Assembly (NCBI GenBank): GCA_027489965.1
Contig: JAIXZA010000137.1
Location: 1 to 64,000, forward strand
DNA from: Verrucomicrobiaceae bacterium
GTDB taxonomy: Bacteria; Verrucomicrobiota; Verrucomicrobiia; Verrucomicrobiales; Verrucomicrobiaceae
Reading direction: 5' to 3'
DNA: 64,000 nucleotides
Part shown: positions 1 through 64,000 of the stretch, piece after piece
Layout of the letters: each line of letters starts with the position of its first letter
Position numbering within the stretch: the stretch's first letter is position 1
Notes under the pieces: generated by a model
Told to the model about the DNA's origin: nothing
The model's input: the letters and a program-made list of their open reading frames with translations, nothing else
Database searches by the model: none
Position numbers and translations under genes: made by a program

Positions 1-832
1 CATCCTTTTCTCCCTGTTTTTCGAAAGAACTCACCGCGTAGATCGTCGCGATTTTTAGCTGGTCGTCTTGTTGATCCGCATAATCTCCGGTGATTCGATT
101 CAACAGGTTATCTCGGGCAACCGGAGGCTCCCATTTCACAGTCTGGTAAAGTCTTGAAACAAGCCCCGTAGGATCTGCCTCGTCTTTTCGCGAATCAATC
201 ACCGTCGTCTGCAAGCTCACGGAGTAATCAACGACTTGCCCAACCAGAAGAGTATCCAAACTCGTGCTCGCTTCTCCGACAAGTCCGGGCCGTGCTTTCG
301 AAAGGAAGAGATCCAGAGCAAGGCATCTCCTTCCAGATCCTTCATCGAGGCGCGTCTGGTCCACGCGCAACTTGCCGGAACTGTCGATTCTGAACGCTTT
401 TGTGAACTCTGCGTTCACTCCCATTTGTTGCAACCCGAGAGGCGCATTTTCTTCAATACTCGGGATCTCTCTTCCAAATCGAAGCGGTATCCAAGGATCT
501 TCGTTCATCGGCGTCCAACCGTCTTTTGGAAACTTCACTGACTCCGATCTTTCGGAGAAAACTTCGTCTTTCGCTCCACCAGATTTCGCCAGATTTCCGG
601 CAATTTGCCTGTCCCGGAAATCAAGCCATCCTTTTGACCCCTCGGCCAAAACAGGGATGCCGTTCACAAAAGCAGGGCGCATTTTCATCCGCCAAAGTTT
701 GAGCTTTTTATCCCACGCGAATGCCAGAGCTTCCCATGGGTGTGGAAACCCGTTGTTTGACCGAGAAAACAGCGAAAGAGCCGTCCCAGATGGCGAGATA
801 TCCAGAAATGCAGGCTGAACAAATCTGCTCAT
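1..832 (-). CDS. Distal tail protein, 3' end cut by the window edge
   Basis: This frame is open from the left edge to an ATG at 832, so only the first 277 or so residues are visible (start MSRFVQPAFLDISPSG). It is absent from the ORF track because no stop lies in the window; the plus-strand ORFs listed here are shadows. Its ATG overlaps the stop of the upstream gene (ATGA), so it belongs to the late tail operon, two genes downstream of a tail gene that follows the tape measure. No domain is recognised. By position it could be a distal tail or receptor-binding hub component. Confidence 0.75.
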   Translation of the reverse strand, partial: MSRFVQPAFLDISPSGTALSLFSRSNNGFPHPWEALAFAWDKKLKLWRMKMRPAFVNGIPVLAEGSKGWLDFRDRQIAGNLAKSGGAKDEVFSERSESVKFPKDGWTPMNEDPWIPLRFGREIPSIEENAPLGLQQMGVNAEFTKAFRIDSSGKLRVDQTRLDEGSGRRCLALDLFLSKARPGLVGEASTSLDTLLVGQVVDYSVSLQTTVIDSRKDEADPTGLVSRLYQTVKWEPPVARDNLLNRITGDYADQQDDQLKIATIYAVSSFEKQGEKD

Positions 833-1398
833 CACCAGAAGAAGTGTCGATATCCAGACATCAACTCACCGGCAATGTTCACTCGAGGCACTGCGCGGTG
901 TTGTAGGTCAAAGTGTGTGATCTGATACAGCCTTCGAACACCAGTCTCAGAAGCAGCAATCCCTCGATTGTTGTCAGGGCGCGACTGATAGAAAACCGCC
1001 AGCGCATGGACGCCCACAAATCCTTCGCGGTCTCCACGCTGGACTAATTCTCCGATGTCGATTGTGTATGGATCCTTTTCGACCGGCGATCCATCTGGAT
1101 TGACCCGAGCAATCAGTTTCACGTAGCACGGCGAAATGTTCCTCGGAAGAGAAAGGAACGGTTCTTCGATCGAGTTTCCTTCGTCGTCGAAACCGCCAAT
1201 CGGTTTTCCGTTGATGGTAGGCGCAACGCCATTAACCAGACCACGACCGACGTAAACGCGACCTCCGGCATCATACCTGCAAAACCACGCTGGCTCCCAG
1301 CGTCCGGACGAAGCAAAACTATCGATCAGTGTTTTCCCACCAATTTGGCTGACTCGCAGACCTTGCCCACCAATCAATGATGTAGGACGATTCTTCAC
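832..1398 (-). CDS. Tail protein, unknown
   Basis: 188 residues from a GTG start that overlaps the TAG of the preceding gene by one base (TAGTG), the tight coupling seen across this operon. The protein is beta-rich and polar, with no signal peptide or membrane segment (for example GKPIGGFDDEGNSIEEP). It lies third after the tape measure gene, where tail-tip or baseplate proteins usually sit in siphoviruses. No family is recognised; the tail role comes from position only. Confidence 0.75.
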   Translation of the reverse strand: MKNRPTSLIGGQGLRVSQIGGKTLIDSFASSGRWEPAWFCRYDAGGRVYVGRGLVNGVAPTINGKPIGGFDDEGNSIEEPFLSLPRNISPCYVKLIARVNPDGSPVEKDPYTIDIGELVQRGDREGFVGVHALAVFYQSRPDNNRGIAASETGVRRLYQITHFDLQHRAVPRVNIAGELMSGYRHFFW

Positions 1399-2066
1399 TA
1401 GATGCTTCGATTATACACGGGCTTGACCCATCCTCCGCGACCAGAGAGCCAATACTCCTTGGTGACCTCATAGGCATTCCCTCGCCAAATTGCTCTGACT
1501 GGTCCCTCCAACCAATCGCGATCTCTGCCGATTGGAGGCGGATTCCCGGGGGGCTTCGCGATGATAAATCCAATTCTTTGAGCAAAGCTGGTATTCAGTT
1601 TTCTGGTGGCATACATCTCTCTCCATACGCCTCCGATCCGATAGAAGCTCTGCACCCCAGCGAGAGGGTTTTTTGACCCGTTGTAAGTCGTCGGGAATCT
1701 CACGTTCCCAAAAGCATCCGTGATGCCACCATAGGTTGCGGCGATTTGTTCAAAATCCGGATGGTTTCGAATGTCCACGTTCTCGAAGCTCGTATCCATC
1801 TCGTAGATTGGGTTTGTCGAGCTACTTCCTGATTCGATTCCGTCGTAAATCCAGCGCACAGTCATGACGCCAGCATTTAGTGACATCTCGGTTCGCGTGT
1901 GAATCGCTCCAAAAACAGAATTCTGTGGCGGGCTTGGAATGTTTGTCGGAAACTTCGTAGGATCGTAATCCTTGCGTAATGCCGCACTCACAAATCCAAG
2001 TCGATCGCGAGTCACTCGTTCGATGAATGCAGGCCCGAATTCTCCTTTGGTGATGATGTCGCCCAT
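1398..2066 (-). CDS. Tail protein downstream of tape measure
   Basis: 222 residues (MGDIITKGEFGPAFIERVTRD...), first gene after the tape measure gene and 30 bp from it. Rich in aromatic, glycine and proline residues, with several WxG-like stretches, and no membrane segment. In siphoviruses this slot usually holds a distal tail or tail-tip protein. No specific domain is recognised, so the assignment is positional. Confidence 0.75.
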   Translation of the reverse strand: MGDIITKGEFGPAFIERVTRDRLGFVSAALRKDYDPTKFPTNIPSPPQNSVFGAIHTRTEMSLNAGVMTVRWIYDGIESGSSSTNPIYEMDTSFENVDIRNHPDFEQIAATYGGITDAFGNVRFPTTYNGSKNPLAGVQSFYRIGGVWREMYATRKLNTSFAQRIGFIIAKPPGNPPPIGRDRDWLEGPVRAIWRGNAYEVTKEYWLSGRGGWVKPVYNRSI

Positions 2067-2096
2067 TTACAGGCGGTCGTGAGTCAACTCTGACGC

Positions 2097-4349
2097 TTAA
2101 CGCCCATCTGAAAGATGGCCGTTATATTCATCTTGCTTCCCAACCTTCGGAACGATCGATGTCAGAGTCTCCAAAAGCCTTTGCTGAACTTCGAGTTGGC
2201 GCTGATTGACGCCGCCAGCAACTTCACCGGCCGCACCGCCTGCGGATGCCAGAGCACTGGCAACCTGCGGGTTCCGCTGCTGCGCACGTTGCATCTGGCC
2301 CAACGCGACTTCTTGATCAGCCATTGCAGCCGCCTCTTCCGGTGCAATCCCGGCATCTTGGAATCGACGTTGAGCGGCCATGCGCGTGAGCTCGTCCTGC
2401 TGTTTGTCGGCTTGTTCGAGAAGGTCAGAGCGTCCTGTCGCCATCGCCACAGATTCCGCGGTCCGCTGTCTGAGATCCCCCTCAATCATCTGCTTGTTGA
2501 ACTCCCGTTGGATCGCTTCGGGCGAGAAATTCGCTGAGACTCCTTTCATCTTTGCCGCGATTTCCGCAAGAGCTTCATCGATCTTTGCGACAGCATCGGT
2601 ATCTCCAAGAGCTTCGGCGTTCTGTCGTTGCTGATCCAACGCGGCTCGTTGTGCATCCAGAGCATCGAGTTCGGCCTTGGCTTTCGCCTTCTGGGCTTCA
2701 AACGCCGGGTTGTTCAAGAACTCCGATGGTGTTTGTGCAATCATCGTCTTTGATGCTTCAAAAACGCCTGTCGCGCTGTTCTCTGCCGCCACGGCTTCGT
2801 CATATTGCCGCTGTGCTTCCGCTGCCTGACTCTGGCCTGCAAAGAACCCACCAACACCACCAGCAACCGCACCGACTGCCGTTCCAACCGGACCAAAAAA
2901 AGATCCAGCCAAAGCACCGGTTGCGGCTCCGCTTAGGGTGCTGAGAAGCGTGTTGTTGCCAGCGTTATCCAGGTTTTTCTTCGCGGCCTCGCGGTTCTTG
3001 CGTGCCTGCTCTCGATTATCCAGAGCGGCACCAGCCGTCTCCGCAGCCGCGCCGGCCCCGGCCTTGCCGTCACGCATGGCCTGAACGCGGTCTTGAAGAG
3101 CCTTTGTCTCGTCTTTGACGCTGGAAACCATGTCCGCAAGGGCACCCTGACCCGAGATGCCTTGCTTGCCCATGAGAGCCATGACGACCTGCAGCGCGGT
3201 CGCGAGCAGTCCCAAAGGTCCAAGCCCTCGAATCACCGACCGGAAAAGAAGACCGAATCCAGTAGCAAGAAACCTTGCGGCACCGGCGGCAAGGCGAGCA
3301 GCAACAGCCGTGCGTCCAAACACCGTCGCCAGACCAAGAACAGCCTTTGCAACATCCAGAAAGCTCTTCACAGCCAAAACCGTCACCAAAGTCAGCAAAA
3401 TCTTAATCAACATGCTGATGACAGCGACGAGCCCGCGATTCTCTTTGAAAAACAAAGCGACGGCTTCCGATGCTCTTGCAAAACCGTTCGTGATCGCCGC
3501 AATCGGGGAAAGGATGTCTTGAAGAATTGGGCCGAAGGTTTCCCAGAAGGCGATTGCCGCCCGCATTCCTGCCATCTTGCCCTCGGAGAACATCTCGCCG
3601 ATGCTCGCCAAGTTGTCGGCCTTCACGTTGTCCAAGCGGGATTGGAGCCCGGTGATCGTCTGTCCCAAGGCATTCGCCGCCCCGTTGTTATTGCGAAGCT
3701 CTGCTTCTACGGCACCCCAAACAGCGGTGAAGCTTACGCCGGAAGCTGCCAAGTTGCGGATCCTGTCAGCCGCTTCCGTGCTGATGATCCCCATCTGCCG
3801 CAACTGCTCAACCTGATTGTCGATCGCCTGTGGGTTCCTCGATGCCGCGTCGTAGAGGTCACCGATTGCACCCGCCGCGTTTGTGAGGGATGTCTGACCA
3901 ACCGCTGCCGCATCTGCCGCCAGGTCCATTCCCTTTTTGGTCGCCAGTGCTCCCCGGGTAAGGATCTGCAACCGGGCATTGCCCTCTGCAGCATCCGAAA
4001 ACTGAAACGGCTTCGTCCGTGCGAACTTTGCCACTTCCTTCAACCGGCGTTCGGCCGCGCTCATACTTCCGAGCAAGCGCGTGAACTGTGGCGTGAGTGC
4101 CTGAATCTTGGACCACTCATCAAGGGAACGCCCGATCAACTGCGAGGTCCGCAGGATCGCGATCAGCTTGAGCGCAAGCCCCGCTGCGATACCGGTCAGG
4201 ATCGCCATCGGCCCGATCAATTCGTTCAACACGCCCTTGAACGCCTTGCCGTGCTTCGCCCATGCAGCCGTGGACTTGCGGAACGCTTCCGATTCCTTCA
4301 CCTGTTCTTTGAGGTTCCCCCAGCCGGTTTTCCCTTCTTTCGTGATCAT
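2097..4349 (-). CDS. Tape measure protein
   Basis: 750 residues, the longest tail-cluster protein. The N-terminal part is a helical tape-measure-type region (about residues 60-230, with FARTKPFQFSDAAEG, TNAAGAIGDLYDAASRNP and the QLRQMGIISTEAA stretch). Several hydrophobic segments follow (about 270-400: VISMLIKILLTLVTVLAVKSFL, GPLGLLATALQVVMALM), then glycine-rich hydrophobic repeats and a long Ala/Gln/Glu coiled coil to the C-terminus. It overlaps the upstream chaperone-like gene by 4 bp. It would set tail length and take part in DNA ejection. The large plus-strand ORF 3093..4400 is its antisense shadow. Confidence 0.9.
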   Translation of the reverse strand: MITKEGKTGWGNLKEQVKESEAFRKSTAAWAKHGKAFKGVLNELIGPMAILTGIAAGLALKLIAILRTSQLIGRSLDEWSKIQALTPQFTRLLGSMSAAERRLKEVAKFARTKPFQFSDAAEGNARLQILTRGALATKKGMDLAADAAAVGQTSLTNAAGAIGDLYDAASRNPQAIDNQVEQLRQMGIISTEAADRIRNLAASGVSFTAVWGAVEAELRNNNGAANALGQTITGLQSRLDNVKADNLASIGEMFSEGKMAGMRAAIAFWETFGPILQDILSPIAAITNGFARASEAVALFFKENRGLVAVISMLIKILLTLVTVLAVKSFLDVAKAVLGLATVFGRTAVAARLAAGAARFLATGFGLLFRSVIRGLGPLGLLATALQVVMALMGKQGISGQGALADMVSSVKDETKALQDRVQAMRDGKAGAGAAAETAGAALDNREQARKNREAAKKNLDNAGNNTLLSTLSGAATGALAGSFFGPVGTAVGAVAGGVGGFFAGQSQAAEAQRQYDEAVAAENSATGVFEASKTMIAQTPSEFLNNPAFEAQKAKAKAELDALDAQRAALDQQRQNAEALGDTDAVAKIDEALAEIAAKMKGVSANFSPEAIQREFNKQMIEGDLRQRTAESVAMATGRSDLLEQADKQQDELTRMAAQRRFQDAGIAPEEAAAMADQEVALGQMQRAQQRNPQVASALASAGGAAGEVAGGVNQRQLEVQQRLLETLTSIVPKVGKQDEYNGHLSDGR

Positions 4350-4957
4350 TGCTTTTCCTTCTTTGCTTGGATGGATTTCTTAGCTTCCACAATCGCCTGA
4401 TCGATGACCGTCGTGCGGATCGAGAACTCCGCGCCTTTCTGGCGGCTCAGTGTCACATGCATCCAGTAGAGTTCTCCAATAGGCAGGTTCCACGGCTCTT
4501 CCCGTGGGCAGTTCGTGCAAGCGCGGTAGTTTGCCACCACCGAAAGAGCTTCATCCATGTCTGGCTCACGTACCGAATCCCCGTCTTTGATGTTCTCCAC
4601 GATCGGGCAGGAATAATAGTCGGCGAAGTAGCAGTAGAGCTTCCCGAGCTCCCTATGAAACGTGCCTTGGCCGAATCGAGTGAGATCCACGATTCGCATC
4701 CACTTGCGGCGGATTCCACTAAGATTCGGAATCTTCAAAAGGTCCGGAAACTGTGTCTGGCAGATGGCGACGGCGATTCTTAGATCATGCGGAGTCGCGA
4801 GTTCCGGTTCTGAAAAAAATGGCAACCCGAAAGCCTCGAATTGCGTACGGTGCCAGATAGAAAACGGCTTGAGGCGCTTGCCCAAGACCCTGTGGGATCT
4901 TTGGTGAACAAGCGCCTCAATGTAGCGTTCGTCAAAAACCGATTCTTGTTCGGTCAT
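4346..4957 (-). CDS. Tail assembly chaperone-like protein
   Basis: 203 residues between the tail tube-like gene and the tape measure gene, the usual position of tail assembly chaperones. It is charged and mostly helical, with a small cysteine group (YRACTNCPREEPW near residue 145) and a Lys-rich C-terminus. I saw no obvious slippery sequence for a frameshifted longer product. The function follows from position; the sequence gives no clear family. Confidence 0.65.
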   Translation of the reverse strand: MTEQESVFDERYIEALVHQRSHRVLGKRLKPFSIWHRTQFEAFGLPFFSEPELATPHDLRIAVAICQTQFPDLLKIPNLSGIRRKWMRIVDLTRFGQGTFHRELGKLYCYFADYYSCPIVENIKDGDSVREPDMDEALSVVANYRACTNCPREEPWNLPIGELYWMHVTLSRQKGAEFSIRTTVIDQAIVEAKKSIQAKKEKQ

Positions 4958-4964
4958 GGAGCGA

Positions 4965-5306
4965 TTACGTCACGTCTTCGTAGCCAGTTGCTTCCACTCG
5001 GCACTTTGCGAAGTCCTCGTTGGTTGCGTCAACCTGGGCGCTGGTGATCGTTCCAGTGAGTGTTCCGACCGTGACGTCTCCGCCGATCGCGGGCGGCGTA
5101 GATGTCTGGCAATATCCCTCGATGGTGATCGAGTATTTCTTGGAGCCCAAGACCCATGCCTCGACCTCGCCGAGACTTCCGCGGCCCTCGACATTGAGCG
5201 AAAACTCGTTCCGAACGCTGTATCCGGTGACAATGACGATTCCGTTTGCTGAAACGCCAGCCGCCCCGAACAGCAAATTCTGATTTCCTTTACGTGTAAG
5301 AGCCAT
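4965..5306 (-). CDS. Tail tube-like protein
   Basis: 113 residues, beta-rich and glycine-rich (NGIVIVTGYSVRNEFSLNVEG, KKYSITIEGYCQTSTPP). It sits between the head-tail connector genes and the chaperone/tape measure genes, where small major tail proteins lie. The C/A-rich leader motif is placed 3 bp before the ATG, suggesting a separately initiated, highly expressed unit. Function inferred from size and position. Confidence 0.6.
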   Translation of the reverse strand: MALTRKGNQNLLFGAAGVSANGIVIVTGYSVRNEFSLNVEGRGSLGEVEAWVLGSKKYSITIEGYCQTSTPPAIGGDVTVGTLTGTITSAQVDATNEDFAKCRVEATGYEDVT

Positions 5307-5309
5307 TTT

Positions 5310-5329
5310 GTGTCGTGGTGTGTCGTGGG
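5310..5329 (-). promoter_or_regulatory. C/A-rich leader motif before tail tube gene
   Basis: On the sense (minus) strand this reads CCACGACACACCACGACACA and ends about 3 bp before the ATG. It is a copy of the dispersed ACACACCnCGACAC motif. Possible promoter or leader element; role unproven. Confidence 0.6.
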
Positions 5330-5330
5330 T

Positions 5331-5654
5331 TTAGGATTCAGCAGCGACATCGAGAGTCCCGATGGCGAGATTGAAGCTGAACGTGAATGTGCGGTTGAAC
5401 CGGCCTGCGCTGTTCGGCGTGGAAGAAGACGAGAAGATCTGCATGTTTGCAGGACGGTCTTCTGCCGGAAGAGCTTGGTAGGCATTGGCAACTCGCTCAC
5501 AGATAGCAAAAAGCAGCTTGCGAACGTCGCCGGTCGATTCGTGGGCCTCGGCGGAAGTCAACTGCGGAAAGTCCGAAATGAGAAGTGATGCCAGTGTTGA
5601 ACTCGCGTCGTATCCGGGTCCAAGAAGAGTCGTGGGAGCTGGGTCGAAAGCCAT
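5331..5654 (-). CDS. Small head-tail or tail protein
   Basis: 107 residues (MAFDPAPTTLLGPGYDASSTLASLLISDFPQL...), helical N-terminal half and beta-rich C-terminal half (NRTFTFSFNLAIGTLDVA). It lies between a tail-completion-like gene and the tail tube-like gene. No family is recognised; it is probably part of the neck or tail. Confidence 0.65.
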   Translation of the reverse strand: MAFDPAPTTLLGPGYDASSTLASLLISDFPQLTSAEAHESTGDVRKLLFAICERVANAYQALPAEDRPANMQIFSSSSTPNSAGRFNRTFTFSFNLAIGTLDVAAES

Positions 5655-5683
5655 ATTGCTCCCAGCGTGTCAACCCTCAGAGA

Positions 5684-6091
5684 CTACATCGCGTGTGCGC
5701 CAATCCGGATGCGGATGCTTTCGCCAACCGTCCGCTCTCCTGCGACCTCTTCATTGCCGACAACGAAGAACCCATGCACCTTCAATGTGTCGCTGGTGAA
5801 AGTGTGCAATGGGCAGGAATCATCAAACAGCCAATCCGAGATCGATCTTACCCGATCCGAGACAGCCGTCTCTGAAGTCTCTTCATACGCTGGTGCCAGA
5901 ATCATCACATCGACATCAACCAAGAAAACCCCATGCCCTTTGCCTTCGGCATCATCGGCTCGGATCACAATGTATCGATCCGGTCGGTCTTGTCCTGCTG
6001 GTCGTCCCGAGAAGACGGGCCAATCCATCGCTGGGGTTGAAAGTAGTTCTTGTAGTGCTGTCTCGACGGCGTTGCGGATTTCCATGCTCAT
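5684..6091 (-). CDS. Tail-completion-like neck protein
   Basis: The track begins at 6142, but MSMEIRNAVETALQELL at 6091 looks like a better start: it matches the opening helix of neck or tail-completion proteins and leaves room for the divergent plus-strand gene. About 135 residues with an alpha/beta pattern (DRYIVIRADDAEGKGHGVFLVDVDVMILAP). Such proteins cap the tail and join it to the head. Family by pattern and position only. Confidence 0.65.
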   Translation of the reverse strand: MSMEIRNAVETALQELLSTPAMDWPVFSGRPAGQDRPDRYIVIRADDAEGKGHGVFLVDVDVMILAPAYEETSETAVSDRVRSISDWLFDDSCPLHTFTSDTLKVHGFFVVGNEEVAGERTVGESIRIRIGAHAM

Positions 6092-6141
6092 TTGGTTTTG
6101 CAACAGCGTCAAATTCGGTGTAGGTTTCCGACGCTGAACCA

Positions 6142-6435
6142 ATGATACGTCGCCCTTCCAATTCCGCTTTCCCTGATCCGATCAAGCCAAAATCGGAAGA
6201 AATCCCGTTGCCTGAGCCGTCAAACTTAGAGCCGGTTCAGATGCCTCATATCCCGATGAAGAAAGACGGGCTTTCCGAACTGCTTCACGAAATGACGCAT
6301 CAGTATCGAGAGATCAACGCGGGTCGTGAAAAGCCCTTGGCCGGCTGGGCTCGAGTGATCTACTGGATCATCGCGGCTCCGATCATGGCGTTCATGATCT
6401 TCTGGACTTACTCAGTCCTGATGTCTGGAAACTAG
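6142..6435 (+). CDS. Small membrane protein, lone plus-strand gene in late cluster
   Basis: 97 residues: a charged, proline-rich N-terminus and one strong C-terminal membrane segment (ARVIYWIIAAPIMAFMIFW). It runs against all its neighbours and its stop overlaps the stop of the convergent connector gene. No minus-strand ORF convincingly fills this interval, which supports it being real. MPHIPMKKDGLSELLHEM is an alternative start. It could be a moron gene such as a superinfection-exclusion or lysogenic-conversion membrane protein. That role is inference. Confidence 0.6.
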   Translation: MIRRPSNSAFPDPIKPKSEEIPLPEPSNLEPVQMPHIPMKKDGLSELLHEMTHQYREINAGREKPLAGWARVIYWIIAAPIMAFMIFWTYSVLMSGN

Positions 6436-6776
6436 AACTCGGCAGGTTCACTTACCGGCCCAAGCGTCAAGGTAGCAGTTCCACCCTGCCAGTTGATCCG
6501 GACGCAAAGCATCACTCGGGACTTCCAGATCACGTTGAATCCTTCCTTTCGAACCTTCGCTTGGAGCAATGGAAGCGAAGGCACTTCAAGCAATATCACC
6601 GTAGCGTCCCCTCGTCCTCCGGAGTAAAAAGCACCTGCGACCTCCGCCGGTTGCTCGATCGCATCAAGTTCAAGCGAAGAGCCATTCGGCACTTTGATTG
6701 TGGCCTTGGCGTCATCCTTCATTTCTCTAAAGGCAAAATCATCCGCCATGCGGAAAGCATCATCGAATCGGCTCAT
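6432..6776 (-). CDS. Head-tail connector protein
   Basis: 114 residues (MSRFDDAFRMADDFAFREMKDDAKATIKVPNG...), first gene after the major capsid gene and separated from it by a leader motif and a terminator hairpin. Small beta-rich proteins here usually join head to tail (stopper or neck). Exact family not recognised. Transcription would have to restart or read through the hairpin. Confidence 0.65.
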   Translation of the reverse strand: MSRFDDAFRMADDFAFREMKDDAKATIKVPNGSSLELDAIEQPAEVAGAFYSGGRGDATVILLEVPSLPLLQAKVRKEGFNVIWKSRVMLCVRINWQGGTATLTLGPVSEPAEF

Positions 6777-6790
6777 AGTCTATTCCTCGA

Positions 6791-6826
6791 AAGAAAACGC
6801 CCGTGATCGTAAAGACCACGGGCGTT
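6791..6826 (-). terminator. Intrinsic terminator after capsid genes
   Basis: On the minus strand a 10-bp stem AACGCCCGTG/CACGGGCGTT with a short loop is followed by TTTTCTTT. It lies downstream of the major capsid gene and its trailing leader motif and would lower expression of the connector and tail genes relative to capsid. Confidence 0.8.
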
Positions 6827-6849
6827 CCCCCCTCTTCCTATGCAAACAA

Positions 6850-6869
6850 GTGTGTCGTGGTGTGTCGGG
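6850..6869 (-). promoter_or_regulatory. C/A-rich leader motif after capsid gene
   Basis: Sense strand ACCCGACACACCACGACACA, immediately after the capsid stop and ahead of the terminator hairpin and connector gene, 73 bp before that gene's ATG. Same motif as the other leaders. Confidence 0.55.
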
Positions 6870-7832
6870 TTACGCCCACTGAGTAGCGATCAACTGACCC
6901 GCGTTCGGGTTGATGATCTTGATCACCCGGTTGGAGCGCACGCGGATCTTGTCACCGCGGCGAGCTTCGTCGCGATACTGATCGGTCGTGAACAACCCGC
7001 CTTCGGAGTCGGCATCCCAGATGATCGTGCGGCCTGCGCCACCGTTCATGAAATCTCCACCTTGGACGTTCCCGAGCCAGATGTAGTTGTTGTTCCACAC
7101 ATACTGGATGTCGTTCTTGCCCTTCGGAGCGGCATCATAGACCTTGCGGGCGATGATCACGTTCTGGATGCCGAAGGTGTCGGCGATAACCTGAGTCGTG
7201 ATGTTCGCTCCACCCTGAGCGGTGTTCAAAACACCGAAGAGGTAGGTCTGCAACAGCTTGGATCGGCGAATTCGGTTCCAGACTTGGAGCGAGAGAACCA
7301 TCGTGTTGATGACCTCGCCGAGTCCGTTGGCGCGTTCCTGAGCACCTTGGATGTCGAGCGGCAGATCGATCGTTTGAATGTTTGCTTCCGTGATTGGCAG
7401 CGTGGAGTTGGTGCTCGGGAAGACAGCCGGATTGAACAAGGCCGAAGCAGCAGAAACCTCGTAGTCGAGCATGACTTTGTTCATGCAGAACTTAGCAGCG
7501 AGCATCTCGGCGTCGAAGAAGTTCGCCATCTGCTTGCGAACCACGTCGTCCACGCGCTTCTCGTGACCGAATTCTTCGGTCTGGTATGAATCCCATTCGA
7601 ACTCTTCCGTGCTCTCGTTGTAGGTGCCGGTAGCACCCCGACGCTGAGATTCCTTTTTCAGGAGCTCGCCCTTGAGAATGCGGAATTTCGGATAGCGTCC
7701 GACTTCCAGTGGCGAAGCATAGACCGGCAGAAGCATCTGGCCGATATACTGCGCTTGGTCGGTCTGGCCGACTGCCTCCATCAGCAACGTGCTGATGTCC
7801 ATGCGTGGGACTGAATCAGTGGTATTGAACAT
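6870..7832 (-). CDS. Major capsid protein
   Basis: 320 residues, HK97-like by size, position and pattern. An N-terminal arm with a charged helix (EEFGHEKRVDDVVRKQM) is followed by a long helix (MLAAKFCMNKVMLDYEVSAASALFNP), a beta-rich domain with VWNNNYIWLG, and a C-terminal strand ending in RSNRVIKIINPNAG. It sits in the order protease-scaffold, decoration, capsid, connector. A clear SD-like AAGAGGAA lies before the ATG, rare in this genome, which suits a highly expressed protein. The plus-strand ORF 6840..7589 is its antisense shadow. Confidence 0.92.
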   Translation of the reverse strand: MFNTTDSVPRMDISTLLMEAVGQTDQAQYIGQMLLPVYASPLEVGRYPKFRILKGELLKKESQRRGATGTYNESTEEFEWDSYQTEEFGHEKRVDDVVRKQMANFFDAEMLAAKFCMNKVMLDYEVSAASALFNPAVFPSTNSTLPITEANIQTIDLPLDIQGAQERANGLGEVINTMVLSLQVWNRIRRSKLLQTYLFGVLNTAQGGANITTQVIADTFGIQNVIIARKVYDAAPKGKNDIQYVWNNNYIWLGNVQGGDFMNGGAGRTIIWDADSEGGLFTTDQYRDEARRGDKIRVRSNRVIKIINPNAGQLIATQWA

Positions 7833-7847
7833 TTTTGGTTCCTCTTA

Positions 7848-7867
7848 TGTGTAGTGGTGTGTCGGGT
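7848..7867 (-). promoter_or_regulatory. C/A-rich leader motif before major capsid gene
   Basis: Sense strand ACCCGACACACCACTACACA, about 15 bp before the capsid ATG and followed by AAGAGGAA. One of the best matches to the dispersed motif. Confidence 0.6.
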
Positions 7868-7882
7868 TGCTGATCAGTTGGC

Positions 7883-8473
7883 TCAGAAAAGAAGGGCTCG
7901 GATCTGGCAGTCGAGTGAGTTTGCAGGAGCGGCTTCCCACGCAATCGCGTGTGCTGCTGCTCGCCGAATCGTGCCAGCGGTCAGGTTGCTCGTGATGTCC
8001 ACGGCGGTTCCGCCAGGAGAGAGCGCCACCTTGAAGGTGTCGGCGGCGGCATCGCGAACAAAGTAAGTCGTGGTCAGTGCGGTCAGCCCCGCTCCACCTG
8101 TGAGTGTCGGGAAAATGATCGGCGTTCCGTTTGCCAAGCCGTGCGCAACGAGCGAGATGGTGTCATCAGCGGCAGTGCCGGTGACGGCGATGTCCACTCG
8201 TTTGACGAACTTGCCGTCAGCAACCTGAACCAGCTCGTCACCTTGGACGATGGCCGTATTGTTGCCGACATAGACAAAATGCAGCCCGTTGAACTTCCCG
8301 GAAAGGAAGATATCCGAGGCGCGGCCAACGGTCGATCCGCGAAGCAGCGTTCCAACCACAAGGTCGGCAGTGCCAGCAAGGGCCAGCCCTGTTGCAGTAA
8401 GGCGAAGAGCGCGACCTTCAAGGCCCGACAAATTTGCCGCAGCCTCTTTTGAAATGACAGTATTGAAATTCAT
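7883..8473 (-). CDS. Head decoration protein
   Basis: 196 residues, rich in Ala, Thr, Gly and Val. It has the fold pattern of head decoration or DUF2190-like proteins (LRLTATGLALAGTADLVVGTLLRGS) and a second domain with DDTISLVAHGLANGTPIIF, a common repeat of phage surface proteins. It lies between protease-scaffold and major capsid, the usual place for a capsid stabiliser. It would sit on the outside of the mature head. Confidence 0.7.
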   Translation of the reverse strand: MNFNTVISKEAAANLSGLEGRALRLTATGLALAGTADLVVGTLLRGSTVGRASDIFLSGKFNGLHFVYVGNNTAIVQGDELVQVADGKFVKRVDIAVTGTAADDTISLVAHGLANGTPIIFPTLTGGAGLTALTTTYFVRDAAADTFKVALSPGGTAVDITSNLTAGTIRRAAAHAIAWEAAPANSLDCQIRALLF

Positions 8474-8509
8474 TTTCTTTTTCTCCTGTGTTGGATGTGA
8501 GTGCGGTGG

Positions 8510-9253
8510 TTACTTCCCGGCTTGGAGCTGAATCCACTCGCGATGCGCGGCGGGATCTTGCTTGGCCGCAAGCATGATTGCTTGGCCTTCGGTTTTGCCT
8601 TCGGCCCGGAACTTCTGGCAGAGAGCGGCGAACTTGTGGTTCTGCTCGCCCTTGTCCTCGAAAAGGATGGGCTTTGATGCGGAAACCGCGCCGGTCTGGC
8701 TCTCGAACCTGGTAACCGTGTTCTTGAGAGCGGCGTTCTCGGCCCGCAGCGAGGAAATCTCCTTTGCGGCAAGTTCGATCTTCTCTTCCAAAGCGGAGAA
8801 GAACGCATCCTCTTCGGCTTCCTTTTCGGCGAGTTCGATGCTCTTGATGCGAGCTTTGAAATTCAGGTAGTCGCGACGGAGAGCTTCGAATGCGGCACTG
8901 CCGGCTTCACCGCCTGCGGATGCACCGGCACCAGCGCCAGCCATGGCTCCTTCGCCATTTCCATCTCCATCACCCTCGCCCTGGCCTTCGGAAACTTCGT
9001 ATCCCCGGGCGGCGGCTTCGGCCAACACCTGTTCGCGAGTCAAGCCAATTTCCGCGAGCTGTTCGTCTCCGAGATTGGCGAGCTCTTCGAGTTCTTCGTC
9101 GGAAATTTCTTGATCGTGCTCGTTGCCGCCAGCTTGGAGAGCTTCGATTACCTTGCCCTGTTCGGCAATGGTCGCCTGCAAGCCTTGCACTGCGGCCATG
9201 AGTTCTGCGAGCGTGGGCTCCTTAGCGGTCTGGTTTTTGTTTTCGTCAGCCAT
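8510..9253 (-). CDS. Possible nested scaffold protein (internal start)
   Basis: An in-frame ATG at codon 171 of the protease-scaffold gene starts exactly where the protease domain ends (MADENKNQTAKEP). It is preceded by CAACACCCAAAATC, similar to the leader of the gene at 39617. A nested scaffold made this way is known for lambda C/Nu3. The product would be about 247 residues: coiled coil, flexible Gly/Asp linker and basic C-terminus. No strong SD, so this is a suggestion. Confidence 0.4.
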   Translation of the reverse strand: MADENKNQTAKEPTLAELMAAVQGLQATIAEQGKVIEALQAGGNEHDQEISDEELEELANLGDEQLAEIGLTREQVLAEAAARGYEVSEGQGEGDGDGNGEGAMAGAGAGASAGGEAGSAAFEALRRDYLNFKARIKSIELAEKEAEEDAFFSALEEKIELAAKEISSLRAENAALKNTVTRFESQTGAVSASKPILFEDKGEQNHKFAALCQKFRAEGKTEGQAIMLAAKQDPAAHREWIQLQAGK

Positions 9254-9763
9254 GATTTTGGGTGTTGCTTTATTGGATGTGTCAACTTTCTCCGAAAAAA
9301 GACCGTCAGGATTTGCCGCGGGAGCGGTCACGACATCGACGCTCTTGAGTGCAAAACACCGCGCGGCCTTCTTTCCGCCAGCGATCTTCACGCCCTCGCC
9401 TTTGAATGCGGCCGACATCCCGAAACACGTTGGCATCCGCTCGGCTCGTTCGAGCATTTTCGGCGTCTCTTCGTGAGTGGTCAGAAGATGCCAATCACCG
9501 ATCAGCTTTTTCCCAGACAGACGGAAGTTCTCGAGGTAGCCGTTGAGTGCCTCGATCCCGCTCCCGTGATTGAGCTTCACCGGAACTTTTCCTCGTTCTT
9601 TGGCACAACTGAGCATCTGAGTCAGCGTCTCGCCATCGACTTCGAGATCGTGCCCCTCTGCCGTCACGCCTGATGTGATCAACGCGACATCGCGAATCAC
9701 TGCGTTTGCTTTATCGACGTTCCCGCATGAGAACTCGGCGCATTGAAATAAAAGGACATCCAT
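8510..9763 (-). CDS. Prohead protease fused to scaffold
   Basis: 417 residues. The N-terminal half looks like an assemblin-type serine protease: VKLNHGSG supplies a likely catalytic His66, CFGMSAAF a likely Ser117, and SVDVVTAPAANPDGLF is the typical end of the domain. A Glu-rich, coiled-coil scaffold follows, with a Gly/Asp/Ala linker around residues 255-290. An in-frame Met171 (MADENKNQ) could start a scaffold-only product. The start codon lies in a 10-bp hairpin just past a tRNA gene. The protease would cleave scaffold and possibly the motif-bearing proteins upstream. Confidence 0.85.
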   Translation of the reverse strand: MDVLLFQCAEFSCGNVDKANAVIRDVALITSGVTAEGHDLEVDGETLTQMLSCAKERGKVPVKLNHGSGIEALNGYLENFRLSGKKLIGDWHLLTTHEETPKMLERAERMPTCFGMSAAFKGEGVKIAGGKKAARCFALKSVDVVTAPAANPDGLFSEKVDTSNKATPKIMADENKNQTAKEPTLAELMAAVQGLQATIAEQGKVIEALQAGGNEHDQEISDEELEELANLGDEQLAEIGLTREQVLAEAAARGYEVSEGQGEGDGDGNGEGAMAGAGAGASAGGEAGSAAFEALRRDYLNFKARIKSIELAEKEAEEDAFFSALEEKIELAAKEISSLRAENAALKNTVTRFESQTGAVSASKPILFEDKGEQNHKFAALCQKFRAEGKTEGQAIMLAAKQDPAAHREWIQLQAGK

Positions 9764-9780
9764 GCTGATCCATGGATGTC
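9755..9780 (-). promoter_or_regulatory. Hairpin enclosing the protease-scaffold start codon
   Basis: Perfect 10-bp inverted repeat GACATCCATG/CATGGATGTC with a 6-nt loop. The ATG of the protease-scaffold gene lies in the 3' arm on the minus strand. It occupies nearly all of the gap between the tRNA 3' end and the gene, so translation may depend on its opening. Confidence 0.6.
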
Positions 9781-9788
9781 AAAGAAAG

Positions 9789-9865
9789 TGGTGGCGGGAG
9801 TTGGATTTGAACCAACGACCTCAAGGTTATGAATCTTGTGCTCTGCCTGCCTGAGCTATCCCGCG
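9789..9865 (-). tRNA. tRNA-Met (CAT)
   Basis: Complete cloverleaf on the minus strand: acceptor strands CGCGGGA/TCCCGCC, D arm with AGCTCAGGCAGGCAGAGC, anticodon loop TTCATAA (anticodon at 9829-9831), T arm GTTGG-TTCAAAT-CCAAC, and an encoded CCA. The first acceptor pair is C1/C72, unpaired as in initiator tRNAs, but the anticodon stem lacks the three G-C pairs of initiators and carries one A/C mismatch, so it may be an elongator or a tRNA-Ile precursor. It sits inside the late operon between a cargo-like gene and the protease. Confidence 0.9.
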
Positions 9866-9878
9866 ATTTGAAAAGTCA

Positions 9879-10394
9879 CTACACACGCTGGATCGGTTCC
9901 TGTTCAGGAACAATCATCTCGCCGCGTTGCATTTTTGTCAGAATCAACCGACGCCGTTCTTGTTTTCTTGGAAGAACGCTGCCGTAGGCTGCGGCCATCG
10001 TGTTTGGATCCGGCGCACCTTCGTTACCCTGTGGAGCATACTGACCCATGCCATTGCGTGGGCGAGGGTCGGCAAGTTCAATCGACTCCAACTTTGAACA
10101 AAACTTCTTGAGTCGTTCTTTCGTGACGGGCTCAATCGATAGGATCTCGATGGATTTTGAGAACGTCTCTTTCCCATCTCGGTTCTTCGATGAGCTTTCT
10201 GACGCGACTCGATACTTCACCGTGGCTTCTCCGGTTTCTGGAAAATCAATGGGCTTGGGGCGCGAGATGTAGATCGAGGGGTAGTATTTGCTCGATGCAA
10301 CAGATCCAGCTATCGACGGACCACCATAACTCTCTCCGAGATCAAGTTTCTCAGAGAGGGCAATCAGCCGCGATTTATTGCGTAGCGTCAGCAT
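9879..10394 (-). CDS. Repeat-motif structural protein, short member
   Basis: About 171 residues from MLTLRNKSRLIALSEKLDLGE; the track start at 10466 is an upstream extension. The N-terminus carries the recurring basic/hydrophobic motif (RLIALSEKLD) shared with the next two genes upstream. A related KFCSKLESIELADP lies mid-protein (about residue 110), then a Gly/Pro/Asn-rich linker and a basic C-terminus. It lies between polyprotein and protease. Enzymatic function unknown. I infer a virion protein, with the motif acting as a capsid-targeting or cleavage tag. Confidence 0.7.
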   Translation of the reverse strand: MLTLRNKSRLIALSEKLDLGESYGGPSIAGSVASSKYYPSIYISRPKPIDFPETGEATVKYRVASESSSKNRDGKETFSKSIEILSIEPVTKERLKKFCSKLESIELADPRPRNGMGQYAPQGNEGAPDPNTMAAAYGSVLPRKQERRRLILTKMQRGEMIVPEQEPIQRV

Positions 10395-10410
10395 TTTGAA
10401 TCCAAAGCAA

Positions 10411-11166
10411 TCAAACCGGATTGCGACGGAATCCTTTTGCCATTGATGCAGCGGTCGATCGAGCACTTTTGATGTCGGATTCGTACACCGAGATCGCTTC
10501 TCGTTTTCCTGACTCAGGAATCAATTTCCGGGTAGGAGAAACCTTGAATTCTCCATGCATAGTCTTGTTGATTCGAACCGGAGCCATGCGAACCTTTAGC
10601 AACTCTGACGCAGTTCGCGATCCCGAGGAAAGTTCAATGGAGTCCACTTTTTCAGCGAGGAAGATGAGACGCTCGCTCGAATCAAACCGCATCGGCTTCC
10701 GCAGAAGTGCAGCGCCAGCCATTTTGAGAGATTTCCCAAATGAACCGACCCCGCCGACATTGCGGTATGCACCACCGGCTGCATTCATGCCGCCGACAGA
10801 GACGCGCTCCTGAACGCGAGAAGCGCGCTTGATTCGTTTCCCGACGTTTTCCAGACCGTCAGCAACAGCGCCAGATGCTTGCGCTGCGGTGTTTCTGGCT
10901 ACATTCCGGTAAGCCTGAGCAGCCGCTCCTTTTCCGAGGATCTGATCCCCGCCACCGGCCTTCATGATCGCACGGTGGCCGGCATAGCCTGCGCCAACGG
11001 CAGCGGTGGTGCCAACAGCGCCAGCAACGGTTTTGAAGTCACCAGCCCCAGCGGGTTTTCCGTCTTTGGTGTAAAACTTCCCGTCCTCACCGCGATAAAC
11101 GGCGAGTTCAATGGAGTCCACTTTCTCAGCGAGGGAGATCAGACGAATGTGCAGTTTGGTTTTCAT
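10411..11166 (-). CDS. Repeat-motif structural protein with two tags
   Basis: 251 residues from MKTKLHIRLISLAEKVDSIE. The motif occurs at the N-terminus and again near residues 160-180 (RFDSSERLIFLAEKVDSIEL), so the protein looks like two joined modules. Module one has a glycine-rich hydrophobic stretch (VAGAVGTTAAVGAGYAGH). Module two is short and basic with a KLIPESGKREAISVYESD segment. The two copies are also 37/40 identical as DNA, indicating recent internal duplication. Same operon as the polyprotein. Function unknown; probably inside the capsid. Confidence 0.7.
   Translation of the reverse strand: MKTKLHIRLISLAEKVDSIELAVYRGEDGKFYTKDGKPAGAGDFKTVAGAVGTTAAVGAGYAGHRAIMKAGGGDQILGKGAAAQAYRNVARNTAAQASGAVADGLENVGKRIKRASRVQERVSVGGMNAAGGAYRNVGGVGSFGKSLKMAGAALLRKPMRFDSSERLIFLAEKVDSIELSSGSRTASELLKVRMAPVRINKTMHGEFKVSPTRKLIPESGKREAISVYESDIKSARSTAASMAKGFRRNPV
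10632..10671. repeat. Direct repeat copy A encoding the RLIxLAEKVDSIEL tag
   Basis: 40 bp, 37/40 identical to 11106..11145. It encodes the internal tag in the gene at 10411..11166. Confidence 0.85.
11106..11145. repeat. Direct repeat copy B encoding the RLIxLAEKVDSIEL tag
   Basis: 40 bp, 37/40 identical to 10632..10671. It encodes the N-terminal tag of the same gene, just after the start codon. Confidence 0.85.
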
Positions 11167-11221
11167 GAAAATCGTGGTTCTTTGGATTCTGACTGTTCGA
11201 AGGATTCGGCGTGTCAATTAC

Positions 11222-14200
11222 TCACGCCGGTTGAGGAAACGATTTGGGAAGCTTTTTGGGGAACGCCTGAATCACGTTTCCGGCTTTCTTTCTGGCTTCG
11301 GCGCGAGCCATTCGTGTCGCGACCGCCTTTTCTGCTGCCGCGGTGCGATTCAGAACGATTCTCTTAACAGCCCGGGTTTCTCCCATTCGAACACCAGCCG
11401 CCAATGCACCGGCACCGACAAGCGCCGTTGCTGCCGCCCCTGCTCCGATGAGAAGCTTACGCTGGCCGTCTTTCTTTTCATGCCATTCGGCTTGCCTGCG
11501 CATCCTGCGGCGAGAACCTGGCGCAAACACACGGGCCGAACGTCCGCGAGGATCGCGCACATCCCAGCCAGCGTATTCAGCCATCTGGTCCAGTTTGATG
11601 ATCTTGCCTTTGGAAGAAAGACCGAGCGACCCCGCGATTTTGTCCATCGCACGACCCGTTGCGTTCTCAATCTTCTGTCGTCCGAGCCTCACCCGAGCTT
11701 CCGTTTTTTTGACCAGCCGCGCCGTTGGAGTAGTTGGGTTCACCCGAGCATAACGTCGAAGCAAAACGCCTCCTCCAACAGCCCCGGCAATGCTGGCTGT
11801 GGTGACAGCGTTTTGAAACCAACTCTTCTCCCACTCACGCTTCTTTGTGCGTCCTGCAGCGTCTTTCTGCCTTGGAGCTCCGCGAAGTTCATCGAGAGCA
11901 TCGCGAGTCAATCCACCGGTTCGCTGAACGGTCACGCGGGCTTTTTTCGCATCCCGCCATAACGAGTTTGCAAGCTGCGGACTCGAAGCTTTCCACTGCG
12001 ATCCATCTGCGTTCACGTAGGTCATTCCCCGTGCGTATCCTTCGACCGGATCGGCGTATCTTTTCCCGCTCTGCCAACGCGGTTGATCGGAGCGTCCGAG
12101 TTGAATCAGGCGACCTTGCATTGAAAATCTGACCCGCTTTGCAAGCCTCTTGAATGTCGGGAATGTCGTGAGTTGAGCCTTGAGCGATTTCAAAATCCGA
12201 ATGCCCTTGTTCTGGGCACGAACGACGTTTCCAGTCGCGGCCTCCGCTTGCTTTGCGGCCTTGGCTACCCGGTATCCCGCATAGCCAACTCCGGCCCCAG
12301 CGGTCAAAGCGCCGGCACCGATCGCGCGATCACGGTTTTGGCGAGAATCAAATCGGATCGTACGACGTTCTTTGATCGAGAATCGGGTTTTCTTTCCCAT
12401 GTCCTTTCTGAGGTTCCGAATGGAATCCACTTGCTGGCCTTCGTCGGCTCCCTGAGCTGCCCCGACCGCTCCACCGGCAACCGTGCCGATTGCTGCTGTA
12501 ACCGGCAATCCGCCGCGACGAGCTAGTGCTGCGGGACGCCATTGCTTTGCAAGCCCGCGCATCACTCGCTGACCAGCTTTGGTTCGAGAAGCAACAACTC
12601 CGGCTGTCAGACCGGTTGCAGCTCCGACGATGCCGCCGCCAATGGCTGCACGCTTTGTAAATGGAGCTCCTTCATCTTTTCTTGGTTCACCGACAATCCG
12701 AGATCCCACAAGGGCACCACCGCCAACGATTGCTGCTGAAAGCCCAGCCCCGGTTGCGATAGCCTTGCCTGCGCTTTTTAGCGATGTCCCACGCCTGAGT
12801 AACGAAACGCCGCCAAGCAATGCACCAGACGCCGCACCAGACAACGCGGCTCCGACGTAGGGGTTGAGTTGCTTTTTCTCTTTGAACAGAATCACCCGAG
12901 CTTTGCTTTCGCAGTTCCAACGCTTGAGCGCGGCTCCCTTGGGCGTAAGCTTTCCGTCCTTGCTGGTCGGTCCAGAAACCCCGCTCATACGAGCACAGAA
13001 GCTTTTTCGCCGGTTGGCGGCTTTGCTGCCGGGTTTGAGCTTCGACGGATCCTTGGTAACCGGACGTTTCAGGTTGCTTCCGTTCTCACGGTTGTATGCC
13101 TTTCGAGCGCTGTCATTGAGCCCCCCGGTCTTGGCATGGCGCTTTTTGTTGTAGCCGTGGAACGGCTTTTCGAAAGAGATAATCCGTCCAGATGCAGAGA
13201 GCTTGAACTTCCGTTTGACCAGCTTTGCGGCCCCGACCGACGCAACGCCTGCGCCAGCAACGACCGGCAGTGACTCCACTTTTTTGCCCTCACGAGTGCG
13301 TTCTCCGTACGGATCCCTCCCCGACTTCGTTGCCTGACGGATCGCCAACACCCCGCCCGCGCCAGCGGCAGCGCCCGCCGCGGCACGGGTCAGAGTGCGG
13401 CCTCGGCGAGTGATGAGCGCACCCGCGAGAGCTCCAGCGGCACCAGACCGCAAAATGTTTGCATCGCGACGATCAAGATCTTCGTCACGGATCTTCTTTA
13501 CATATCGGTCTCGAGCAACGCGACCGGTGAGCGGAATCCCCGCTTCGTATCCAATCGGACGCTCGAACCGGATCATTCCTTTACTGCGGCTTGAAAACGT
13601 GGTCCGCACCCTGCTTTGAATTTTATGCAATTTTTCAAGAACATTGGGGTTAATTTCTCCAGTCACCGGATCCGATATCACTTTCCCGACGATCTCATCT
13701 TCCATCAGTGTGGCTCCGGCATTGTAGCGAGCTGCGATCCGCGAATACTTGTGCTTTGGATTGAGTTTGTTGGCTAAATACGCGATCGGGCCTCGGCGCG
13801 GAACTTCACGCACAAGAGCCTGCTTTCGATTCAAGATGTAGCGGTTGCCAATTCCCCTGTGAACCTCGACTTCTTCATTTATAGGTCGCTCAAGCTTGAT
13901 GATGCGCCGGCCCTTCACCGCGAGTTGGAATCGAGCGGGAGTGAGGTCCAGCACATTGAGCGACATTGAGACGTTTCCTTTCATGGCCTTGGCGAGATAG
14001 TGGTGACCGTCAACAATCCGGTCGTTTTGGATCAGAATGAACTTGGAGCCCCGACGGGCTTTGAGCTGAACGTGACGACGGCATTCCTTGCAGTCGGCGT
14101 CTTTGACGTTGGCCTTGGCGGTCGAGAGATTGTGCGGATCGGCTTTCGAGATCAGTTCCTTGGCCGTCATGCCATACCACGCGAACTTGGTGTCGGCCTT

Positions 14201-14281
14201 CGCTCCGGTGAATCGCTTCACGGTTTCGCGAACCTCTGCCGGCAGATCTTTCAGTTTTACGTCTTGGATGTAGGCGCTCAT
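11222..14281 (-). CDS. Modular polyprotein with seven recurring tag motifs
   Basis: 1019 residues directly after the portal gene (ATGA overlap). N-terminal ParB/sulfiredoxin-like domain (about 1-118; FILIQNDRIVDGHHYLAKA, then LDLTPARFQ). A tag of the form RFSxxGRxIxL recurs near residues 118-131, 228-241, 358-371, 459-466, 632-644, 718-728 and 886-897. Between tags lie a DUF6321-like domain (about 383-456; AKTGGLNDSARKAYNRENG, ending LKRWNC), glycine-zipper membrane stretches (about 475-610, 652-675 and 825-845), and basic segments. The layout suggests several internal virion or ejected proteins joined in one chain and perhaps cut by the neighbouring protease. No cleavage site is proven. Confidence 0.85.
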   Translation of the reverse strand: MSAYIQDVKLKDLPAEVRETVKRFTGAKADTKFAWYGMTAKELISKADPHNLSTAKANVKDADCKECRRHVQLKARRGSKFILIQNDRIVDGHHYLAKAMKGNVSMSLNVLDLTPARFQLAVKGRRIIKLERPINEEVEVHRGIGNRYILNRKQALVREVPRRGPIAYLANKLNPKHKYSRIAARYNAGATLMEDEIVGKVISDPVTGEINPNVLEKLHKIQSRVRTTFSSRSKGMIRFERPIGYEAGIPLTGRVARDRYVKKIRDEDLDRRDANILRSGAAGALAGALITRRGRTLTRAAAGAAAGAGGVLAIRQATKSGRDPYGERTREGKKVESLPVVAGAGVASVGAAKLVKRKFKLSASGRIISFEKPFHGYNKKRHAKTGGLNDSARKAYNRENGSNLKRPVTKDPSKLKPGSKAANRRKSFCARMSGVSGPTSKDGKLTPKGAALKRWNCESKARVILFKEKKQLNPYVGAALSGAASGALLGGVSLLRRGTSLKSAGKAIATGAGLSAAIVGGGALVGSRIVGEPRKDEGAPFTKRAAIGGGIVGAATGLTAGVVASRTKAGQRVMRGLAKQWRPAALARRGGLPVTAAIGTVAGGAVGAAQGADEGQQVDSIRNLRKDMGKKTRFSIKERRTIRFDSRQNRDRAIGAGALTAGAGVGYAGYRVAKAAKQAEAATGNVVRAQNKGIRILKSLKAQLTTFPTFKRLAKRVRFSMQGRLIQLGRSDQPRWQSGKRYADPVEGYARGMTYVNADGSQWKASSPQLANSLWRDAKKARVTVQRTGGLTRDALDELRGAPRQKDAAGRTKKREWEKSWFQNAVTTASIAGAVGGGVLLRRYARVNPTTPTARLVKKTEARVRLGRQKIENATGRAMDKIAGSLGLSSKGKIIKLDQMAEYAGWDVRDPRGRSARVFAPGSRRRMRRQAEWHEKKDGQRKLLIGAGAAATALVGAGALAAGVRMGETRAVKRIVLNRTAAAEKAVATRMARAEARKKAGNVIQAFPKKLPKSFPQPA

Positions 14282-15999
14282 TTCGATGGTTCTTTCGGTT
14301 GCTGTGCCGCTGCCTTGGCCTGTTTTTGAGCCAGACCGGTTGATTCAGGGATGAGCATCTCCGCTTCTTGTTGGCCGATTCCGTAGATAGCCATCGCGCT
14401 TTCAACCGCGCTGACTCGCTCGATAACGCCTTCGCCGACTTGTGAAATCAAATCCATCAGTGGCTTCAAGTCCTGGGTGTTGTTGATGAGCCCAGGAGGC
14501 GGCGGCTGTGGTGGCGTGTTAGCCGCAGCGAGTTGATCGGATGCCATCGGCCATTGATTGCTCAACATCTCGATTGGCACGTTGTTGGAAGCCGCAGCTT
14601 CTTGGAAGGTCGTCACATCACGGGCTCGCTTACGGGCAACCGTTTCGATGTCTTTTCCGCGCTTCGAAAGAACGTCGGTCATGCTCTCAAGCCCGAGTTG
14701 GATATTCGCGATATCCATCTGACCGGCATAAGTCACATCAGCCGTGATCTGAGATCCGAAGCTCCATTCTCCCGAGACGTAGTTCGGTGTGGCTGGGATG
14801 GATCCCATGGAGATTCCATGTTCGATCACCGCGTTCTTGATCGGATTGAGCATCCGATGCGTCAACAACCCCTGCCAATACTCGAAGGTCCGCTGTGCTT
14901 GCTCAAGCTCAATACGGCTTGTGGCACCGCCCATGATGCTCATGTCGTATCCGAATCCATACGGCAGATCCATGGAGATACAGGCTTCACGGATAAGCAT
15001 CTGGCAGAACGCCATGAACTGACCGCTCGGCCGGGAAGATCCGTTCGCCATGCTGATGTTTTCGCCCTCGCCAAGAACTTGAACACGACCGGGAACAGCT
15101 TCCCACTGCTTACGGCCATCGACGGTTTCGGTATCCCATCCCGAAGATGCCTGATTATTGTAGGGATCTTTGCGGGTGACGAACGCACTCCACATGGACG
15201 CGAACTTGTTGGCTACCTTCTCGAATCCAAAGAGCTCATAGAGATCCCGAACGTGAGGGAGGGCGGTAGCCAGGTAGGTTGTCGGCCGGTATTGGTCCGT
15301 CCTGAAAGGGTCCATCAGGTGCTTGAACACTTCGGGCGAGAACGTTTTCTCGTAGGTGTATTGCGAACTCGTCAGGGAACGCTTGTAAACCCGGTATCCA
15401 AGAACCTCGCCGAAGTCGCCGATTTCGATTCCACGAACCCGGCTGTCCGAGATGTCGGCTTCATCCGGACTTCCAATCCGATCGGCCTCGATAACCTGAA
15501 CCTTGATTTGCCCCTGCACGATCCGCATCAGCGCCCCAACGTCGCCGTCAATCAGCATGGATCGTAGAGACTTCTGGACCAGCTCAAGAAACCGGAATCG
15601 ACCGGTGATGTCGCAACTCTCACACCACTGGTGGAAGTAGTCCTCATACATCTTATCGACATCCTTGTCCCCGGTGTCGGCCTTGTACTCGAGTCGGCCA
15701 ACGACATACTTCGGAATCTTGAGCATGAGCCCTCGGATCAAGCAGATGTCGTTTGCGGCCTGCCGTGCCTCCCACATGAGGCGGATGCCATCTCGGCGGC
15801 TCTGGAAGTTCTCTGGCGATGCATTCCGCTGACGTGATCCCGCCAATGTCCTGTGACCGTTGTTCTTGGCTCCATCGAACGAGAACTCGATGAAGTGTTG
15901 CCGGTTCACAGCACGCTCAAGCGCGAGCTTCGGGCTGACGAATGAAATAATCCGATCGAACCCACGTTCGATTGCCGTGATTTTTGGAGCCTTGTCCAT
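14278..15999 (-). CDS. Portal protein, lambda gpB type
   Basis: 573 residues, the usual length for lambda-family portals. The N-terminal region has SRRDGIRLMWEARQAANDI, matching the conserved early helix of this family. The core shows LRSMLIDGDVGALMRI and VQVIEADRIGSPDE, and the stem region has SRIELEQAQRTFEYWQ. The C-terminus is Pro/Gln-rich. It follows the small joining protein gene with start and stop sharing a base (TGATG-type) and precedes the polyprotein. It forms the dodecameric DNA entry vertex. Confidence 0.93.
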   Translation of the reverse strand: MDKAPKITAIERGFDRIISFVSPKLALERAVNRQHFIEFSFDGAKNNGHRTLAGSRQRNASPENFQSRRDGIRLMWEARQAANDICLIRGLMLKIPKYVVGRLEYKADTGDKDVDKMYEDYFHQWCESCDITGRFRFLELVQKSLRSMLIDGDVGALMRIVQGQIKVQVIEADRIGSPDEADISDSRVRGIEIGDFGEVLGYRVYKRSLTSSQYTYEKTFSPEVFKHLMDPFRTDQYRPTTYLATALPHVRDLYELFGFEKVANKFASMWSAFVTRKDPYNNQASSGWDTETVDGRKQWEAVPGRVQVLGEGENISMANGSSRPSGQFMAFCQMLIREACISMDLPYGFGYDMSIMGGATSRIELEQAQRTFEYWQGLLTHRMLNPIKNAVIEHGISMGSIPATPNYVSGEWSFGSQITADVTYAGQMDIANIQLGLESMTDVLSKRGKDIETVARKRARDVTTFQEAAASNNVPIEMLSNQWPMASDQLAAANTPPQPPPPGLINNTQDLKPLMDLISQVGEGVIERVSAVESAMAIYGIGQQEAEMLIPESTGLAQKQAKAAAQQPKEPSK

Positions 16000-16247
16000 C
16001 AGAACGACAAGCCTCCAAAGTTGGTCGTTCCGTAGTTCTTATGCGCCGGAGAAAGCGAACGCTCGTTCTGCACTCGGACGGCCGCATGAAGTTTGTCACG
16101 CAGTTCGCGGAGATCCTTGGTGTAGCTCTTGCTTCCCACCTGTTGGGCCGAGAACAGGCTTTCCTGTTCCTTCAATGCCGTGATTGCCGCAGCCAACTCA
16201 TCAGAAGTGTAGCTGCGATAGATTTCCTGCCATTCGCTTGACGCCAT
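15999..16247 (-). CDS. gpW-like head-tail joining protein
   Basis: 82 residues, mostly helical (SYTSDELAAAITALKEQE, then SYTKDLRELRDKLHAAVRVQN). Size, composition and position immediately before the portal gene match lambda gpW and DUF6148-like joining proteins. In lambda the order is terminase, W, B; here terminase is 40 kb away. Confidence 0.75.
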   Translation of the reverse strand: MASSEWQEIYRSYTSDELAAAITALKEQESLFSAQQVGSKSYTKDLRELRDKLHAAVRVQNERSLSPAHKNYGTTNFGGLSF

Positions 16248-16292
16248 GCTCCCGCGGCGGTGTCAAAGGTTGACAAGGAAAGACAACTTCGG

Positions 16293-16332
16293 AAAAAAAA
16301 GGCCATCCCGGCTGTGATGCTCAGGATGGCCC
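16293..16332 (-). terminator. Intrinsic terminator after tRNA-like element
   Basis: On the minus strand GGCCATCC/GGATGGCC closes a loop of about 15 nt and is followed by eight T residues. It separates the tRNA-like element and small upstream genes from the portal operon. Confidence 0.85.
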
Positions 16333-16340
16333 TTTGATGA

Positions 16341-16461
16341 GTGCCGCCCCGGACTTGAACCGGGAAGGATATAGTTCGCGCTTCCGCTATGGCCCTCCGA
16401 CGTAACGCGGCTATTATCTCCGCGCATTTCCGCCTGCGTTTGCCAATTCCGCCAGCGGCAC
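16341..16461 (-). tRNA. tRNA-like element, Leu-like, 121 nt, anomalous anticodon arm
   Basis: A perfect 7-bp acceptor stem GTGCCGC/GCGGCAC, a Leu-like D arm (GCGGAATTGGCAAACGC) and a good T arm (CCCGG-TTCAAGT-CCGGG) frame the element. The middle is abnormal. The only good anticodon-type stem is CGCGG/CCGCG with a 9-nt loop AGATAATAG, whose centre TAA would be Leu. About nine extra bases precede it, and a long variable region with ATAG/CTAT follows. No CCA is encoded. It may be a decayed tRNA, an expanded class II tRNA or a tRNA mimic. Confidence 0.6.
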
Positions 16462-16728
16462 TCAGCAATTCAAATTTCGCGCACGGTTCGCCGGTCGCAA
16501 TCGCATATTCTTGATATTCTGCCCGAAGATTATGAACGGTTCAATGAAGCCATCCTTGGTTTCGCGGACATAGTATCCGATGATTCCGTCCTCGGTCTTC
16601 ACAAAAACCTGGGCAAAGTCTTCAGGGCGAAAGCGGATTCGGACCTTTCCTTCTGGAAAGCCTCGAAGCTTTTCGGGCGACACGCCTTCCGTGATCCCGA
16701 AGGCAATGTTGCTGCCAAAGATCGCCAT
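16462..16728 (-). CDS. Small protein, unknown, next to tRNA-like element
   Basis: About 88 residues from MAIFGSNIAFGITEG. I prefer this start to 16800 because its ATG overlaps the upstream TAA (TAATG). Contains RIRFRPEDFAQVFVKTEDG and FIEPFIIFGQNIKN, an alpha/beta pattern, with no membrane segment. The stop abuts the tRNA-like element. No family is recognised. Confidence 0.6.
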   Translation of the reverse strand: MAIFGSNIAFGITEGVSPEKLRGFPEGKVRIRFRPEDFAQVFVKTEDGIIGYYVRETKDGFIEPFIIFGQNIKNMRLRPANRARNLNC

Positions 16729-16979
16729 TAGCTTGCCTTTCGACGTTGAGCCTTTGGAAGGTGTCTCGGGATTTTGTCGGCATACCTGCTGCGGGCGCAA
16801 CGACGGCTCCTTCCAGAAATCCGGAAGATCGGAGTCAGACCGTATTTCTCCGGCTCGAATCGAACGGAGTTCTTGGCTGCTTTCCGCTGGTGCTTCTGCC
16901 TGAGTAGGGAAGAGATGATTCTGGCTCCAAGTGATTTCGTTGCAGGGGCGTCTTTCATGGGTTGGTTTTTGTTTTGCAT
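16728..16979 (-). CDS. Small basic protein, unknown
   Basis: 83 residues, strongly basic (KNSVRFEPEKYG, SGRSRRCARSRYADK), possibly nucleic-acid binding. It is preceded at 7 bp by a strong copy of the C/A-rich leader motif and coupled to the next gene by TAATG. No family is recognised. Confidence 0.55.
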   Translation of the reverse strand: MQNKNQPMKDAPATKSLGARIISSLLRQKHQRKAAKNSVRFEPEKYGLTPIFRISGRSRRCARSRYADKIPRHLPKAQRRKAS

Positions 16980-16986
16980 GGGATCT

Positions 16987-17006
16987 TGTGTCGGGGTGTG
17001 TCGTGG
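16987..17006 (-). promoter_or_regulatory. C/A-rich leader motif
   Basis: Sense strand CCACGACACACCCCGACACA, 7 bp before the ATG of the gene at 16728..16979. It fills the gap after the 17016 stop codon. Confidence 0.6.
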
Positions 17007-17015
17007 ATTTTTTCC

Positions 17016-17723
17016 TCAGAGGACTTCGCGGGCTTTGAGCCAGTCGCGGACGGGCGCAAGGATGGATTCCATTTCGTTGCTCTCGGCTTCTGTCCAGTCT
17101 CGGGAGTCATGGACGAACCCGATCACGAACTTGTTGGCCTGACCGAAAATGGTTTGCTTGGGCTTGTCCCCGGGTTCTGTTTGGTGATCCTTGTTTTCGT
17201 CGCGAAGGCGATGGCGAAGCTGGCGAGTGGTTAGACCCTTCTCTTCGATCTCGCGAATCCAGATCGGAATGTGTGACTCACTCACCTGGGCGCTGAGTAA
17301 TTCGATTCCGTGGTTCAGAGTCAACTCGTCTGCGCGCACAGACGAGTTGATTTTACTCGCGACCCATTTGTAGTTCTTCAGCGTCGATACAGCGACCCCG
17401 AAGATGTTGCTCGCCAGCTCGTACACGCCGTTCGGCATCCGCTTGGAATAGACAGTATCCCGGTAGTTCCAATCGCCGTAGGCCAGCCAGTCACCGATGC
17501 ACCACTCGACGGACTTCTGCACATTCCGTAGGTAGTGACCAATGGATTTCCACTCTTCGAAATCGATGCCTTCGGCGAGGATCAAACCCGTGGGAGTGAT
17601 CTGCACTTTTTGAGGATCGAAAGATCCAACGGAGAAACTTCGCTGCGCATCGGCAGTAACTATCTCCATGGATTCAGTTGGTTTCTTCTGGGGCTCGGCA
17701 GGGGCGGCGGTTGTATTTGGCAT
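17016..17723 (-). CDS. WWxGDW-family putative regulator
   Basis: 235 residues. It has the pattern of a widespread, uncharacterised DNA-binding-like family: a WKSIGHYLRNVQKSVEWCIGDWLAYGD helix pair (about 60-85), YELASNIFGVAVSTLKNYKWVASKI resembling a helix-turn-helix (about 100-125), LTLNHGIELLSAQVSE, and a TTRQLRHRLRD helix near 170. It overlaps the upstream twin-HTH gene by 50 bp, so the two are probably co-expressed. A role in phage gene control or partition is possible; it lacks a ParB nuclease domain. Confidence 0.7.
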   Translation of the reverse strand: MPNTTAAPAEPQKKPTESMEIVTADAQRSFSVGSFDPQKVQITPTGLILAEGIDFEEWKSIGHYLRNVQKSVEWCIGDWLAYGDWNYRDTVYSKRMPNGVYELASNIFGVAVSTLKNYKWVASKINSSVRADELTLNHGIELLSAQVSESHIPIWIREIEEKGLTTRQLRHRLRDENKDHQTEPGDKPKQTIFGQANKFVIGFVHDSRDWTEAESNEMESILAPVRDWLKAREVL

Positions 17724-18327
17724 AGGAAATTCGAGAGGCTTCGCTCTTGTTGTAGCGACACGCCGGCAAACGTAGGTCGAGCTGAACTTGCTGGACTCGC
17801 TTGGAAATCATCTGGGTTGTCAGACCGTGCTGACGGGCGATCTCGGCCATGGTCACGCCGCCGATCTGCTCGCCGTTCATGGCTATGAAAAGGCAGTCCA
17901 CGGTCAACCTGGCTCGGGATCCGTATCGGACGTAGCGGAGAATTCTCAAGATGAACTCGCGATCATCGACGTTGAGCTTTCGAAAGAGATCGTCGCCGAT
18001 CAACAGCCGGAATTTCAGCAGACGCTTGCGGATGGCTTCGATGCTCATGCCGAACTTTCGGCCGACATCAGCAAGCGTTTCCAATCCCATAAGAACGAAA
18101 AGAGAATCCAGAGCGACCCGGCTACGGCTGTCCTCGCGGATGTAGATCAATGCCTGGGTGCAGAACTCGGCTCGTGGCGACCGTTCAAGCGTCCGATGCT
18201 CGCTGATCTGGACTTCATCCAGACCCGACAGATGCTCATCGATCAGGTCGTAATCAAACCCCTCGGATGCTCGATCGTCGTTTTCCAAGTTCGGGGTGTA
18301 GCCGTCGAATCGCTGCGATGGAATCAT
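17674..18327 (-). CDS. Twin helix-turn-helix regulator
   Basis: About 217 residues from MIPSQRFDGYTP; the track's TTG start three codons earlier is less likely. Two sigma-region-4-like HTH units are visible: TLADVGRKFGMSIEAIRKRL (about 90-110) and TMAEIARQHGLTTQMISKRV (about 165-185). It is transcribed leftwards from a divergent control region holding a leader motif, the palindromic operator and a promoter-like block, directly opposite the first early gene. It could be a late-gene activator or an early/late switch protein. Confidence 0.75.
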   Translation of the reverse strand: MIPSQRFDGYTPNLENDDRASEGFDYDLIDEHLSGLDEVQISEHRTLERSPRAEFCTQALIYIREDSRSRVALDSLFVLMGLETLADVGRKFGMSIEAIRKRLLKFRLLIGDDLFRKLNVDDREFILRILRYVRYGSRARLTVDCLFIAMNGEQIGGVTMAEIARQHGLTTQMISKRVQQVQLDLRLPACRYNKSEASRISYAKYNRRPCRAPEETN

Positions 18328-18380
18328 GGTGACCAAGATCTTGTGGTATTACTCCCACTGCGCTACCAGCGCAAGCGTTT

Positions 18381-18397
18381 TGTGTCGGGGTGTGTAA
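18381..18397 (-). promoter_or_regulatory. C/A-rich leader motif before twin-HTH gene
   Basis: Sense strand TTACACACCCCGACACA, about 53 bp before the ATG of the twin-HTH regulator, in the divergent early/late control region. Confidence 0.55.
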
Positions 18398-18420
18398 TGC
18401 CTTCGCCACTTCCATCCTTC

Positions 18421-18438
18421 CATTCTTACGTAAGAATG
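18421..18438. promoter_or_regulatory. Palindromic operator, copy 1
   Basis: Perfect 18-bp palindrome CATTCTTACGTAAGAATG in the divergent region, sharing its last base with the promoter-like block that drives the rightward genes. Typical placement for a repressor site. Confidence 0.75.
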
Positions 18439-18470
18439 AATCCGTAACGCCCCACTCCCCTACTATTCGG
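18438..18470 (+). promoter_or_regulatory. Promoter-like block, copy 1
   Basis: GAATCCGTAACGC followed by CCCACTCCCCTACTAT; copies occur at 19964, 20240 and 23894. The variable TA-rich end resembles a -10 box (TACTAT). It lies about 50 bp upstream of the first early gene. Confidence 0.55.
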
Positions 18471-18517
18471 ACGGACCAGCCAACCGAGTTGCGTCCAGAA
18501 ATAAAACCAACCACACT

Positions 18518-18952
18518 ATGATGAAACCAATCACCCCAATGAGCCACCCAGATTACGATCCGGAAACGCCGTTCGAAAAGCTGCCTCCCGAGATCCAAAA
18601 GAAAATCCTTGATGAGACGTTCGATCTCGACCGGCTCCGGCGCTACATCGACGGAGACATTGAAGAAACCCTGCGCGTCCTCGAGGGCATTCCCAGGGCA
18701 ATCGACCTTCGCAAGATTCCCCGCGATCAATGGGAGAAATACATCACCTACGACGTGGTGATTCCTGCCGAACTCCAAAAATACATCGACGGCCAGGAGG
18801 AAGTCACAACGGAAGTCTGCGATCACGTCGAAAACTCGCTGACGGCTCACTACCTGGTCTTCCCTCCATATTGCATTTACTTCGACGGTCACGAACGGAC
18901 GGCCCAGCTATTAGAGCTTCCACCCAACACACCCACAAATCGCGGACGATAA
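18518..18952 (+). CDS. First early gene, unknown acidic protein
   Basis: 144 residues, acidic and mostly helical (FEKLPPEIQKKILDETFDLDRLRRYIDG), with no membrane segment. It is the first rightward gene after the divergent control region, so it is probably expressed immediately on infection or under repressor control. Immediate-early phage proteins are often host-takeover or anti-defence factors, but nothing in the sequence identifies it. The second Met (MKPITPMSH) is an equally good start. The minus-strand ORF 18254..18892 is a shadow. Confidence 0.75.
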   Translation: MMKPITPMSHPDYDPETPFEKLPPEIQKKILDETFDLDRLRRYIDGDIEETLRVLEGIPRAIDLRKIPRDQWEKYITYDVVIPAELQKYIDGQEEVTTEVCDHVENSLTAHYLVFPPYCIYFDGHERTAQLLELPPNTPTNRGR

Positions 18953-18985
18953 ATTTACTTATTCATAAATAAATCAATCGCCTTT

Positions 18986-19001
18986 GTTCTTACGTAAGAA
19001 C
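18986..19001. promoter_or_regulatory. Palindromic operator, copy 2
   Basis: GTTCTTACGTAAGAAC, perfect 16-bp palindrome 48 bp before the ATG of the 19050 gene, in an AT-rich gap with promoter-like TTGATACTTTGAATTGG close by. Confidence 0.7.
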
Positions 19002-19049
19002 GCAAAGATATCTTGCCTTTGCTAGTGGTTTTTGATACTTTGAATTGGT

Positions 19050-19886
19050 ATGAAAAACATAACGTCACAATTTGAAACTGAAATCCCGAAAACAAGCGAA
19101 ACGGCCAAACGCGATGGAATCCGCGAAGCTGATATTTTCACGCAAGAATTGCGTGAGGAGCAGGAGAGCAAATCCGCACTTGCGGCCGGAATCCGTTCGC
19201 GTTCGCAAATGGCGCGCTTGCCATTTGCGAAAATCCGCGGGATCGTTTGTTTTCGGATTCAGAATCCGAAACAAAAACAACTTCACACACCTTCAAAGTC
19301 TTCAATTCGCAATGCCAAGAATCGGAAATCGCTTTCATGGATTGAAATTGAAGATTGCCACAGTTTAACGGCAATCGCTTGTCACCGTCTCGGGATTGAT
19401 GAATCCGGTTTTCCTACGTTTGAACAATGGAAAGCGATTTTTCGCTTTGTTCGCTCGAATCTCGGAATCGATAGGAAATCGAAACGGGATCAAAACGTTG
19501 AGATTCTTTCCATGGATCCGGCATTACTGGCAACGATTGAAGTTTCGGAAATCCTATCAACTCCCGAGGAAATCGAAACGGGCCGGAAAAAACTGGCACC
19601 GATGGTTCGTGCAATGCATCGGGCACTTGTGGCGAGTTTCCAAGCTGACACTTCACGCAAGCGCAAGTCCCGATTCATTCAGGAAATCCGGTTTTTGCGT
19701 AGCTTGTCAGCGCGTAAAGGTGGAAACATCGAACGCGCAATGCCTTTCGCGAAAGGTGCAAGCGAATCATGTTTCCGGAAACGGTTTTTCGATTTCCGGA
19801 AATATCTTGAACGTGGCGAACGTGAGATTGAAAGGCGAGCAAACGCCTTACCAAGTGGAGAATTCAAATCTTTCGCTTGTCTCTGA
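19050..19886 (+). CDS. Unknown control-region protein, basic
   Basis: 278 residues, basic and rich in Arg, Lys, Ser, Ile and Phe, with an atypical base and codon style: AT-richer than its neighbours and full of GAAATCG and TTCCGGAA words. Readable parts are IEIEDCHSLTAIACHRLGIDESG (about 100-125), FEQWKAIFRFVRSNLGIDRKS and EEIETGRKKLAPMVRAMHRAL. It stands alone between an operator and a strong terminator. That suits a regulator such as a lysogeny repressor, but no HTH is convincing. Its composition suggests separate acquisition. Reading frame supported by length, promoter-side operator and terminator. Confidence 0.6.
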   Translation: MKNITSQFETEIPKTSETAKRDGIREADIFTQELREEQESKSALAAGIRSRSQMARLPFAKIRGIVCFRIQNPKQKQLHTPSKSSIRNAKNRKSLSWIEIEDCHSLTAIACHRLGIDESGFPTFEQWKAIFRFVRSNLGIDRKSKRDQNVEILSMDPALLATIEVSEILSTPEEIETGRKKLAPMVRAMHRALVASFQADTSRKRKSRFIQEIRFLRSLSARKGGNIERAMPFAKGASESCFRKRFFDFRKYLERGEREIERRANALPSGEFKSFACL

Positions 19887-19906
19887 TAGGTAGGGCATCG
19901 AACAAG

Positions 19907-19937
19907 AAAAGGCGAACGCGAAAAGCGTTCGCCTTTT
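19907..19937 (+). terminator. Strong intrinsic terminator
   Basis: AAAAGGCGAACGC/GCGTTCGCCTTTTT stem with a GAAAA loop, about 20 bp after the 19050 stop. The A-run on the other side makes it potentially bidirectional. Confidence 0.9.
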
Positions 19938-19963
19938 TCGTTTTCCGGATCGCTCATTCACGG

Positions 19964-20014
19964 TTTGAATCGTTCGCGAATCCGTAACGCTTCAATCCCC
20001 TATATTGTGAAGAG
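19964..20014 (+). promoter_or_regulatory. Promoter-like block, copy 2 (near-identical to copy 3)
   Basis: The first 37 bp, which contain GAATCCGTAACGC, are identical to 20240..20276; the following eight bases differ (TATATTGT against TAGTATAT) and GAAGAG then recurs. The TATATT is -10-like. Confidence 0.65.
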
Positions 20015-20200
20015 ATTCGATGCGAACGCTTGCACGTTTCAACCCGTGAAAAGCGTCTTTTCAATTCGATGGATTTTTCCACGTTCGGCGACTCCTTTTC
20101 GAAGGAAGTAGCGGGCACGTCTGAAAACGATTGCAAGCGTTCGCGTCGGATCTCTTTTTCATAAGTGCCGTTCATAGTTTGAACGCTTCACTTGCGTTAT

Positions 20201-20218
20201 CATTCTTACGTAAGAATG
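20201..20218. promoter_or_regulatory. Palindromic operator, copy 3
   Basis: CATTCTTACGTAAGAATG, identical to copies 1 and 4, about 20 bp upstream of promoter-like copy 3. Confidence 0.75.
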
Positions 20219-20239
20219 ACAACGCGAACGCAAAACGGT

Positions 20240-20290
20240 TTTGAATCGTTCGCGAATCCGTAACGCTTCAATCCCCTAGTATATGAAGAG
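20240..20290 (+). promoter_or_regulatory. Promoter-like block, copy 3
   Basis: Near-duplicate of 19964..20014. It ends 41 bp before the ATG of the 20332 gene, so it is the likely promoter of that gene. Confidence 0.65.
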
Positions 20291-20331
20291 AACGCGAACG
20301 CGTTTTCCGAAAATTCAACCTTCAAATTCCT

Positions 20332-21162
20332 ATGGCTACAAAAACGACACGTAAGAAAATCGAAACGGAACCAATCATGCAATCGTCTGAGATTGTCGCG
20401 ATGGACAAAAAGCAGATCATCGCGACTTTCGCTGACCGCGACCGCACGCTCCGCCGTGCATTCTCGGAGCTTGGCAAGCTCTACTCGTTCCTCGCATCCT
20501 CGCTGAAATACGGTGAGACTGTCACCGTCCTTCTCACAAAGGCGGGCGTCCGTCTCGGGACCATCAGCAATGCCAGCTATGCCGCGGAAGCGTTCAACTT
20601 GGTTCGCTCTGAGCACATCACAGAGGCGGAATATGACCGGCTGACCTTCAACGACTGCCGTGCAATCCGCAAATGCCGCGACCTGGGCGTTGCGAAACTT
20701 GTCGGCATCCTGAAATCCGAGACCTATTCCGAGGATCTCGCCAGCTTTGCCGAACACGGCATGAGCGCGGCCGATTATGCTGCCAAGCAGGAAATGCTCG
20801 CCGCGATCGAAGCGAGCAAGCCCCCGGTTGCATCCGTTGCTCCCGAGACGCCGGCACCCACGGAGACGCCAGCTTCGACTGACACACCAGCTCCCGTGGC
20901 ACCTGTCACCACGGAGGCACCAGCTCCGACTGAGGCACCGGCTACTCCCGAGACGCCTGCCACGACTGAGACGCCTATTGCTCCCGAGACACCGGCCCCG
21001 GCGAACGTCACGCCGATCCTCTCGGTGCAAGGGGAAACGGAAAAACTCATGGCCGCGATGGCGATCGTGGATTCCTTGGAAAAAGCGCTCTCGGATCTTG
21101 CAAATCCGGCACCAGTCATCGAACGCATCCGCGTCATGCTTGGCATGAAAAAAGCGGCCTAG
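20332..21162 (+). CDS. Unknown protein with long Pro/Thr/Ala-rich linker
   Basis: 276 residues in three parts: a helical N-terminal domain (about 1-160; KKQIIATFADRDRTLRRAFSE and ITEAEYDRLTFNDCRAI), a low-complexity linker of repeated APTETPA/TPETPAT units (about 170-230), and a short C-terminal helix pair (EKLMAAMAIVDSLEKALSDL). The linker looks recently expanded and may vary in length between relatives. It is a stand-alone transcription unit: duplicated promoter blocks and an operator upstream, a strong terminator downstream. That implies high regulated expression. Function unknown. The minus-strand ORF 20206..21030 is a shadow. Confidence 0.8.
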   Translation: MATKTTRKKIETEPIMQSSEIVAMDKKQIIATFADRDRTLRRAFSELGKLYSFLASSLKYGETVTVLLTKAGVRLGTISNASYAAEAFNLVRSEHITEAEYDRLTFNDCRAIRKCRDLGVAKLVGILKSETYSEDLASFAEHGMSAADYAAKQEMLAAIEASKPPVASVAPETPAPTETPASTDTPAPVAPVTTEAPAPTEAPATPETPATTETPIAPETPAPANVTPILSVQGETEKLMAAMAIVDSLEKALSDLANPAPVIERIRVMLGMKKAA

Positions 21163-21185
21163 TTCATCCTCTGTTCATACCTCGC

Positions 21186-21222
21186 AAGGGCGAGCGTCAT
21201 TCGTGACGCTCGCCCTTTTTTT
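21186..21222 (+). terminator. Strong intrinsic terminator
   Basis: 14-bp stem AAGGGCGAGCGTCA/TGACGCTCGCCCTT with a TTCG tetraloop and a run of T, 24 bp after the 20332 stop. Confidence 0.93.
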
Positions 21223-21268
21223 GTAAACCTCGCGCGCCGTCCGTGGCGCGTGGGTGAAATCCAACCTT

Positions 21269-21286
21269 CATTCTTACGTAAGAATG
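21269..21286. promoter_or_regulatory. Palindromic operator, copy 4
   Basis: CATTCTTACGTAAGAATG, 20 bp before the GTG of the 58-residue gene at 21306. Confidence 0.75.
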
Positions 21287-21305
21287 AAACAACGAAAAAC
21301 CATCA

Positions 21306-21482
21306 GTGAAAGCAACGATCAACGGCAACAAACTCACGATTGAAATCGATCTCAAAACCCCTCGTCCATCATCAACTGGCAAGACACTCGTGGTAGCGAC
21401 CTCGGGCGGAAACCAGACCACGACGGCGACCGTCAACGGCAAGCCGGTGGTAATCGGTCTCAACGCTTACATCAAGCCGTGA
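21306..21482 (+). CDS. Small conserved phage protein (58 aa, GTG start)
   Basis: 58 residues starting VKATINGNKLTIEIDLKTP and ending KPVVIGLNAYIKP; too short for the ORF track. I recognise this as a common but uncharacterised small protein of environmental phages, a compact beta sheet with a PRPSSTGKTLVVATSGG core. It follows an operator copy and the terminator of the 20332 gene, so it starts its own unit and may be read together with the structured RNA just downstream. Confidence 0.8.
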   Translation: MKATINGNKLTIEIDLKTPRPSSTGKTLVVATSGGNQTTTATVNGKPVVIGLNAYIKP

Positions 21483-21487
21483 ACCCT

Positions 21488-21618
21488 CTGGTGTGGGCAA
21501 GCGAAGAGAAACGACCGCCTGGCATTTCCCGGGGGGGCACATTGGAAAGATCAGCGTCTAACGACGAAAGGGATAGCCTTTACTCCTAGCGACACTTGCC
21601 CACACCTCTCCTTTTTTC
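21488..21618 (+). ncRNA. Structured RNA candidate closed by a perfect 12-bp stem
   Basis: GGTGTGGGCAAG (21490-21501) pairs perfectly with CTTGCCCACACC (21595-21606), enclosing about 93 nt with hairpins CGTC-TAAC-GACG and AAAGG-GATAG-CCTTT plus a GC-rich segment around CCCGGGGGGGC. CTCTCCTTTTTTC follows, so the closing stem doubles as a terminator. It matches no riboswitch or phage RNA class that I recognise. It could be a small RNA, a riboswitch-like leader or an attenuator for the downstream small genes. Confidence 0.6.
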
Positions 21619-21620
21619 TT

Positions 21621-21833
21621 ATGACCCGACGCCTCGCGGGATGCGCGTTCCCGCTCACAGATTCGTGCGCTAAGGTATTTGTGCCTCATCCCGCGAGGAT
21701 GGCTCTCCAAGCCGTCCTTAGCGAACGGGTGTGCCAGTTTTTCCAACTTCGGAATGCACCCGACAAAAACACCCGCCGCTTTGCCCGCCAAAGCGTGCGC
21801 TACTTCATCAACATCCTCCGTCAAATCGCATGA
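21621..21833 (+). CDS. Doubtful 70-aa ORF over structured DNA
   Basis: MTRRLAGCAFPLTDSCAKVF..., 70 residues. In favour: its TGA overlaps the ATG of the next gene (ATGA), the coupling used throughout this block. Against: it lies over nested inverted repeats, has no recognisable domain and has an Arg/Cys/Ala-rich content typical of chance translation. I rate coding and RNA explanations about equally. Confidence 0.35.
   Translation: MTRRLAGCAFPLTDSCAKVFVPHPARMALQAVLSERVCQFFQLRNAPDKNTRRFARQSVRYFINILRQIA
21632..21725 (+). ncRNA. Second structured element with alternative pairings
   Basis: CCTCGCGGGATG (21632-21643) is the exact complement of CATCCCGCGAGG (21687-21698). CGCTAAGG (21668-21675) pairs with CCTTAGCG (21716-21723). 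The 21687 segment can instead fold on itself (CATCC-CGCGA-GGATG). Mutually exclusive or pseudoknotted pairings of this kind suggest a regulatory RNA or attenuator right after the first RNA candidate. Confidence 0.45.
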
Positions 21834-22054
21834 GCAAACTCGCCGAAGAACCCACGTTGACCGTAACCACAAGAGGCGGTCACCAGTTCACAGTCACCGA
21901 AGCGCAAAAAACCGCTTTAGACAAACTTGTGGAACGCGCTCCATCCAACTCCGTCGAAATTCTCGGGCCGGAACTCATGGGCGACGGATGCCTCATCATT
22001 CGATTCTGCGGCATGATCATCGGCATCGAAACCGATGGCTACACGCACTCCTAA
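21830..22054 (+). CDS. Small protein, unknown
   Basis: 74 residues from MSKLAEEPTLTVTTRGG; the longer track ORF (21731) adds an implausible N-terminus. Beta strand, helix, then a beta hairpin ending CGMIIGIETDGYT. Start overlaps the upstream TGA. No family is recognised. It opens a run of very closely packed small genes. Confidence 0.65.
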   Translation: MSKLAEEPTLTVTTRGGHQFTVTEAQKTALDKLVERAPSNSVEILGPELMGDGCLIIRFCGMIIGIETDGYTHS

Positions 22055-22058
22055 ATCC

Positions 22059-22592
22059 ATGAGCACTACCAACCCGCCTGCCGTCCACGAATGGACCGGC
22101 CCAACCGGTGTGAAATTTCGCTACGTTCGCGAGCCGTCAGGCACTTACTACCACGACACCGTGCCTCGTCCTGTTATCAATGCATTGGAGCTTCTTCGCG
22201 TCACAAAAGAGCGGGTCCGCCTGTTTATCGGAGATTCCGAAACTGGCCGTTGCTGGTTAGATGAGTGGGACGTAACCGGAACCATCAGCCGCAGCATGGG
22301 ACCGATTAAGATCCCGATCCTGATCGCCAGCTCTCGAAGCCATGGCGGCGGTGCAATTCTTTGCGACTGCATCATCAAAATCATCGTGGATGGCCGTGAA
22401 ATCTACCGGCATCAGAACTTTCAGAACCCAAAGTTCCACGCCTTCCACGAAGGCACCTACCAAGAAAGCCCTTGGGCAGTCACCACGCAATGGCCGGAAG
22501 AACCGGAGCCATCCGTTCACGCCAGATTCAAAACCCAATCAGCCGCCACCCGATGGATCGACTTCATGGAAGGTCGCCGGATGGCAAAGTAA
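22059..22592 (+). CDS. Conserved phage protein, unknown
   Basis: 177 residues from MSTTNPPAVHEWTGPTG; a start at 22035 would overlap the previous gene by 20 bp. The central VTGTISRSMGPIKIPILIAS and GAILCDCIIKIIVDGREIYRHQN are a signature I recall from uncharacterised phage early proteins. No catalytic motif is seen. Confidence 0.7.
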   Translation: MSTTNPPAVHEWTGPTGVKFRYVREPSGTYYHDTVPRPVINALELLRVTKERVRLFIGDSETGRCWLDEWDVTGTISRSMGPIKIPILIASSRSHGGGAILCDCIIKIIVDGREIYRHQNFQNPKFHAFHEGTYQESPWAVTTQWPEEPEPSVHARFKTQSAATRWIDFMEGRRMAK

Positions 22593-22596
22593 TATC

Positions 22597-22833
22597 ATGA
22601 GCCATCCACCGACCCCCATCATCTACCGCACCGCCGAAGGCACCGAGCACGATGCCCTGCGCACGTCAGACGGAGAAATCCTCATCGACTGCCGCCGTGA
22701 CATCGCCAACTTGGTCCAGACACTCACCATCGCCACGCAGCCTGATTACAAGTTGCCTGACTCCATCGAGCCGACCCGTCGCGATGGAGTGAACCTAGAC
22801 CAACCTGCCTTTCTCAGAATTTCGCGCAATTAA
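22597..22833 (+). CDS. Small protein, unknown
   Basis: 78 residues from MSHPPTPIIYRTAEGTEHDA, 4 bp after the previous stop. No recognisable domain (ILIDCRRDIANLVQTLTIA helix in the middle). The track ORF 22342..22833 only adds an upstream shadow. Confidence 0.6.
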   Translation: MSHPPTPIIYRTAEGTEHDALRTSDGEILIDCRRDIANLVQTLTIATQPDYKLPDSIEPTRRDGVNLDQPAFLRISRN

Positions 22834-22846
22834 GAACTTGCGCACC

Positions 22847-22866
22847 CTTACACACCACGACACACT
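22847..22866 (+). promoter_or_regulatory. C/A-rich leader motif
   Basis: CCTTACACACCACGACACAC, 17 bp before the ATG at 22884, at the start of a new gene cluster. Confidence 0.6.
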
Positions 22867-22883
22867 CAACCCGCTGAACAGAT

Positions 22884-23747
22884 ATGTCACAAGACCTGCA
22901 ATCCAAATTGCTACTCGTCACGCCGTCCATTTCCATGGTCGGAACCACCCGCGCCGACGACTCCATCACCAAGGAGGTCCACGAAAAGCACGGAAGCCAA
23001 GAAGAAGCCGGTCGCTACGTCGCTTCGCTCTGGCCGGAGAACTACCTCCGACCGATCAAGAAAGTCGCGTCCGCTGCCCGGTCCTACCACCGCGACAACA
23101 CCGTCCTCTCATCGTTCGGATCGATGATTCCGGCCATGATGTTCGCATCCTACGAGGAGAAGATGAAGCACCTGGAACAGCAGTTCGATGAAGCCGCCGA
23201 CGACTTCGTTGATAACTACGACGCCGTGATTGCCAAGGCCAAGGAGATCCACAACGGATCCTTTCGCCCAGACTGGTATCCGGCCAAGTTCGCCATCCGC
23301 GAGAAGTTTGCATTCCGGCTCCTTGTGTCTCCGGTGCCTCGTGGCGGGGATATCGTGGTGAACTACCTCGCCGCCGATCGCATCGCCCAACTGCAGAGCG
23401 AAATCACGGCCCGAGTGAACGCCGCTGCCACAGCCGCCAAGCAGGAAGCCGTCTCCCGTGTCATGGAGAAGGTTGCTCACATCGCCGACACCCTGAACAA
23501 GGACAAGCCGAGGATCTTTGACAGCCTCATCGAGAACCTGTCCGAAGTCGTGAACCTCGCCGAGGCGTTCAACGTCACGTCCGATTGGCAGGTTGCGAGC
23601 CTCATCAAAGAGTGCCGCGACAACCTTGCGACCATCGACCCCGAGGCACTGCGGAATTCAGCTCTTGCTCGCCGGGTCGTGAAGCAGCAAGCCGAAAGCG
23701 TGCTTGCCAGCTTCGGGAACCTTGGCAATCGCAAGATCGCCGTCTGA
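22884..23747 (+). CDS. DUF3150-like protein
   Basis: 287 residues. The N-terminal SISMVGTTRADDSITKEVHEKHG is followed by long helices and a VRHNYDAVIAKAKE-like region (here VDNYDAVIAKAKEIHNGSF), then coiled-coil (ARVNAAATAAKQEAVSRVMEK) and a helical C-terminus. This resembles uncharacterised DUF3150-type phage proteins; I hold that with moderate confidence. First gene after a leader motif, so possibly cluster-leading and well expressed. It overlaps the next start by one base (TGATG). Confidence 0.6.
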   Translation: MSQDLQSKLLLVTPSISMVGTTRADDSITKEVHEKHGSQEEAGRYVASLWPENYLRPIKKVASAARSYHRDNTVLSSFGSMIPAMMFASYEEKMKHLEQQFDEAADDFVDNYDAVIAKAKEIHNGSFRPDWYPAKFAIREKFAFRLLVSPVPRGGDIVVNYLAADRIAQLQSEITARVNAAATAAKQEAVSRVMEKVAHIADTLNKDKPRIFDSLIENLSEVVNLAEAFNVTSDWQVASLIKECRDNLATIDPEALRNSALARRVVKQQAESVLASFGNLGNRKIAV

Positions 23748-23926
23748 TGAAAACGGCCACGGAAATCAAAAAAGAAGGTCGCGTCTGGTCGTGGGAAGTC
23801 AGGCGCGGCAAAGAGGAAATCCGCGGCGGTTACTGCCGAACAAAATCGGACGCTGCCAACGACGCCAGAATTGCGAAAAATCTCTTTTCCCCAGAATCCG
23901 TAACGCCTCAATCCCCAAATAACTGA
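23747..23926 (+). CDS. Small DNA-binding-like protein, unknown
   Basis: 59 residues from MKTATEIKKEGRVWSWEV; basic, with a strand pair (VWSWEVRRGKEEIRGGYC) and a helix (SDAANDARIAKNLF). The C-terminal codons double as promoter-like copy 4. Start overlaps the previous TGA. Not recognised. Confidence 0.6.
   Translation: MKTATEIKKEGRVWSWEVRRGKEEIRGGYCRTKSDAANDARIAKNLFSPESVTPQSPNN
23894..23925 (+). promoter_or_regulatory. Promoter-like block, copy 4 (inside a gene end)
   Basis: GAATCCGTAACGCCTCAATCCCC then AAATAACT, within the last codons of the 23747 gene and 7 bp before the DUF1257 gene. Confidence 0.5.
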
Positions 23927-23931
23927 AACCT

Positions 23932-24378
23932 ATGTCTCACGTCGCATCTGTTGACCTGCAAGTTACCGACCTCGAAGCCCTGAAATCCGCCTGCAAGGAG
24001 CTTGGCCTCACGTTCATGGAAGGCCAGACTACCTATAAGTGGTTTGGAAGGTGGATGAACGACTACTCCGCCGAGGATGCCGCGTATCTCCACGGCATCA
24101 ACCCCGAAGACTACGGCAAGTGCGTCCATGCCATCAAAGTTCCTGGTGCAACCTACGAAATCGGGGTGATCAAACACCCGTCCGGAAAAGGCTTCGGGCT
24201 GATCTACGACTTCTACGGATCAGGTGGCGGACCGATCATGAAGACCCTGGGCAAAGGCTGCGAGAAGATCAAGCAGTTCTACGGCTTGCACAAAGCCGAG
24301 AAGCTTGCTCGAAGCCGAGGCATGGCGACATCCCGCACCAAGACCGCAACCGGAATCAAACTCCGCATCACCGCGTGA
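23932..24378 (+). CDS. DUF1257 (Ycf35-like) protein
   Basis: 148 residues. The opening MSHVASVDLQVTDLEALKSACKELG and the C-terminal YDFYGSGGGPIMKTLGKGCEKIKQFYGLHKA fit the DUF1257/Ycf35 family, which has no known biochemical activity. The family often occurs with DUF2997 and a Ycf46-like AAA ATPase in cyanobacteria, planctomycetes and phages, and both lie within 2 kb here. Promoter-like copy 4 sits just before it. Stop overlaps a following GTG. Confidence 0.8.
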   Translation: MSHVASVDLQVTDLEALKSACKELGLTFMEGQTTYKWFGRWMNDYSAEDAAYLHGINPEDYGKCVHAIKVPGATYEIGVIKHPSGKGFGLIYDFYGSGGGPIMKTLGKGCEKIKQFYGLHKAEKLARSRGMATSRTKTATGIKLRITA

Positions 24379-24623
24379 ACCGGCACATCCAACCCATCCT
24401 CGAAAAGATTCCCGAGCGGGATCGTCGGCGCATTTCTCAGCGCCTTGCTGACCTCGCTCAAGACCTCACTTCCACCATCACCCATGTCCTATGCCGCGCT
24501 ATATTGAAATCGAGTTCGGAGACACCCACGCAAACCCCGGTGTTCCAGAAGTCACCATCGAAGCCATCGGCTTCCAAGGCAAAGGCTGCGAGGCCGCGAC
24601 CAAGGCGTTCGAAGAGGCGCTAG
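24375..24623 (+). CDS. Possible 82-aa GTG-start protein between DUF1257 and DUF2997
   Basis: The GTG overlaps the DUF1257 stop (GTGA). It reads VNRHIQPILEKIPERDRRRISQRLADL, a good amphipathic helix pair, but its second half (Ser/Pro/Lys/Arg-rich) overlaps the DUF2997 gene by 133 bp and looks like a shadow. The first 38 residues may be the real coding part. Confidence 0.4.
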   Translation: MNRHIQPILEKIPERDRRRISQRLADLAQDLTSTITHVLCRAILKSSSETPTQTPVFQKSPSKPSASKAKAARPRPRRSKRR

Positions 24624-24691
24624 GCGTTGTCGCAAAGCGCAAGCACAAACCTGAACATCGGCAGAACGTCGCCAAGAACCAACGAGCATGA
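24491..24691 (+). CDS. DUF2997 protein
   Basis: 66 residues: MPRYIEIEFGDTHANPGV, then VTIEAIGFQGKGCEAATKAFEEALG and a basic tail with KPEHR. The GFxGKxC signature and the LG helix are the hallmark of DUF2997, the small partner of DUF1257 and Ycf46-like ATPases. Stop overlaps the next ATG. Confidence 0.85.
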   Translation: MPRYIEIEFGDTHANPGVPEVTIEAIGFQGKGCEAATKAFEEALGVVAKRKHKPEHRQNVAKNQRA

Positions 24692-24885
24692 CGTTTGAGA
24701 AAGCAATCGAACTCGCGCACCATGACCGAGACGGATTTCCGTTGAACCGATTGGTTTCTCCACCTCCGACGGTATCCGAAGCAATCGAAATCTTGAAAGA
24801 TTCCCTTCGGAGACGCGGCCACACATGGCTCACGGGAGAAGCTGCGGTTCAAGTTCTCAACGCAAACAAAAACCAACGAACATGA
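24688..24885 (+). CDS. Small protein, unknown
   Basis: 65 residues, helical and basic (PPPTVSEAIEILKDSLRRRGHTWLTGEAA). Overlaps both neighbours by ATGA, so it is translationally coupled in the DUF1257-AAA block. No family is recognised. Confidence 0.6.
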   Translation: MTFEKAIELAHHDRDGFPLNRLVSPPPTVSEAIEILKDSLRRRGHTWLTGEAAVQVLNANKNQRT

Positions 24886-25145
24886 GCACCTATCGTTTCC
24901 GTGTCGCTGTCCCAGCAGGAATTTACGTCGATGTCGAATGCACTCTCAAGCGCCGGTCACCAGAAGACGAGGGCGTAACTCGCAGAGTAAAGCAGATGGC
25001 TGTCGCCAAAATCCAAAGAGAAGCCGTCACCTTCGATTACGAAGGGATCGAAATCGTCGGCGCAGAAGGAAACATCGTCGTGTTTCCAGATGAAAATCCA
25101 CCAACGACCCAAATCACCATCAACGACTACGAAAAAGTACAATGA
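24882..25145 (+). CDS. Small protein, unknown
   Basis: 87 residues from MSTYRFRVAVPAGIYVDVEC; beta-rich with a basic middle helix (RRVKQMAVAKIQREAV). Four-base overlaps at both ends. Could be a small partner of the AAA ATPase by position only. Confidence 0.6.
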   Translation: MSTYRFRVAVPAGIYVDVECTLKRRSPEDEGVTRRVKQMAVAKIQREAVTFDYEGIEIVGAEGNIVVFPDENPPTTQITINDYEKVQ

Positions 25146-25381
25146 CGATCACTTTCCACGACGACGGCACAGCGTCCGGTCTTTGGGCCGAAGATATCCC
25201 GTTGCACGACCTCGGTTCACTTTCTGTAAAACGCGCCAGCACCATCGAATTCAACGATCAAACCTCCGAATGGGAGGTCCGTCTGATCGATAGTGCCACA
25301 CAGACCCCGGGCGAAGTCCGGTTCTCCAACCCGTCTCGCCAAGCGTGCATTGCTTGGGAGCACAAGTTCTTCGATCAATGA
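25142..25381 (+). CDS. Small protein, unknown
   Basis: 79 residues (MTITFHDDGTASGLWAEDI...), acidic beta protein with FNDQTSEWEVRLIDS. Coupled to both neighbours by 4-bp overlaps. No recognised family. Confidence 0.6.
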   Translation: MTITFHDDGTASGLWAEDIPLHDLGSLSVKRASTIEFNDQTSEWEVRLIDSATQTPGEVRFSNPSRQACIAWEHKFFDQ

Positions 25382-25764
25382 CGGTCAAAATCCAACCCAA
25401 CGATCGAGGTGTTTTCCCGAAGGAGTGCGCTGAGTGCATCCGCTACGAATCGCAAAAAGCAACCGCTGAGATTTGGATCTTGGATCTCGGCGACCGCTGG
25501 ATATCGACCGCAAGTTACGAGCACAAAACTGGAAGTCACGCCGGCATGTGCAGCCCTCTCACAGATCATCCTTCCGACCGATTCCCGAACCGTGAAGCTG
25601 CCATTCAAGCAGCGGCAAACCGGCTCACCCGTGGACAAGACTCTATTCTTTCCGACCGGGGTAGCTGTGTGAACGCTGTCCAACTTAAAGAAGCAGCGGC
25701 GATCATTCGCTGGTGCCAAGAACTCACTAATCCAACCCAACCATCGTTCGATCTCGACCTATGA
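25378..25764 (+). CDS. Unknown protein before AAA ATPase
   Basis: 128 residues from MTVKIQPNDRGVFPKECAEC. Contains FPNREAAIQAAANRL and a C-terminal helix (AVQLKEAAAIIRWCQEL). Cysteines at CAEC could bind metal with later cysteines. Overlaps the AAA gene start by 4 bp. Confidence 0.6.
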   Translation: MTVKIQPNDRGVFPKECAECIRYESQKATAEIWILDLGDRWISTASYEHKTGSHAGMCSPLTDHPSDRFPNREAAIQAAANRLTRGQDSILSDRGSCVNAVQLKEAAAIIRWCQELTNPTQPSFDLDL

Positions 25765-27296
25765 AATCAATCACCCCTTACGTCAAAGCAGGTTTCGGTG
25801 CCCTATTCATCGTCTCCCACGAAGAGCAGCGCATCGAGGCTGTCATTCATCAGGTAGCCACAGAACTCAATCGCAGCCTTTACGCCTGGTCCTGCACGTC
25901 TGGCATCATGGCCGTCCTCTCTTCATCGATCACCCCGGGAACCACGATTGACGCCGACAACTATGGCGTCCTTGAAGAGATCGCCGGTGATGGAATTCCA
26001 GAGGAAAGCATCATCTTGCTTCGCGACTTCCATCTGTACTTCACCGATCCGGATCCCGGTTTGATCCGCAAGTTCAAGGACGCAGTTTACAAGGCCAAGA
26101 CCAAGCAGAAGACCGTTCTGATTCTCGGGCCTGTTTTCAAGATGCCACCCGAACTGGAAAAGCTGATCACCGTTGTCGAGATTGACCTCCCCGACCGTGA
26201 AACGATTGCCAAGGTGCTTTCCGACCTCTCGGAATCTACCGGCATTCCCCTTCCTGACGAGAGTGCCGTCTCCGATCTTCTGGATGCCGCATCGGGCCTT
26301 ACGACGACCGAAGCCGAGGACGCATTCTCCCTCTCTCTGGTCGAGAAGGGCGCGTTCGACGCCCCGACCGTCGCCCGTGAGAAGGCTCAGGCAGTGAAAA
26401 AAGACGGACTGCTCGAGTTCGTGGAGTCCAAGATCACACTCGAAAACGTGGGGGGTCTGGAACCCCTCAAGCAATGGCTGGTAAAGCGCCGTGCTGCGTT
26501 CTCGCCCGAGGCACGCGCCTATGGCCTACCGACCCCAAAAGGAACGCTCCTTGTCGGCATTCCCGGCACCGGTAAGAGCCTCACCGCCAAAGCCTGCTCT
26601 GCCGCTCTGGGAAACATCCCGCTGCTCAAGCTGGACGGTGGAAGGATCTTCGGATCGCTCGTTGGCGAGTCTGAGGCCAACCTGCGAAAGGTCATGCAGA
26701 CCGCCGAAGCAATCGCCCCGTGCGTCCTCTGGCTGGACGAAGTGGAAAAGGCGTTCTCTGGCTCGAAGTCTTCGGGTTCTACCGACGGCGGGACCAGCGC
26801 CCGTGTTCTCGGATCGTTCTTGCAGTGGATGAACGACAAGACGGCCAACGTCTTCGTCTTTGCGACCGCCAACGATGTCACGGCGCTTCCTCCTGAGTTT
26901 CTTCGCAAGGGCCGGTTCGATGAGTTGTGGTTCGTGGACCTCCCGAACGCCGAAGATCGCCGTTCCATCTGGTCCGTGGTGTTCAAGCGCTACAACCGCA
27001 AGTTTCCCGAATCCGACATCATGGATGCATTGGTCAAAGCAACCGATGGCTTCACGGGTGCCGAGATCGACGCGGTATTCACCGAAGCTCTCTACGATGC
27101 CTTTGAGAACGGCAACGACCCCGATGCCTGGACGATTGGCCGCGCCATCGAAGCGACCGTGCCTCTAAGCAAGACCATGGCAGACGAAATCTCGCGGCTC
27201 CGCGATTGGGCATCAACTCGGGCACGCCGTGCATCCGCCGAAGAAGTGAAAACTCCCACTCCGTCACTCGGGAAACGCAAGCTCTCGCTGACATGA
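25761..27296 (+). CDS. AAA+ ATPase, Ycf46-like
   Basis: 511 residues. The N-terminal domain (about 1-200; FGALFIVSHEEQRIEAVIHQ and IILLRDFHLYF) matches the Ycf46 lead domain. The AAA module has Walker A GIPGTGKS near residue 266, Walker B VLWLDEVEK near 322, and an FVFATANDVTALPPEFLRKGRFD sensor and arginine-finger region near 370-390. Such ATPases remodel proteins; the phage substrate is unknown. Partners by neighbourhood are DUF1257 and DUF2997. Its stop overlaps the next start. Confidence 0.9.
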   Translation: MKSITPYVKAGFGALFIVSHEEQRIEAVIHQVATELNRSLYAWSCTSGIMAVLSSSITPGTTIDADNYGVLEEIAGDGIPEESIILLRDFHLYFTDPDPGLIRKFKDAVYKAKTKQKTVLILGPVFKMPPELEKLITVVEIDLPDRETIAKVLSDLSESTGIPLPDESAVSDLLDAASGLTTTEAEDAFSLSLVEKGAFDAPTVAREKAQAVKKDGLLEFVESKITLENVGGLEPLKQWLVKRRAAFSPEARAYGLPTPKGTLLVGIPGTGKSLTAKACSAALGNIPLLKLDGGRIFGSLVGESEANLRKVMQTAEAIAPCVLWLDEVEKAFSGSKSSGSTDGGTSARVLGSFLQWMNDKTANVFVFATANDVTALPPEFLRKGRFDELWFVDLPNAEDRRSIWSVVFKRYNRKFPESDIMDALVKATDGFTGAEIDAVFTEALYDAFENGNDPDAWTIGRAIEATVPLSKTMADEISRLRDWASTRARRASAEEVKTPTPSLGKRKLSLT

Positions 27297-27784
27297 ACCA
27301 CACACCTGAACCTTGGGGAGTTTACCCACTCGCCGACGACAACGACTTGCCCGCTATCCTAAGCGGAGACGGGAAGCTAGAGCTTCTCATCTCGGAAGTC
27401 AGTGATGAAGAATCCATCGCTAACGTTGAGCGAGCCGTCTCCTGCGTCAACGCCTGCGCCGGTATCCCCGATCCCGAAACCACGGTGCCTGAGTTGGTCG
27501 CTGCCCTCCGTTCAATCTGTGAGCAAGTTCATCAATATGCCATCAACGACGAGAATGAACTTCCCGATTGTGACGCCGGGTTCGCTGCCCTCGTCAAAAT
27601 AAATCACGAGAAAACACCAGACACCTACGTATGCGACGACTGCGGAAAAGAATTCACCGACGGCCGTGCTCGAGACGATCACTTCATGTCTCCGGACTGT
27701 CGGAAACACCAGCCAACGCTATCATCGGCGGAAAAAACCCGCTTCTCGAACTGTGGAATCAAGCGGACGGAGGCAAAGACATAA
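27293..27784 (+). CDS. Unknown protein with C-terminal zinc finger
   Basis: 163 residues from MNHTPEPWGVYPLADDN. The N-terminal part resembles uncharacterised phage proteins of the form NHTPEPW...VNACAGIPDPE. The C-terminal YVCDDCGKEFTDGRARDDHFMSPDC is a C2H2-like zinc finger (about 125-150). A nucleic-acid or protein contact role is likely. Start overlaps the AAA stop (ATGA). Confidence 0.7.
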   Translation: MNHTPEPWGVYPLADDNDLPAILSGDGKLELLISEVSDEESIANVERAVSCVNACAGIPDPETTVPELVAALRSICEQVHQYAINDENELPDCDAGFAALVKINHEKTPDTYVCDDCGKEFTDGRARDDHFMSPDCRKHQPTLSSAEKTRFSNCGIKRTEAKT

Positions 27785-27795
27785 TCAGTCTTCTG

Positions 27796-28362
27796 ATGTC
27801 CGACTCAGACCGGTGGCTCGCCGCCTACATGGCTTCACACGAAGCACGCAAGGTCGGATGGAAGAATTACTCCTGGGCAGTCCCAAACGATGAAGCCATC
27901 CAAGCGATTGCAGACTTGCCTCAGCCGATCGTTGAACTTGGGGCCGGGACTGGATATTGGGCGTCCCTTGTCGCCGCCGATGGTGCCGATATCACGGCTT
28001 TCGACAAATACCCGCCACACAAGAAAATTGGAGAATACCGGTTCGAACCGCATGTGCATTTCCCGGTTCGTCGGGGAACTCCGGCGACGATCGCGGCCGG
28101 CAAAGTCGAGTGGAAAACTCTGCTTCTGGTCTGGCCGTGCTACAAATCGCCATTCGCGTTTGATGCGCTTTCCGCGTTCTCAGGCGATACTCTGGCGTTT
28201 GTTGGAGAATCCCGAAACGGATGCACCGGCGACAACGATTTCTTCGATCTTCTCGAAAGCTCATGGAAAGAAATCTGTCGCGTTTCGATCCCACAATGGA
28301 ACGGAATCCACGACTCCCTCACGATCTTTACCCGAATTTCCACGACACAACCCTACACTTGA
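27796..28362 (+). CDS. Class I SAM-dependent methyltransferase-like protein
   Basis: 188 residues from MSDSDRWLAAYMASHEARKVG; the track start at 27631 overlaps the previous gene too far. IVELGAGTGYWASLVA (about 45-60) is a classical SAM-binding motif I, followed by the acidic ITAFDKYPP of strand 2. The segment LLLVWPCYKSPFAFD replaces the usual catalytic motif. Substrate unknown; it lacks DNA-methylase NPPY or SPPY motifs, so a protein or small-molecule target is more likely. Confidence 0.7.
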   Translation: MSDSDRWLAAYMASHEARKVGWKNYSWAVPNDEAIQAIADLPQPIVELGAGTGYWASLVAADGADITAFDKYPPHKKIGEYRFEPHVHFPVRRGTPATIAAGKVEWKTLLLVWPCYKSPFAFDALSAFSGDTLAFVGESRNGCTGDNDFFDLLESSWKEICRVSIPQWNGIHDSLTIFTRISTTQPYT

Positions 28363-28364
28363 CC

Positions 28365-28583
28365 ATGACCTCAATCTTAGTTCTGCAACACATTGTCACC
28401 AAAGAAACCGACCGACTCGAAGCTCACGTCCGTCCGTCAAGAAATAGCGGATGGGAATACCGGATCTTCGACAAGCAGACTCAGAAGTCTGTTCCAGAGC
28501 GTGACTGGACTGAAGCCAATGACGAGGCGACGGCCCGAGCCAACGCTCACTTCAACCTCAAAGCCGCCGACTCCGAACTATGA
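28365..28583 (+). CDS. Small protein, unknown
   Basis: 72 residues from MTSILVLQHIVTKETDRLEA. Its upstream bases (CACGACACAACCCTACAC), coding for the end of the previous protein, form a variant of the leader motif. No domain recognised. Confidence 0.6.
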   Translation: MTSILVLQHIVTKETDRLEAHVRPSRNSGWEYRIFDKQTQKSVPERDWTEANDEATARANAHFNLKAADSEL

Positions 28584-28972
28584 CCGAACGAACACTAGCC
28601 CTCGCGGAATACCATGAAGAACTTCTTGAACTTATGACGAATCGGCATCAGCCGGTCTTTCATGTCTGGGATCTCGAAGACCCGATGGCTTTTGAGCTGG
28701 CGCTCGCGATGGAGGTAACCACTTCTGGCTTAATCGAAGTAGAGGTCAGAAAAAATCTCGAAATGCGAAAAGAAGCGATCCTTGCGACGGGAGCATTCGC
28801 TGCTCTCACGGTCGTTACAAGCGTCGAAAGCGCGAACCGGATCCGATCCATTCTGAGCAACGGCGCTGCCGAACCAATTTCCGAGACACCATCTGACGGC
28901 GATTTTGATCGCATCATGATGATCGTCTCCGAAGGCCGGTGCTTGGTCTGCATAAAGCACCCGTCCACCTAA
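28580..28972 (+). CDS. Unknown protein, helical
   Basis: 130 residues (MTERTLALAEYHEELLELM...). Two-part: alpha/beta N-terminus and GAFAALTVVTSVESANRIRSIL mid-protein, then an acidic loop and a short strand with CLVC. Four-base overlap with the previous gene; followed by a terminator, so it ends the large DUF1257-AAA operon. Confidence 0.65.
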   Translation: MTERTLALAEYHEELLELMTNRHQPVFHVWDLEDPMAFELALAMEVTTSGLIEVEVRKNLEMRKEAILATGAFAALTVVTSVESANRIRSILSNGAAEPISETPSDGDFDRIMMIVSEGRCLVCIKHPST

Positions 28973-29041
28973 CCCATCAACCTCTCTATGAGTGTGACAT
29001 ATATTCGCGCCCCATGATCCCCTCGGCTCTGAAATAAATAC

Positions 29042-29078
29042 CGCCCCGTCAGCCATCCCGTGGTTGGCGGGGTTTTTT
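29042..29078 (+). terminator. Intrinsic terminator
   Basis: CCCCGTCAGCCA/TGGTTGGCGGGG stem (with G-T pairs), TCCCG loop and TTTTTT, 70 bp after the 28580 gene. Confidence 0.85.
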
Positions 29079-29101
29079 GTGTCCAACCAAACCATCCAAC
29101 C

Positions 29102-29389
29102 ATGACAAGAGAACACCTATTGAACGCCATCCAAAAGGAACTCGAAAAAGATCCATCCATCGAAATCTACATCGGACGCAACGACCGTACGAAGATCCCA
29201 GGGTCTCCGACGATTCACTATACGGACGATCACGATCAAGGCCCATACTTCTACGCCCAAAAGCATGGATTCTCGCTGCTTTTCCCGCACGCAAAGCCGA
29301 TCGGCGTAACGACCTCAGCGGTTCCAAACGGAATCTTTTGGAGCGACGAAGAAGAAGCCATGCGGTCGCTGACTGAGCAAACTCACTGA
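29102..29389 (+). CDS. Unknown early protein
   Basis: 95 residues from MTREHLLNAIQKELEKDPSI; acidic, with an N-terminal helix followed by IYIGRNDRTKIPGS and aromatic strands. It starts a new unit after the terminator. No family recognised. Confidence 0.65.
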   Translation: MTREHLLNAIQKELEKDPSIEIYIGRNDRTKIPGSPTIHYTDDHDQGPYFYAQKHGFSLLFPHAKPIGVTTSAVPNGIFWSDEEEAMRSLTEQTH

Positions 29390-29446
29390 CCCTGCCGAAC
29401 ATTTTTACCAAGCATCCAATTACAACCGGAGAATAATCCACAAATC

Positions 29447-29935
29447 ATGGCAGGCTATAATGGCTTCTCGAAAAGCAACAACGCGGTCTCAGCGGAAGCC
29501 AACGGACGATTCCCTGCAAGCAAGTGCGCAAAGATCCTCGGTGTTCCGGTCGAATTCATTCGAGCACAAGGCTCATGCGAATGGCACCACACGTCGAAGC
29601 ATTTCAACACCACACCTTACTACGATCTTGAAAGCATCCGCGAACACCTTGAAACGTCCGAAGGACAGCAACAGCTTTCCGAAATCAAAGCGGATCTGGC
29701 TTCAAAAAAGACAGCCACCGCCACCATTTACGAAAACGCCGACGTGGCGTGGATTGAATGGAGCGGGACCAGAAATCACCCTCGCGCAACCAACTACACG
29801 GCGACCGGAGCGACCGTGACTGACGGGGGCGGCAAGTTTGTCGAAGTGCGGTTGCCAAACGGAAAAACCTTCCGCAAAGGCCGCGACACGCGAGGCTTTA
29901 CCGTTTCCGTAAACGGTGAGAGGGTCATCGGGTGA
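29447..29935 (+). CDS. Conserved phage protein, unknown
   Basis: 162 residues: MAGYNGFSKSNNAVSAEANGRFPASKCAKILGV, then SCEWHHTSKHFNTTPYYDLESI. This opening is a pattern I recall from many uncharacterised phage genes. The C-terminus is a beta domain (KFVEVRLPNGKTFRKGRDTRGFTV). Function unknown. Overlaps the next GTG start. Confidence 0.75.
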   Translation: MAGYNGFSKSNNAVSAEANGRFPASKCAKILGVPVEFIRAQGSCEWHHTSKHFNTTPYYDLESIREHLETSEGQQQLSEIKADLASKKTATATIYENADVAWIEWSGTRNHPRATNYTATGATVTDGGGKFVEVRLPNGKTFRKGRDTRGFTVSVNGERVIG

Positions 29936-30189
29936 CTACCGACCTTTCTTCAATGCCAAAGTTTCTGATTGCCGACGATGGCAATGATCGCGACTTCGTA
30001 ATTCACTGCCACTGGCCGCGCTTCATCATGGAAATTGACGAAGAAGGAGTTGGAGTCGTTCGCATCTGGCTAGACCCAGAAACCGAAATTATCCGCCTAG
30101 AACAAAAATCCGGCCGCGAGCCCGCGGTTTTAATCGCCCGGCTCATGAAAGAAGCGGGCGAGTTTTTCATGGATCAAATCGAGGAATGA
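29932..30189 (+). CDS. Small protein, unknown (GTG start)
   Basis: 85 residues, acidic, alpha/beta (VVRIWLDPETEIIRLEQKSG, then a C-terminal helix KEAGEFFMDQIEE). The GTG overlaps the previous stop. No family recognised. Confidence 0.6.
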   Translation: MTTDLSSMPKFLIADDGNDRDFVIHCHWPRFIMEIDEEGVGVVRIWLDPETEIIRLEQKSGREPAVLIARLMKEAGEFFMDQIEE

Positions 30190-30211
30190 CGATCAAGCGG
30201 CCGAACCAACT

Positions 30212-30640
30212 ATGCTCATCCAGCACATCACCCTATCCACTGGTAACAGCGTCACGCACCGGTTGGATACCATCGATCCAAAAGCCATCGATACTTGCCG
30301 CCTTCTGTTACCCACAAGAGGAGGGGAAGTCCCAGGTTTCCCAAACTGGAAGGTAAACATACCCGGCGAGCAAATGTTCACGATCTACCATCAGTCGCAG
30401 CCGATCGTCACTTGCGGCATCGGGAAAGGTGACGATCCAGTCTGGCACATGCTCTGGAAAGCTCAGTCTGACTTTGCGCAAGCCATTTCAGGTCTCCAAG
30501 TCAAAGCCAGCATCCCACCCAAAAGGCTATGGCTTGCCGTCCTCGTTTGCCCCGCACTGGCCCTCGTCCCGCAACAACATTTCTCATGGCTCGCAGACTT
30601 CGAGCGCACCCTCGCAGCCGCTCTTCTCATCCCCAAATAG
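30212..30640 (+). CDS. Conserved phage or plasmid protein, unknown
   Basis: 142 residues (MLIQHITLSTGNSVTHRLDTI...). It resembles an uncharacterised family with QHI..STG near the start and MFTIYHQSQPIVTCGIG in the middle. A hydrophobic KRLWLAVLVCPALALVP stretch near residue 105 may be buried rather than membrane-spanning. Followed by a terminator. Confidence 0.65.
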   Translation: MLIQHITLSTGNSVTHRLDTIDPKAIDTCRLLLPTRGGEVPGFPNWKVNIPGEQMFTIYHQSQPIVTCGIGKGDDPVWHMLWKAQSDFAQAISGLQVKASIPPKRLWLAVLVCPALALVPQQHFSWLADFERTLAAALLIPK

Positions 30641-30661
30641 ATGGAATTTCAATCCGGCACC

Positions 30662-30697
30662 AACCCCGTTTGGCCTAACCGCCGAACGGGGTTTTTT
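30662..30697 (+). terminator. Intrinsic terminator
   Basis: AACCCCGTT/AACGGGGTT stem with inner GGC/GCC pairs and TTTTTT, 22 bp after the 30212 gene. A second 9-bp hairpin GCGAGCAGG/CCTGCTCGC lies at 30703-30729 without a T-run. Confidence 0.88.
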
Positions 30698-30816
30698 GTC
30701 AGGCGAGCAGGCAAACCGAACCTGCTCGCATTCATTCCCATACATACAGAAAGCGATCCCGGCTTTCTACCTCACAACCCACCGGACACGGAGTGAGAGA
30801 CTCCGAGTATGAAACC

Positions 30817-31284
30817 ATGCAAACGCAAATCACTGTTCAAGACGGCAAGATCCTTGTCTCTGGACCTTACTCCGAGACCAACAACGCCCGCTACCGCGCC
30901 CACGGCGGCAAGTTCGCAGGCGGCAACTGGGTGCTCCCCGACAACGACGCCACCCGCGCCACCATCGCCGAGCTTTTCGGCACCAAGAGCGAGGAAGTTG
31001 AAGTCCTCATCAGCGCCAGCGCGCTGTCCGACGGACAGATCGTGCAGATCGGCGGCTACGTCCTTGCCCAACGCCGAGGACGCGACTACCGCGTGCAGAT
31101 GCCCGATGGCGTCGCCCTCGACGCTGGGAACTTCCGCGAATCAGGAGGATCCGTAAAGAATCCTCGCGTCGGCATCGACGATGACATGGTCTTCCGGCTC
31201 CGCTGCCGCAAGTCCTTCGCAGAAGCTCACGGTCTCACCATCGCACCGACCGCTGCCGACTCGCCGCCAAGCATCGAAATCTAG
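30817..31284 (+). CDS. HARP-like phage protein
   Basis: About 155 residues from MQTQITVQDGKILVSGPYSE; the track start at 30793 is eight codons upstream. SETNNARYRAHGGKFAGGNWVLPDNDATRATIAELFG resembles the HARP-type module that contacts structured nucleic acid, and it is common in phages as a small stand-alone protein. The C-terminal half is a beta domain (DGQIVQIGGYVLAQRRG). Own transcription unit between two terminators, so probably abundant. Confidence 0.65.
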   Translation: MQTQITVQDGKILVSGPYSETNNARYRAHGGKFAGGNWVLPDNDATRATIAELFGTKSEEVEVLISASALSDGQIVQIGGYVLAQRRGRDYRVQMPDGVALDAGNFRESGGSVKNPRVGIDDDMVFRLRCRKSFAEAHGLTIAPTAADSPPSIEI

Positions 31285-31303
31285 TCGCGCCATCTAACCA
31301 CCC

Positions 31304-31338
31304 AAACCCCTCCGCAGTCCATGCGGAGGGGTTTTTTT
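31304..31338 (+). terminator. Intrinsic terminator
   Basis: AAACCCCTCCGCA/TGCGGAGGGGTTT stem, GTCCA loop and a run of seven T, 20 bp after the 30817 gene and 6 bp before the next ATG. Confidence 0.93.
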
Positions 31339-31343
31339 GTGCC

Positions 31344-32918
31344 ATGACACAACGCAAACAGTCCCTTCATCTCGACAACCTGCAAGAAGTTCTGAACGCC
31401 AGCAAAAGCAGTCTGCGGAAAGGAACTCAGCAATTCGAAACTCCGTTCAGTGTCGCCGAAGCACTTTCCACCCTGCTGACCAAGCGGCGATCTATGATCT
31501 TTGATCCGCAGTGCGGTCACGGCAACTTGATCCATGGATGCGTAAACGAAAGCACCCGGATAGTTTTGGGATCCGACATCGATCCGACATCGATGCTTCC
31601 TCGCAAGATCGAGAAGCGACACTGCATCGCAGATTTCACGTTGCTCTTTGAGATCCTGGCCGAGATTCAATTTCAGTGTGATCTGATCGTCGCAAATCCA
31701 CCATTCTCCCTGAATTGGGACATGGATCGATTTACTTCGATTCCGAGCGTTCTGCAAAGTTTGCCGGCCCAATCATTCGGTTCCATCAGTCGCAAAAAAC
31801 CAAAGATTGATTCCACGCTGGCGACCTATCTCGCCTGTCTCCACATGCTCACACCATGTGGCGAAGGGATGATGATCTGCAATCACGCTACGGCGAAGCG
31901 ATTGATCGCGCCTCACTTATCATCGTCACACATCTGGTATTGGCTGGTTCTGCCAAATTTCTTTCCCGGCACCGTCCAAGAAATGGAAATCGCCGTCCTA
32001 TATTTTGCGAAAGACCATCGTCCGCAACCGGGATCGGCCATTGAGCCGATTGCGCTCGCAAGCGCCCATCCCGAGGCAATCAGGCAGCATCTCAGCCCTC
32101 TGACTTCGCGCAAACTTTGCCGAGGCCACCGGATGGAAGTTCAAGGATACTCCGATTTGCGATTTCAACGTCAGGCCGACAGGTTTGAAGCTGCATCTCA
32201 AGAATTCACCCGACGCCACAACGCCGAGAAGAGCGCACACAAGGGATGGAATCTTTACCTTCGGGAAGGAAAGATCGTCGCCTACCTTACTCCCTTCCAG
32301 AGCCTCTCGGGAACGATCTCTGCCGAAAAAGTCGATGCCTTGCAGCAATGCCATGGCAAGACTCCGTTCGAAATGGCGGTCATGCGCGACACCCGCGAAA
32401 CGCTGCTTTCGACCGTTCACAGCGATATCTGGACAGTTCACCCCGAGCTGATCGCGGCCGTCGATCATGCGGTGGAAGCCTATCACCGTTCCCGTTGTCC
32501 ATTCATCCGGCTGTCGCCAGTGCAACGCCTCGGTTTCTTAGACGAACACGACTCTATCGAATGCCAGTCTGGTTTGATCGATGGGTTTGTGTCTGGCAAG
32601 AAATACGAGTTGAAAAGCCTCACCATCAACAACAAGAAAACCGAGTATCGCCCGAGACCAACAGACGAAGACCCGGATGCCGAGGAAGAAATCTTGGTCA
32701 GCGGAGATGAACTGCTCTTTCTGATCCGAGATGAAGAGGAATACCTCCACGCATTTTCGCAGCATGAGCTCGATCAAAAAGAGCACCCTTACTGCTTCTA
32801 CCACACTCTGGAAGAGCTCATCGACACATTTGTTGTGCCCGATGTTCCAGACGTTGCAGACCGAGACCCTGAACTTTACAATGAATTCCGCGGGCGCTTG
32901 CTCGCACTCCAAACATGA
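31344..32918 (+). CDS. DNA N6-adenine methyltransferase-like protein
   Basis: 524 residues. ETPFSVAEALSTL and MIFDPQCGHGNLI form the SAM-binding motif (about 30-60), and CDLIVANPPFSLNW carries the NPPF catalytic motif of amino-methyltransferases (about 112-125). The long C-terminal part (about 270-524) is not recognised and could bind DNA. In phages this type often lies beside a Snf2-type helicase, and one follows here after two genes. Modification of phage DNA against host restriction is the likely role. Confidence 0.8.
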   Translation: MTQRKQSLHLDNLQEVLNASKSSLRKGTQQFETPFSVAEALSTLLTKRRSMIFDPQCGHGNLIHGCVNESTRIVLGSDIDPTSMLPRKIEKRHCIADFTLLFEILAEIQFQCDLIVANPPFSLNWDMDRFTSIPSVLQSLPAQSFGSISRKKPKIDSTLATYLACLHMLTPCGEGMMICNHATAKRLIAPHLSSSHIWYWLVLPNFFPGTVQEMEIAVLYFAKDHRPQPGSAIEPIALASAHPEAIRQHLSPLTSRKLCRGHRMEVQGYSDLRFQRQADRFEAASQEFTRRHNAEKSAHKGWNLYLREGKIVAYLTPFQSLSGTISAEKVDALQQCHGKTPFEMAVMRDTRETLLSTVHSDIWTVHPELIAAVDHAVEAYHRSRCPFIRLSPVQRLGFLDEHDSIECQSGLIDGFVSGKKYELKSLTINNKKTEYRPRPTDEDPDAEEEILVSGDELLFLIRDEEEYLHAFSQHELDQKEHPYCFYHTLEELIDTFVVPDVPDVADRDPELYNEFRGRLLALQT

Positions 32919-33319
32919 ACTTTTCACCCTACATAAAACTTTATCGCAAAAACAACCTGTGGTGCTTCGATTACCCATCCATGGGCATCATCGAAGAACC
33001 TTTCGTTGAAGGCATTGACGACATCATTGATGCAGTCGCCGCCCGCAATCTCGGAGTGCGGAAAAACCATATTCCAAGCGAACTCATCCTCCGATGGTCA
33101 ACAGACGAAAACGACCCCGCTCCAAACAAGCTGCTTCATCTGCATTCAGAAGAGCGGTTCGGCCAACAGTGGAACCGCTACAAGCTCCACTCCATGAATA
33201 TCTCCGCACTGGAAGGAAACCTGTGCCCGATGCTTCTGGTCTTTTTCAAGAATGCCCCAGACGTGATCTACTTTGACATCTACCAAGTCACGCCCGAATT
33301 CTTGGCTCTCTGCGCATAG
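32915..33319 (+). CDS. DUF6717-like protein
   Basis: 134 residues. KNNLWCFDYPSMGIIEEPFVEGIDDIIDAV matches a conserved phage pattern (WxFDD..GL..EPFV.GID) that I associate with DUF6717. Function unknown. It overlaps the methylase stop by 4 bp and its 3' end overlaps the convergent minus-strand cargo-like gene by 31 bp. Confidence 0.75.
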   Translation: MNFSPYIKLYRKNNLWCFDYPSMGIIEEPFVEGIDDIIDAVAARNLGVRKNHIPSELILRWSTDENDPAPNKLLHLHSEERFGQQWNRYKLHSMNISALEGNLCPMLLVFFKNAPDVIYFDIYQVTPEFLALCA

Positions 33320-33950
33320 GCACAGCATCGTGAGTTAAAATCGCTCGCTGGATTGCTCGATCAAGCGGCGTCGAATACCGTGCCACTTTCTGATCAATTT
33401 TTTGAGTATCGATGTTGTAGCCCATGCGCTCGTAATGCCGGACCAAATCTTTTGTGGCAATCCCTCCTGGGCGTTTCGAAAACCCCGCCGCGCTGCCCCC
33501 AAAATTACGCGCTTCTGTTGTGCTGATAATCCCGCGACGGTCAAGATGCGGCAAAAATGTTTTGCTGATTAAAGCCGCTGATCGGCCCCGCTCAGATCCT
33601 TTAGATAGCGGACCAGTGGTTGGTGACCAAATTGCTTCGACATGATTTTTTTTCTTACCGATTCGCCGGTAAGTCAACTGTGCATGAGATTTCGTCATGT
33701 CCGATTGCGTGATTGCAGCAACGCGATCTCGACCTTTGTTTGGTCCGGATTTGAAGACTCCTTTCGGAAGATTCGCGTGTCGAGCAATCGTTACCGTTCG
33801 CTGCCTTTTTGGATGAAGCGGATCAAACTTCTGTCGTGTCACAATCAGCCCGTTCTTCAAGCGAATCGCTAACTCGACCAAATCTGGACCGTTGCCGCCG
33901 AAAGCCGCATCTACCTTTGCCGCAAACTCAACCAATCGACCTTTTCGCAT
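33288..33950 (-). CDS. Minus-strand gene with the structural tag motif
   Basis: 220 residues from MRKGRLVEFAAKVDAAFGG. The N-terminus matches the recurring tag of the capsid-region polyprotein family (RLIxLAEKVD). The rest is basic, with RQRTVTIARHANLPKGVFKSG and a C-terminal region with DLVRHYERMGYNID. It is encoded on the late strand in the middle of the early block, between the DUF6717 gene and the helicase, overlapping one and nearly abutting the other. I infer a late-expressed, capsid-packaged protein, possibly an injected effector. Function unknown. Confidence 0.7.
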   Translation of the reverse strand: MRKGRLVEFAAKVDAAFGGNGPDLVELAIRLKNGLIVTRQKFDPLHPKRQRTVTIARHANLPKGVFKSGPNKGRDRVAAITQSDMTKSHAQLTYRRIGKKKNHVEAIWSPTTGPLSKGSERGRSAALISKTFLPHLDRRGIISTTEARNFGGSAAGFSKRPGGIATKDLVRHYERMGYNIDTQKIDQKVARYSTPLDRAIQRAILTHDAVPMRREPRIRA

Positions 33951-33973
33951 CTCACTTTCACGATATCAAATCT

Positions 33974-35764
33974 ATGCCTACTCTACAATGGAAAAGCTTC
34001 CAGACCGAAGACCTCGCCCGTGCTGCAATGCACGATTCCGCCATCCTATCATGGGAACAAGGACTCGGGAAATCCCTTGCTGCAATCGCGTGGCCTCTGA
34101 TCAAAGGCGCTCGACGGATTCTGATCGTCGCCCCAGGTGGATTGCATGAGCAACTTCGTTCCACGTCGATCGCGTTCTTCGGCCAATGGCTGACTACGAT
34201 CGAGACGCAATCCGACTTCTACGCTTACAAGCTGCATCTCCCGCATCCCGAGGATCACCCGACGCGGTTCTTCCTGATCACATACCAAGCGCTAGGAATG
34301 AACGGCGCTGATGAATGGGAGGATGAAGTAGTGAATGGTGATCGGTTGGTGGATAAGTCGATCCGAAAGCGCCGGAAACAATGGCTCAGATCGCACGGTA
34401 TCGCCGAAGAAATCGAAATGCATTATGCCGTTGGCTCAGAGCGCGGCGGCATCACATGCGTCGTCACCCCGACAATCGCCCGGTTGATCCGGATCCACAA
34501 TTCTTTCGACTGCGTGGTGATCGATGAAGGTGTCCGACTGCAGGCGAACGATTCTTGCGTTGCCGAGGGCGTCCGGATGCTGGATCCAAAGTTTCGGATG
34601 GTCCTGACCGGCACGCCGATCAAGAATCGTCTGGAATCCGTGTTTTGGCTGTGCTGGTGGGCTTCTGGTGGGTTCAGCCAACCGACCGAACGCTGGCCGT
34701 ATCCTGGCACATCCGAGGCTCGCGAACAGTTCGCCAATCAGCATCTCATTCACGAAAAGTTCATCACTCGCGAGCAAGAAGACAAAGCTCTCGCGCGTAT
34801 GACAAACCGACGACCACGAAAGATCGAAAAACGCACGTCCAGAATCTCGAATGTGCATCGCCTGTGGAAGCTGTTTGCGCCGATCATAATCCGCCGCCGC
34901 AAGACAGACTGCGGGGAGGATATCGTTCCGAAAACGATGCGTCCGATCTACGTGCCGCCCGGGACCGAGCAACAACACGTCTATTCGTTTCATCTCGACT
35001 TCCCACCTGTGCAGTCGCAAGCAGGGGTGGAAATTAAACGCCGAACGCAAATTGGGATGCAGCTCAATATCCTGCGGCGAGTTGCGCTCTGCCCCCACGA
35101 CCCGGGCCTGAACGACATCATCACGGATGCTACAACAGGAACGCCTCAATGCAGCGAGTATGATCTCACGCCGAAGATGGCGGCCGTAATTTCGCTGGTG
35201 ATGGACCTAATCGACTCCGGAGAACAGGTTCTCGTTGGCTCGCCGTTCCGTGCATTCTCTTCGGCCCTGCATCGCCGTCTGGTCAAAGACTTGGGGGTGA
35301 AATCCCTACTTCTGGATGGAAGCACCGATCCCAAACGCCGTGGGTCTCTCGCCGAAGATTTCAAGCGGAAGAAGTATCCGGTCATGGTCGCCGGCCTCAA
35401 AGCCATGAGTGAAGGTTACAGTTTCTCCAACTGTTCAAACCTGATCTTGCCATCCTACTCATGGGCGATGGATGAAAACGAACAATTCATTCACCGTGTC
35501 TGGCGGCTGGATAGCCCGAAACCCGTGACAATCTATCCTGTGGCTGTCGAAAACACCATCGACGAACACATGCTCACGGTTTTCGGCGAAAAGAGCGATA
35601 GCGCCCAACTGGCGCTCGACGGAGCTCTTTTCGCCGATCACGTAGAGGAAATGAACCCTGCCAAATTGCTTCGCATGGCACAAAATTCATTCCGTCAAAA
35701 TTACGATACTGTGGATGAGGTTGATCTTATTCCGACCGTTGCTCGTCGGCTTTCAGTGGCTTAA
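33974..35764 (+). CDS. Snf2/DEAD-type helicase
   Basis: About 596 residues from MPTLQWKSFQTEDLARAA; the track start at 33809 overlaps the divergent gene. Motif I is WEQGLGKSLAA (about 26-36), motif II CVVIDEGVRL (DEGV in place of DEAH), motif III LTGTPIKNR, and the second RecA lobe has VLVGSPFRAFSSALHRRL, an LLLDGSTDPKRRG strand and IHRVWRLDSPKPV near the C-terminus. A dsDNA translocase or replication/recombination helicase. It forms an early-region pair with the upstream methylase. Confidence 0.88.
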   Translation: MPTLQWKSFQTEDLARAAMHDSAILSWEQGLGKSLAAIAWPLIKGARRILIVAPGGLHEQLRSTSIAFFGQWLTTIETQSDFYAYKLHLPHPEDHPTRFFLITYQALGMNGADEWEDEVVNGDRLVDKSIRKRRKQWLRSHGIAEEIEMHYAVGSERGGITCVVTPTIARLIRIHNSFDCVVIDEGVRLQANDSCVAEGVRMLDPKFRMVLTGTPIKNRLESVFWLCWWASGGFSQPTERWPYPGTSEAREQFANQHLIHEKFITREQEDKALARMTNRRPRKIEKRTSRISNVHRLWKLFAPIIIRRRKTDCGEDIVPKTMRPIYVPPGTEQQHVYSFHLDFPPVQSQAGVEIKRRTQIGMQLNILRRVALCPHDPGLNDIITDATTGTPQCSEYDLTPKMAAVISLVMDLIDSGEQVLVGSPFRAFSSALHRRLVKDLGVKSLLLDGSTDPKRRGSLAEDFKRKKYPVMVAGLKAMSEGYSFSNCSNLILPSYSWAMDENEQFIHRVWRLDSPKPVTIYPVAVENTIDEHMLTVFGEKSDSAQLALDGALFADHVEEMNPAKLLRMAQNSFRQNYDTVDEVDLIPTVARRLSVA

Positions 35765-36011
35765 TTGGGCACGGACCTTTCCGTCCTCCCAATACCCACT
35801 CCATAACAATCACTACGACCTGCGACATGGATCGGTCCTCACGATCCGCGACTTTAATCACATCTTCCTTCATCTCTTTCGAGAGAGAGATCGTAAGTTG
35901 GTCTTGGCTATCGTCTCTGACCGGTGGCCGTGCTCGCGGCGAGCGTCGTTTGCGCTTCGGGCGAGGATACTTTTTAGGGCCATCCTCGCTTCCAGGTTCT
36001 TTCGTTTTCAT
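35727..36011 (-). CDS. Ribbon-helix-helix regulator (leftward of a divergent pair)
   Basis: About 94 residues from MKTKEPGSEDGPKKYP; the track's GTG start adds four residues. A basic N-terminal tail (KRKRRSPRARPP) precedes a ribbon-helix-helix domain, DQLTISLSKEMKEDVIKVADREDRSMSQVVVIVMEW (about 42-77). It is paralogous to the divergent gene at 36201. Its ATG is just downstream of an 8-bp inverted repeat, suggesting autoregulation. The 3' end overlaps the helicase end by 38 bp. Confidence 0.75.
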   Translation of the reverse strand: MKTKEPGSEDGPKKYPRPKRKRRSPRARPPVRDDSQDQLTISLSKEMKEDVIKVADREDRSMSQVVVIVMEWVLGGRKGPCPIKPLKADEQRSE

Positions 36012-36016
36012 TATTT

Positions 36017-36040
36017 GTTGCACATGTAAGGTTGTGCAAC
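36017..36040. promoter_or_regulatory. Inverted repeat at the RHH gene start
   Basis: GTTGCACA (36017-36024) and TGTGCAAC (36033-36040), 8-bp arms with an 8-nt spacer, directly upstream of the leftward RHH gene. Plausible operator. Confidence 0.6.
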
Positions 36041-36133
36041 CAGATTCCTTACACGCAATTACAAAATAGTCAATATCAATAAAAAATCACTCGCTTTTGT
36101 TGATTCTGATTGACTCTTACTCGTCTGTCGGTA

Positions 36134-36151
36134 TGTGTCGTTGTGTGTAAG
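36134..36151 (-). promoter_or_regulatory. C/A-rich leader motif in divergent RHH region
   Basis: Sense (minus) strand TTACACACAACGACACAT, about 120 bp before the leftward RHH gene. Orientation fits that gene. Confidence 0.45.
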
Positions 36152-36200
36152 GTCTCGCTTTACCTGATCAAGTTTTCAGGTTTAACCTCGATCCACGATT

Positions 36201-36383
36201 ATGATTACCGAAGCCGCGCCAACTGATGCAGATCCAGAAAATCAAGATGCCGAAACTGATTCGCTTACCGTTTCCCTACCTGCGGAAATGAAGGCCCGAA
36301 TCAAGGAGGCGGCAAAAGCGGACGACCGATCCATGGGATCATTCGTCCGTAAAGTTCTGGCAGAAGCCATCTATGGCACCTGA
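36201..36383 (+). CDS. Ribbon-helix-helix regulator (rightward of a divergent pair)
   Basis: 60 residues: acidic N-terminus (TDADPENQDAETD) then SLTVSLPAEMKARIKEAAKADDRSMGSFVRKVL, a typical RHH DNA-binding domain (beta ribbon plus two helices). The shared DRSM turn shows relation to the leftward protein at 35727. The two could form an antagonistic switch or a heterodimer. It precedes the recombination/replication operon. Confidence 0.8.
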   Translation: MITEAAPTDADPENQDAETDSLTVSLPAEMKARIKEAAKADDRSMGSFVRKVLAEAIYGT

Positions 36384-36384
36384 A

Positions 36385-36420
36385 TTGAAAAGGCCCGGTC
36401 GTTTTTAAGCAACCGGGCCA
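36385..36420 (-). terminator. Hairpin with minus-strand T-run
   Basis: GGCCCGGT/ACCGGGCC with a 12-nt loop. A TTTT run follows only on the minus strand, so it may stop antisense transcription or act simply as a structured end of the RHH mRNA. Confidence 0.5.
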
Positions 36421-36465
36421 GTTCAAGCTGAACAGAAGTAACGTCACATCACCTCTAAATTCTGT

Positions 36466-37521
36466 ATGGAAAGTAACCAAAACCAAGCCGCAACGCAACC
36501 CAAAAGTCTCACGCTTCTGTCGATTTCCGACGAAGCGGTGACTCCCCTCGATCAGCTCGGAGATATCTCTGCCGAGTATCGCATCGCCACACAGCAGGCC
36601 GCCAACGAGTTCCGACTCATGGCGATCACGGCAAAGGCAGTCGCCCTAATGCGCAAAGCCCTCACCGATGATCTTGTTGTGAAATTCAAAGCCTTGGAAA
36701 ACTCTCGGCTCGGATTCAAGACCGACAAGCCCGCCGGCGGATATGACATCGAAACGATTCGAGAATGTGTCATTGAAGCCGTGCTCCGTGGAGTCAAGAT
36801 CGTCGGAAACGAGTTCAACATCATTGCCAGCAACCTCTACGTCACCAAAGAGGGATTTGAGGGCAAGACCGACCGAGACGATCGCTTCAACAAAGTCCGG
36901 ATCCTTCCTGGCATTCCGGTCTGGGAAGAGAAAAACGGACGAGCCATCGTGCCCTACACGGCGACGTGGGAGTTCTGCGGGCGTCCGATGTCGCTCGAAG
37001 GTGATGTTTCTGTTCGGCTCCAAAAAGGCAGCACAGACGATCAGATCCTCGGGAAGGCCACACGCAAAATCTACGCCCGCATGTGGCAAATCGCAGCCGG
37101 TGAGAAGATCCCAGAAAGCGACCTCGAAGATGTCAGCAATCTGGCGGATGCGAAACCCGCACAGGTTCAATCCGTGAAGGACGCTCCGAGACAACACCGG
37201 CCCCAACTCCCGGACCAAACTCCGAAGAAAAACGAAGCCCCAACGCAACCCGAAAAGCCGGTAGATTGCAAAAGTCAAGATTCAAAAGGCGAAAATCTGA
37301 CTCTGGAATCGCCGACCACGGAGCAACTCAACAGCGAGCGTCTCAATCTTGTTCGGAAGATTCAACAAACCCGCGCGGATTGCGGCTTCATTGAAGCCTC
37401 GTTCTTAGCGCAACTCAAAAAACTCGGCATCGCAGATGTCCGTGACACCGAAGACCTCAGTCTCGCGGAGTGCAATCAAGTCGTCGATCGCTGGCGTGAG
37501 ATCAACGCAGCTCTTTCCTGA
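36466..37521 (+). CDS. RecT-like annealing protein candidate
   Basis: 351 residues. The core IRECVIEAVLRGVKIVGNEFNIIASNLYVTKEGFE and IVPYTATWEFCGRPMSLEGDVSV is a pattern I associate with phage RecT-like or single-strand annealing proteins: a beta fold with a conserved GNxFNIIA. The C-terminal half is a Pro/Lys/Glu-rich linker followed by a small helical domain (NLVRKIQQTRADCGFIEASFLAQLKKLG). A RecE-like nuclease lies two genes on, supporting a recombination pair. Moderate confidence. Confidence 0.6.
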   Translation: MESNQNQAATQPKSLTLLSISDEAVTPLDQLGDISAEYRIATQQAANEFRLMAITAKAVALMRKALTDDLVVKFKALENSRLGFKTDKPAGGYDIETIRECVIEAVLRGVKIVGNEFNIIASNLYVTKEGFEGKTDRDDRFNKVRILPGIPVWEEKNGRAIVPYTATWEFCGRPMSLEGDVSVRLQKGSTDDQILGKATRKIYARMWQIAAGEKIPESDLEDVSNLADAKPAQVQSVKDAPRQHRPQLPDQTPKKNEAPTQPEKPVDCKSQDSKGENLTLESPTTEQLNSERLNLVRKIQQTRADCGFIEASFLAQLKKLGIADVRDTEDLSLAECNQVVDRWREINAALS

Positions 37522-37528
37522 ATCAAAA

Positions 37529-37547
37529 CCCCTACACACCCCGACAC
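37529..37547 (+). promoter_or_regulatory. C/A-rich leader motif abutting a start codon
   Basis: CCCCTACACACCCCGACAC immediately followed by ATG. The closest spacing of any copy; it leaves no room for a Shine-Dalgarno sequence. Confidence 0.6.
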
Positions 37548-38624
37548 ATGCAAACCACTGAGGAAAACAAGATGCTTGCCACCATCGCCCCGCCAGATGT
37601 GGCCGAGATCCACCTGATTGTCGAAGACGACAACCTTGCTCTCGCGGACTCGACCAAACTCAACCTTCGGGACGAGTTCATCGGGTTCTACGCCTCTGGC
37701 AAGGAACTGATGGAAAAAGCTGCTGAGATTACCGTGACATCCGTCACAGACATCAAGGCCATGAAGTCAGCCCGAGCCCTGCGGTTGGAGATCCGCAAGA
37801 TCCGCGTTGAAGCCGACAAGAAGCGCAAGGAACTGAAAGACGAATCTATCCGGAAAGGCAAAGCGATCGATGCCGTCGCCAAATGCGTGATCAATGCCTG
37901 TGAACGAGCAGAAAACCATCTGGCAGAACAGGAGGAGTACGCGGCTCGGATCGAAGCCCAAGAGCGCGCAGAGCGCAAAGCAAAGCGTGAGGAACTGCTC
38001 AAGCCGTTCGGAGTTTCCGTCCATCTCTTCAACCTCGAAGAGATGGCGGAAGAAGACTTCCAAGGACTCTACGAAGAGTCGAAGTCCACGCACGAAATCC
38101 GGCTGGAAAACCAGCGTCGTCAAAAGGAGTTGGCGGCACAGAAGGAAGAGACTCGGAAAGCCAGATCCGAAAGCATCCGTAAGCTCGGAAAGGATCCACG
38201 ATCCTACATGCTCGGTGACATTTCGGAGGAACAGTTCCAATCACTCGTGGCTGAGATCCAAGAGTCGGCCCGGCTGCAAGCCGAGCTCGACCAAGCCCGG
38301 CGAGACAAGGAAAAGGCGGAAGCGGATCTGAAACAGGCCGAGCAAGCGCGCACTGTGGTGCATGTTCAACCAGAGCCTACGAGCCCACCAGAACCAACCC
38401 CAACGGCTCAGTCCACGGTGTTCGCAGAGAGCAAAGACGTTTCGGTTCCGAGGGATTCGATGGACGCCAAGCGGCTTCAAGAGTTCGCTGGCCGCATCGC
38501 GTTCTTGCCCATCGCATCGCCAGTCAACGACGCCAACAAAGCCGTATTCGAGAAAGTAGATACGGCCCGTCGCGACTTAGTGAACTGGATCATCAAGCAA
38601 TCCGAAAGATGCGCGATTTCCTGA
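37548..38624 (+). CDS. Coiled-coil recombination-cluster protein
   Basis: 358 residues, DUF1351-like in pattern: N-terminal alpha/beta region, then long charged coiled coil (KKRKELKDESIRKGKAIDAVAK and ARIEAQERAERKAKREELL), a short region with VHLFNLEEMAEEDFQGLYE, more coiled coil, a Pro-rich linker and a C-terminal helical domain. Such proteins commonly sit between RecT-like and exonuclease genes in phages; role unproven, perhaps a structural partner at DNA ends. Confidence 0.65.
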   Translation: MQTTEENKMLATIAPPDVAEIHLIVEDDNLALADSTKLNLRDEFIGFYASGKELMEKAAEITVTSVTDIKAMKSARALRLEIRKIRVEADKKRKELKDESIRKGKAIDAVAKCVINACERAENHLAEQEEYAARIEAQERAERKAKREELLKPFGVSVHLFNLEEMAEEDFQGLYEESKSTHEIRLENQRRQKELAAQKEETRKARSESIRKLGKDPRSYMLGDISEEQFQSLVAEIQESARLQAELDQARRDKEKAEADLKQAEQARTVVHVQPEPTSPPEPTPTAQSTVFAESKDVSVPRDSMDAKRLQEFAGRIAFLPIASPVNDANKAVFEKVDTARRDLVNWIIKQSERCAIS

Positions 38625-38692
38625 TCTCCTTCGGCATCAGTCTTTGGATCATCGCCATGCTCTCTATCATCGTTCGCGTCCTATGCTCGTAG
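38609..38692 (+). CDS. Tiny membrane peptide (27 aa)
   Basis: MRDFLISFGISLWIIAMLSI..., almost entirely one hydrophobic helix. It begins inside the end of the coiled-coil gene and its TAG overlaps the next gene's start region. Too short for the ORF track. The start/stop tiling (overlap at both ends) suggests a real gene; function unknown. Confidence 0.5.
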   Translation: MRDFLISFGISLWIIAMLSIIVRVLCS

Positions 38693-39594
38693 AAAGCCCG
38701 ACCCATCCAGATATCGGACTGCATCACAACATCGTTGGCGCAGATTACCGGGATCTCCCGTTCCTGAATCAGTCCACACTCAAAAAGTGGATTGAGCTCG
38801 GGATCGAAACCCGGTGTCCCGCCAAGTTTCGCGACTGGTACGCCCAGGAGCGAACCAAAGTCACGGACTCGATGAAGCTCGGTTCGCTTGTGGACACAAT
38901 CCTGTTGGAGCCCATGAGCTTCGACACTCTGTTTTGTGTCGTTCCAAAGGATGCGCCATCTCGGCCGAGTTCCCGTTCATGGAACGCCAAGAACCCAAGC
39001 GATGCCACGGCCAAGGCAATCGAGTATTGGACGGAATTCGAAAAGTCGATCAGTCGTCGGATGGTCGTCGGCCACGAGATGCTGGAAACCGCCAAAAGCA
39101 TCGTCTCGGTCTTGATGAAAGAGTCCGATCTCATGTCGATCTTCCGCTACTGCAAAAAGGCTGTCGGGATCGCCGAGTTACAGGGGCACCTGTGCAAGTG
39201 CGAGATGGACCTTTATTCGGACAAGACCGACTGGCTGTTCGACCTCAAAGTGTCCTGCGATGCCTCGAACACGGAGTTTGGGTTCGGAAGCACGCTCGCG
39301 AAGTTCGGTTACGACATCCAAACCGCTTTCTACCTCGACATCCTCAAAGCCCTCGGTCGCCACCGTAACGGCATGGGATTCATCGTCGTTGAGTCCGAAC
39401 CTCCGCACTACGTCAACGTCATCACCTTGCCCGACGACGACGAGCGGGTTGAAGCCGCTCGCGTGAAATACCGAAAGGCCATTCACACACTCCAATGGCA
39501 CCGAGCGCAAGATTACTGGCCGTCCTACACTCAGTGGGAGGAAGCCATCACCCCGCGTTGGCACATGAAACAAGCGGGGGTCCAAAACTCCTGA
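38683..39594 (+). CDS. RecE-like exonuclease (PD-(D/E)XK)
   Basis: About 303 residues from MLVESPTHPDIGLHHNIV. The N-terminal LNQSTLKKWIE and MKLGSLVDTILLEP are typical of RecE/exonuclease VIII-type nucleases. The active-site region reads CEMDLYSDKTDWLFDLKVSCDAS (acidic residues and DLK, about 170-195), followed by FGYDIQTAFYLDIL, the conserved helix. It would resect double-strand ends for the RecT-like protein. Confidence 0.8.
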   Translation: MLVESPTHPDIGLHHNIVGADYRDLPFLNQSTLKKWIELGIETRCPAKFRDWYAQERTKVTDSMKLGSLVDTILLEPMSFDTLFCVVPKDAPSRPSSRSWNAKNPSDATAKAIEYWTEFEKSISRRMVVGHEMLETAKSIVSVLMKESDLMSIFRYCKKAVGIAELQGHLCKCEMDLYSDKTDWLFDLKVSCDASNTEFGFGSTLAKFGYDIQTAFYLDILKALGRHRNGMGFIVVESEPPHYVNVITLPDDDERVEAARVKYRKAIHTLQWHRAQDYWPSYTQWEEAITPRWHMKQAGVQNS

Positions 39595-39616
39595 ATCTCA
39601 CCCACAACACCCAAAA

Positions 39617-39922
39617 ATGAACACCCAACAAATCCCCGTTCGAGAATTCTCGATCGTCCACCACGCATCACCGGAGCCTGGCAACGCCATCTCTGGAAAG
39701 TTCACCTGTTCTGTCTTACGGGACGGCGAAACCACCATCAGTTATCAGGATCTCGACGGCGGAAATCCGGCATCGATTACGCTGCCGGCCGCAGTGAGTT
39801 CCGAGATGCTGGCCTTCGCTGTGGTCAACACCATCCGGCCCAAGATGGAGGATGCAGAAGCGAATCGGCAATCCGCCCTCGAAACCCTCAAGAATCTGAT
39901 CCAAAAGCCTCGCCAAGACTGA
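39617..39922 (+). CDS. Unknown protein in recombination cluster
   Basis: 101 residues (MNTQQIPVREFSIVHHASPE...): beta-rich N-terminus and a C-terminal helix (IRPKMEDAEANRQSALETLKNLI). CAACACCCAAAA precedes the ATG, a weak variant of the leader motif. No family recognised. Confidence 0.6.
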   Translation: MNTQQIPVREFSIVHHASPEPGNAISGKFTCSVLRDGETTISYQDLDGGNPASITLPAAVSSEMLAFAVVNTIRPKMEDAEANRQSALETLKNLIQKPRQD

Positions 39923-39930
39923 TTCAATAA

Positions 39931-39957
39931 CCCCCACTCCGACACAATCCTACACAT
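39931..39957 (+). promoter_or_regulatory. C/A-rich leader motif, permuted variant
   Basis: CACTCCGACACAATCCTACACATC, the two halves in reverse order relative to most copies, 15 bp before the ATG at 39972. Confidence 0.45.
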
Positions 39958-39971
39958 CAACGAAATCCGAT

Positions 39972-40391
39972 ATGAAAGTAGATTCAGACCTCAGAGCCGC
40001 CATCCGCGCAGCCGAAAAAGCGCAGCCAGAGATCACTTGGGAAACACGAGAGAAAGCAGAACGAGAAGCGATCCAAGACCTGTTCAACAGAATTCCAAAG
40101 CACAAGCGAAAAGCACAGGCTCTCGTAAACTCGATTAACAGACACCGAAAAGAACTCGATTCTTGTCACTCAAAGCTTCGGGATCTGTTTGGGATTCAAC
40201 TCCATGATGGTAAGTTGCAACTCCACAGACGGGAAGAATACCTTTCAAATTTCGAGAAAGCGGGAGGTAACCTGAAATTCAACGAGCCAAAGCGCCGATG
40301 GAGATCCGAATCGATCATCGCGGAACTCGCCGCCGCAAAACCAGCCGAAGCCAAGGCCATTCTGAAACGGATCGGCATCATCTGGGAGTAA
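39972..40391 (+). CDS. Unknown basic helical protein
   Basis: 139 residues, strongly basic and helical (AIQDLFNRIPKHKRKAQALVNSINRHRKEL), with a C-terminal SIIAELAAAKPAEAKAILKRIG. Possibly nucleic-acid binding. It is preceded and followed by leader-motif variants, so it may be a single-gene unit. Confidence 0.65.
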   Translation: MKVDSDLRAAIRAAEKAQPEITWETREKAEREAIQDLFNRIPKHKRKAQALVNSINRHRKELDSCHSKLRDLFGIQLHDGKLQLHRREEYLSNFEKAGGNLKFNEPKRRWRSESIIAELAAAKPAEAKAILKRIGIIWE

Positions 40392-40410
40392 TCTCACTCA
40401 CTTACCATTA

Positions 40411-40431
40411 CCCACGACACAACCCTACACA
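40411..40431 (+). promoter_or_regulatory. C/A-rich leader motif, permuted variant
   Basis: CCCACGACACAACCCTACACA, 9 bp before the ATG at 40441. Confidence 0.45.
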
Positions 40432-40440
40432 AAAACCAAA

Positions 40441-40905
40441 ATGCCAGAAGAAACCGACACCCAAGAAACATCCAAAGGACCATTCACCTACCTCGAGCTC
40501 GACCGCATCAAGAACGATGCGCTTCGCAGCATCGCCGAGAAAAGCTGCATCAACCTAGTCGATCTCATTGCCTCCCACGAAGGCGATATCCTGACGTGCC
40601 TGCAATCGTGCGAAGAGCCGACTGCAACGCTCAGTCACTCGATCAAGCTCGACTACGCGAAGCGAAATCAGACCGACAAGCTGACTTTTTCGCTCAAGCA
40701 CAGCGACGAGATCACGACCAAAATGGACGATCCTGCTCAACCGGAGTTCCCATCGATGTCCAAGGAGAAGAATTCCAATGAGCCGAAGAAGGCTGATGCC
40801 GTGGATATCGAAAGCGAGGTCAAGGCGCTCCCGGCCCCGGTGCTGGCGATCGAAGACGCGACATTCGAAGTGGTCGAAGAAAACCAAGACGATTCCGACA
40901 AATGA
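40441..40905 (+). CDS. Unknown acidic protein before ACP gene
   Basis: 154 residues, acidic. Central part TATLSHSIKLDYAKRNQTDKLTFSLKHSDEITTKMDDP looks like a beta domain, as in small phage proteins that coat or measure DNA; the C-terminus is a long acidic tail (EDATFEVVEENQDDSDK). Four-base overlap with the acyl carrier protein gene. No family recognised. Confidence 0.65.
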   Translation: MPEETDTQETSKGPFTYLELDRIKNDALRSIAEKSCINLVDLIASHEGDILTCLQSCEEPTATLSHSIKLDYAKRNQTDKLTFSLKHSDEITTKMDDPAQPEFPSMSKEKNSNEPKKADAVDIESEVKALPAPVLAIEDATFEVVEENQDDSDK

Positions 40906-41171
40906 TCACAGAAGACATCATTCGCCAAAGAGTGCATTCCGTGCTTGCCAGCCTTTTCACAGAACCCAAAAACGCTGATGGATTCGCGGACGCAGACGAT
41001 CTCATCCAAGATCTGGGAATGGACTCGCTTGATTTGGTCGAGCTCACGATGGGACTCGAGGAAGAGTTCGTAATCGTTATCCCCGACCCAGATCAGGCGA
41101 TGTCCGATGTTCGGACGATCGGAGACGTGATCTCGCTCGTTCAGAAACTCCTTCCTCCGAGCGATGTCTGA
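40902..41171 (+). CDS. acpP-like: Acyl carrier protein
   Basis: 89 residues with the full ACP pattern: helix I (IIRQRVHSVLASLF), DADDLIQDLGMDSLDLVELTMGLEEEF with the phosphopantetheine-accepting Ser42 in GMDSLDL, then DVRTIGDVISLVQ as helix IV. Length and acidity match type II fatty-acid synthase ACPs. ACP in a phage early operon is uncommon. It could divert host lipid or lipid A metabolism, carry an acyl group for a modification, or act through non-acyl ACP contacts. No acyltransferase or ACP synthase is seen nearby. Confidence 0.9.
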   Translation: MITEDIIRQRVHSVLASLFTEPKNADGFADADDLIQDLGMDSLDLVELTMGLEEEFVIVIPDPDQAMSDVRTIGDVISLVQKLLPPSDV

Positions 41172-41337
41172 GATCCGAAAGTGCGACGGTGAAAATTGTC
41201 CGGTTCGGGACCGATGCTATCGGTTCCGATGCCTGCCAAGAAAAGATCAGGCATACTTTGACACCCCGCCGTACGACCACAAACACAAGGTATGCCCGTC
41301 GTTCATTCAAGACGCCAGAGTAACCGCTCAGTCCTGA
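41164..41337 (+). CDS. Small cysteine-rich protein
   Basis: 57 residues from MSEIRKCDGENCPVRDRCYRF; too short for the track. Five cysteines (C..x..CPVRDRCYRFRC, later VCPSF) suggest a zinc-binding knuckle; the pattern CP..D.C.RF is common in small phage proteins. Start overlaps the ACP stop region. Confidence 0.7.
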   Translation: MSEIRKCDGENCPVRDRCYRFRCLPRKDQAYFDTPPYDHKHKVCPSFIQDARVTAQS

Positions 41338-41338
41338 G

Positions 41339-41545
41339 ATGCATGTGTTCCGCCACAGATTCCGCGATGGAAGCGAATCCGAGATTACGGCCGAATTGGA
41401 AGATTCCGGAAGCCCTCGATTTTGTGGATCCGGAATCGACCAACCAAGTGATCCCGACCGCTACATCGAATGGGTGATGTGGCGGGCACACGTCAACACC
41501 ATTCTGATCAACCTCTTCATCAGCCGAAAGACTTGCAAAAAGTGA
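41339..41545 (+). CDS. Small protein, unknown
   Basis: 68 residues (MHVFRHRFRDGSESEITAELED...). Ends in a helix EWVMWRAHVNTILINLFISRK and its TGA overlaps the GTG of the RusA gene (GTGA). Not recognised. Confidence 0.55.
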   Translation: MHVFRHRFRDGSESEITAELEDSGSPRFCGSGIDQPSDPDRYIEWVMWRAHVNTILINLFISRKTCKK

Positions 41546-41982
41546 CTGTCACAGAAGTAAAGATCCATCTGGACATTGTTCCGCCGACGATCACAGCTCA
41601 ACAGAAGGGTGTGCGTATCGTCCAACCGAAACATGGAAAAGCCTTTGTTTCGCACTACGTCAAAAAAGAAGTGGAGAAAACGGAGAAGCTGTTCGTTACC
41701 CTGCTTCAAGGTGTGAAGCATCGACCATTAACGCCGATCCCCGGACCTGTTTCCATCGAGACAAACTGGATATTCCCCTACCGAGAGTCCGAGCCAAAGC
41801 GCAATTTTGGAAAGCTGATCTGGCACTACAAACGCCCCGATTACGGAAACCTCCAAAAGCTCTTGGATGATTGCCTTGTAAAGGCCGGGTATCTGGAAGA
41901 CGACGGACAGATTTCTGACGGTCGCACAACCAAACATTGGGGCCAGTTCCCAGGTATTTGGATAACCATCAAACCCCTCTGA
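41542..41982 (+). CDS. rusA: RusA-like Holliday junction resolvase
   Basis: About 146 residues from a GTG (VTVTEVKIHLDIVPPTITAQQKG); the track start at 41470 is upstream. The C-terminal KRPDYGNLQKLLDDCLVKAGYLEDDGQIS holds the conserved Asp, Asn, Lys and Asp residues of RusA (D..N..K...D......DD), which coordinate metal and cleave four-way junctions. It fits the recombination and replication context. Confidence 0.88.
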   Translation: MTVTEVKIHLDIVPPTITAQQKGVRIVQPKHGKAFVSHYVKKEVEKTEKLFVTLLQGVKHRPLTPIPGPVSIETNWIFPYRESEPKRNFGKLIWHYKRPDYGNLQKLLDDCLVKAGYLEDDGQISDGRTTKHWGQFPGIWITIKPL

Positions 41983-41984
41983 CT

Positions 41985-42320
41985 ATGGCCGACTTCACCC
42001 CAAAAGCCTCAGAAGACGATATCCGCAAACGGTGGGACGCAGATGCCCCGATCAACACAGCCGAGCTCGCGATTATCATGAAGGTCAATCGCAGCACGGT
42101 AAGCCAGTGGAATCGCCGCGGAATGCCTCGGGTCGGAAAGCTGATCCGCAAATCCACCTTCAATCGGTGGTGGGCAAAAGAGTCGCGATCTACACATTCG
42201 CATACTTCTGAACGTCCTCGCAGCCGATCCGCTGATAAATCCGGTGAACAGCCTTCGAAGAGTGGTTCACCAGCGCCATTGCCGCCGCAAGCGGCACGCC
42301 TTCTCGAGCGAGCCTCGTGA
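41985..42320 (+). CDS. Excisionase-like HTH protein
   Basis: 111 residues from MADFTPKASEDDIRKRWDAD. INTAELAIIMKVNRSTVSQWNRRGMPRVGKLIRKSTFNRWW is a winged or MerR/Xis-like helix-turn-helix (about 22-65). The C-terminal third (Ser/Arg/Pro-rich) overlaps the convergent integrase gene by 131 bp and may be an accidental extension. Position next to integrase suits a recombination directionality factor. Confidence 0.65.
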   Translation: MADFTPKASEDDIRKRWDADAPINTAELAIIMKVNRSTVSQWNRRGMPRVGKLIRKSTFNRWWAKESRSTHSHTSERPRSRSADKSGEQPSKSGSPAPLPPQAARLLERAS

Positions 42321-43212
42321 TATACGTCACCCGAAGCCCATGGAAAACAAGATGAGGAACGCCGGCACGCTTGAAAAAGTTCTGGAAGCACCTGGACGGT
42401 TGAAACGGGAAGTCATGCGAATACTCGCGCCCTGTCAGCGGCTTCAATATCGGAATCAGGATGTCCGGAAGCGGGCGCGTGAATGCCCGGGTCTTCCCAC
42501 CCTTGGGCCGCGGAATCGTGATCCGCTTACGCTCAAAATCGACGTGGCGCATCGCCAGCCTGGTTTCTGTGAGCCTGAGCCCTGTGTGAAGCGAGATCAT
42601 GAACGAGATATACATCCAATCGTTTCTCGGATCCTTCCGTCGTTCGGATTCCAACAGCTTTTTGCATCGCTCGATCTCGGACGGAAGAAACTCCTGCCGT
42701 TCCTCGGTTTCTTCACGGGCGATCCCGAGATGCTGAATCGGGTTGACCTGAATTTCACCCCGAAGAGCCGCGTGCCTCATCACCAGACTCAGAGTTTTCA
42801 GCTCTTGGAGAGCCGTGTTTCGACCAACTGATTTCCCGTTATGTGCCTTCGGACGCATTCTCCACTTCACATACTGCGCCCCGTGTGCAAATCTCACATC
42901 TGCTGAACAATGAATTCCCTCGACTGTAAAGAAGTGCCGCAAGTGCTTCCAGTGAAGCCTGTATGCCTGCAAGGTGCGCGGAGACTGGCAGTGATCTGCC
43001 AGAAACTCTTCCACCCAATCGAATCCGCCTCGGATCTTTGCCGCGGCATCTCCCTTTTCCTTCAACGTCCACTTCGCGGCGATCAGCTCCGCAGAAGCCG
43101 TCTGGACCTCATCGTCAACCAAGAGTTTTGTGCTCTCGCGAATCAACGGACCATCCGGAGTTTCCCGGTAGGTAATCCACCAAAAGCGACCGCGTTTCAT
43201 CAGGAATGCCAT
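42190..43212 (-). CDS. int: Tyrosine integrase
   Basis: 340 residues from MAFLMKRGRFWWITYRETPDG; the track start at 43368 only translates the attP region (RGSESNRR is a tRNA 3' end read backwards). An AP2-like arm domain comes first, then a SAM-like core-binding domain (about 65-150), then the catalytic domain with Arg213 (TGLRLTETRLA), His291 and Arg294 (FHGLRVTYIT), His317 (LVNHSSK) and nucleophile Tyr326 (HRIYQRIG). It catalyses integration at a tRNA gene, probably through the attP 100 bp upstream. Confidence 0.93.
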   Translation of the reverse strand: MAFLMKRGRFWWITYRETPDGPLIRESTKLLVDDEVQTASAELIAAKWTLKEKGDAAAKIRGGFDWVEEFLADHCQSPRTLQAYRLHWKHLRHFFTVEGIHCSADVRFAHGAQYVKWRMRPKAHNGKSVGRNTALQELKTLSLVMRHAALRGEIQVNPIQHLGIAREETEERQEFLPSEIERCKKLLESERRKDPRNDWMYISFMISLHTGLRLTETRLAMRHVDFERKRITIPRPKGGKTRAFTRPLPDILIPILKPLTGREYSHDFPFQPSRCFQNFFKRAGVPHLVFHGLRVTYITRLAREGVPLAAAMALVNHSSKAVHRIYQRIGCEDVQKYANV

Positions 43213-43315
43213 TCCGAAAATGATTGTGAGTTTGTGAGTTCCAAGCAAGGAAAGAACTCCGCAGAAACCCCCATTTTCTCTGTATTTCGACTTGCAGGAC
43301 ACACACTTACACGCG

Positions 43316-43356
43316 GTCCTCTCTATGCGTCGGTTCGATTCCGACCCTCGCCTCTC
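43316..43356. other. attP: attP candidate: tRNA 3'-end mimic
   Basis: GTCGG-TTCGATT-CCGAC (43329-43345) is a perfect tRNA T arm, followed by CCTCGCCT as an acceptor 3' strand, with no matching D or anticodon arm upstream. Lying about 115 bp before the integrase start, it is the expected attP core of a phage that integrates into a tRNA 3' end. The tRNA identity cannot be fixed from this half. Confidence 0.85.
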
Positions 43357-43409
43357 TCTGTTATTCACTCAAGATTGTGTGTTGAGTGTGCGTTTGGAGG
43401 GATGTCCCG

Positions 43410-43838
43410 ATGAGTATATCCATTTCACCGAAACTCTCGATGCCGACGTTGCCGAAGTATGGAGATGTCGTGAAGGTCGGTGGGCAGGACTTTATCATCG
43501 AAGGCGTTTCCATTTCACAAGACGCATTCTTTGGGCAGAAGATTGAGTTGACGATATCACGAGGAAAAAGCGCCAAACAAGACCTCGAAGATTATTGGAA
43601 GCAAACGAAAAAGTTGCTCACGGACTATGAATTGATCAACGAGTATGGAGAAACCGTAGCCGTGGTAAAGAACCCTACACACCCCGACACCACTGATGTC
43701 GGAACCAACAAACCTCCGTTCGATGCGCCAGATTTGAAACCAGAGCCAAAGATCGCGTTTGGGCCTGCCCCGAGGAAGATCGATCCGAACTTTATTCCCA
43801 AGCCCAATGCAGGCGTGAAGGAGGCATCCGATGCCTAA
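43410..43838 (+). CDS. Unknown protein before replication initiator
   Basis: 142 residues from MSISISPKLSMPTLPKYG, chosen because GGAGGG lies about 10 bp upstream, one of the few clear Shine-Dalgarno sequences in the early region. N-terminal DVVKVGGQDFIIEGVSISQDAFFGQKIELT is a small beta domain; the C-terminus is a Pro-rich tail. Codons for NPTHPDT contain an exact leader motif (43673-43691). First gene of the replication operon. Confidence 0.7.
   Translation: MSISISPKLSMPTLPKYGDVVKVGGQDFIIEGVSISQDAFFGQKIELTISRGKSAKQDLEDYWKQTKKLLTDYELINEYGETVAVVKNPTHPDTTDVGTNKPPFDAPDLKPEPKIAFGPAPRKIDPNFIPKPNAGVKEASDA
43673..43691 (+). promoter_or_regulatory. C/A-rich leader motif inside a coding region
   Basis: CCCTACACACCCCGACACC, identical in core to the copy at 37529 but inside the 43410 gene, about 140 bp before the replication initiator. 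It could be an internal promoter or control site for the O-like gene. Confidence 0.5.
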
Positions 43839-44745
43839 AAGAATGCTTTCTGATTGGACCGACAGCCTCAAGTTCGACGGGCTTTCCGCCGAGGCTGAAC
43901 GACTTTTCATCCGCCTGATCATGAAGGCGGATGATTTTGGAAGATTTTATGCCGAACCCCGATTGTTGAAAAGCCTGTGCTTTCCGCTACTCGAAAACCT
44001 CAGACCGAACGACCTGATCCGCTGGCTCGATGAATTGAGCACCCGGCAGTTGATCCTTCGCTACGAGGCAGAGGGCCGTCAGCTACTCGCGATCGTCAAA
44101 TTCGGGCAACGGCTTAAAGACAGCCGCGCCAAATTCCCGGCACCGGAAGGAAAGCCCGCGGATTGGCTGGCGAGCAACGACGACTTCCGGGAAGTTCCGG
44201 GAAGTTCCCGGAAGTGCGAAGATACTTCCGGCCTGAATAGAATAGAAGAGAATACGAATACGAATACGAATACGCGCGAGAACGGGAAGTCGCAGGAACT
44301 TCCCGAGCAAAACGAAAAGGGACTTCCGACAACACCGGTCGCCAAACGTGTTGCATCGCTGTTCAATCGCCGTCTGACGACGGCTTGGGCAGAGGCAGAA
44401 GTAAGGGCGTTCAAAAAGGCAAAGATCACGATGGAGGACATGGATCTGATTGAGCCGTATTACGCAGCTCAACGATCACTTGGAGACGAAGGGCATCATC
44501 GTCGTGACCTCAAGACGTTCCTGAACAACTTCCCGGGTGAGATGGACCGGGCTCGGGCCTATTCGGAGATCCGCAAGCCCAATATCTCCACGAAGGCAAA
44601 GGAGGACATTGACTCCGAAGCCTACCGAAAGTGGTGCAGCGAGAAGTATCCGAACCTGATCGAAATCCATCAAGATCCACGGACGGCCGACGCCGTGTAT
44701 CTCAGGGAGTTTCGCTCCGACACGGGAGGGAGGATTGCGTCATGA
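43831..44745 (+). CDS. Replication initiator, lambda O-like
   Basis: 304 residues. The N-terminal winged-helix pattern PKRMLSDWTDSLKFDGLSAEAERLFIRLIMKADDFGR (about 2-38) is typical of phage initiators that bind origin iterons. The middle is a low-complexity NTNTNTNT-rich linker whose DNA holds iteron-like repeats. The C-terminal region (VASLFNRRLTTAWAEAEVRAFKKAKITMEDM) is DnaD/O-like and would recruit the helicase encoded next. Overlaps the previous gene by 8 bp and the helicase by 4 bp. Confidence 0.8.
   Translation: MPKRMLSDWTDSLKFDGLSAEAERLFIRLIMKADDFGRFYAEPRLLKSLCFPLLENLRPNDLIRWLDELSTRQLILRYEAEGRQLLAIVKFGQRLKDSRAKFPAPEGKPADWLASNDDFREVPGSSRKCEDTSGLNRIEENTNTNTNTRENGKSQELPEQNEKGLPTTPVAKRVASLFNRRLTTAWAEAEVRAFKKAKITMEDMDLIEPYYAAQRSLGDEGHHRRDLKTFLNNFPGEMDRARAYSEIRKPNISTKAKEDIDSEAYRKWCSEKYPNLIEIHQDPRTADAVYLREFRSDTGGRIAS
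44184..44273. other. ori: Replication origin candidate inside initiator gene
   Basis: Three tandem, partly palindromic TTCCGGGAAG units (44184-44216) are followed by an A-rich run with four GAATAC repeats (44249-44273). Iterons beside an easily melted purine/AT-rich tract inside the O-like gene copy the layout of the lambda origin. Confidence 0.65.
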
Positions 44746-46178
44746 ATCGCAAGAAACAATCGATCCAAAGGAACCCGTTCGAAGAATTCATGCAACGCAC
44801 GAAATCTGCTCAAGCGGCAGTTCCGCAGAACCTTGATGCCGAACGTGGTGCCTTGTGTTCATGCCTCATGGATCCAGCAAGGGCTATTTCCGTGTGCTTG
44901 GATGAACTCACCGAGCTTCATTTCTACCACCCTCCCCATCAAATTCTGTATCGAGCAATCATTGATCTCTGGACGGTCTCGAAGACGATGGAGTTCATCA
45001 CTGTCGCTGAGTTCTTGGACAAGCAAGGACTGTTGCTCGCCGCTGGCGGAGCAGCCTACATCAGCACGCTCTACACGTTTCTTCCGACCGGTGGAAACAT
45101 CGAATACTACATCGAGATCGTGAAGGAGAAGTATCTTCTGCGGGAGATGCTTTCGACGTGCCACAAGTTTGCTCAGATGGCTTTCACTGAGCAGGCAAAT
45201 CCGAGGGGTCTTGCCGACGAGTTTCAGAAGGCCGCAATGGATCTGCAGCGAGTTCACGAAACGAAAGCAAAGACCGAGCGGCTGAAAGATCTGGTGAAAC
45301 CAGCACTGGATCGATACGAGGCGGCTTTCAAGAAGAAAGATAAGTCCTCGATGACGGGCCTAACGACAGGATTTGCCAGGCTGGACACCATGACCGGAGG
45401 AATGCTTGCTGAACAAATGATCGTCATTGCAGCTCGGGAGAAGCTCGGGAAATCTGCTCTGGCGTTCAACATTGCCGTTCACGTTTCTTCGATCGGATAT
45501 GGAGTCGGAGTTCTTTCTCTTGAGATGTCCAAGCGTCAGCTCATCGACCGGTATTTTGCGATGCGTGCCCGTGTGGATCTTCGGAAAATCCGAGATGGGG
45601 CGTTTTGCCTCAACGACACGCACAAGCTCTACAAGGCGGCGGCAGACGCAGCAAAAGCACCAATCTGGGTGCGTGACGAGTCTTCGGTCAATGCGCTGCA
45701 AATCCGAGCGACAGCTCAGAATTTGGTCGAACAGCATCAGATCAAGCTACTGATCGTGGATTACGCCCAGTTGATCGAGCCCCTTGATCGTCGCGAGGTC
45801 AACCGAGAACGCCAAGTTGCAGAGATCAGTCGGAATCTCAAAGTGTGCGCAAAGGAACTCCGGATCCCGGTGATCGTCATATCGCAAGTGAACTCGGATG
45901 GAGAGACGCGCGAGTCCAAGGCATTGCAACAGGACTGTGATCAACTCTGGAAGGTTGTCACCGAGAAGCGAAAGAAGCCGAAGAAACAGAATTGGAAAAG
46001 CAAGAAGCAGCAGGACGAAGACGATGAAGAAGAAGACCAATCCGAGGAAGAGGACAGTCCGGTTCGTCCATGCTTCCTCCACGTCGAATACAACCGTGAA
46101 GGGCCAACCGGATTCATCCCGATGAATTTCCTTCGCACAATGACCGTGTTCGAAGAACGCAACGACAACCCATATTGA
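44742..46178 (+). CDS. dnaB-like: Replicative DNA helicase, DnaB-like
   Basis: 478 residues from MNRKKQSIQRNPFEEFM. The DnaB N-terminal domain is visible (VPQNLDAERGALCSCLMDP to LPTGGNIEYYIEIVKEKY, about 27-130). The RecA core has TGFARLDTMTGGMLAEQMIVIAAREKLGKSALAFNIA, with a Walker A variant AREKLGKS near 230, VGVLSLEMSKRQLIDR, IKLLIVDYAQLIEP (Walker B) and PVIVISQVN. A Lys/Asp/Glu-rich insert lies near the C-terminus (KKQQDEDDEEEDQSEEED), longer than usual. It unwinds DNA at the phage fork. Confidence 0.93.
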   Translation: MNRKKQSIQRNPFEEFMQRTKSAQAAVPQNLDAERGALCSCLMDPARAISVCLDELTELHFYHPPHQILYRAIIDLWTVSKTMEFITVAEFLDKQGLLLAAGGAAYISTLYTFLPTGGNIEYYIEIVKEKYLLREMLSTCHKFAQMAFTEQANPRGLADEFQKAAMDLQRVHETKAKTERLKDLVKPALDRYEAAFKKKDKSSMTGLTTGFARLDTMTGGMLAEQMIVIAAREKLGKSALAFNIAVHVSSIGYGVGVLSLEMSKRQLIDRYFAMRARVDLRKIRDGAFCLNDTHKLYKAAADAAKAPIWVRDESSVNALQIRATAQNLVEQHQIKLLIVDYAQLIEPLDRREVNRERQVAEISRNLKVCAKELRIPVIVISQVNSDGETRESKALQQDCDQLWKVVTEKRKKPKKQNWKSKKQQDEDDEEEDQSEEEDSPVRPCFLHVEYNREGPTGFIPMNFLRTMTVFEERNDNPY

Positions 46179-46191
46179 AAATCAAACTGAA

Positions 46192-46626
46192 ATGGCAAAT
46201 TTGAACAAAGTGCAGATCATTGGGAAAGTCACCCGAGATCCGGAAGTGAAATTCACGCCAAAGGGAACCGCGGTGTGCGAGATCTCGATCGCGGTCAACC
46301 GCTGGGTCGCCGGCAAAGATGGCGAACGCGGCAAGGAAGAAGTCACCTACCTCAACTCTACGGTCTGGGGAAAACAAGCTGAGTTCGTCGGCGAATACGT
46401 CCGCAAGGGACGTGAGGTTTACTTGGAAGGACGCTTGGAAATCCAGACGTGGAACGACAAGCAGACTGACGCCAAGCGCCAAAAAATGGTGATCGTGTGC
46501 GAGAACATCCAACCGCTCGGCCCCAAACCCGAGAGTGGACAGCCATCGCGGCCATCACGACCGGAGAGCTCTGCGGCTTCATCGTCGGCTTCAAATCAAG
46601 ACAACGACGAAGATATTCCCTTCTGA
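46192..46626 (+). CDS. ssb: Single-stranded DNA-binding protein
   Basis: 144 residues. Textbook SSB: MANLNKVQIIGKVTRDPEVKF, AVNRWVAGKDGERGKEEVTYLNSTVWGKQAEF, the KGREVYLEGRLEIQTW strand, a Ser/Pro linker and the acidic tip DNDEDIPF that binds partner proteins. It follows the helicase gene by 13 bp. Confidence 0.97.
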   Translation: MANLNKVQIIGKVTRDPEVKFTPKGTAVCEISIAVNRWVAGKDGERGKEEVTYLNSTVWGKQAEFVGEYVRKGREVYLEGRLEIQTWNDKQTDAKRQKMVIVCENIQPLGPKPESGQPSRPSRPESSAASSSASNQDNDEDIPF

Positions 46627-47036
46627 TGAAAACTATAAGTTGGAAACACAGGTTTTTGATCTGTTCACTCAGTATGTCGGCAGTTGTGTGCATCTCTTCT
46701 GCCTTCATATTGATTTCGAAACTTGTCGTCCCTGAACTCGCGGCTAACCTCTGGATGTCGTTTATCATCGGAGTCTCGACCGGAATCGTCTGGGCGATTC
46801 TGGAAAAGAAATTTCGCTTTGATCGAAAGATCGCGAACTTCACCATCTGCCGCCGCGAGTGCCCATATCCTTACGAACCGATCCGGAAGGAAGAAATAGG
46901 AGAGCCGACGATTATCGCTAATCACCCGAACTTCCCGGGAGATATGGTGATTTCCCAAACCTTCGACTACCGCGCTAGATGCCAACTCTGCGGGAAGATT
47001 CACCGCGTCGAGATCACTTCACTGAAAACCCGCTGA
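46626..47036 (+). CDS. Two-helix membrane protein with cysteine-rich tail
   Basis: 136 residues from MKTISWKHRFLICSLSMS; its ATG overlaps the SSB stop (TGATG). Two membrane segments (about 8-32 and 40-60; VVCISSAFILISKLVV and MSFIIGVSTGIVWAIL) precede a cytosolic part with CRREC and CQLCGKIH, which could bind metal. Membrane proteins in phage replication operons may anchor replication or block superinfection. Not recognised. Confidence 0.65.
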   Translation: MKTISWKHRFLICSLSMSAVVCISSAFILISKLVVPELAANLWMSFIIGVSTGIVWAILEKKFRFDRKIANFTICRRECPYPYEPIRKEEIGEPTIIANHPNFPGDMVISQTFDYRARCQLCGKIHRVEITSLKTR

Positions 47037-47037
47037 A

Positions 47038-47060
47038 CACGACACGTCACTACACACCCC
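47038..47060 (+). promoter_or_regulatory. C/A-rich leader motif abutting a start codon
   Basis: ACACGACACGTCACTACACACC, ending 2 bp before ATG at 47062. Confidence 0.55.
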
Positions 47061-47061
47061 T

Positions 47062-48180
47062 ATGCAAAACTCAAAAATCGAATGGACCGATCACACATTC
47101 AACCCTTGGATTGGATGCACCAAAGTCTCCCCGGGCTGCGCCAACTGCTACGCCGAGACACTGATGGATACGCGGTATCGACGCGTGAAATGGGGAAAAG
47201 GAAACCCCCGATCCCGAACTTCTGAAAGCTACTGGAAGCTGCCGTTGAAGTGGAACAAGGAAGCCGAAGAAAAAATTGAAGACGCCCTTCACGATTTTGC
47301 CGAAGACGGTTACGTCGCCTCTGCCCGTCCACGCGTCTTCTGCGCATCGCTCGCCGACTGGCTGGATGATGAAGTTCCTGTCGAGTGGCTCGCTGATTTG
47401 CTCGATATCATCCGCTGCACTCCGAATCTTGACTGGCTCTTGCTCACCAAACGTCCGAAAAACTGGCGTTCTCGGCTGATGGCAGTTTGCGACCAATTCT
47501 TAGGGAAAACTGTTACAAACGATCAGTGGGAGTTAATGAAGTTCGTCGCTGATTGGGTCAACGGCGCGGCTCCTCACAACGTCTGGCTTGGAACAAGCGT
47601 CGAAGATCAGGAGCGAGCCGATGAGCGCATACCTCACCTTCTTGGAATTCCCGCCAAGGTGCGATTCCTAAGTTGCGAACCACTTCTTGGCCCGGTGGAC
47701 ATTCAAAGCATGTCGTTTTGCGCAAACTGCTTTGGAGACGCCGAGACTCAGCACCTTGACGACGGGACGCCATGGTGCGCGGAGTGCGATTCAGAAATGC
47801 CAGGCTACATCCTTGATCCGATTACGGACAATGGACCGGGTATCCATTGGGTCATCGCCGGGGGAGAATCCGGACCCGGTGCCCGCCCTATGCATCCGGA
47901 TTGGGTTCGGTCACTTCGCGACCAGTGCGCCGAAGCTCAAGTAGCGTTCTTTTTCAAGCAGTGGGGCGAGTGGGTAACTGCAGGACATCATGGGTTCGGC
48001 GCACTTCCTGAAAGAGATCTGTGCTGGATCCGCGAAGACGGATCTATGTGGGAAACCCTTCCACAGAACGAGAACGATGATGCCATCACATGCAAGAAAG
48101 TTGGCAAGCACGCAGCCGGTCGCATTCTGGACGGAATCGAGCACAACGAATTTCCAACCCAACATCTTAGCATTTCGTGA
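47062..48180 (+). CDS. DUF5131 (phage Gp37/Gp68) protein
   Basis: 372 residues. The opening IEWTDHTFNPWIGCTKVSPGCANCYAE is the signature of the phage Gp37/Gp68 family, with a CxxxxxxCxxC group like radical-SAM iron-sulfur enzymes. VWLGTSVEDQERADERIPHLL and FLSCEPLLGPVDI follow, and an insert with CANC and CAEC may be a zinc ribbon. HWVIAGGESGPGARPMHPDWVRSLRDQC is the conserved C-terminal block. Enzymatic activity unproven; it often neighbours DNA methylases. Confidence 0.9.
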   Translation: MQNSKIEWTDHTFNPWIGCTKVSPGCANCYAETLMDTRYRRVKWGKGNPRSRTSESYWKLPLKWNKEAEEKIEDALHDFAEDGYVASARPRVFCASLADWLDDEVPVEWLADLLDIIRCTPNLDWLLLTKRPKNWRSRLMAVCDQFLGKTVTNDQWELMKFVADWVNGAAPHNVWLGTSVEDQERADERIPHLLGIPAKVRFLSCEPLLGPVDIQSMSFCANCFGDAETQHLDDGTPWCAECDSEMPGYILDPITDNGPGIHWVIAGGESGPGARPMHPDWVRSLRDQCAEAQVAFFFKQWGEWVTAGHHGFGALPERDLCWIREDGSMWETLPQNENDDAITCKKVGKHAAGRILDGIEHNEFPTQHLSIS

Positions 48181-49907
48181 AATCTCTCGCTCTCGCTGAC
48201 CTTTTTTGCGGAGCTGGCGGAACCAGTACCGGAGCCGTCGAAGCCATCGAACTCCTTGGCTACCGCTGCGACTTAACGGCCATCAACCATTGGCCGGTTG
48301 CGATCGCCACTCACACCGTCAACCACCCCACCGCACGCCACCTTTGCACCGGACTCGACGCGGTAAACCCTCGCGACCTCTACAACGAAGGCGAGCTTGA
48401 TCTGCTTTGGGCATCACCTGAATGCACTCACCACTCTGTTGCCCGGGGAGGAAAGCCGATCAACGACCAATCCCGAGCTACGGCATGGTGCGTTGTTCGC
48501 TGGGCCGAGGCTTTGCGTCCCAACGTGATTCTTATCGAGAACGTACCCGAGTTCATTACCTGGGGCGCGATCGGATGCAACGGACGCCCGCTTAAAAGCC
48601 GCAAAGGCAGTGTTTTCATTGCATGGGTAGCGGCATTGCAGTCACTTGGATACCGAGTCGATCACCGAATCCTGTGCGCTGCCGACTACGGAGATCCAAC
48701 CACACGTCGCCGACTCTTCATCCAAGCTGTTCGCGGCCGTCGCAAGATCACCTGGCCTGATGCCACCCACGCCGCGCCACATCTTCTGTCTCGCGAAATT
48801 CAGGATGATCAACCGAAGTTCGACTTCACTGGCAAAACGAAGCAACCTTGGGTGCCAGCACGGAAGATCATCGACTGGTCGCTCAAGGGGAAATCCATCT
48901 TCGATCGAAAGAAGCCGCTGAGTCCAAAGACGCTTCGACGGATCTACGCCGGCCTCGCGAAGTTCGGGATCAATCCGTTCATCACGCCTCAACAGACCGG
49001 AGAAAACCGATCCCGAAGCGTCGATAAGCCACTGCAGACCGTCACCACGGAAAGCCGCGGAATCGGCCTCGCCGAGCCCTTCCTTGTCGCCCTCCGTGGC
49101 ACATCGGAATCTCAGCTTGAAGGTAGCGGACGTAGCCTTAATGAACCGATGCCGACACTCACGGCTGGCGGCGGGCACATCTGCCTTGTCGATCCGTATC
49201 TGGTTCAGGTAGCGCACGGAAATGGCGACGAAGCCAACGGTGATCAGCGCCGATCCCGCAGCTTGGACAATCCGTTGCCAACAGTCTGCGGATCTCGCGG
49301 AGAATGGGCGGTCTGCGAACCTGCATTGCTTCCCCAGCAATCGGACGGTGCTCTACGGCCGGTCAGCAAGCCGTCTCCAACGGTTTGCGCTTCCGGTGCC
49401 ATCGCACTTGTCGAACCGTTCATTATCCCGATCGACCACACCGGAGGCGGGAAAACTCCATGCAACTCCGTGGATGATCCACTATCCACGGTCACGACAG
49501 AAGCGCGTCACGCTGTTGTCGAACCGTTCCTTGTGGAATACTACGGCAACGGCAGAGCTCAAGACATCGAATTACCGCTTGGAACAGCCACAACGAAACA
49601 GCGCTTCGGATTAGCGGATCCCGTCCTGCAGGAGCTCATAGCCAACCCCGGGAAGCGTCCGGTCGTGGAAGTTCAAGGCAAACGCTACCTCTTGGACATC
49701 CGGTTTCGGATGCTTCAACCGCATGAACTTGGTGCCGCTCAGGGATTCCCCCGGCACTTCACCTTCACCGGAAACAAAAGCGATCAGGTGAAGCAGATCG
49801 GCAACGCTGTCCCAAGGCGCACAGTCCGCGCCCTTGTCCTCGCGGCCCTCACCCAGAAAACCGACATCACCCCATACCTCAAGACCGCGGAGGCAATCGC
49901 GGCCTAA
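48177..49907 (+). CDS. dcm-like: DNA (cytosine-5) methyltransferase
   Basis: 576 residues. Motif I is LADLFCGAGGTSTGA (about 5-20). Motif IV is LWASPECTHHSVARGG, with the catalytic Cys in PEC, a common phage variant of PPC. Motif VI is ILIENVPEFITWG, and motif VIII the DYGDPTTRRRLFIQA segment. The target-recognition region (about 270-490) is built from four or five diverged repeats of the form R(S/N)xDxPLxTVTTxxRxxLxEPFLV. C-terminal LDIRFRMLQPHELGAAQGFP and GNAVP complete the fold. It would protect phage DNA from restriction. Confidence 0.93.
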   Translation: MKSLALADLFCGAGGTSTGAVEAIELLGYRCDLTAINHWPVAIATHTVNHPTARHLCTGLDAVNPRDLYNEGELDLLWASPECTHHSVARGGKPINDQSRATAWCVVRWAEALRPNVILIENVPEFITWGAIGCNGRPLKSRKGSVFIAWVAALQSLGYRVDHRILCAADYGDPTTRRRLFIQAVRGRRKITWPDATHAAPHLLSREIQDDQPKFDFTGKTKQPWVPARKIIDWSLKGKSIFDRKKPLSPKTLRRIYAGLAKFGINPFITPQQTGENRSRSVDKPLQTVTTESRGIGLAEPFLVALRGTSESQLEGSGRSLNEPMPTLTAGGGHICLVDPYLVQVAHGNGDEANGDQRRSRSLDNPLPTVCGSRGEWAVCEPALLPQQSDGALRPVSKPSPTVCASGAIALVEPFIIPIDHTGGGKTPCNSVDDPLSTVTTEARHAVVEPFLVEYYGNGRAQDIELPLGTATTKQRFGLADPVLQELIANPGKRPVVEVQGKRYLLDIRFRMLQPHELGAAQGFPRHFTFTGNKSDQVKQIGNAVPRRTVRALVLAALTQKTDITPYLKTAEAIAA

Positions 49908-49918
49908 GCAACGAACCA

Positions 49919-50329
49919 ATGAAAATGAGCGGTCAAACTAAGCAAGACTCGACCGGAACCCCGAGCGCCGAAGGGCCGGACACTGGCGACGACTCACTGT
50001 TCAACGTGCGGCGATTGCGTGCAGACATACGAGAGCTAGAGCGCGATAACGCGAGGCTGCGGGATGACATCTCGCTTCTTGTTTGCGCAATCCTCAAGCG
50101 GAACGGGAAAGACGTTACCGATATGACGGCAATGGATCGACTCAAAGAACTGCACGCGAACGAGGCTATTTTATTGTCGAACCGATCAAGGCCACCAATC
50201 GCGATCCGGGGAGGGAAAGCCGTGAGCAACCTTTTTCGTGGCGTCAGGAAAATGGTATCGCCGCAAGTCCCGCAGGATGGCGATTCGGTGAACGATCAAG
50301 GCCAGCTACGGCGGGAGGAAAAGGCATGA
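49919..50329 (+). CDS. Small coiled-coil protein, start of mosaic block
   Basis: 136 residues. Low-complexity head (TKQDSTGTPSAEGPDTGDDS), a coiled coil (FNVRRLRADIRELERDNARLRDDISLL), and a tail encoded by the 87-bp repeat (VSNLFRGVRKMVSPQVPQDG) followed by SVNDQGQLRREEKA. The tail is shared with the 28-residue ORF at 55004, so it was probably acquired as a unit. Function unknown. Confidence 0.6.
   Translation: MKMSGQTKQDSTGTPSAEGPDTGDDSLFNVRRLRADIRELERDNARLRDDISLLVCAILKRNGKDVTDMTAMDRLKELHANEAILLSNRSRPPIAIRGGKAVSNLFRGVRKMVSPQVPQDGDSVNDQGQLRREEKA
50197..50283 (+). repeat. 87-bp direct repeat, copy A
   Basis: 84/87 identical to 54979..55065. It contains a GTG-started reading frame (VSNLFRGVRKMV) that is in frame with the 49919 gene here but stands alone in copy B. 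Confidence 0.9.
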
Positions 50330-50550
50330 AATCGAAACTGACGACTTCCCGCTGTTGGCTCGCTCGCCTTGTTCGGCCTTTGTGCTGGCCCTTCATGGCA
50401 GTCTTTGAACTGCTGCTGCTTCTCCTGTGCTGGGGGCTTGCGCTGCGCTGGCCCGTGGCTGCTGGGATCGTGGCAGATTGGGCAACGATGAACCTGCCTG
50501 ACCCGTCGTGGTATTGGCCGAACGGACAAGAGGAGCAACCCCGGCCATGA
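50326..50550 (+). CDS. Small membrane protein
   Basis: 74 residues from MKSKLTTSRCWLARLVRPLC; one or two membrane segments (PFMAVFELLLLLLCWGLALRW and AAGIVADWA). Overlaps both neighbours by 4 bp. No family recognised. Confidence 0.6.
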   Translation: MKSKLTTSRCWLARLVRPLCWPFMAVFELLLLLLCWGLALRWPVAAGIVADWATMNLPDPSWYWPNGQEEQPRP

Positions 50551-50897
50551 GTGAGACGCCGACAACCACGCAAGACCCGCAGGCCGGGGTTAGCTCGCTC
50601 GCCTGTTCGCAGATTTTTTTGGAATACGAGAAATACGACAAATGGGGGAATATCCGACTAGCCAACTCAGTCCTGAAAACAGGGTGCAGCCCCGGAGATA
50701 GGGTGATGCAAGGCCCAGGGAATGCCGTCCGGCCCGTGAGCCTGATAGGGACCGTGACCGGCCTCGCTTGCTGGCACGGGAAAGACCTTATGGTTCCGGT
50801 GCAGTGGGATGAGTCCTACTCCTGCGAAATCAACGCCGAGCAAATCCAGCGCATTGATTCTGCGAACAGTGGGTTAAACGAACGCGGTTCGGAATAA
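50547..50897 (+). CDS. Small protein, unknown
   Basis: 116 residues from MSETPTTTQDPQAGVSSLACS. The core GDRVMQGPGNAVRPVSLIGTVTGLACWHGKDLMVPVQWDES looks like a small beta barrel (SH3-like, as in proteins binding nucleic acid or ribosomes). Head and tail (SANSGLNERGSE) carry the mosaic boundary sequences shared with other genes of this block. Confidence 0.6.
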   Translation: MSETPTTTQDPQAGVSSLACSQIFLEYEKYDKWGNIRLANSVLKTGCSPGDRVMQGPGNAVRPVSLIGTVTGLACWHGKDLMVPVQWDESYSCEINAEQIQRIDSANSGLNERGSE

Positions 50898-50902
50898 CCA
50901 AA

Positions 50903-50921
50903 CCCCTACACAACCCGACAC
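50903..50921 (+). promoter_or_regulatory. C/A-rich leader motif
   Basis: CCCCTACACAACCCGACAC, 25 bp before the ATG at 50946. Confidence 0.55.
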
Positions 50922-50945
50922 GAAAATTCACATGAAAGAATACCT

Positions 50946-51125
50946 ATGACTCGTCAGAAGCTCATTCAACAGCTCGCGAGCATCCATGGCGTGATTGGAG
51001 AAACGGATCTCATGAACGCCCTTCAAAGCTGTGGGCACGTATCCGACTGCGCGATCACCATCGACGACGTTCCAGACTCGGATCTCATTCGCGCCCTCAA
51101 CAAAGCAATGGAGGGCGGCAAGTGA
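50946..51125 (+). CDS. Small helical protein, unknown
   Basis: 59 residues from MTRQKLIQQLASIHGVIG, too short for the track. Two or three helices with a CGHVSDC pair. Its TGA overlaps the GTG of the methyltransferase gene (GTGA), and a leader motif precedes it, which support it being real. Confidence 0.6.
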   Translation: MTRQKLIQQLASIHGVIGETDLMNALQSCGHVSDCAITIDDVPDSDLIRALNKAMEGGK

Positions 51126-52090
51126 ACACTGTTTTCATCGGAGACTGCAGAGAAGTTCTCAAGACGCTACCCGACGAATCTGTTCAGTGCTGTGTGACCT
51201 CGCCGCCGTATTGGGGACTTCGTGACTACGGAGTGAAAGGACAGATCGGCCTCGAGAAAACGCCGGCAGAGTTCATTGAGAAGCTTGTTGGGGTGTTCAG
51301 GGAGGTAAAGCGGGTTCTGCGGAAAGACGGAACTTGCTGGATCAACATGGGCGATTGCTACATGAGCAATCCGAACCGTAAGATGGTTCCTGGCCTCAAA
51401 AACAAAGACCTGGTAGGACAGCCGTGGATGCTCGCTTTCGCCCTTCGAGCGGATGGCTGGTATCTTCGGCGCGACATCATCTGGCACAAACCAAACGCGA
51501 TGCCTGAGAGCGTCAAAGACAGACCGGCGCTCGCCCACGAATACCTGTTCCTTCTTTCAAAGTCTGGTCGCTACTACTACGACTCGGAAGCCATCAAAGA
51601 GCCGGTCACAGGCAACGCTCATTCTCGCGGATCCGGAGTAAACCCGAAATGTGCCGGTTGGGCAGATGGTCCCGGGGCACATTCAACACTCCAACACGCC
51701 AAACCGGGCGGCTCCTACAAAGGTAGCATTCCGGGAAGAAAGAACGGCCCGGGTCAAGATCGGCGTTCGACGCGACCACGCCAAAACTCATCGTTCAGCG
51801 CGGCCGTGAGTCAACTGGTTGAAAGACGAAACAAGCGAACGGTCTGGACCATACCGACAACGCCATACCCTGACGCTCATTTTGCAACCTATCCTTCCGC
51901 GCTGGTCACGCCCTGCATTCTCGCCAGCACCAAACTTGGAGATACTGTCCTTGATCCATTCGGCGGATCCGGAACAACCGGCAAAGTCGCTTTGGAGTTA
52001 GGCCGAAAAGCCATCCTGATCGAGCTGAACCCGAATTACGGGCACTTAATCGAGAAGCGAACATCCATCACTCCGGGATTTGGCATCTGA
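51122..52090 (+). CDS. DNA amino-methyltransferase (SPPY type)
   Basis: 322 residues from GTG. The catalytic motif CCVTSPPYWGLRDYG (about 25-38) comes first and the SAM-binding motif TVLDPFGGSGTTGKVALELGRKAILIELN near the C-terminus (about 275-305), the beta-class order used by N4-cytosine and some N6-adenine methylases. SPPY favours N4-cytosine. The Gly/Ser/Arg-rich middle is the variable target region. Confidence 0.9.
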   Translation: MNTVFIGDCREVLKTLPDESVQCCVTSPPYWGLRDYGVKGQIGLEKTPAEFIEKLVGVFREVKRVLRKDGTCWINMGDCYMSNPNRKMVPGLKNKDLVGQPWMLAFALRADGWYLRRDIIWHKPNAMPESVKDRPALAHEYLFLLSKSGRYYYDSEAIKEPVTGNAHSRGSGVNPKCAGWADGPGAHSTLQHAKPGGSYKGSIPGRKNGPGQDRRSTRPRQNSSFSAAVSQLVERRNKRTVWTIPTTPYPDAHFATYPSALVTPCILASTKLGDTVLDPFGGSGTTGKVALELGRKAILIELNPNYGHLIEKRTSITPGFGI

Positions 52091-52092
52091 TC

Positions 52093-52659
52093 ATGGCGAC
52101 ACTTCTATCCCAACTCAACGAACGGAAGGTCCAAGACTCACTTTGGCTTGAGCTTCGCCAGAAAGGTCATGAACTCATCGTGCCAAACTACACCCCGCTT
52201 GAATGGTGGGAATGCGACATGTTCTCGGTCACCAAAGCCGGCCGAACGATCGAGTTCGAGATCAAGCTCACAACCGCAGACTTTCGCGCCGACTCCAAGA
52301 AAGAGAAAGACCGGCTCTACAACTGGAACCTCGGCGGCAGTTCCAAGAACACGTGCGGGAACAAACACGACCTTTTGACCTCCCGGTGCAAGACTGGCCC
52401 AGGGCGTTTCTACTACGTCGCTCCGGAAGGAATCATACCGCCTGATGAACTTCCCGAATTCGCCGGGTTGTTCACGATCACGACACGCACCTACACGCGG
52501 TACGAAGTGATCGCATTTCAGGAAACCAAGAAGGCTCCGACTCTTCACACGGAAGCGATCTCCGAAAAAGTCAGGATGCACGCACAGGGCATCTTTTACT
52601 GGCGCTATTGGAACCTCAGACGCGAGCTCACCAGAAGCCAGAGAGAACAAATCCTATGA
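52093..52659 (+). CDS. PD-(D/E)XK-like nuclease or MmcB-like protein
   Basis: 188 residues. LNERKVQDSLWLELRQKGHELIVPNY, then WWECDMFSVTKAGRTIEFEIKLTTADFRADSKKEK, has the spacing of a nuclease core (E-x-D...E-x-E-x-K). RFYYVAPEGIIPPDELPEFAGLF is the usual downstream strand of this family. Directly after a DNA methyltransferase, it might be its cognate nuclease, but isolated phage copies of this family are also common. Confidence 0.7.
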   Translation: MATLLSQLNERKVQDSLWLELRQKGHELIVPNYTPLEWWECDMFSVTKAGRTIEFEIKLTTADFRADSKKEKDRLYNWNLGGSSKNTCGNKHDLLTSRCKTGPGRFYYVAPEGIIPPDELPEFAGLFTITTRTYTRYEVIAFQETKKAPTLHTEAISEKVRMHAQGIFYWRYWNLRRELTRSQREQIL

Positions 52660-52793
52660 GTTTCCGTGCCACATTCGATTTTTCCCACACATGGAGAGAC
52701 TTAGAAGGCTTCGCCTCACCTTCCGCTTCCACTGCCACAAATAGATTCCTTTACCATGGTGGTGGTGAGCTTTCACAGAGGCGATCGAGCTGA
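52656..52793 (+). CDS. Doubtful 45-aa ORF
   Basis: MSFRATFDFSHTWRDLEGFA..., ATG overlapping the previous stop (ATGA) but with a Ser-rich, low-information sequence. Could be a real coupled peptide or simply untranslated space before the operator at 52807. Confidence 0.35.
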   Translation: MSFRATFDFSHTWRDLEGFASPSASTATNRFLYHGGGELSQRRSS

Positions 52794-52806
52794 ACAGCGC
52801 AACCCA

Positions 52807-52820
52807 TTCTTACGTAAGAA
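52807..52820. promoter_or_regulatory. Palindromic operator, copy 5
   Basis: TTCTTACGTAAGAA, perfect 14-bp palindrome, 26 bp before the ATG at 52847. It lies 31 kb from the other copies, so the same regulator probably controls this distal early block. Confidence 0.7.
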
Positions 52821-52846
52821 CGAAACCCAAAACCAAATCAGATAGT

Positions 52847-53434
52847 ATGAGCAAACGAAAAACATCGAAGCCCCTCAATCTTAAAGAGATCCGCAAGACC
52901 AAAGAGAGCGCTTGGCGTGATACCCCGATCTCTCAAGGCGCACAGGCGCATTCTAATAACGAGCAAGAGGGCGTCAAGACGAAAGCAGAACTGCCCGAAT
53001 TCTCGCTGACAATCATGGATTCGGATGGAATCATTGTATCCCAAGCTCTTCCAATCGGACAAGGAATTGCGGTGTCAGGTGACGTGGAAAAGCTTTTCGA
53101 AGTGATCGATTTCTTAGCCGATTCCGCTGAGAATCATCCTTTGTTCTGGCACGTGTGGAAACGCTTGAAAGGAGAAACGACTTCAGTGCAATCCAATGCG
53201 TCGAGTTCTTCCGGCGATCCAGCAGTTGATCATCCTAAGCACTACAACGCGCATCCCAGCGGCGTCGAGTGCATCACCGTGATTGAGCAAATGAACTTCA
53301 ACATGGGGAACGCCATCAAGTATATCTGGCGGGCCGACGAGAAAGGGAACGCTATTCAGGATCTTGAAAAAGCCCGATGGTCGATTACTCGGGAAATTGA
53401 GCGCCGTAAATCACTGAAAGGAGGCGCGAAATGA
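52847..53434 (+). CDS. DUF3310 protein
   Basis: 195 residues. The C-terminal DHPKHYNAHPSGVECITVIEQMNFNMGNAIKYIWRADEKG is the DUF3310 signature (about 130-185), found in many phage proteins sometimes called nucleotide kinase without proof. The N-terminal 120 residues are an unrelated acidic extension. First gene after operator copy 5. Overlaps the next start by 4 bp. Confidence 0.88.
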   Translation: MSKRKTSKPLNLKEIRKTKESAWRDTPISQGAQAHSNNEQEGVKTKAELPEFSLTIMDSDGIIVSQALPIGQGIAVSGDVEKLFEVIDFLADSAENHPLFWHVWKRLKGETTSVQSNASSSSGDPAVDHPKHYNAHPSGVECITVIEQMNFNMGNAIKYIWRADEKGNAIQDLEKARWSITREIERRKSLKGGAK

Positions 53435-53955
53435 TCAGGCGTCCGGTAGATCCAAGGTTTGCGGATGCTGTTCTCAATGAGACCAAGTTTACGACGATCA
53501 GGGATAAGCCTTGGCCGATTGGAGTACCTATCATGCTATTTCACTGGTCAGGGAAGCCGTATCGGTCAAAGCAGATCGATTTGACGCCTGTCGTTGCTGT
53601 GGGATTCTGGCCGATCACGATCACCCAAGGCGAAGACCGATCGATGAGTTACGCCCATGGCATGGAAAACGAGAAGTCGATCCATGAGACAGAGGGATTC
53701 GGATCAAAAGAAGAAATGGACCAATGGTTTCGCCGATTGGTTAAACCCGGGAAGTCGATCACGCGGGCCTTAATTCGCTTTCGATTGGCTCGCTCTGTTG
53801 AAGGATCATCCTACGAGTATCCATGCACCGATTGCGGAGGCGATGCTTATGTGGGATTGAGCGGCTGGCGAGGACCAGAGGGCGAGATTATCAGCAAGAA
53901 TGAACGGCTCTGTCTGCGATGTGGCAGAAAACGCGGTATCGAGAGACCAATTTAA
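53431..53955 (+). CDS. ASCH-like protein with zinc ribbon
   Basis: 174 residues. FADAVLNETKFTTIRDKPWPIGVPIMLFHWSGKPYRS resembles the ASCH domain that binds RNA or modified bases (about 9-60). A C-terminal zinc ribbon is visible (YPCTDCGGDAYVG, then LCLRCGRKRG). RNA or nucleotide contact is likely; exact role unknown. Confidence 0.7.
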   Translation: MIRRPVDPRFADAVLNETKFTTIRDKPWPIGVPIMLFHWSGKPYRSKQIDLTPVVAVGFWPITITQGEDRSMSYAHGMENEKSIHETEGFGSKEEMDQWFRRLVKPGKSITRALIRFRLARSVEGSSYEYPCTDCGGDAYVGLSGWRGPEGEIISKNERLCLRCGRKRGIERPI

Positions 53956-53968
53956 CCCAACAATTCAA

Positions 53969-54421
53969 ATGAGCATACCCTATCAGACATCAACAGCGGG
54001 GGCTTCGGCTCTATCAGATTTACAGAGGATTCTAGGCAAGTTCGGATGCGCGACGTTCGGCACCATGACAGATATGGAACGCGGAATGACGATCGTGCAA
54101 TTTCGGTGGCGTGATCGAAACGTGAGCCTCGAGGCATCGTGGAAGGGCTACGCAGCCGCGTGGTTGAAGGAGAACCCATACACCAACCGTACTCGAGCAA
54201 CGAAGCAACAGCACGAAGCCAAGGCGATTCAACAAGCGCAAATCTCTGTGTGCTCAATCCTTCGGGATTGGATCAAGGCCCAGGTATGCGCGGTCGAATG
54301 TGGAATCATGAGCTTCGAGACGGCGTTCATGCCTCACATGCTTCTGCCAACCGGCGAACGCGTGATCGAGCGGGTTCAGGCCGAAATGCTTCAACTCAAC
54401 GACAAGGGGCAAGAGAAATGA
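53969..54421 (+). CDS. Conserved phage protein, unknown
   Basis: 150 residues from MSIPYQTSTAGASALSDLQRIL. The part GCATFGTMTDMERGMTIVQFRWRDRNVSLEASWKGYAAAWL and the basic NRTRATKQQHEAKAIQQAQISVCSILRDWIKAQV helix are a pattern I recall from uncharacterised phage and plasmid genes. Four-base overlap with the next gene. Confidence 0.65.
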   Translation: MSIPYQTSTAGASALSDLQRILGKFGCATFGTMTDMERGMTIVQFRWRDRNVSLEASWKGYAAAWLKENPYTNRTRATKQQHEAKAIQQAQISVCSILRDWIKAQVCAVECGIMSFETAFMPHMLLPTGERVIERVQAEMLQLNDKGQEK

Positions 54422-54672
54422 CAACGATCTTCAATTTCATGATTAAACCAAAATGGCTACATCGTCTGGTGACCTGGCACTCCTACCCGGGCGGATTCTG
54501 GGTTCGCGTGATGGGGCGCGGGATCAGCATCGAGAACAAGCAGAAGTGCCGGCCATTGTTCAGCGAGCGCAACGGATATCGGCGCATTGTGCGTTTCGGA
54601 AGATGGGGCGCGGAGAGCATTCAACTAATGAACACCACGATGAACTGCACAGCCCCAAAAGAAAACCTATGA
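54418..54672 (+). CDS. Small basic protein, unknown
   Basis: 84 residues (MTTIFNFMIKPKWLHRLV...), basic, with PGGFWVRVMGRGISIENKQ, then FSERNGYRRIVRFGRWGAES. Compact beta pattern. Overlaps both neighbours. Not recognised. Confidence 0.6.
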   Translation: MTTIFNFMIKPKWLHRLVTWHSYPGGFWVRVMGRGISIENKQKCRPLFSERNGYRRIVRFGRWGAESIQLMNTTMNCTAPKENL

Positions 54673-55007
54673 ACACCACTCAAGACTCCAACGGGGCTGT
54701 GTTAGCTCCATCGACTGTTCGGCATTGCTGGCGATCTGCTTGCGATCCGAAGGACCGAAAAGGGCATTGGTCCACATTCTCGATGTCGTTCCAACGGATT
54801 GTCCCCAAAGCAAACGGAAAGGGAACGAAATATCAGTCTGTCGGATACCGGCTTTCTGGGCCGTGCTTACACAGGGACGCGGTTGTGAAGCGAGCCGATG
54901 AGATTGTCGCAGCCCTAGACGCCGGATGGGTTCCCACAAAGAAAAGCGAATCGTGGAAGCCGAACATCAGCCGTCAGGAATCGCGATCCGGGGAGGGCCA
55001 GCCGTGA
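54669..55007 (+). CDS. Small protein with mosaic boundary tags
   Basis: 112 residues. The head ends in APSTVR, which recurs in the gene at 56038, and the tail PNISRQESRSGEGQP recurs in modified form at the end of the 55432 gene. The core (HWSTFSMSFQRIVPKANGKGTKYQSVGYRLSG) is a small beta protein. The tail DNA enters repeat copy B. Function unknown. Confidence 0.6.
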   Translation: MNTTQDSNGAVLAPSTVRHCWRSACDPKDRKGHWSTFSMSFQRIVPKANGKGTKYQSVGYRLSGPCLHRDAVVKRADEIVAALDAGWVPTKKSESWKPNISRQESRSGEGQP

Positions 55008-55065
55008 GCAACCTTTTTCGTGGCGTCAGGAAAATGGTACCGCCGCAAGTCCCGCAGGATGGCGA
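54979..55065 (+). repeat. 87-bp direct repeat, copy B
   Basis: 84/87 identical to 50197..50283. It straddles the end of the 54669 gene and the start of the 28-residue ORF. Confidence 0.9.
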
Positions 55066-55090
55066 GTCCCTGCTCGGCCTTGTTCGCTGA
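55004..55090 (+). CDS. 28-aa GTG-start peptide from the repeat
   Basis: VSNLFRGVRKMVPPQVPQDG..., GTG overlapping the previous TGA (GTGA). The same peptide is fused to the coiled-coil gene at 49919 in copy A. Synonymous and near-synonymous differences hint that it is translated. Function unknown. Confidence 0.45.
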   Translation: MSNLFRGVRKMVPPQVPQDGESLLGLVR

Positions 55091-55096
55091 TAATTT

Positions 55097-55435
55097 ATGA
55101 AACGGATCATTGATTGGCACGCGGTGGATTGGACCATTCACGATGCAGAACTTGCTCGGCGGCTAAAATGCAGTCGGACCGCCGTAGGAAAAGCGAGGGA
55201 GAGGCTCGGGAGGCTTCCCGCGCCCAAGCTTAGAAAGCGGTTGCCGTGCAAAAAAGAAAGCATGGCCCGCGCTCTTGGTGTGTGCGGAAAGATAGTGGCT
55301 TGGGATCGGATCGGCGTTTGGGACTACATTCCTGCGTGGGCGGCGGACGAATACAACAAGCTGGTGGCCGAGGCGCGAGAGATCATTTCAGCGAACACCC
55401 TGCATGACCGATCGCTTGACGCTCAAAAATCATGA
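55097..55435 (+). CDS. HTH-like small protein
   Basis: 112 residues. TIHDAELARRLKCSRTAVGKARERLG (about 14-40) is a good helix-turn-helix, and KESMARALGVCGKIVAWDRIGVW a possible second one. Tail ISANTLHDRSLDAQKS carries the mosaic boundary. Candidate DNA-binding regulator of the block. Confidence 0.6.
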   Translation: MKRIIDWHAVDWTIHDAELARRLKCSRTAVGKARERLGRLPAPKLRKRLPCKKESMARALGVCGKIVAWDRIGVWDYIPAWAADEYNKLVAEAREIISANTLHDRSLDAQKS

Positions 55436-55743
55436 AAACTGAGACACAACGAGAGAAAACCTTAACGGGTGAGACACAAGCTGCCAGCGATTCGATCGAT
55501 GCGTCTGTTCGGCGGTGCGGTAATTGCCGATGGGCAAAATGGGAACTGACTGCAAAAGGCAATCCTCGTAAATCAATCGCGGGCCAATGCACACACCCGA
55601 TCCCGCAACTACCACCGATGCCGGATTCAGTGCTGATAGAGGCACCTCGTAGGTTTTTTGTGTGGGCCTATAAGGGGACCGATTGCCCTACCTTCAAGCC
55701 GAACGTCAGCCGTAAGGGACGGCGGGAGGGCGACAATGAATAA
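55432..55743 (+). CDS. Cysteine-containing small protein
   Basis: 103 residues. Head TLTGETQAASDSIDASVRRC, then CGNCRWAKWELTAKGNPRKS, QCTHPIP and TDCPTFKP: a four-cysteine zinc-binding core common in small phage proteins. Tail PNVSRKGRREGDNE parallels that of the 54669 gene. Confidence 0.65.
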   Translation: MKTETQREKTLTGETQAASDSIDASVRRCGNCRWAKWELTAKGNPRKSIAGQCTHPIPQLPPMPDSVLIEAPRRFFVWAYKGTDCPTFKPNVSRKGRREGDNE

Positions 55744-56041
55744 CACGAAAGACGCCGATTCCCGCCGTTCGCTGAACGGCATTGTTTGCAGAGTTGATTG
55801 GCTCATTATCGACCGGACGCCGGAATGGTGTGTCACTCACTGGTGGATGAAGTGCGCGTATCGTGACTATGCTCGACGGGAAGCCATAATGGTTGCGTGG
55901 CCGCTCAACTACGTGGTGCAACTGGCGTGGGCAATCAATCTGGCGTGGTCCAGATACCGCCACAAACCGTCATGGATCGACCGTGAAGTGAGCAAGCGCA
56001 TATCTTCTGCGAACGACGCGATGAGGAATTCCGAGCCATGA
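55736..56041 (+). CDS. Small protein with hydrophobic segment
   Basis: 101 residues from MNNTKDADSRRSLNGIVC. Aromatic-rich (PEWCVTHWWMKCAYRDYARRE) with a hydrophobic stretch (AWPLNYVVQLAWAINLAW) that may be membrane-associated. Tail ISSANDAMRNSEP carries the boundary sequence. Not recognised. Confidence 0.55.
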   Translation: MNNTKDADSRRSLNGIVCRVDWLIIDRTPEWCVTHWWMKCAYRDYARREAIMVAWPLNYVVQLAWAINLAWSRYRHKPSWIDREVSKRISSANDAMRNSEP

Positions 56042-56361
56042 GCGCACCTATCAAGAGCGGCGATCCCGAGGGATTTGCTCCATCGACTGTTCGCGCCTCT
56101 ATTCCATACAGAGAAAAACTTAGGCGTATAAATGAATCTTGTTCTGACAGAATGAGGATTGGACTGATCGAGCTTGCTGAATGGTGCAACACTAAAGCAG
56201 CGGAAGGCTATCCCTACGACCTGACACTGTATCATCTGAAACTGAAAGTAATGGATATAGAAGCCGATGTGAATCAGGCAGGAAGGCAGACTTCAAAGGC
56301 AATGGATGCTTCTGCGAACGAACAAGCTCACCGATCGCTGCCGGAGGATACCGCACGATGA
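56038..56361 (+). CDS. Small helical protein with boundary tags
   Basis: 107 residues. Head MSAPIKSGDPEGFAPSTVR, helical core (RMRIGLIELAEWCNTKAAEGYPYDLTLYHLKLKVMDIEADV), tail DASANEQAHRSLPEDTAR. Both boundaries recur in neighbours. Function unknown. Confidence 0.6.
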   Translation: MSAPIKSGDPEGFAPSTVRASIPYREKLRRINESCSDRMRIGLIELAEWCNTKAAEGYPYDLTLYHLKLKVMDIEADVNQAGRQTSKAMDASANEQAHRSLPEDTAR

Positions 56362-56645
56362 AAGCCGATATGGAAAACGAGCAAGCGGAACTGAATCGCG
56401 GTAGCGATTCGGTGCAGCGCCCTGTTGGGCATGTTTGCCACGACTGCAAGGCCGTAGGTGACTGGCCGCTGCTGATGAACACAACTGTCGTCGGAGACTA
56501 CCAGAGACTCTGCCCAGACTGCCGGGACGAAAACGATCCTTACGGCGTGATGTGCTCACCGTGCCCCGAGTGCGGAGGATCAGGCCGCGAGTGGGAAGGG
56601 TGGAACTGCGAATACTGCGACGGGACCGGAACCGATGATTTTTAA
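56358..56645 (+). CDS. Zinc-finger (DnaJ-type CxxCxGxG) small protein
   Basis: 95 residues. CHDCKAVGDW, LCPDCRDEND, then CPECGGSGREWEGWNCEYCDGTG, the repeat pattern of DnaJ-type zinc ribbons. Likely two zinc sites. Low-complexity head (NRGSDSVQR) belongs to the mosaic boundary set. Confidence 0.7.
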   Translation: MKADMENEQAELNRGSDSVQRPVGHVCHDCKAVGDWPLLMNTTVVGDYQRLCPDCRDENDPYGVMCSPCPECGGSGREWEGWNCEYCDGTGTDDF

Positions 56646-56646
56646 T

Positions 56647-56783
56647 ATGCCCAACGCTGAGGCATCCCACGGGAACCGAGAGCGCCAGCCCGATACAAGC
56701 CAACCGTCCGAATCACCTTAAAACTCAACTACAAGGCGGGTTCCCGTTGGGATCGCCGTCTTGTTCACTCTCTTCCGAATCAC
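56647..56783. repeat. Imperfect inverted repeat between mosaic block and DUF2528-like gene
   Basis: CCCACGGGAACC (about 56668) faces GGTTCCCGTTGGG (about 56739), and GCCCAAC lies at the left edge against GTTGGGA at the right. A 24-residue ORF (MPNAEASHGNRERQP) covers the left half but looks accidental. The geometry loosely recalls an integron attC site; this is speculative. Confidence 0.35.
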
Positions 56784-57086
56784 ATGAAAACGCACACAAT
56801 CGAATACGACAATATGCCACTGGCGACGGTGGAAATCGACGAATCCAAAGCCGCCGAATCGATCAAGGAAATGGTCGAGTTCTGGATGAACTGGGAGACA
56901 AATGTCGAAGAACACGATGGCGACTACACTCGCTCATGGCTGAAAAACCTAGCGATGTTCATCCTCCGCAACCAACGTCCGCCGAAAGACGATGAGGGGT
57001 GGGTGCCGATGGATGGCAGCTACGGGATCGCGATCAAATCGTGGGACGCATGGGAGCCGGACGAGGATCTGATTTCCATTGAGTGA
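56784..57086 (+). CDS. DUF2528-like protein
   Basis: 100 residues: HTIEYDNMPLATVEIDESKAAESIKEMVEFWMNWE, then HDGDYTRSWLKNLAMFILRNQRPP and an acidic end. Pattern close to DUF2528, a small uncharacterised phage family. Last plus-strand gene; it faces the terminase gene with a 30-bp gap and no clear terminator. Confidence 0.7.
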   Translation: MKTHTIEYDNMPLATVEIDESKAAESIKEMVEFWMNWETNVEEHDGDYTRSWLKNLAMFILRNQRPPKDDEGWVPMDGSYGIAIKSWDAWEPDEDLISIE

Positions 57087-57116
57087 ACAGTGATTATCCA
57101 ACCACTGGTTCAGATA

Positions 57117-58895
57117 TCACGTCCCCAGCAAGCCAGTGATCGTCGCGGCCACGACCTGCATCTGCTCGCAGTCTGATGCGTGATCATTGTCCGGACGGCG
57201 GTTGTAACGCTCCGTGATCATGCTATTGGTTCGGCTTTCAATGCGCTGGCGTTCATCCCATGCAGTGACCTGCAGTTGGTATTCGATTGACGTTCCCTGT
57301 TCGATACCTGGTTGGAACTTCGGTAGCTGCCAATCCCCCATCTGTCCCGACATAAACATCCCCAATCGATTGATTGCAGACGGCTTTGACCACAGATAAA
57401 GAGGGATCAGCGGCACACGACCCTGATTCTCCGTTCCGATGGCTGGATCCACCATGCTTTTTTGGAAGATCATGCGTTGACCATCGTTGATGAAGTCCCG
57501 TTTATCGTCTCCCCTGAATGCTTTCCATCGGACGCCTGAGCGTAGAACTTGCTGGTAAACCTCGGCAGTCTTGTGAGCTGAGTCGATGATTACGTTGTCG
57601 TCGCTGATGCTGAACTCCTGTTGTAGTTGGATCATTTCCTCCCACGACCAGACTTTACGGAAAAAAAGCCAGCGAGAACGCGCTCCGGCCGCCCATGCTC
57701 TGCCAAGAGCCCAAAGGTGAAATCCGCCTTTGCTCTGCACGTCCACGCTCAGGAATCGACGCCGTTCTTCTGGAAACGGATCCGTCACGATGTATGGGAA
57801 CATTCGTGGTTTGAGCAGCTTTTGGTCGGAGTTGTAAAAAATCCGATCAGACCAGCTCTTACCGCGGGTTTCATTCCAATGATCTTTGAGCTTCGCGAGA
57901 TCTCCGAGCTTCATTGCCTTTTTCGCTTCAAGAAACTCACGGACCTGCATCGACCAGCTCGTCCACCATGGGAGAAGAGCACACCACCAGTAGGAGCGCA
58001 CGTCCTTGGCGGCTTTCTCGTTCTGGGGCTTCCAATAGGCGTTTCGTGAGATGTATTTCCGATCGGCCGGCACGTCGAAATACTCGCTGCCGCACTTCTC
58101 GCATTTGAACCGGATCGTCTTTTCCAGCTCCGTATAGTCGTAGGCACCGTCTGGACGTGTGATCGTGTTGGTGTCCCATTTCAGACCGCCAGCGTCGTCA
58201 GGCTCCATCCAATCGATCAGCATCTCATGCTGACAATCAGAGTTGCGGCACTTGCAGAACGGGTGATTCTGATCTCCCAGCATGTAGGACATGTCCAGAG
58301 CGTCATTCTCAAGATCAGGCGTCGAGATGATCACCTTCTTGTAGTTGTGCGGGTAGGAACGCACGCGCTTGGACACCATTTCCAGAGCTCCCTTGGGATA
58401 GGAACGGACCTCATCGAGAAACAAATATCGATACGGTGTCGATTGCAGCGCCGACTTCTGCTCGGCACCGGCAATCACGAGCGGAGCACCTGGGAAATAG
58501 ATTTCAAGCTGGGTGTTTCCGCTTTTGCTCTTGGGAATTTTCTCCGCGACTTTCTCGCACTTTTGAAGCTGTTCCCGCAGCCGGGTCTTCATCAGCTTCT
58601 TGGCTTCCTTCTCAGAGAATGTCAGCCAAAGCGTAGGGCCGGGATCTTCGGCGATCACCCAACACAGCAAGACCATAATCGTCAGGGTCTTTGCTGACTG
58701 AGCGGAGCATTTAATGGTGATCTCTCGAATAGAAGGATTCGCAAAATCCTCCATGATCTGACGCAAAAACCGCGCTTCCTCAGAACTCCATTTTGATCCG
58801 GCACTCGAGAGCGCAACCGTGACTTCTTTTTCTCCCCACTTCCAAGGCTCTAATTCTTGAGGAGGTCTGACAACGCCACAGAGACGTTCTGCCAA
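57117..58895 (-). CDS. Terminase large subunit, lambda gpA type
   Basis: 592 residues from TTG (no ATG fits); overlaps the small subunit by 46 bp. ATPase region: adenine-binding PWKWGEKEVTVALS, Walker A-like IKCSAQSAKT (about 61-70), Walker B YLFLDEV (about 157-163). A CKCRNSDCQHEM/CEKCGSEY zinc-like insert (about 220-290) is typical of the GpA family. Nuclease part has FLSVDVQSKGGFHLWALG (about 388). It cuts and packages DNA; the gpA type suggests cos ends. Confidence 0.92.
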   Translation of the reverse strand: MAERLCGVVRPPQELEPWKWGEKEVTVALSSAGSKWSSEEARFLRQIMEDFANPSIREITIKCSAQSAKTLTIMVLLCWVIAEDPGPTLWLTFSEKEAKKLMKTRLREQLQKCEKVAEKIPKSKSGNTQLEIYFPGAPLVIAGAEQKSALQSTPYRYLFLDEVRSYPKGALEMVSKRVRSYPHNYKKVIISTPDLENDALDMSYMLGDQNHPFCKCRNSDCQHEMLIDWMEPDDAGGLKWDTNTITRPDGAYDYTELEKTIRFKCEKCGSEYFDVPADRKYISRNAYWKPQNEKAAKDVRSYWWCALLPWWTSWSMQVREFLEAKKAMKLGDLAKLKDHWNETRGKSWSDRIFYNSDQKLLKPRMFPYIVTDPFPEERRRFLSVDVQSKGGFHLWALGRAWAAGARSRWLFFRKVWSWEEMIQLQQEFSISDDNVIIDSAHKTAEVYQQVLRSGVRWKAFRGDDKRDFINDGQRMIFQKSMVDPAIGTENQGRVPLIPLYLWSKPSAINRLGMFMSGQMGDWQLPKFQPGIEQGTSIEYQLQVTAWDERQRIESRTNSMITERYNRRPDNDHASDCEQMQVVAATITGLLGT

Positions 58896-59497
58896 AACGG
58901 TTTTTTTTTTAGGTAGGAGGGAATCGATGCCTTCGTGAGAGCCGACTCAATCTCCTTGCCGATTCGGGAATTTGCTTCTCCGACACTGAGACCGACAACT
59001 TCGGGAGCCAAACGGTGTTTCGACTGGCGAAGCTCCATTTGAAGCTCTTTGAGGATGCCGCCAAAGACCGTGATGGCTTCATCGATATCTACGATCTGCC
59101 CTTCGCGCTCTGCGTTCTCAGTTCGCATCCGGCGCACAATTTCTTCAAGCCTCTGGCATTCCAGATCCTTTTTCTCCGGTGAATCGATTCGGATGCTGCC
59201 ATGCTCATCAAACCACGCCTTCCACGCTGGTATGTCGTACGAGTGATTCGGCTTTCTTCCGGGGTTCCCGGGCATCTTCATGTGCCGGCGGATAGTCTCC
59301 CGATCGCAACCGATCGCATCAGCGAGGTCTTGTAGGTTTGCGGCACAGTCCTTGCCGATCTTTTTGCTCTTCGAAGGCTTCTCTTCGACAGCGGGATCGA
59401 CGGGTTTCTCAGGTTTTGACGCTGGCTTTTGGGTCGGCTTCGGCTTCTTCGGAGCCGACTTTTTACTGACTGGTTTTTTTGGTGGCTTGGTAGCCAT
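58850..59497 (-). CDS. Terminase small subunit, Nu1-like
   Basis: 215 residues. Lys/Pro-rich N-terminal tail (about 1-48), then a DNA-binding NLQDLADAIGCDRETIRRHMKMPG and PAWKAWFDEHG like Nu1 winged-helix domains, a coiled coil (RLEEIVRRMRTENAEREGQ) and a C-terminal domain that would contact the large subunit (PSYLKKKPFWQNV). Recognises the packaging site. Confidence 0.85.
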   Translation of the reverse strand: MATKPPKKPVSKKSAPKKPKPTQKPASKPEKPVDPAVEEKPSKSKKIGKDCAANLQDLADAIGCDRETIRRHMKMPGNPGRKPNHSYDIPAWKAWFDEHGSIRIDSPEKKDLECQRLEEIVRRMRTENAEREGQIVDIDEAITVFGGILKELQMELRQSKHRLAPEVVGLSVGEANSRIGKEIESALTKASIPSYLKKKPFWQNVSVALSDLLKN

Positions 59498-59625
59498 AGG
59501 GTTGTGGGTTGATGTGTCTTGGAAAAGGTGTCCCGCTGCCAGTGGTTGCCAGTTGGCGGGACGGTCAACTGCCGTAAATCAACCGAAACGGATGCGCGGC
59601 ACTCACGGCTTGCCTCTGATTTGCA
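59498..59625. other. Gap between endolysin and terminase; possible terminator or cos region
   Basis: 128 bp without a gene. It has a GTCCCGC/GCGGGAC stem with an inner direct repeat of CTGGCA, followed on the minus strand by ACACCTTTTCC, and a weak leader-motif variant before the terminase gene. A cos site is expected close to the terminase small-subunit gene in lambda-like phages; the cut cannot be located by eye. Confidence 0.4.
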
Positions 59626-60162
59626 TCACACCTTCTCTGCCTTCCATGCGAGCCGGATAAATCCTCGGCAAAAACTAAGCTGCCGACGTTTTTCAAAGAC
59701 GCCGTTTCCTTCGCGAGAACCTTGCGGATTCGTGTTGCCCTCGATCGTTGGAATGAATCCGAGATCCTGGGGTCCGGTCACAATCGCGATGTGATTCGGA
59801 TGCGTTGAGTTCCCAAATCGAAACCAACATATATCCCCTGCTGCGGGGGAATGGTTTTTGTCACCGCTGTGAAAAATTAGAGCTCCGGAGGTCGGGCGCT
59901 TTGCCCAGGTCGGCCAATCTCGCACTGCTGCGGACTTGGGTCGCGCGGCCTCCGTAAGGCCGATGTCGTGGCCTTCCCGGATCGCTTGCGCGATAATCCA
60001 TGCAGTGAATGCTGCACACCACGGCTCGCGATTGTCGTATCCGTCCGGATACGTCGTTGCCGCCCAATACCGGCGGATTCCCGGCCCTTGGTTCGGGGAG
60101 GTTTCGCGGACGTGGAGCTCGCGTTTTGCAATCTCCACAAGGATCTTGCGCGGATTGATCAT
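59626..60162 (-). CDS. Endolysin, CHAP-like amidase/peptidase
   Basis: 178 residues from MINPRKILVEIAKRELHVRE; the track ORF to 60666 is a false extension across the holin gene. EPWCAAFTAWII gives the catalytic Cys, THPNHIAIVTGP the His, and TIEGNTNPQGSREGNGVFEKRR is the conserved end of TIGR02594-like CHAP lysins. No signal peptide, so it needs the holin. Start overlaps the holin stop (ATGA). Confidence 0.9.
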   Translation of the reverse strand: MINPRKILVEIAKRELHVRETSPNQGPGIRRYWAATTYPDGYDNREPWCAAFTAWIIAQAIREGHDIGLTEAARPKSAAVRDWPTWAKRPTSGALIFHSGDKNHSPAAGDICWFRFGNSTHPNHIAIVTGPQDLGFIPTIEGNTNPQGSREGNGVFEKRRQLSFCRGFIRLAWKAEKV

Positions 60163-60647
60163 TTGTCCCCGAGAGTTTCCGAGTCGGGCGTCCACGTATC
60201 CGCTTCGGGCTTCGGCGGAATGTAGCTGATCACGCCGTAGGCACTGATCGATCCGTATCGGTCTTGGGAAATCAGCGGCACAGTCACGGCTGGCGTGGTG
60301 CAGGCGGTGAGGAAAAACAGCGAGCCGAGAGCAAGGACTGCGACGATCACCAACGCACCGATGCGGGCGGATCCTTTGTTGCCTGTCACGCGGTTCAAGA
60401 TCGCGTTGACCGTCTGGTTGCCGATGACTCCATCGACTTTGACGTGCGCCGGCAGAGCTTCCTGCAACTTCGCGACGTTTTGGGAGATCCTGCGATTTGC
60501 GATCGCATCCCAGACGACGCCGATGATCGTGACGAGTGCTCCGATGATGGTTTCGAGCCCGGCCTGCGAGACGAGACCTTTGGTTACGAGCGATGCGCCC
60601 GCGACAGCGAGCAGCGACGTGATGAGTGAGCGGATGGTTGGATTCAC
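60159..60647 (-). CDS. Holin with lipobox-like second segment
   Basis: 162 residues from GTG. An N-terminal holin pattern (RSLITSLLAVAGASLVTKGLVSQAGLETIIGALVTIIGVVWD, two membrane helices, residues 5-48) resembles Pam3-gp28-type holins. A soluble region (VDGVIGNQTVNAILNRV) leads to a third hydrophobic segment ending LFFLTACTTPAV, like a lipoprotein signal and Cys, then a Pro-rich tail. It may combine holin and Rz1-like spanin functions. Confidence 0.75.
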   Translation of the reverse strand: MNPTIRSLITSLLAVAGASLVTKGLVSQAGLETIIGALVTIIGVVWDAIANRRISQNVAKLQEALPAHVKVDGVIGNQTVNAILNRVTGNKGSARIGALVIVAVLALGSLFFLTACTTPAVTVPLISQDRYGSISAYGVISYIPPKPEADTWTPDSETLGDK

Positions 60648-60667
60648 ATGGAATCCGCGCTGTCAAA

Positions 60668-60910
60668 TCATCGTGTGCGATGGATCTCAGTCAACTCAGT
60701 TCGGATCTCCCGCACGTCGATGACTACGCGGTCGAGTGTCGCGACCTTGCCTCCGGCAAAATACACCAAGCACAACGTCTGGACGATGATTGCGCACACG
60801 AGGCCCATCATCCAGCGGCGGGTCACGTCGGCGGATTTGCTTCGCTCTTCGAGGATGGTTTCCACTCTCGTCAGCGTCTCGGAAAGGTCTCGGATTTCGT
60901 CGGCACTCAT
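60668..60910 (-). CDS. Small membrane protein of lysis cassette
   Basis: 80 residues: charged coiled-coil N-terminus (IRDLSETLTRVETILEERSKSA), one membrane segment (MMGLVCAIIVQTLCLVYFAG), coiled-coil C-terminus. Resembles XhlA or holin-accessory proteins or an i-spanin. It sits directly before the holin gene. Confidence 0.75.
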   Translation of the reverse strand: MSADEIRDLSETLTRVETILEERSKSADVTRRWMMGLVCAIIVQTLCLVYFAGGKVATLDRVVIDVREIRTELTEIHRTR

Positions 60911-61443
60911 TTTCGTGAATAAACGGCTGCGACTGCAGCTCGGTCAAAGTCAGTGATTCCCGCAATGCGGAGCGGCAAGCGGCTGTGCATGATTGAGTCC
61001 TCCGGCCCGTCGTGATGGCCAAATCCCAGCATGTGACCAACCTCGTGCTCAATGATGATCCGTCTGCGGGAGCCGGTAAGCGGGGCCATGCGCTGCTCGC
61101 TGATTCGCATGTCGGCCTCGATGATGGTCGAGCCCCGGCGGGAGACATCCACATCGGCAAAATTCGGCGTTGCCGGGCTCAGGTAGATCGTGCTTTCACC
61201 ATCGCGTCGAGCGGGGATCCGGTGGTTGCGCGTGCGGGCACCGGCGACAATTCGCACACCGAATGGCCGGGTGACGGCATTCCAATTCCCGATGGCCTCG
61301 CGGATCTCGCCCTCGAAAGGCGACGGCTCAATGCGCACTCGGATCACTTCACGCGGCCACTTCGCGCCGATGTAGTGCGGCGGGAGTGGCTGTGCGGGTG
61401 CCTGCTGGCGCGGGCGGAGCAACTTTGCGAGGCGGGCGAGCAT
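60907..61443 (-). CDS. Metzincin-type zinc metalloprotease
   Basis: About 178 residues from MLARLAKLLRPRQQ (track start is a TTG four codons earlier). IIIEHEVGHMLGFGHHDGPEDSIM holds the full zinc site HExxHxxGxxH and a following Met-turn, the matrixin pattern. N-terminal REAIGNWNAVTRPFGVRIVAG matches the start of small matrixin domains. No signal peptide, only a short basic N-terminus. Placed in the lysis cassette, it may cut host envelope proteins or process a virion part. Confidence 0.85.
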   Translation of the reverse strand: MLARLAKLLRPRQQAPAQPLPPHYIGAKWPREVIRVRIEPSPFEGEIREAIGNWNAVTRPFGVRIVAGARTRNHRIPARRDGESTIYLSPATPNFADVDVSRRGSTIIEADMRISEQRMAPLTGSRRRIIIEHEVGHMLGFGHHDGPEDSIMHSRLPLRIAGITDFDRAAVAAVYSRK

Positions 61444-61455
61444 GGTGGCGGGCAA

Positions 61456-61872
61456 TCAAGGTTGCGGAGGCGTAGGCGCTGGCGAGAGTGATCCGGGCGC
61501 GACGGATGGCGAATTCAGCAACGCGGTAAGCTGCTGATCGAGCGCAATGAGGGTAGCAGCGCGATCTTCACCGATCGCTTGCACCACCTCTGCATAGCTC
61601 AACCCCATCGGGTTTGAATACGCTTCGGTGCGCAATGCCTCTACGGTTCGAACGATGCCCGAAAGACCCCCGCGCAAGATGCCGTTGATTCGAGCGGCAG
61701 TCCGTTCCTGTTTTTGCTCCAGCGTGAGATCCGGAGCGGGAATCAGCGGCACAAGTGGCACAGGTGTTGGCTCCGGCGTGGGCGTTGGTTCCGGCGTCGA
61801 TTCCTGAGCGTGGGAAATAGCCATCGCGAAAGCAAACGCGGCGGCAAAGATCGTGGTGAGATGTTTTTTCAT
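61456..61872 (-). CDS. Secreted small protein with Pro-rich linker
   Basis: About 138 residues from MKKHLTTIFAAAFAFAMAISHAQES; the track start lies far upstream. A clear Sec signal peptide (about 1-22) is followed by a Thr/Pro linker (PEPTPTPEPTPVP) and a helical domain (ARINGILRGGLSGIVRTVEALR and SYAEVVQAIGEDRAATLIALDQQLTALL). Exported by the host, perhaps periplasmic. Next to the metalloprotease. Confidence 0.75.
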   Translation of the reverse strand: MKKHLTTIFAAAFAFAMAISHAQESTPEPTPTPEPTPVPLVPLIPAPDLTLEQKQERTAARINGILRGGLSGIVRTVEALRTEAYSNPMGLSYAEVVQAIGEDRAATLIALDQQLTALLNSPSVAPGSLSPAPTPPQP

Positions 61873-61892
61873 GGTTGGGAGTCTGTGTGTAA

Positions 61893-63146
61893 TCACTGGC
61901 GGACGATGAAGACTTCGGAGAGGATCAGTTCGTAAGTTGCGGCGTTCGCACCGTTGGTGATGTGGGATGAGAGATTCCATTGTCCCGTGCCGCCCAAGTT
62001 CGCGGTCGCAGATCCAACTTGGATACCATTGACCCACCAACTCAGATTCGTTGCATTCGGGACATAGCGAACTTCAAGACTGCGCACCGTTCCTCCGCTA
62101 AACTGGCTGACCGACCCAGAAAAAAGCGTGACTTCCACCTCTGCGCCTGTCGCAGCGCGATAGTATCCCACGATCTGCTCATTATTGATTCGAAAACCGA
62201 TTCCCGGACCATCGAGCGTGCCGTTGGAGTCCGCATGATTACCAAGCGATAAGCGGGCAACTCCTGTAGATGTCGGCGTTCTCACCGCCGCATTGAAAAT
62301 CAGCCGCACCGTATTGGCCGACCATGTGCCGTTGAATGGGCCTTGTCCGGGAAAAAGCGAGAAGATTGTTTGATACGTGGCGACAGTGCTATTGGCGGTG
62401 CTTCCGGTATGAAGTCTGGTGCCCCAAGGACCACTCAAACTCAACGCGCCCGCGCTGCCAGTGCTTGCAACCGCGTTCGCCCACGCGGCTCGGATCGATC
62501 GCATCGCAAAGAAATCGTCGGCTATTTGATACCGCTCATCCCCTCGAGATTGAGTCATTACGCCTTGCGGACCGGGACTATTGGATGACGCTCCCGCAAT
62601 CTGGATGTCGGTGCCGTTGACTGTGATATCCCCATCGACTTCTAACCCTCCCGAAGCAATCAGCCAGTCTCCTGTCAGCGTGGAGGTCGCTGGCGTGATA
62701 ACCGCCGATCCCGATGGTGCGTCCAAAATCGAACCGAGCATCCACATATCTCCGCTTCCGTAGATCTTGAAGCGATCGCCGCTTGGTCCGGCCGCGCCTG
62801 CTTTGATCGCAAGGAAGGTATCTGCGGGAAGCCACAAAAGCGGATGGTTGTCCGGTGAATAAATGTGATATCCATGCTCTGCGAGCACCTCGATCTCGGT
62901 CGTGCGAACATCGAGCAATCCAAACGTCTGTGGCTCTGCAAAATCGTTCGAAGCATCCACGCGAGCAGCATTGGTTGTGCCGTTGATTGTGAGCGTGCGA
63001 CCAGTCGGGATCACCAGATCCTCGGTGATTGCGTTCGTCGTCGCGTTTTTGGTCACTGTCCGCTGGCCGTGCGCGAACGGAGCGAAAGATGCGAGAATGA
63101 GGACCGCGGCAATGCGCAGAGACGCGATGAAATGCGAGTGTTTCAT
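61893..63146 (-). CDS. Fibre-like protein with signal peptide
   Basis: About 417 residues from MKHSHFIASLRIAAVLILAS; a signal peptide (about 1-28, ending FAHG-Q) leads. A beta-helix-like repeat region follows (TEDLVIPTGRTLTINGT, DGDITVNGTDIQIAGAS), then YQIADDFFAMRSIRAAW and a lectin-like C-terminal jelly roll. Built like a tail fibre or tailspike, yet with an export signal, unusual for virion parts. It may be an excreted surface-masking or biofilm-acting protein. Confidence 0.75.
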   Translation of the reverse strand: MKHSHFIASLRIAAVLILASFAPFAHGQRTVTKNATTNAITEDLVIPTGRTLTINGTTNAARVDASNDFAEPQTFGLLDVRTTEIEVLAEHGYHIYSPDNHPLLWLPADTFLAIKAGAAGPSGDRFKIYGSGDMWMLGSILDAPSGSAVITPATSTLTGDWLIASGGLEVDGDITVNGTDIQIAGASSNSPGPQGVMTQSRGDERYQIADDFFAMRSIRAAWANAVASTGSAGALSLSGPWGTRLHTGSTANSTVATYQTIFSLFPGQGPFNGTWSANTVRLIFNAAVRTPTSTGVARLSLGNHADSNGTLDGPGIGFRINNEQIVGYYRAATGAEVEVTLFSGSVSQFSGGTVRSLEVRYVPNATNLSWWVNGIQVGSATANLGGTGQWNLSSHITNGANAATYELILSEVFIVRQ

Positions 63147-63159
63147 GGTTGAGAAAAAA

Positions 63160-63771
63160 TCAAGATTCCCCTGCTCCGATGTTGATGCCGACGGCCCCCT
63201 CGGCTCCGGAGATGGTGAGCGTGTGCCATTTGCTCGTCGTAGGATTCCAGAGCTGGAATGCGGTCGATGTGATGCGATAGACCCCAGCGCGAGTCCCCGG
63301 AACGAGTGACGATGCGGGTGGATAGCTGTCAACGGGATCGACCGGGTTATCCAGCCCCTCGCTGACTCCACGCTCGATGGTGAAATCCACCGTGGTGCTT
63401 CGGTCATCGTAGCCCGGTTGCACGTAGCGAATCTCCAAGACGGCTGCGATCTCGGCGATTTTCGGCGAAGTAGCGGCGAACAGCGGATTGATCGCGGCGG
63501 TCGAGAGGTTAAGGGGAATCGTGTAGTAGGCTGCGGATCCTGAGTTGATGCGGGTTGCGGCGGGAGGCGTCGCGAGGATGAGACCGTCGGATTTCCGCTT
63601 GATGATCGCGGTCACGACGGCTGCATCCGCGAGTTGCTCGAGGCGCGTCGCGCGGGCGAAGCGGATGGCGAGCGGGAACATGCTCGGCCATTTGCGGGAA
63701 AGTCCGGTGATCGTGCCGTTTGCCCAGGTGCGGGCTTCGGTAGTCGTGAGGTCGATTTGTAGCTGGAGCAT
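63160..63771 (-). CDS. Tail/fibre-associated protein
   Basis: 203 residues (MLQLQIDLTTTEARTWANG...). N-terminal beta domain, with PLAIRFARATRLEQLADAAVVTAIIKRKSDG, and a C-terminal VYRITSTAFQLWNPTTSKWHTLTISG motif typical of phage fibre or head-decoration tips. Probably attaches to or forms part of the tail tip. Upstream partial gene on the same strand. Confidence 0.7.
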   Translation of the reverse strand: MLQLQIDLTTTEARTWANGTITGLSRKWPSMFPLAIRFARATRLEQLADAAVVTAIIKRKSDGLILATPPAATRINSGSAAYYTIPLNLSTAAINPLFAATSPKIAEIAAVLEIRYVQPGYDDRSTTVDFTIERGVSEGLDNPVDPVDSYPPASSLVPGTRAGVYRITSTAFQLWNPTTSKWHTLTISGAEGAVGINIGAGES

Positions 63772-63856
63772 CCTAGTTGCGATGCCGTGTCAAACGTCGG
63801 AAATACCGGGGTATCTCACGAAGGCACAAAGGCACGGAGGATGAATGCGGGAGGCT

Positions 63857-64000
63857 TTATCGCACGCAATGGAGCGCGAAGCGGAGCGGCTGCGCGGAGG
63901 GCAGGTTGTCGGTGTAGTTGTGATCCATTACCGCCATTCCGATCGGCCCGCCCGGGTGAAGGAAGCGGGTGCGTTGCCCATGTGCGGCGGCGAGCGCATC
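63857..64000 (-). CDS. C-terminal fragment of tail gene, cut by window edge
   Basis: Last 47 codons of a minus-strand gene entering from the right (DALAAAHGQRTRFLHPGGP... ending LRFALHCVR, stop at 63857). Too little to identify; tail or fibre context. Its presence shows the genome continues beyond 64 kb. Confidence 0.65.
   Translation of the reverse strand, partial: DALAAAHGQRTRFLHPGGPIGMAVMDHNYTDNLPSAQPLRFALHCVR

Follow-up and report, generated by a model that had tools for sequence, protein, structure and literature searches.

The protein encoded by P0001 (33288-33950, minus strand; 220 aa) is probably made late in infection and carried in the phage head as dispensable cargo, directed there by a short N-terminal tag in a manner resembling the internal proteins of T4 but with a tag of its own. 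The evidence comes from comparative genomics, which strongly supports P0001 as a putative tagged, late-class cargo gene. A preliminary description of this DNA had taken P0001 to be a late-expressed protein packaged into the head; the tag statistics, the strand bias, the start element and the recurrence of lone genes in six phages uphold the tagged, late-class cargo part of that reading, and from these we infer the packaging.

The window, i.e., the whole 64,000-nucleotide stretch that was analysed, is the first part (bases 1-64000) of a contig of 69,398 bases that belongs to a 6.5-Mb bacterial assembly. With an overlap of 119 bases between its two ends, the contig probably represents an entire phage genome, circular and 69,279 bp long. 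The phage, whose host order is probably Verrucomicrobiales, is temperate; a circular genome of this size with an integrase gene might be an extrachromosomal prophage or a co-binned virion genome. Its genes fall into a minus-strand run from ~57 kb through zero to 18.9 kb and a plus-strand run from 19 to 57 kb, termed late and early, respectively, on the grounds of gene content and strand rather than transcripts. The major capsid protein (MCP; 6870-7832), a lambda-type portal (14278-15999) and a gpA-type terminase (57117-58895) are all encoded on the minus strand, as is a matrixin-like (M10) HExxHxxGxxH protein (60907-61455) that lies near the terminase amid late genes and has no tag score. P0001 is situated in the plus-strand arm, where the only other minus-strand gene of at least 150 aa encodes a tyrosine integrase (42190-43368). 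Its neighbours, all on the plus strand, are an N6-adenine methyltransferase-like gene (31344-32918), a DUF6717 gene (32915-33319) that is convergent with P0001 and whose 3′ end P0001 overlaps by 32 bp, and a divergent SNF2-family helicase gene (33974-35764) whose start codon is separated from that of P0001 by 23 bp. The previously noted position of P0001 on the late strand amid early neighbours is thus confirmed.

The P0001 reading frame is intact, extending from an ATG start over exactly 33288-33950 on the minus strand, and its product begins MRKGRLVEFAAKVDAAFGGNGPDLVELAIRLKNG. Stop codons break five of the six frames across the gene, leaving the annotated frame as the sole open one. By codon usage, too, this frame outscores the other five, yet at 0.07-0.09 bits/codon, compared with about 0.19-0.43 in reference genes, the codon usage of P0001 is atypical. 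That P0001 is a real gene is shown by a homologue with 37% identity in a related phage, G402.

The tag has a consensus of approximately RLxELA-K and takes the form RLVEFAAKVD in P0001, where residues 1-16 (MRKGRLVEFAAKVDAA; 33903-33950, minus) constitute the first copy. A second tag-like stretch at residues 23-36 (DLVELAIRLKNGLI; 33843-33884, minus) lines up with RLSEFAIKLRNGLL, the tag carried by the homologue in G402, and the P0001 tag looks doubled, RLVEFAAKVD being followed by a putative second copy, DLVELAIRLKNGL. The motif was first trained on three head-region genes only (11222-14281, 10411-11217 and 9879-10466), with P0001 left out. In a width-14 search for 10 copies the tag was the second-best motif, exceeded only by a Gly/Ala-rich one, and the resulting matrix gave residues 1-14 of P0001 a score of 15.9 bits, the highest among 99 other genes, the next reaching 10.6. 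With 12 copies at the same width the tag was again the best motif apart from the Gly/Ala-rich one; with 8 copies the motifs were recovered in shifted register, and the P0001 tag window did not stand out. When the same interval of ten related phages (including that of the window) was searched, the tag once more emerged as the top motif, RLREFSAK. Under this clade-wide motif P0001 scored 18.0 bits, first of the 97 genes in the contig, a value that none of 20,000 shuffles of its N-terminus reached. The resemblance between the P0001 N-terminus and the capsid-region tag, first noticed by inspection of the sequence, thus holds in both scans. Across 25 contigs or loci the tag was found in 68 of 1111 late-strand genes but only 3 of 752 early-strand genes (Fisher p = 1.5e-12, a value that is only indicative, since related phages were counted as if independent and the motif-training genes were among those counted); the same late-strand bias is seen in the rows listed without the training genes. 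An unsupervised motif search of the whole genome returned other motifs only, largely of low complexity, and the amphipathic-helix character of the tag proved inconsistent from copy to copy.

In the head region, tags are found in proteins of diverse size. The largest is a 1019-aa polyprotein encoded in the portal-to-protease interval (11222-14281, minus), which has Gly/Ala-rich stretches and repeated tag copies, with sites learnt at residues 122, 362, 458, 720 and 889. It also contains a DUF6321 domain (residues 383-455, E = 1.4e-14), which several functionally uncharacterised phage protein families match as well. The adjacent gene (10411-11217, minus; probable start MKTK at 11166) encodes two tags, RLISLAEKVDSIELA and RLIFLAEKVDSIELS, and that at 9879-10466 (minus; probable start at 10394) encodes RLIALSEKLD and RLKKFCSKLESIELA. 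Beyond it lie a tRNA-Met gene (anticodon cat; 9789-9865, minus) and a gene for a putative prohead protease fused to a coiled-coil scaffold (8510-9763, minus), the protease being assigned from conserved NH and SAAF motifs and from position rather than from a family match. In several relatives the scaffold part of this protease holds tag-like stretches.

Related phages, about two dozen IMG/VR contigs, were sampled by capsid-protein searches with the MCP as query; among cultured phages, capsid-protein matches did not exceed about 23%. Eight lone late-strand genes were found in the early arms of seven phages, namely that of the window, G402, G401 (two genes), G097, G099, L055 and L056. All eight are tagged near the start, seven scoring above all 640 early genes and that of G097 above all but one. 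The seven lone genes outside the window, from six related phages, occupy intervals that match or adjoin that of P0001. In sister phages this interval is bordered on one side by homologues of the SNF2-type helicase and on the other by homologues of the C-terminal part of the methyltransferase-like protein, and it is between these that the lone genes of G097, G099 and L056 are located, like P0001. The lone tagged gene of L055 directly adjoins the methyltransferase homologue on the far side of the latter, and DUF6717 homologues flank those of G401 and G402, which come after them as in the window. In G402, the homologue of P0001 has the same tag, the same strand and a convergent DUF6717 neighbour. 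No evident lone gene is present in the corresponding interval of G096 or G101.

A further feature that links lone genes to the late class is found upstream of their start codons. Throughout the clade, late-strand start codons show a peak of TTGAC 20-23 nt upstream that is almost absent from early ones; counts of TTGAC-N15-18-ATG are 72/107/73/36 on the late strand versus 10/21/10/10 on the early strand. The consensus of the element, derived from 217 sites in 25 contigs and loci (the window, G096-G411, L055 and L056), is GTTGAC, about 12 free bases, GGG(T/C) and ATG, and examples in the window precede the minus-strand genes at 2066, 5654 and 16247. The lone genes of the relatives have TTGAC upstream, starting about 20-21 nt before the ATG. 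Directly before the P0001 ATG is TTGATATCGTGAAAGTGAG (33951-33969, minus), an imperfect version with a weaker TTGAT at 19 nt, and TTGAT also precedes the tagged head-region protein starting at 10394. The position of GTTGAC is unfit for a sigma-70 promoter, and the element may act in late transcription, as a promoter, or in translation; a hairpin within it was tested for and showed a weak tendency at most.

Behind the tag, at least three body families with no similarity detected between them can be distinguished among the lone proteins: that of the window, a zincin-like body with HEYGH common to the lone genes of G097, G099 and L056, and a third small one, formed by L055 and G401 31373-31864 and weakly supported as a pair. 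The P0001 body has one significant homologue, that of G402 (37% identity, E = 3.6e-21), which surfaced only once relatives had been sampled through the capsid protein; P0001 alone as query found no homologue in IMG/VR, INPHARED, the genome contigs or 96 related genomes. Searches of Pfam, PHROGs, NCBIfam and INPHARED gave no significant match to the P0001 body, nor did Pfam match the G402 homologue. Two weak bacterial-genome matches to a two-row profile were rejected as chance, and G401 29708-30934, considered by eye as a remote relative of P0001, scored no better against the profile than shuffles. The order of predicted strands and helices in the P0001 body is vaguely similar to that of GNAT acetyltransferases, but P0001 lacks a significant GNAT profile match, whether in Pfam or NCBIfam. 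GNATs do occur among the fold matches of one structure model, at E values of 0.3 or worse, and were not used as evidence since the P0001 models are of low confidence (pLDDT 35 and 40, the matches being those of the latter). HExxH motifs are found in tagged head-region proteins of G097, G101, G103 and G105, and a GNAT-like module in those of G101 and G100; the G101 protein (8636-11170) has an RFRGMGLA motif and a Pfam E value of 0.013, below the curated cut-off. Zincin-like HExxH and GNAT-like modules are thus present in tagged head-region proteins, and lone genes and head polyproteins contain like kinds of module. The proposal that P0001 is an injected effector or a moron keeps the standing of a conjecture, its body having no detectable relation to any family searched. 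Its acquisition with the tag already attached, also proposed, would fit the exchange of bodies behind a kept tag as one possible direction of transfer.

From the tag, the strand restriction, the recurrence, the dissimilar bodies and the homologue, all obtained computationally, we infer a possible course of events that covers timing, packaging, cleavage, injection, target and body activity. P0001 would be made late in infection, and its N-terminal tag would dock on the scaffold or inner shell during procapsid formation, such that the protein is enclosed before DNA is packaged; docking on the scaffold is suggested by the tag-like stretches in the scaffold part of the protease of several relatives. 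The prohead protease may clip P0001 near the tag. The body would then enter the next host along with the DNA and be active as infection begins, most likely to counter a host defence, a target guessed from precedent, or to modify a host protein. In the genome, the slot would retain the tag and strand while bodies are exchanged. Targeting is the simplest account of the tag, given that one short N-terminal sequence is common to head-region proteins and to dissimilar lone proteins of the late strand.

Other roles could be envisaged for the tag, namely as protease site, spacer or scaffold-like coiled coil. If it marked where the head protease cuts, or spaced the modules of polyproteins, P0001 would be cleaved there for maturation without being targeted, as might be suggested by the tag copies between modules of head polyproteins and by RLKKFCSKLESIELA, which in the 9879-10466 protein immediately precedes DPRPRN, the stretch where sister-phage proteins begin. 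The LxE[LF][AS] core of the tag, which we take to be reminiscent of gp21-type sites, also counts towards this explanation. The stand-alone genes, however, have their copy at the extreme N-terminus, where cutting alone serves little, and targeting and processing can coexist, as in the T4 leader, so that processing in place of targeting is considered unlikely. Also improbable is that P0001 is a lysogenic-conversion gene (moron) expressed from the prophage under its own promoter, with a tag that reflects an origin in the head-gene module rather than packaging. Its orientation opposite to its neighbours, its codon usage and the integrase gene of the phage would suit such a gene, but the tag is kept while bodies change among eight lone genes in seven phages, the late-gene start element precedes the other lone genes, and a search for sigma-70-type promoters found none for P0001.

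The tag-like stretches in the scaffold part of the protease would be compatible with a role of P0001 in head structure or assembly, as a scaffold-like protein or a component of an internal core, its gene having moved out of the head cluster. Against this, bodies are dissimilar between phages and some relatives (G096 and G101) have no evident gene in the interval, features that suit an accessory cargo better than an essential part and make a structural role very unlikely. The motif is short (12-14 residues), and a chance resemblance in an unrelated antisense gene might be envisaged; given that P0001 ranks top in two separately trained scans, that no shuffle in 20,000 matches it and that tagged lone genes recur in related phages, this is scarcely credible. 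A tag-directed head cargo consequently remains the preferred reading of P0001. The wider proposal, that this clade of uncultured phages uses one tag as a general head-loading signal, both in polyproteins and in an exchangeable early-arm slot, and so achieves plug-in delivery of diverse proteins, stands at about even odds.

The closest parallel in design is provided by the Ip proteins of T4, which block type IV restriction enzymes and have only an N-terminal packaging leader in common (PMC12373910; PMC9026906); residues 4 and 7 of the leader matter for targeting, and residues 8 and 10 for processing (PMC9026906). In Ip1-Ip3 of T4 and the T-even phages, as with the putative leader of the P0001 group, a short N-terminal leader is carried by otherwise unrelated accessory proteins whose bodies vary between related phages, and the variable, non-homologous bodies behind a conserved leader recur here in at least three families. 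The RLxELA-K tag looks unrelated to the T4 leader when compared by eye, and the host, the phage type (here with a lambda-type portal and gpA-type terminase) and the genome plan differ. In addition, the tag, here a putative packaging signal, is repeated inside large head polyproteins. DarB and the other Dar head proteins of P1, which have an N-terminal packaging stretch and an antirestriction cargo, likewise resemble the design proposed for P0001. The first 30 residues of DarB are enough for packaging, and BLAST found no consensus among the Dar N-termini (PMC9024508), whereas in the present phages many proteins can be seen to have a motif in common. Should the tag indeed target proteins to the head, the design of T4 and P1 would be known from an unrelated lineage as well, and the tag would provide a packaging peptide open to testing. 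It would then also be a simple means of recognising, by sequence, the proteins that this clade delivers into cells, the majority of them without a recognised function.

Polyvalent proteins, as outlined in the available part of their description (Iyer et al., 2017; PMC5512222), are multidomain proteins with metallopeptidase, GNAT and ART domains that are proposed to be packaged and injected. Compared with that outline, the tagged head polyproteins described here are similar in plan, although the same part of the account describes no packaging tag shared between modules. P0001, a small single-body protein of 220 aa with no recognisable domain, fits less well than the head polyproteins of its relatives. 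Several of these large tagged proteins seem to consist of consecutive modules (ART-like, zincin-like HExxH, GNAT-like and LRAT-like by eye) with tag copies between them, as in L042:6114-8351, L031:8636-11170, L037:1431-3257 and L015:2825-7570 (plus strand).
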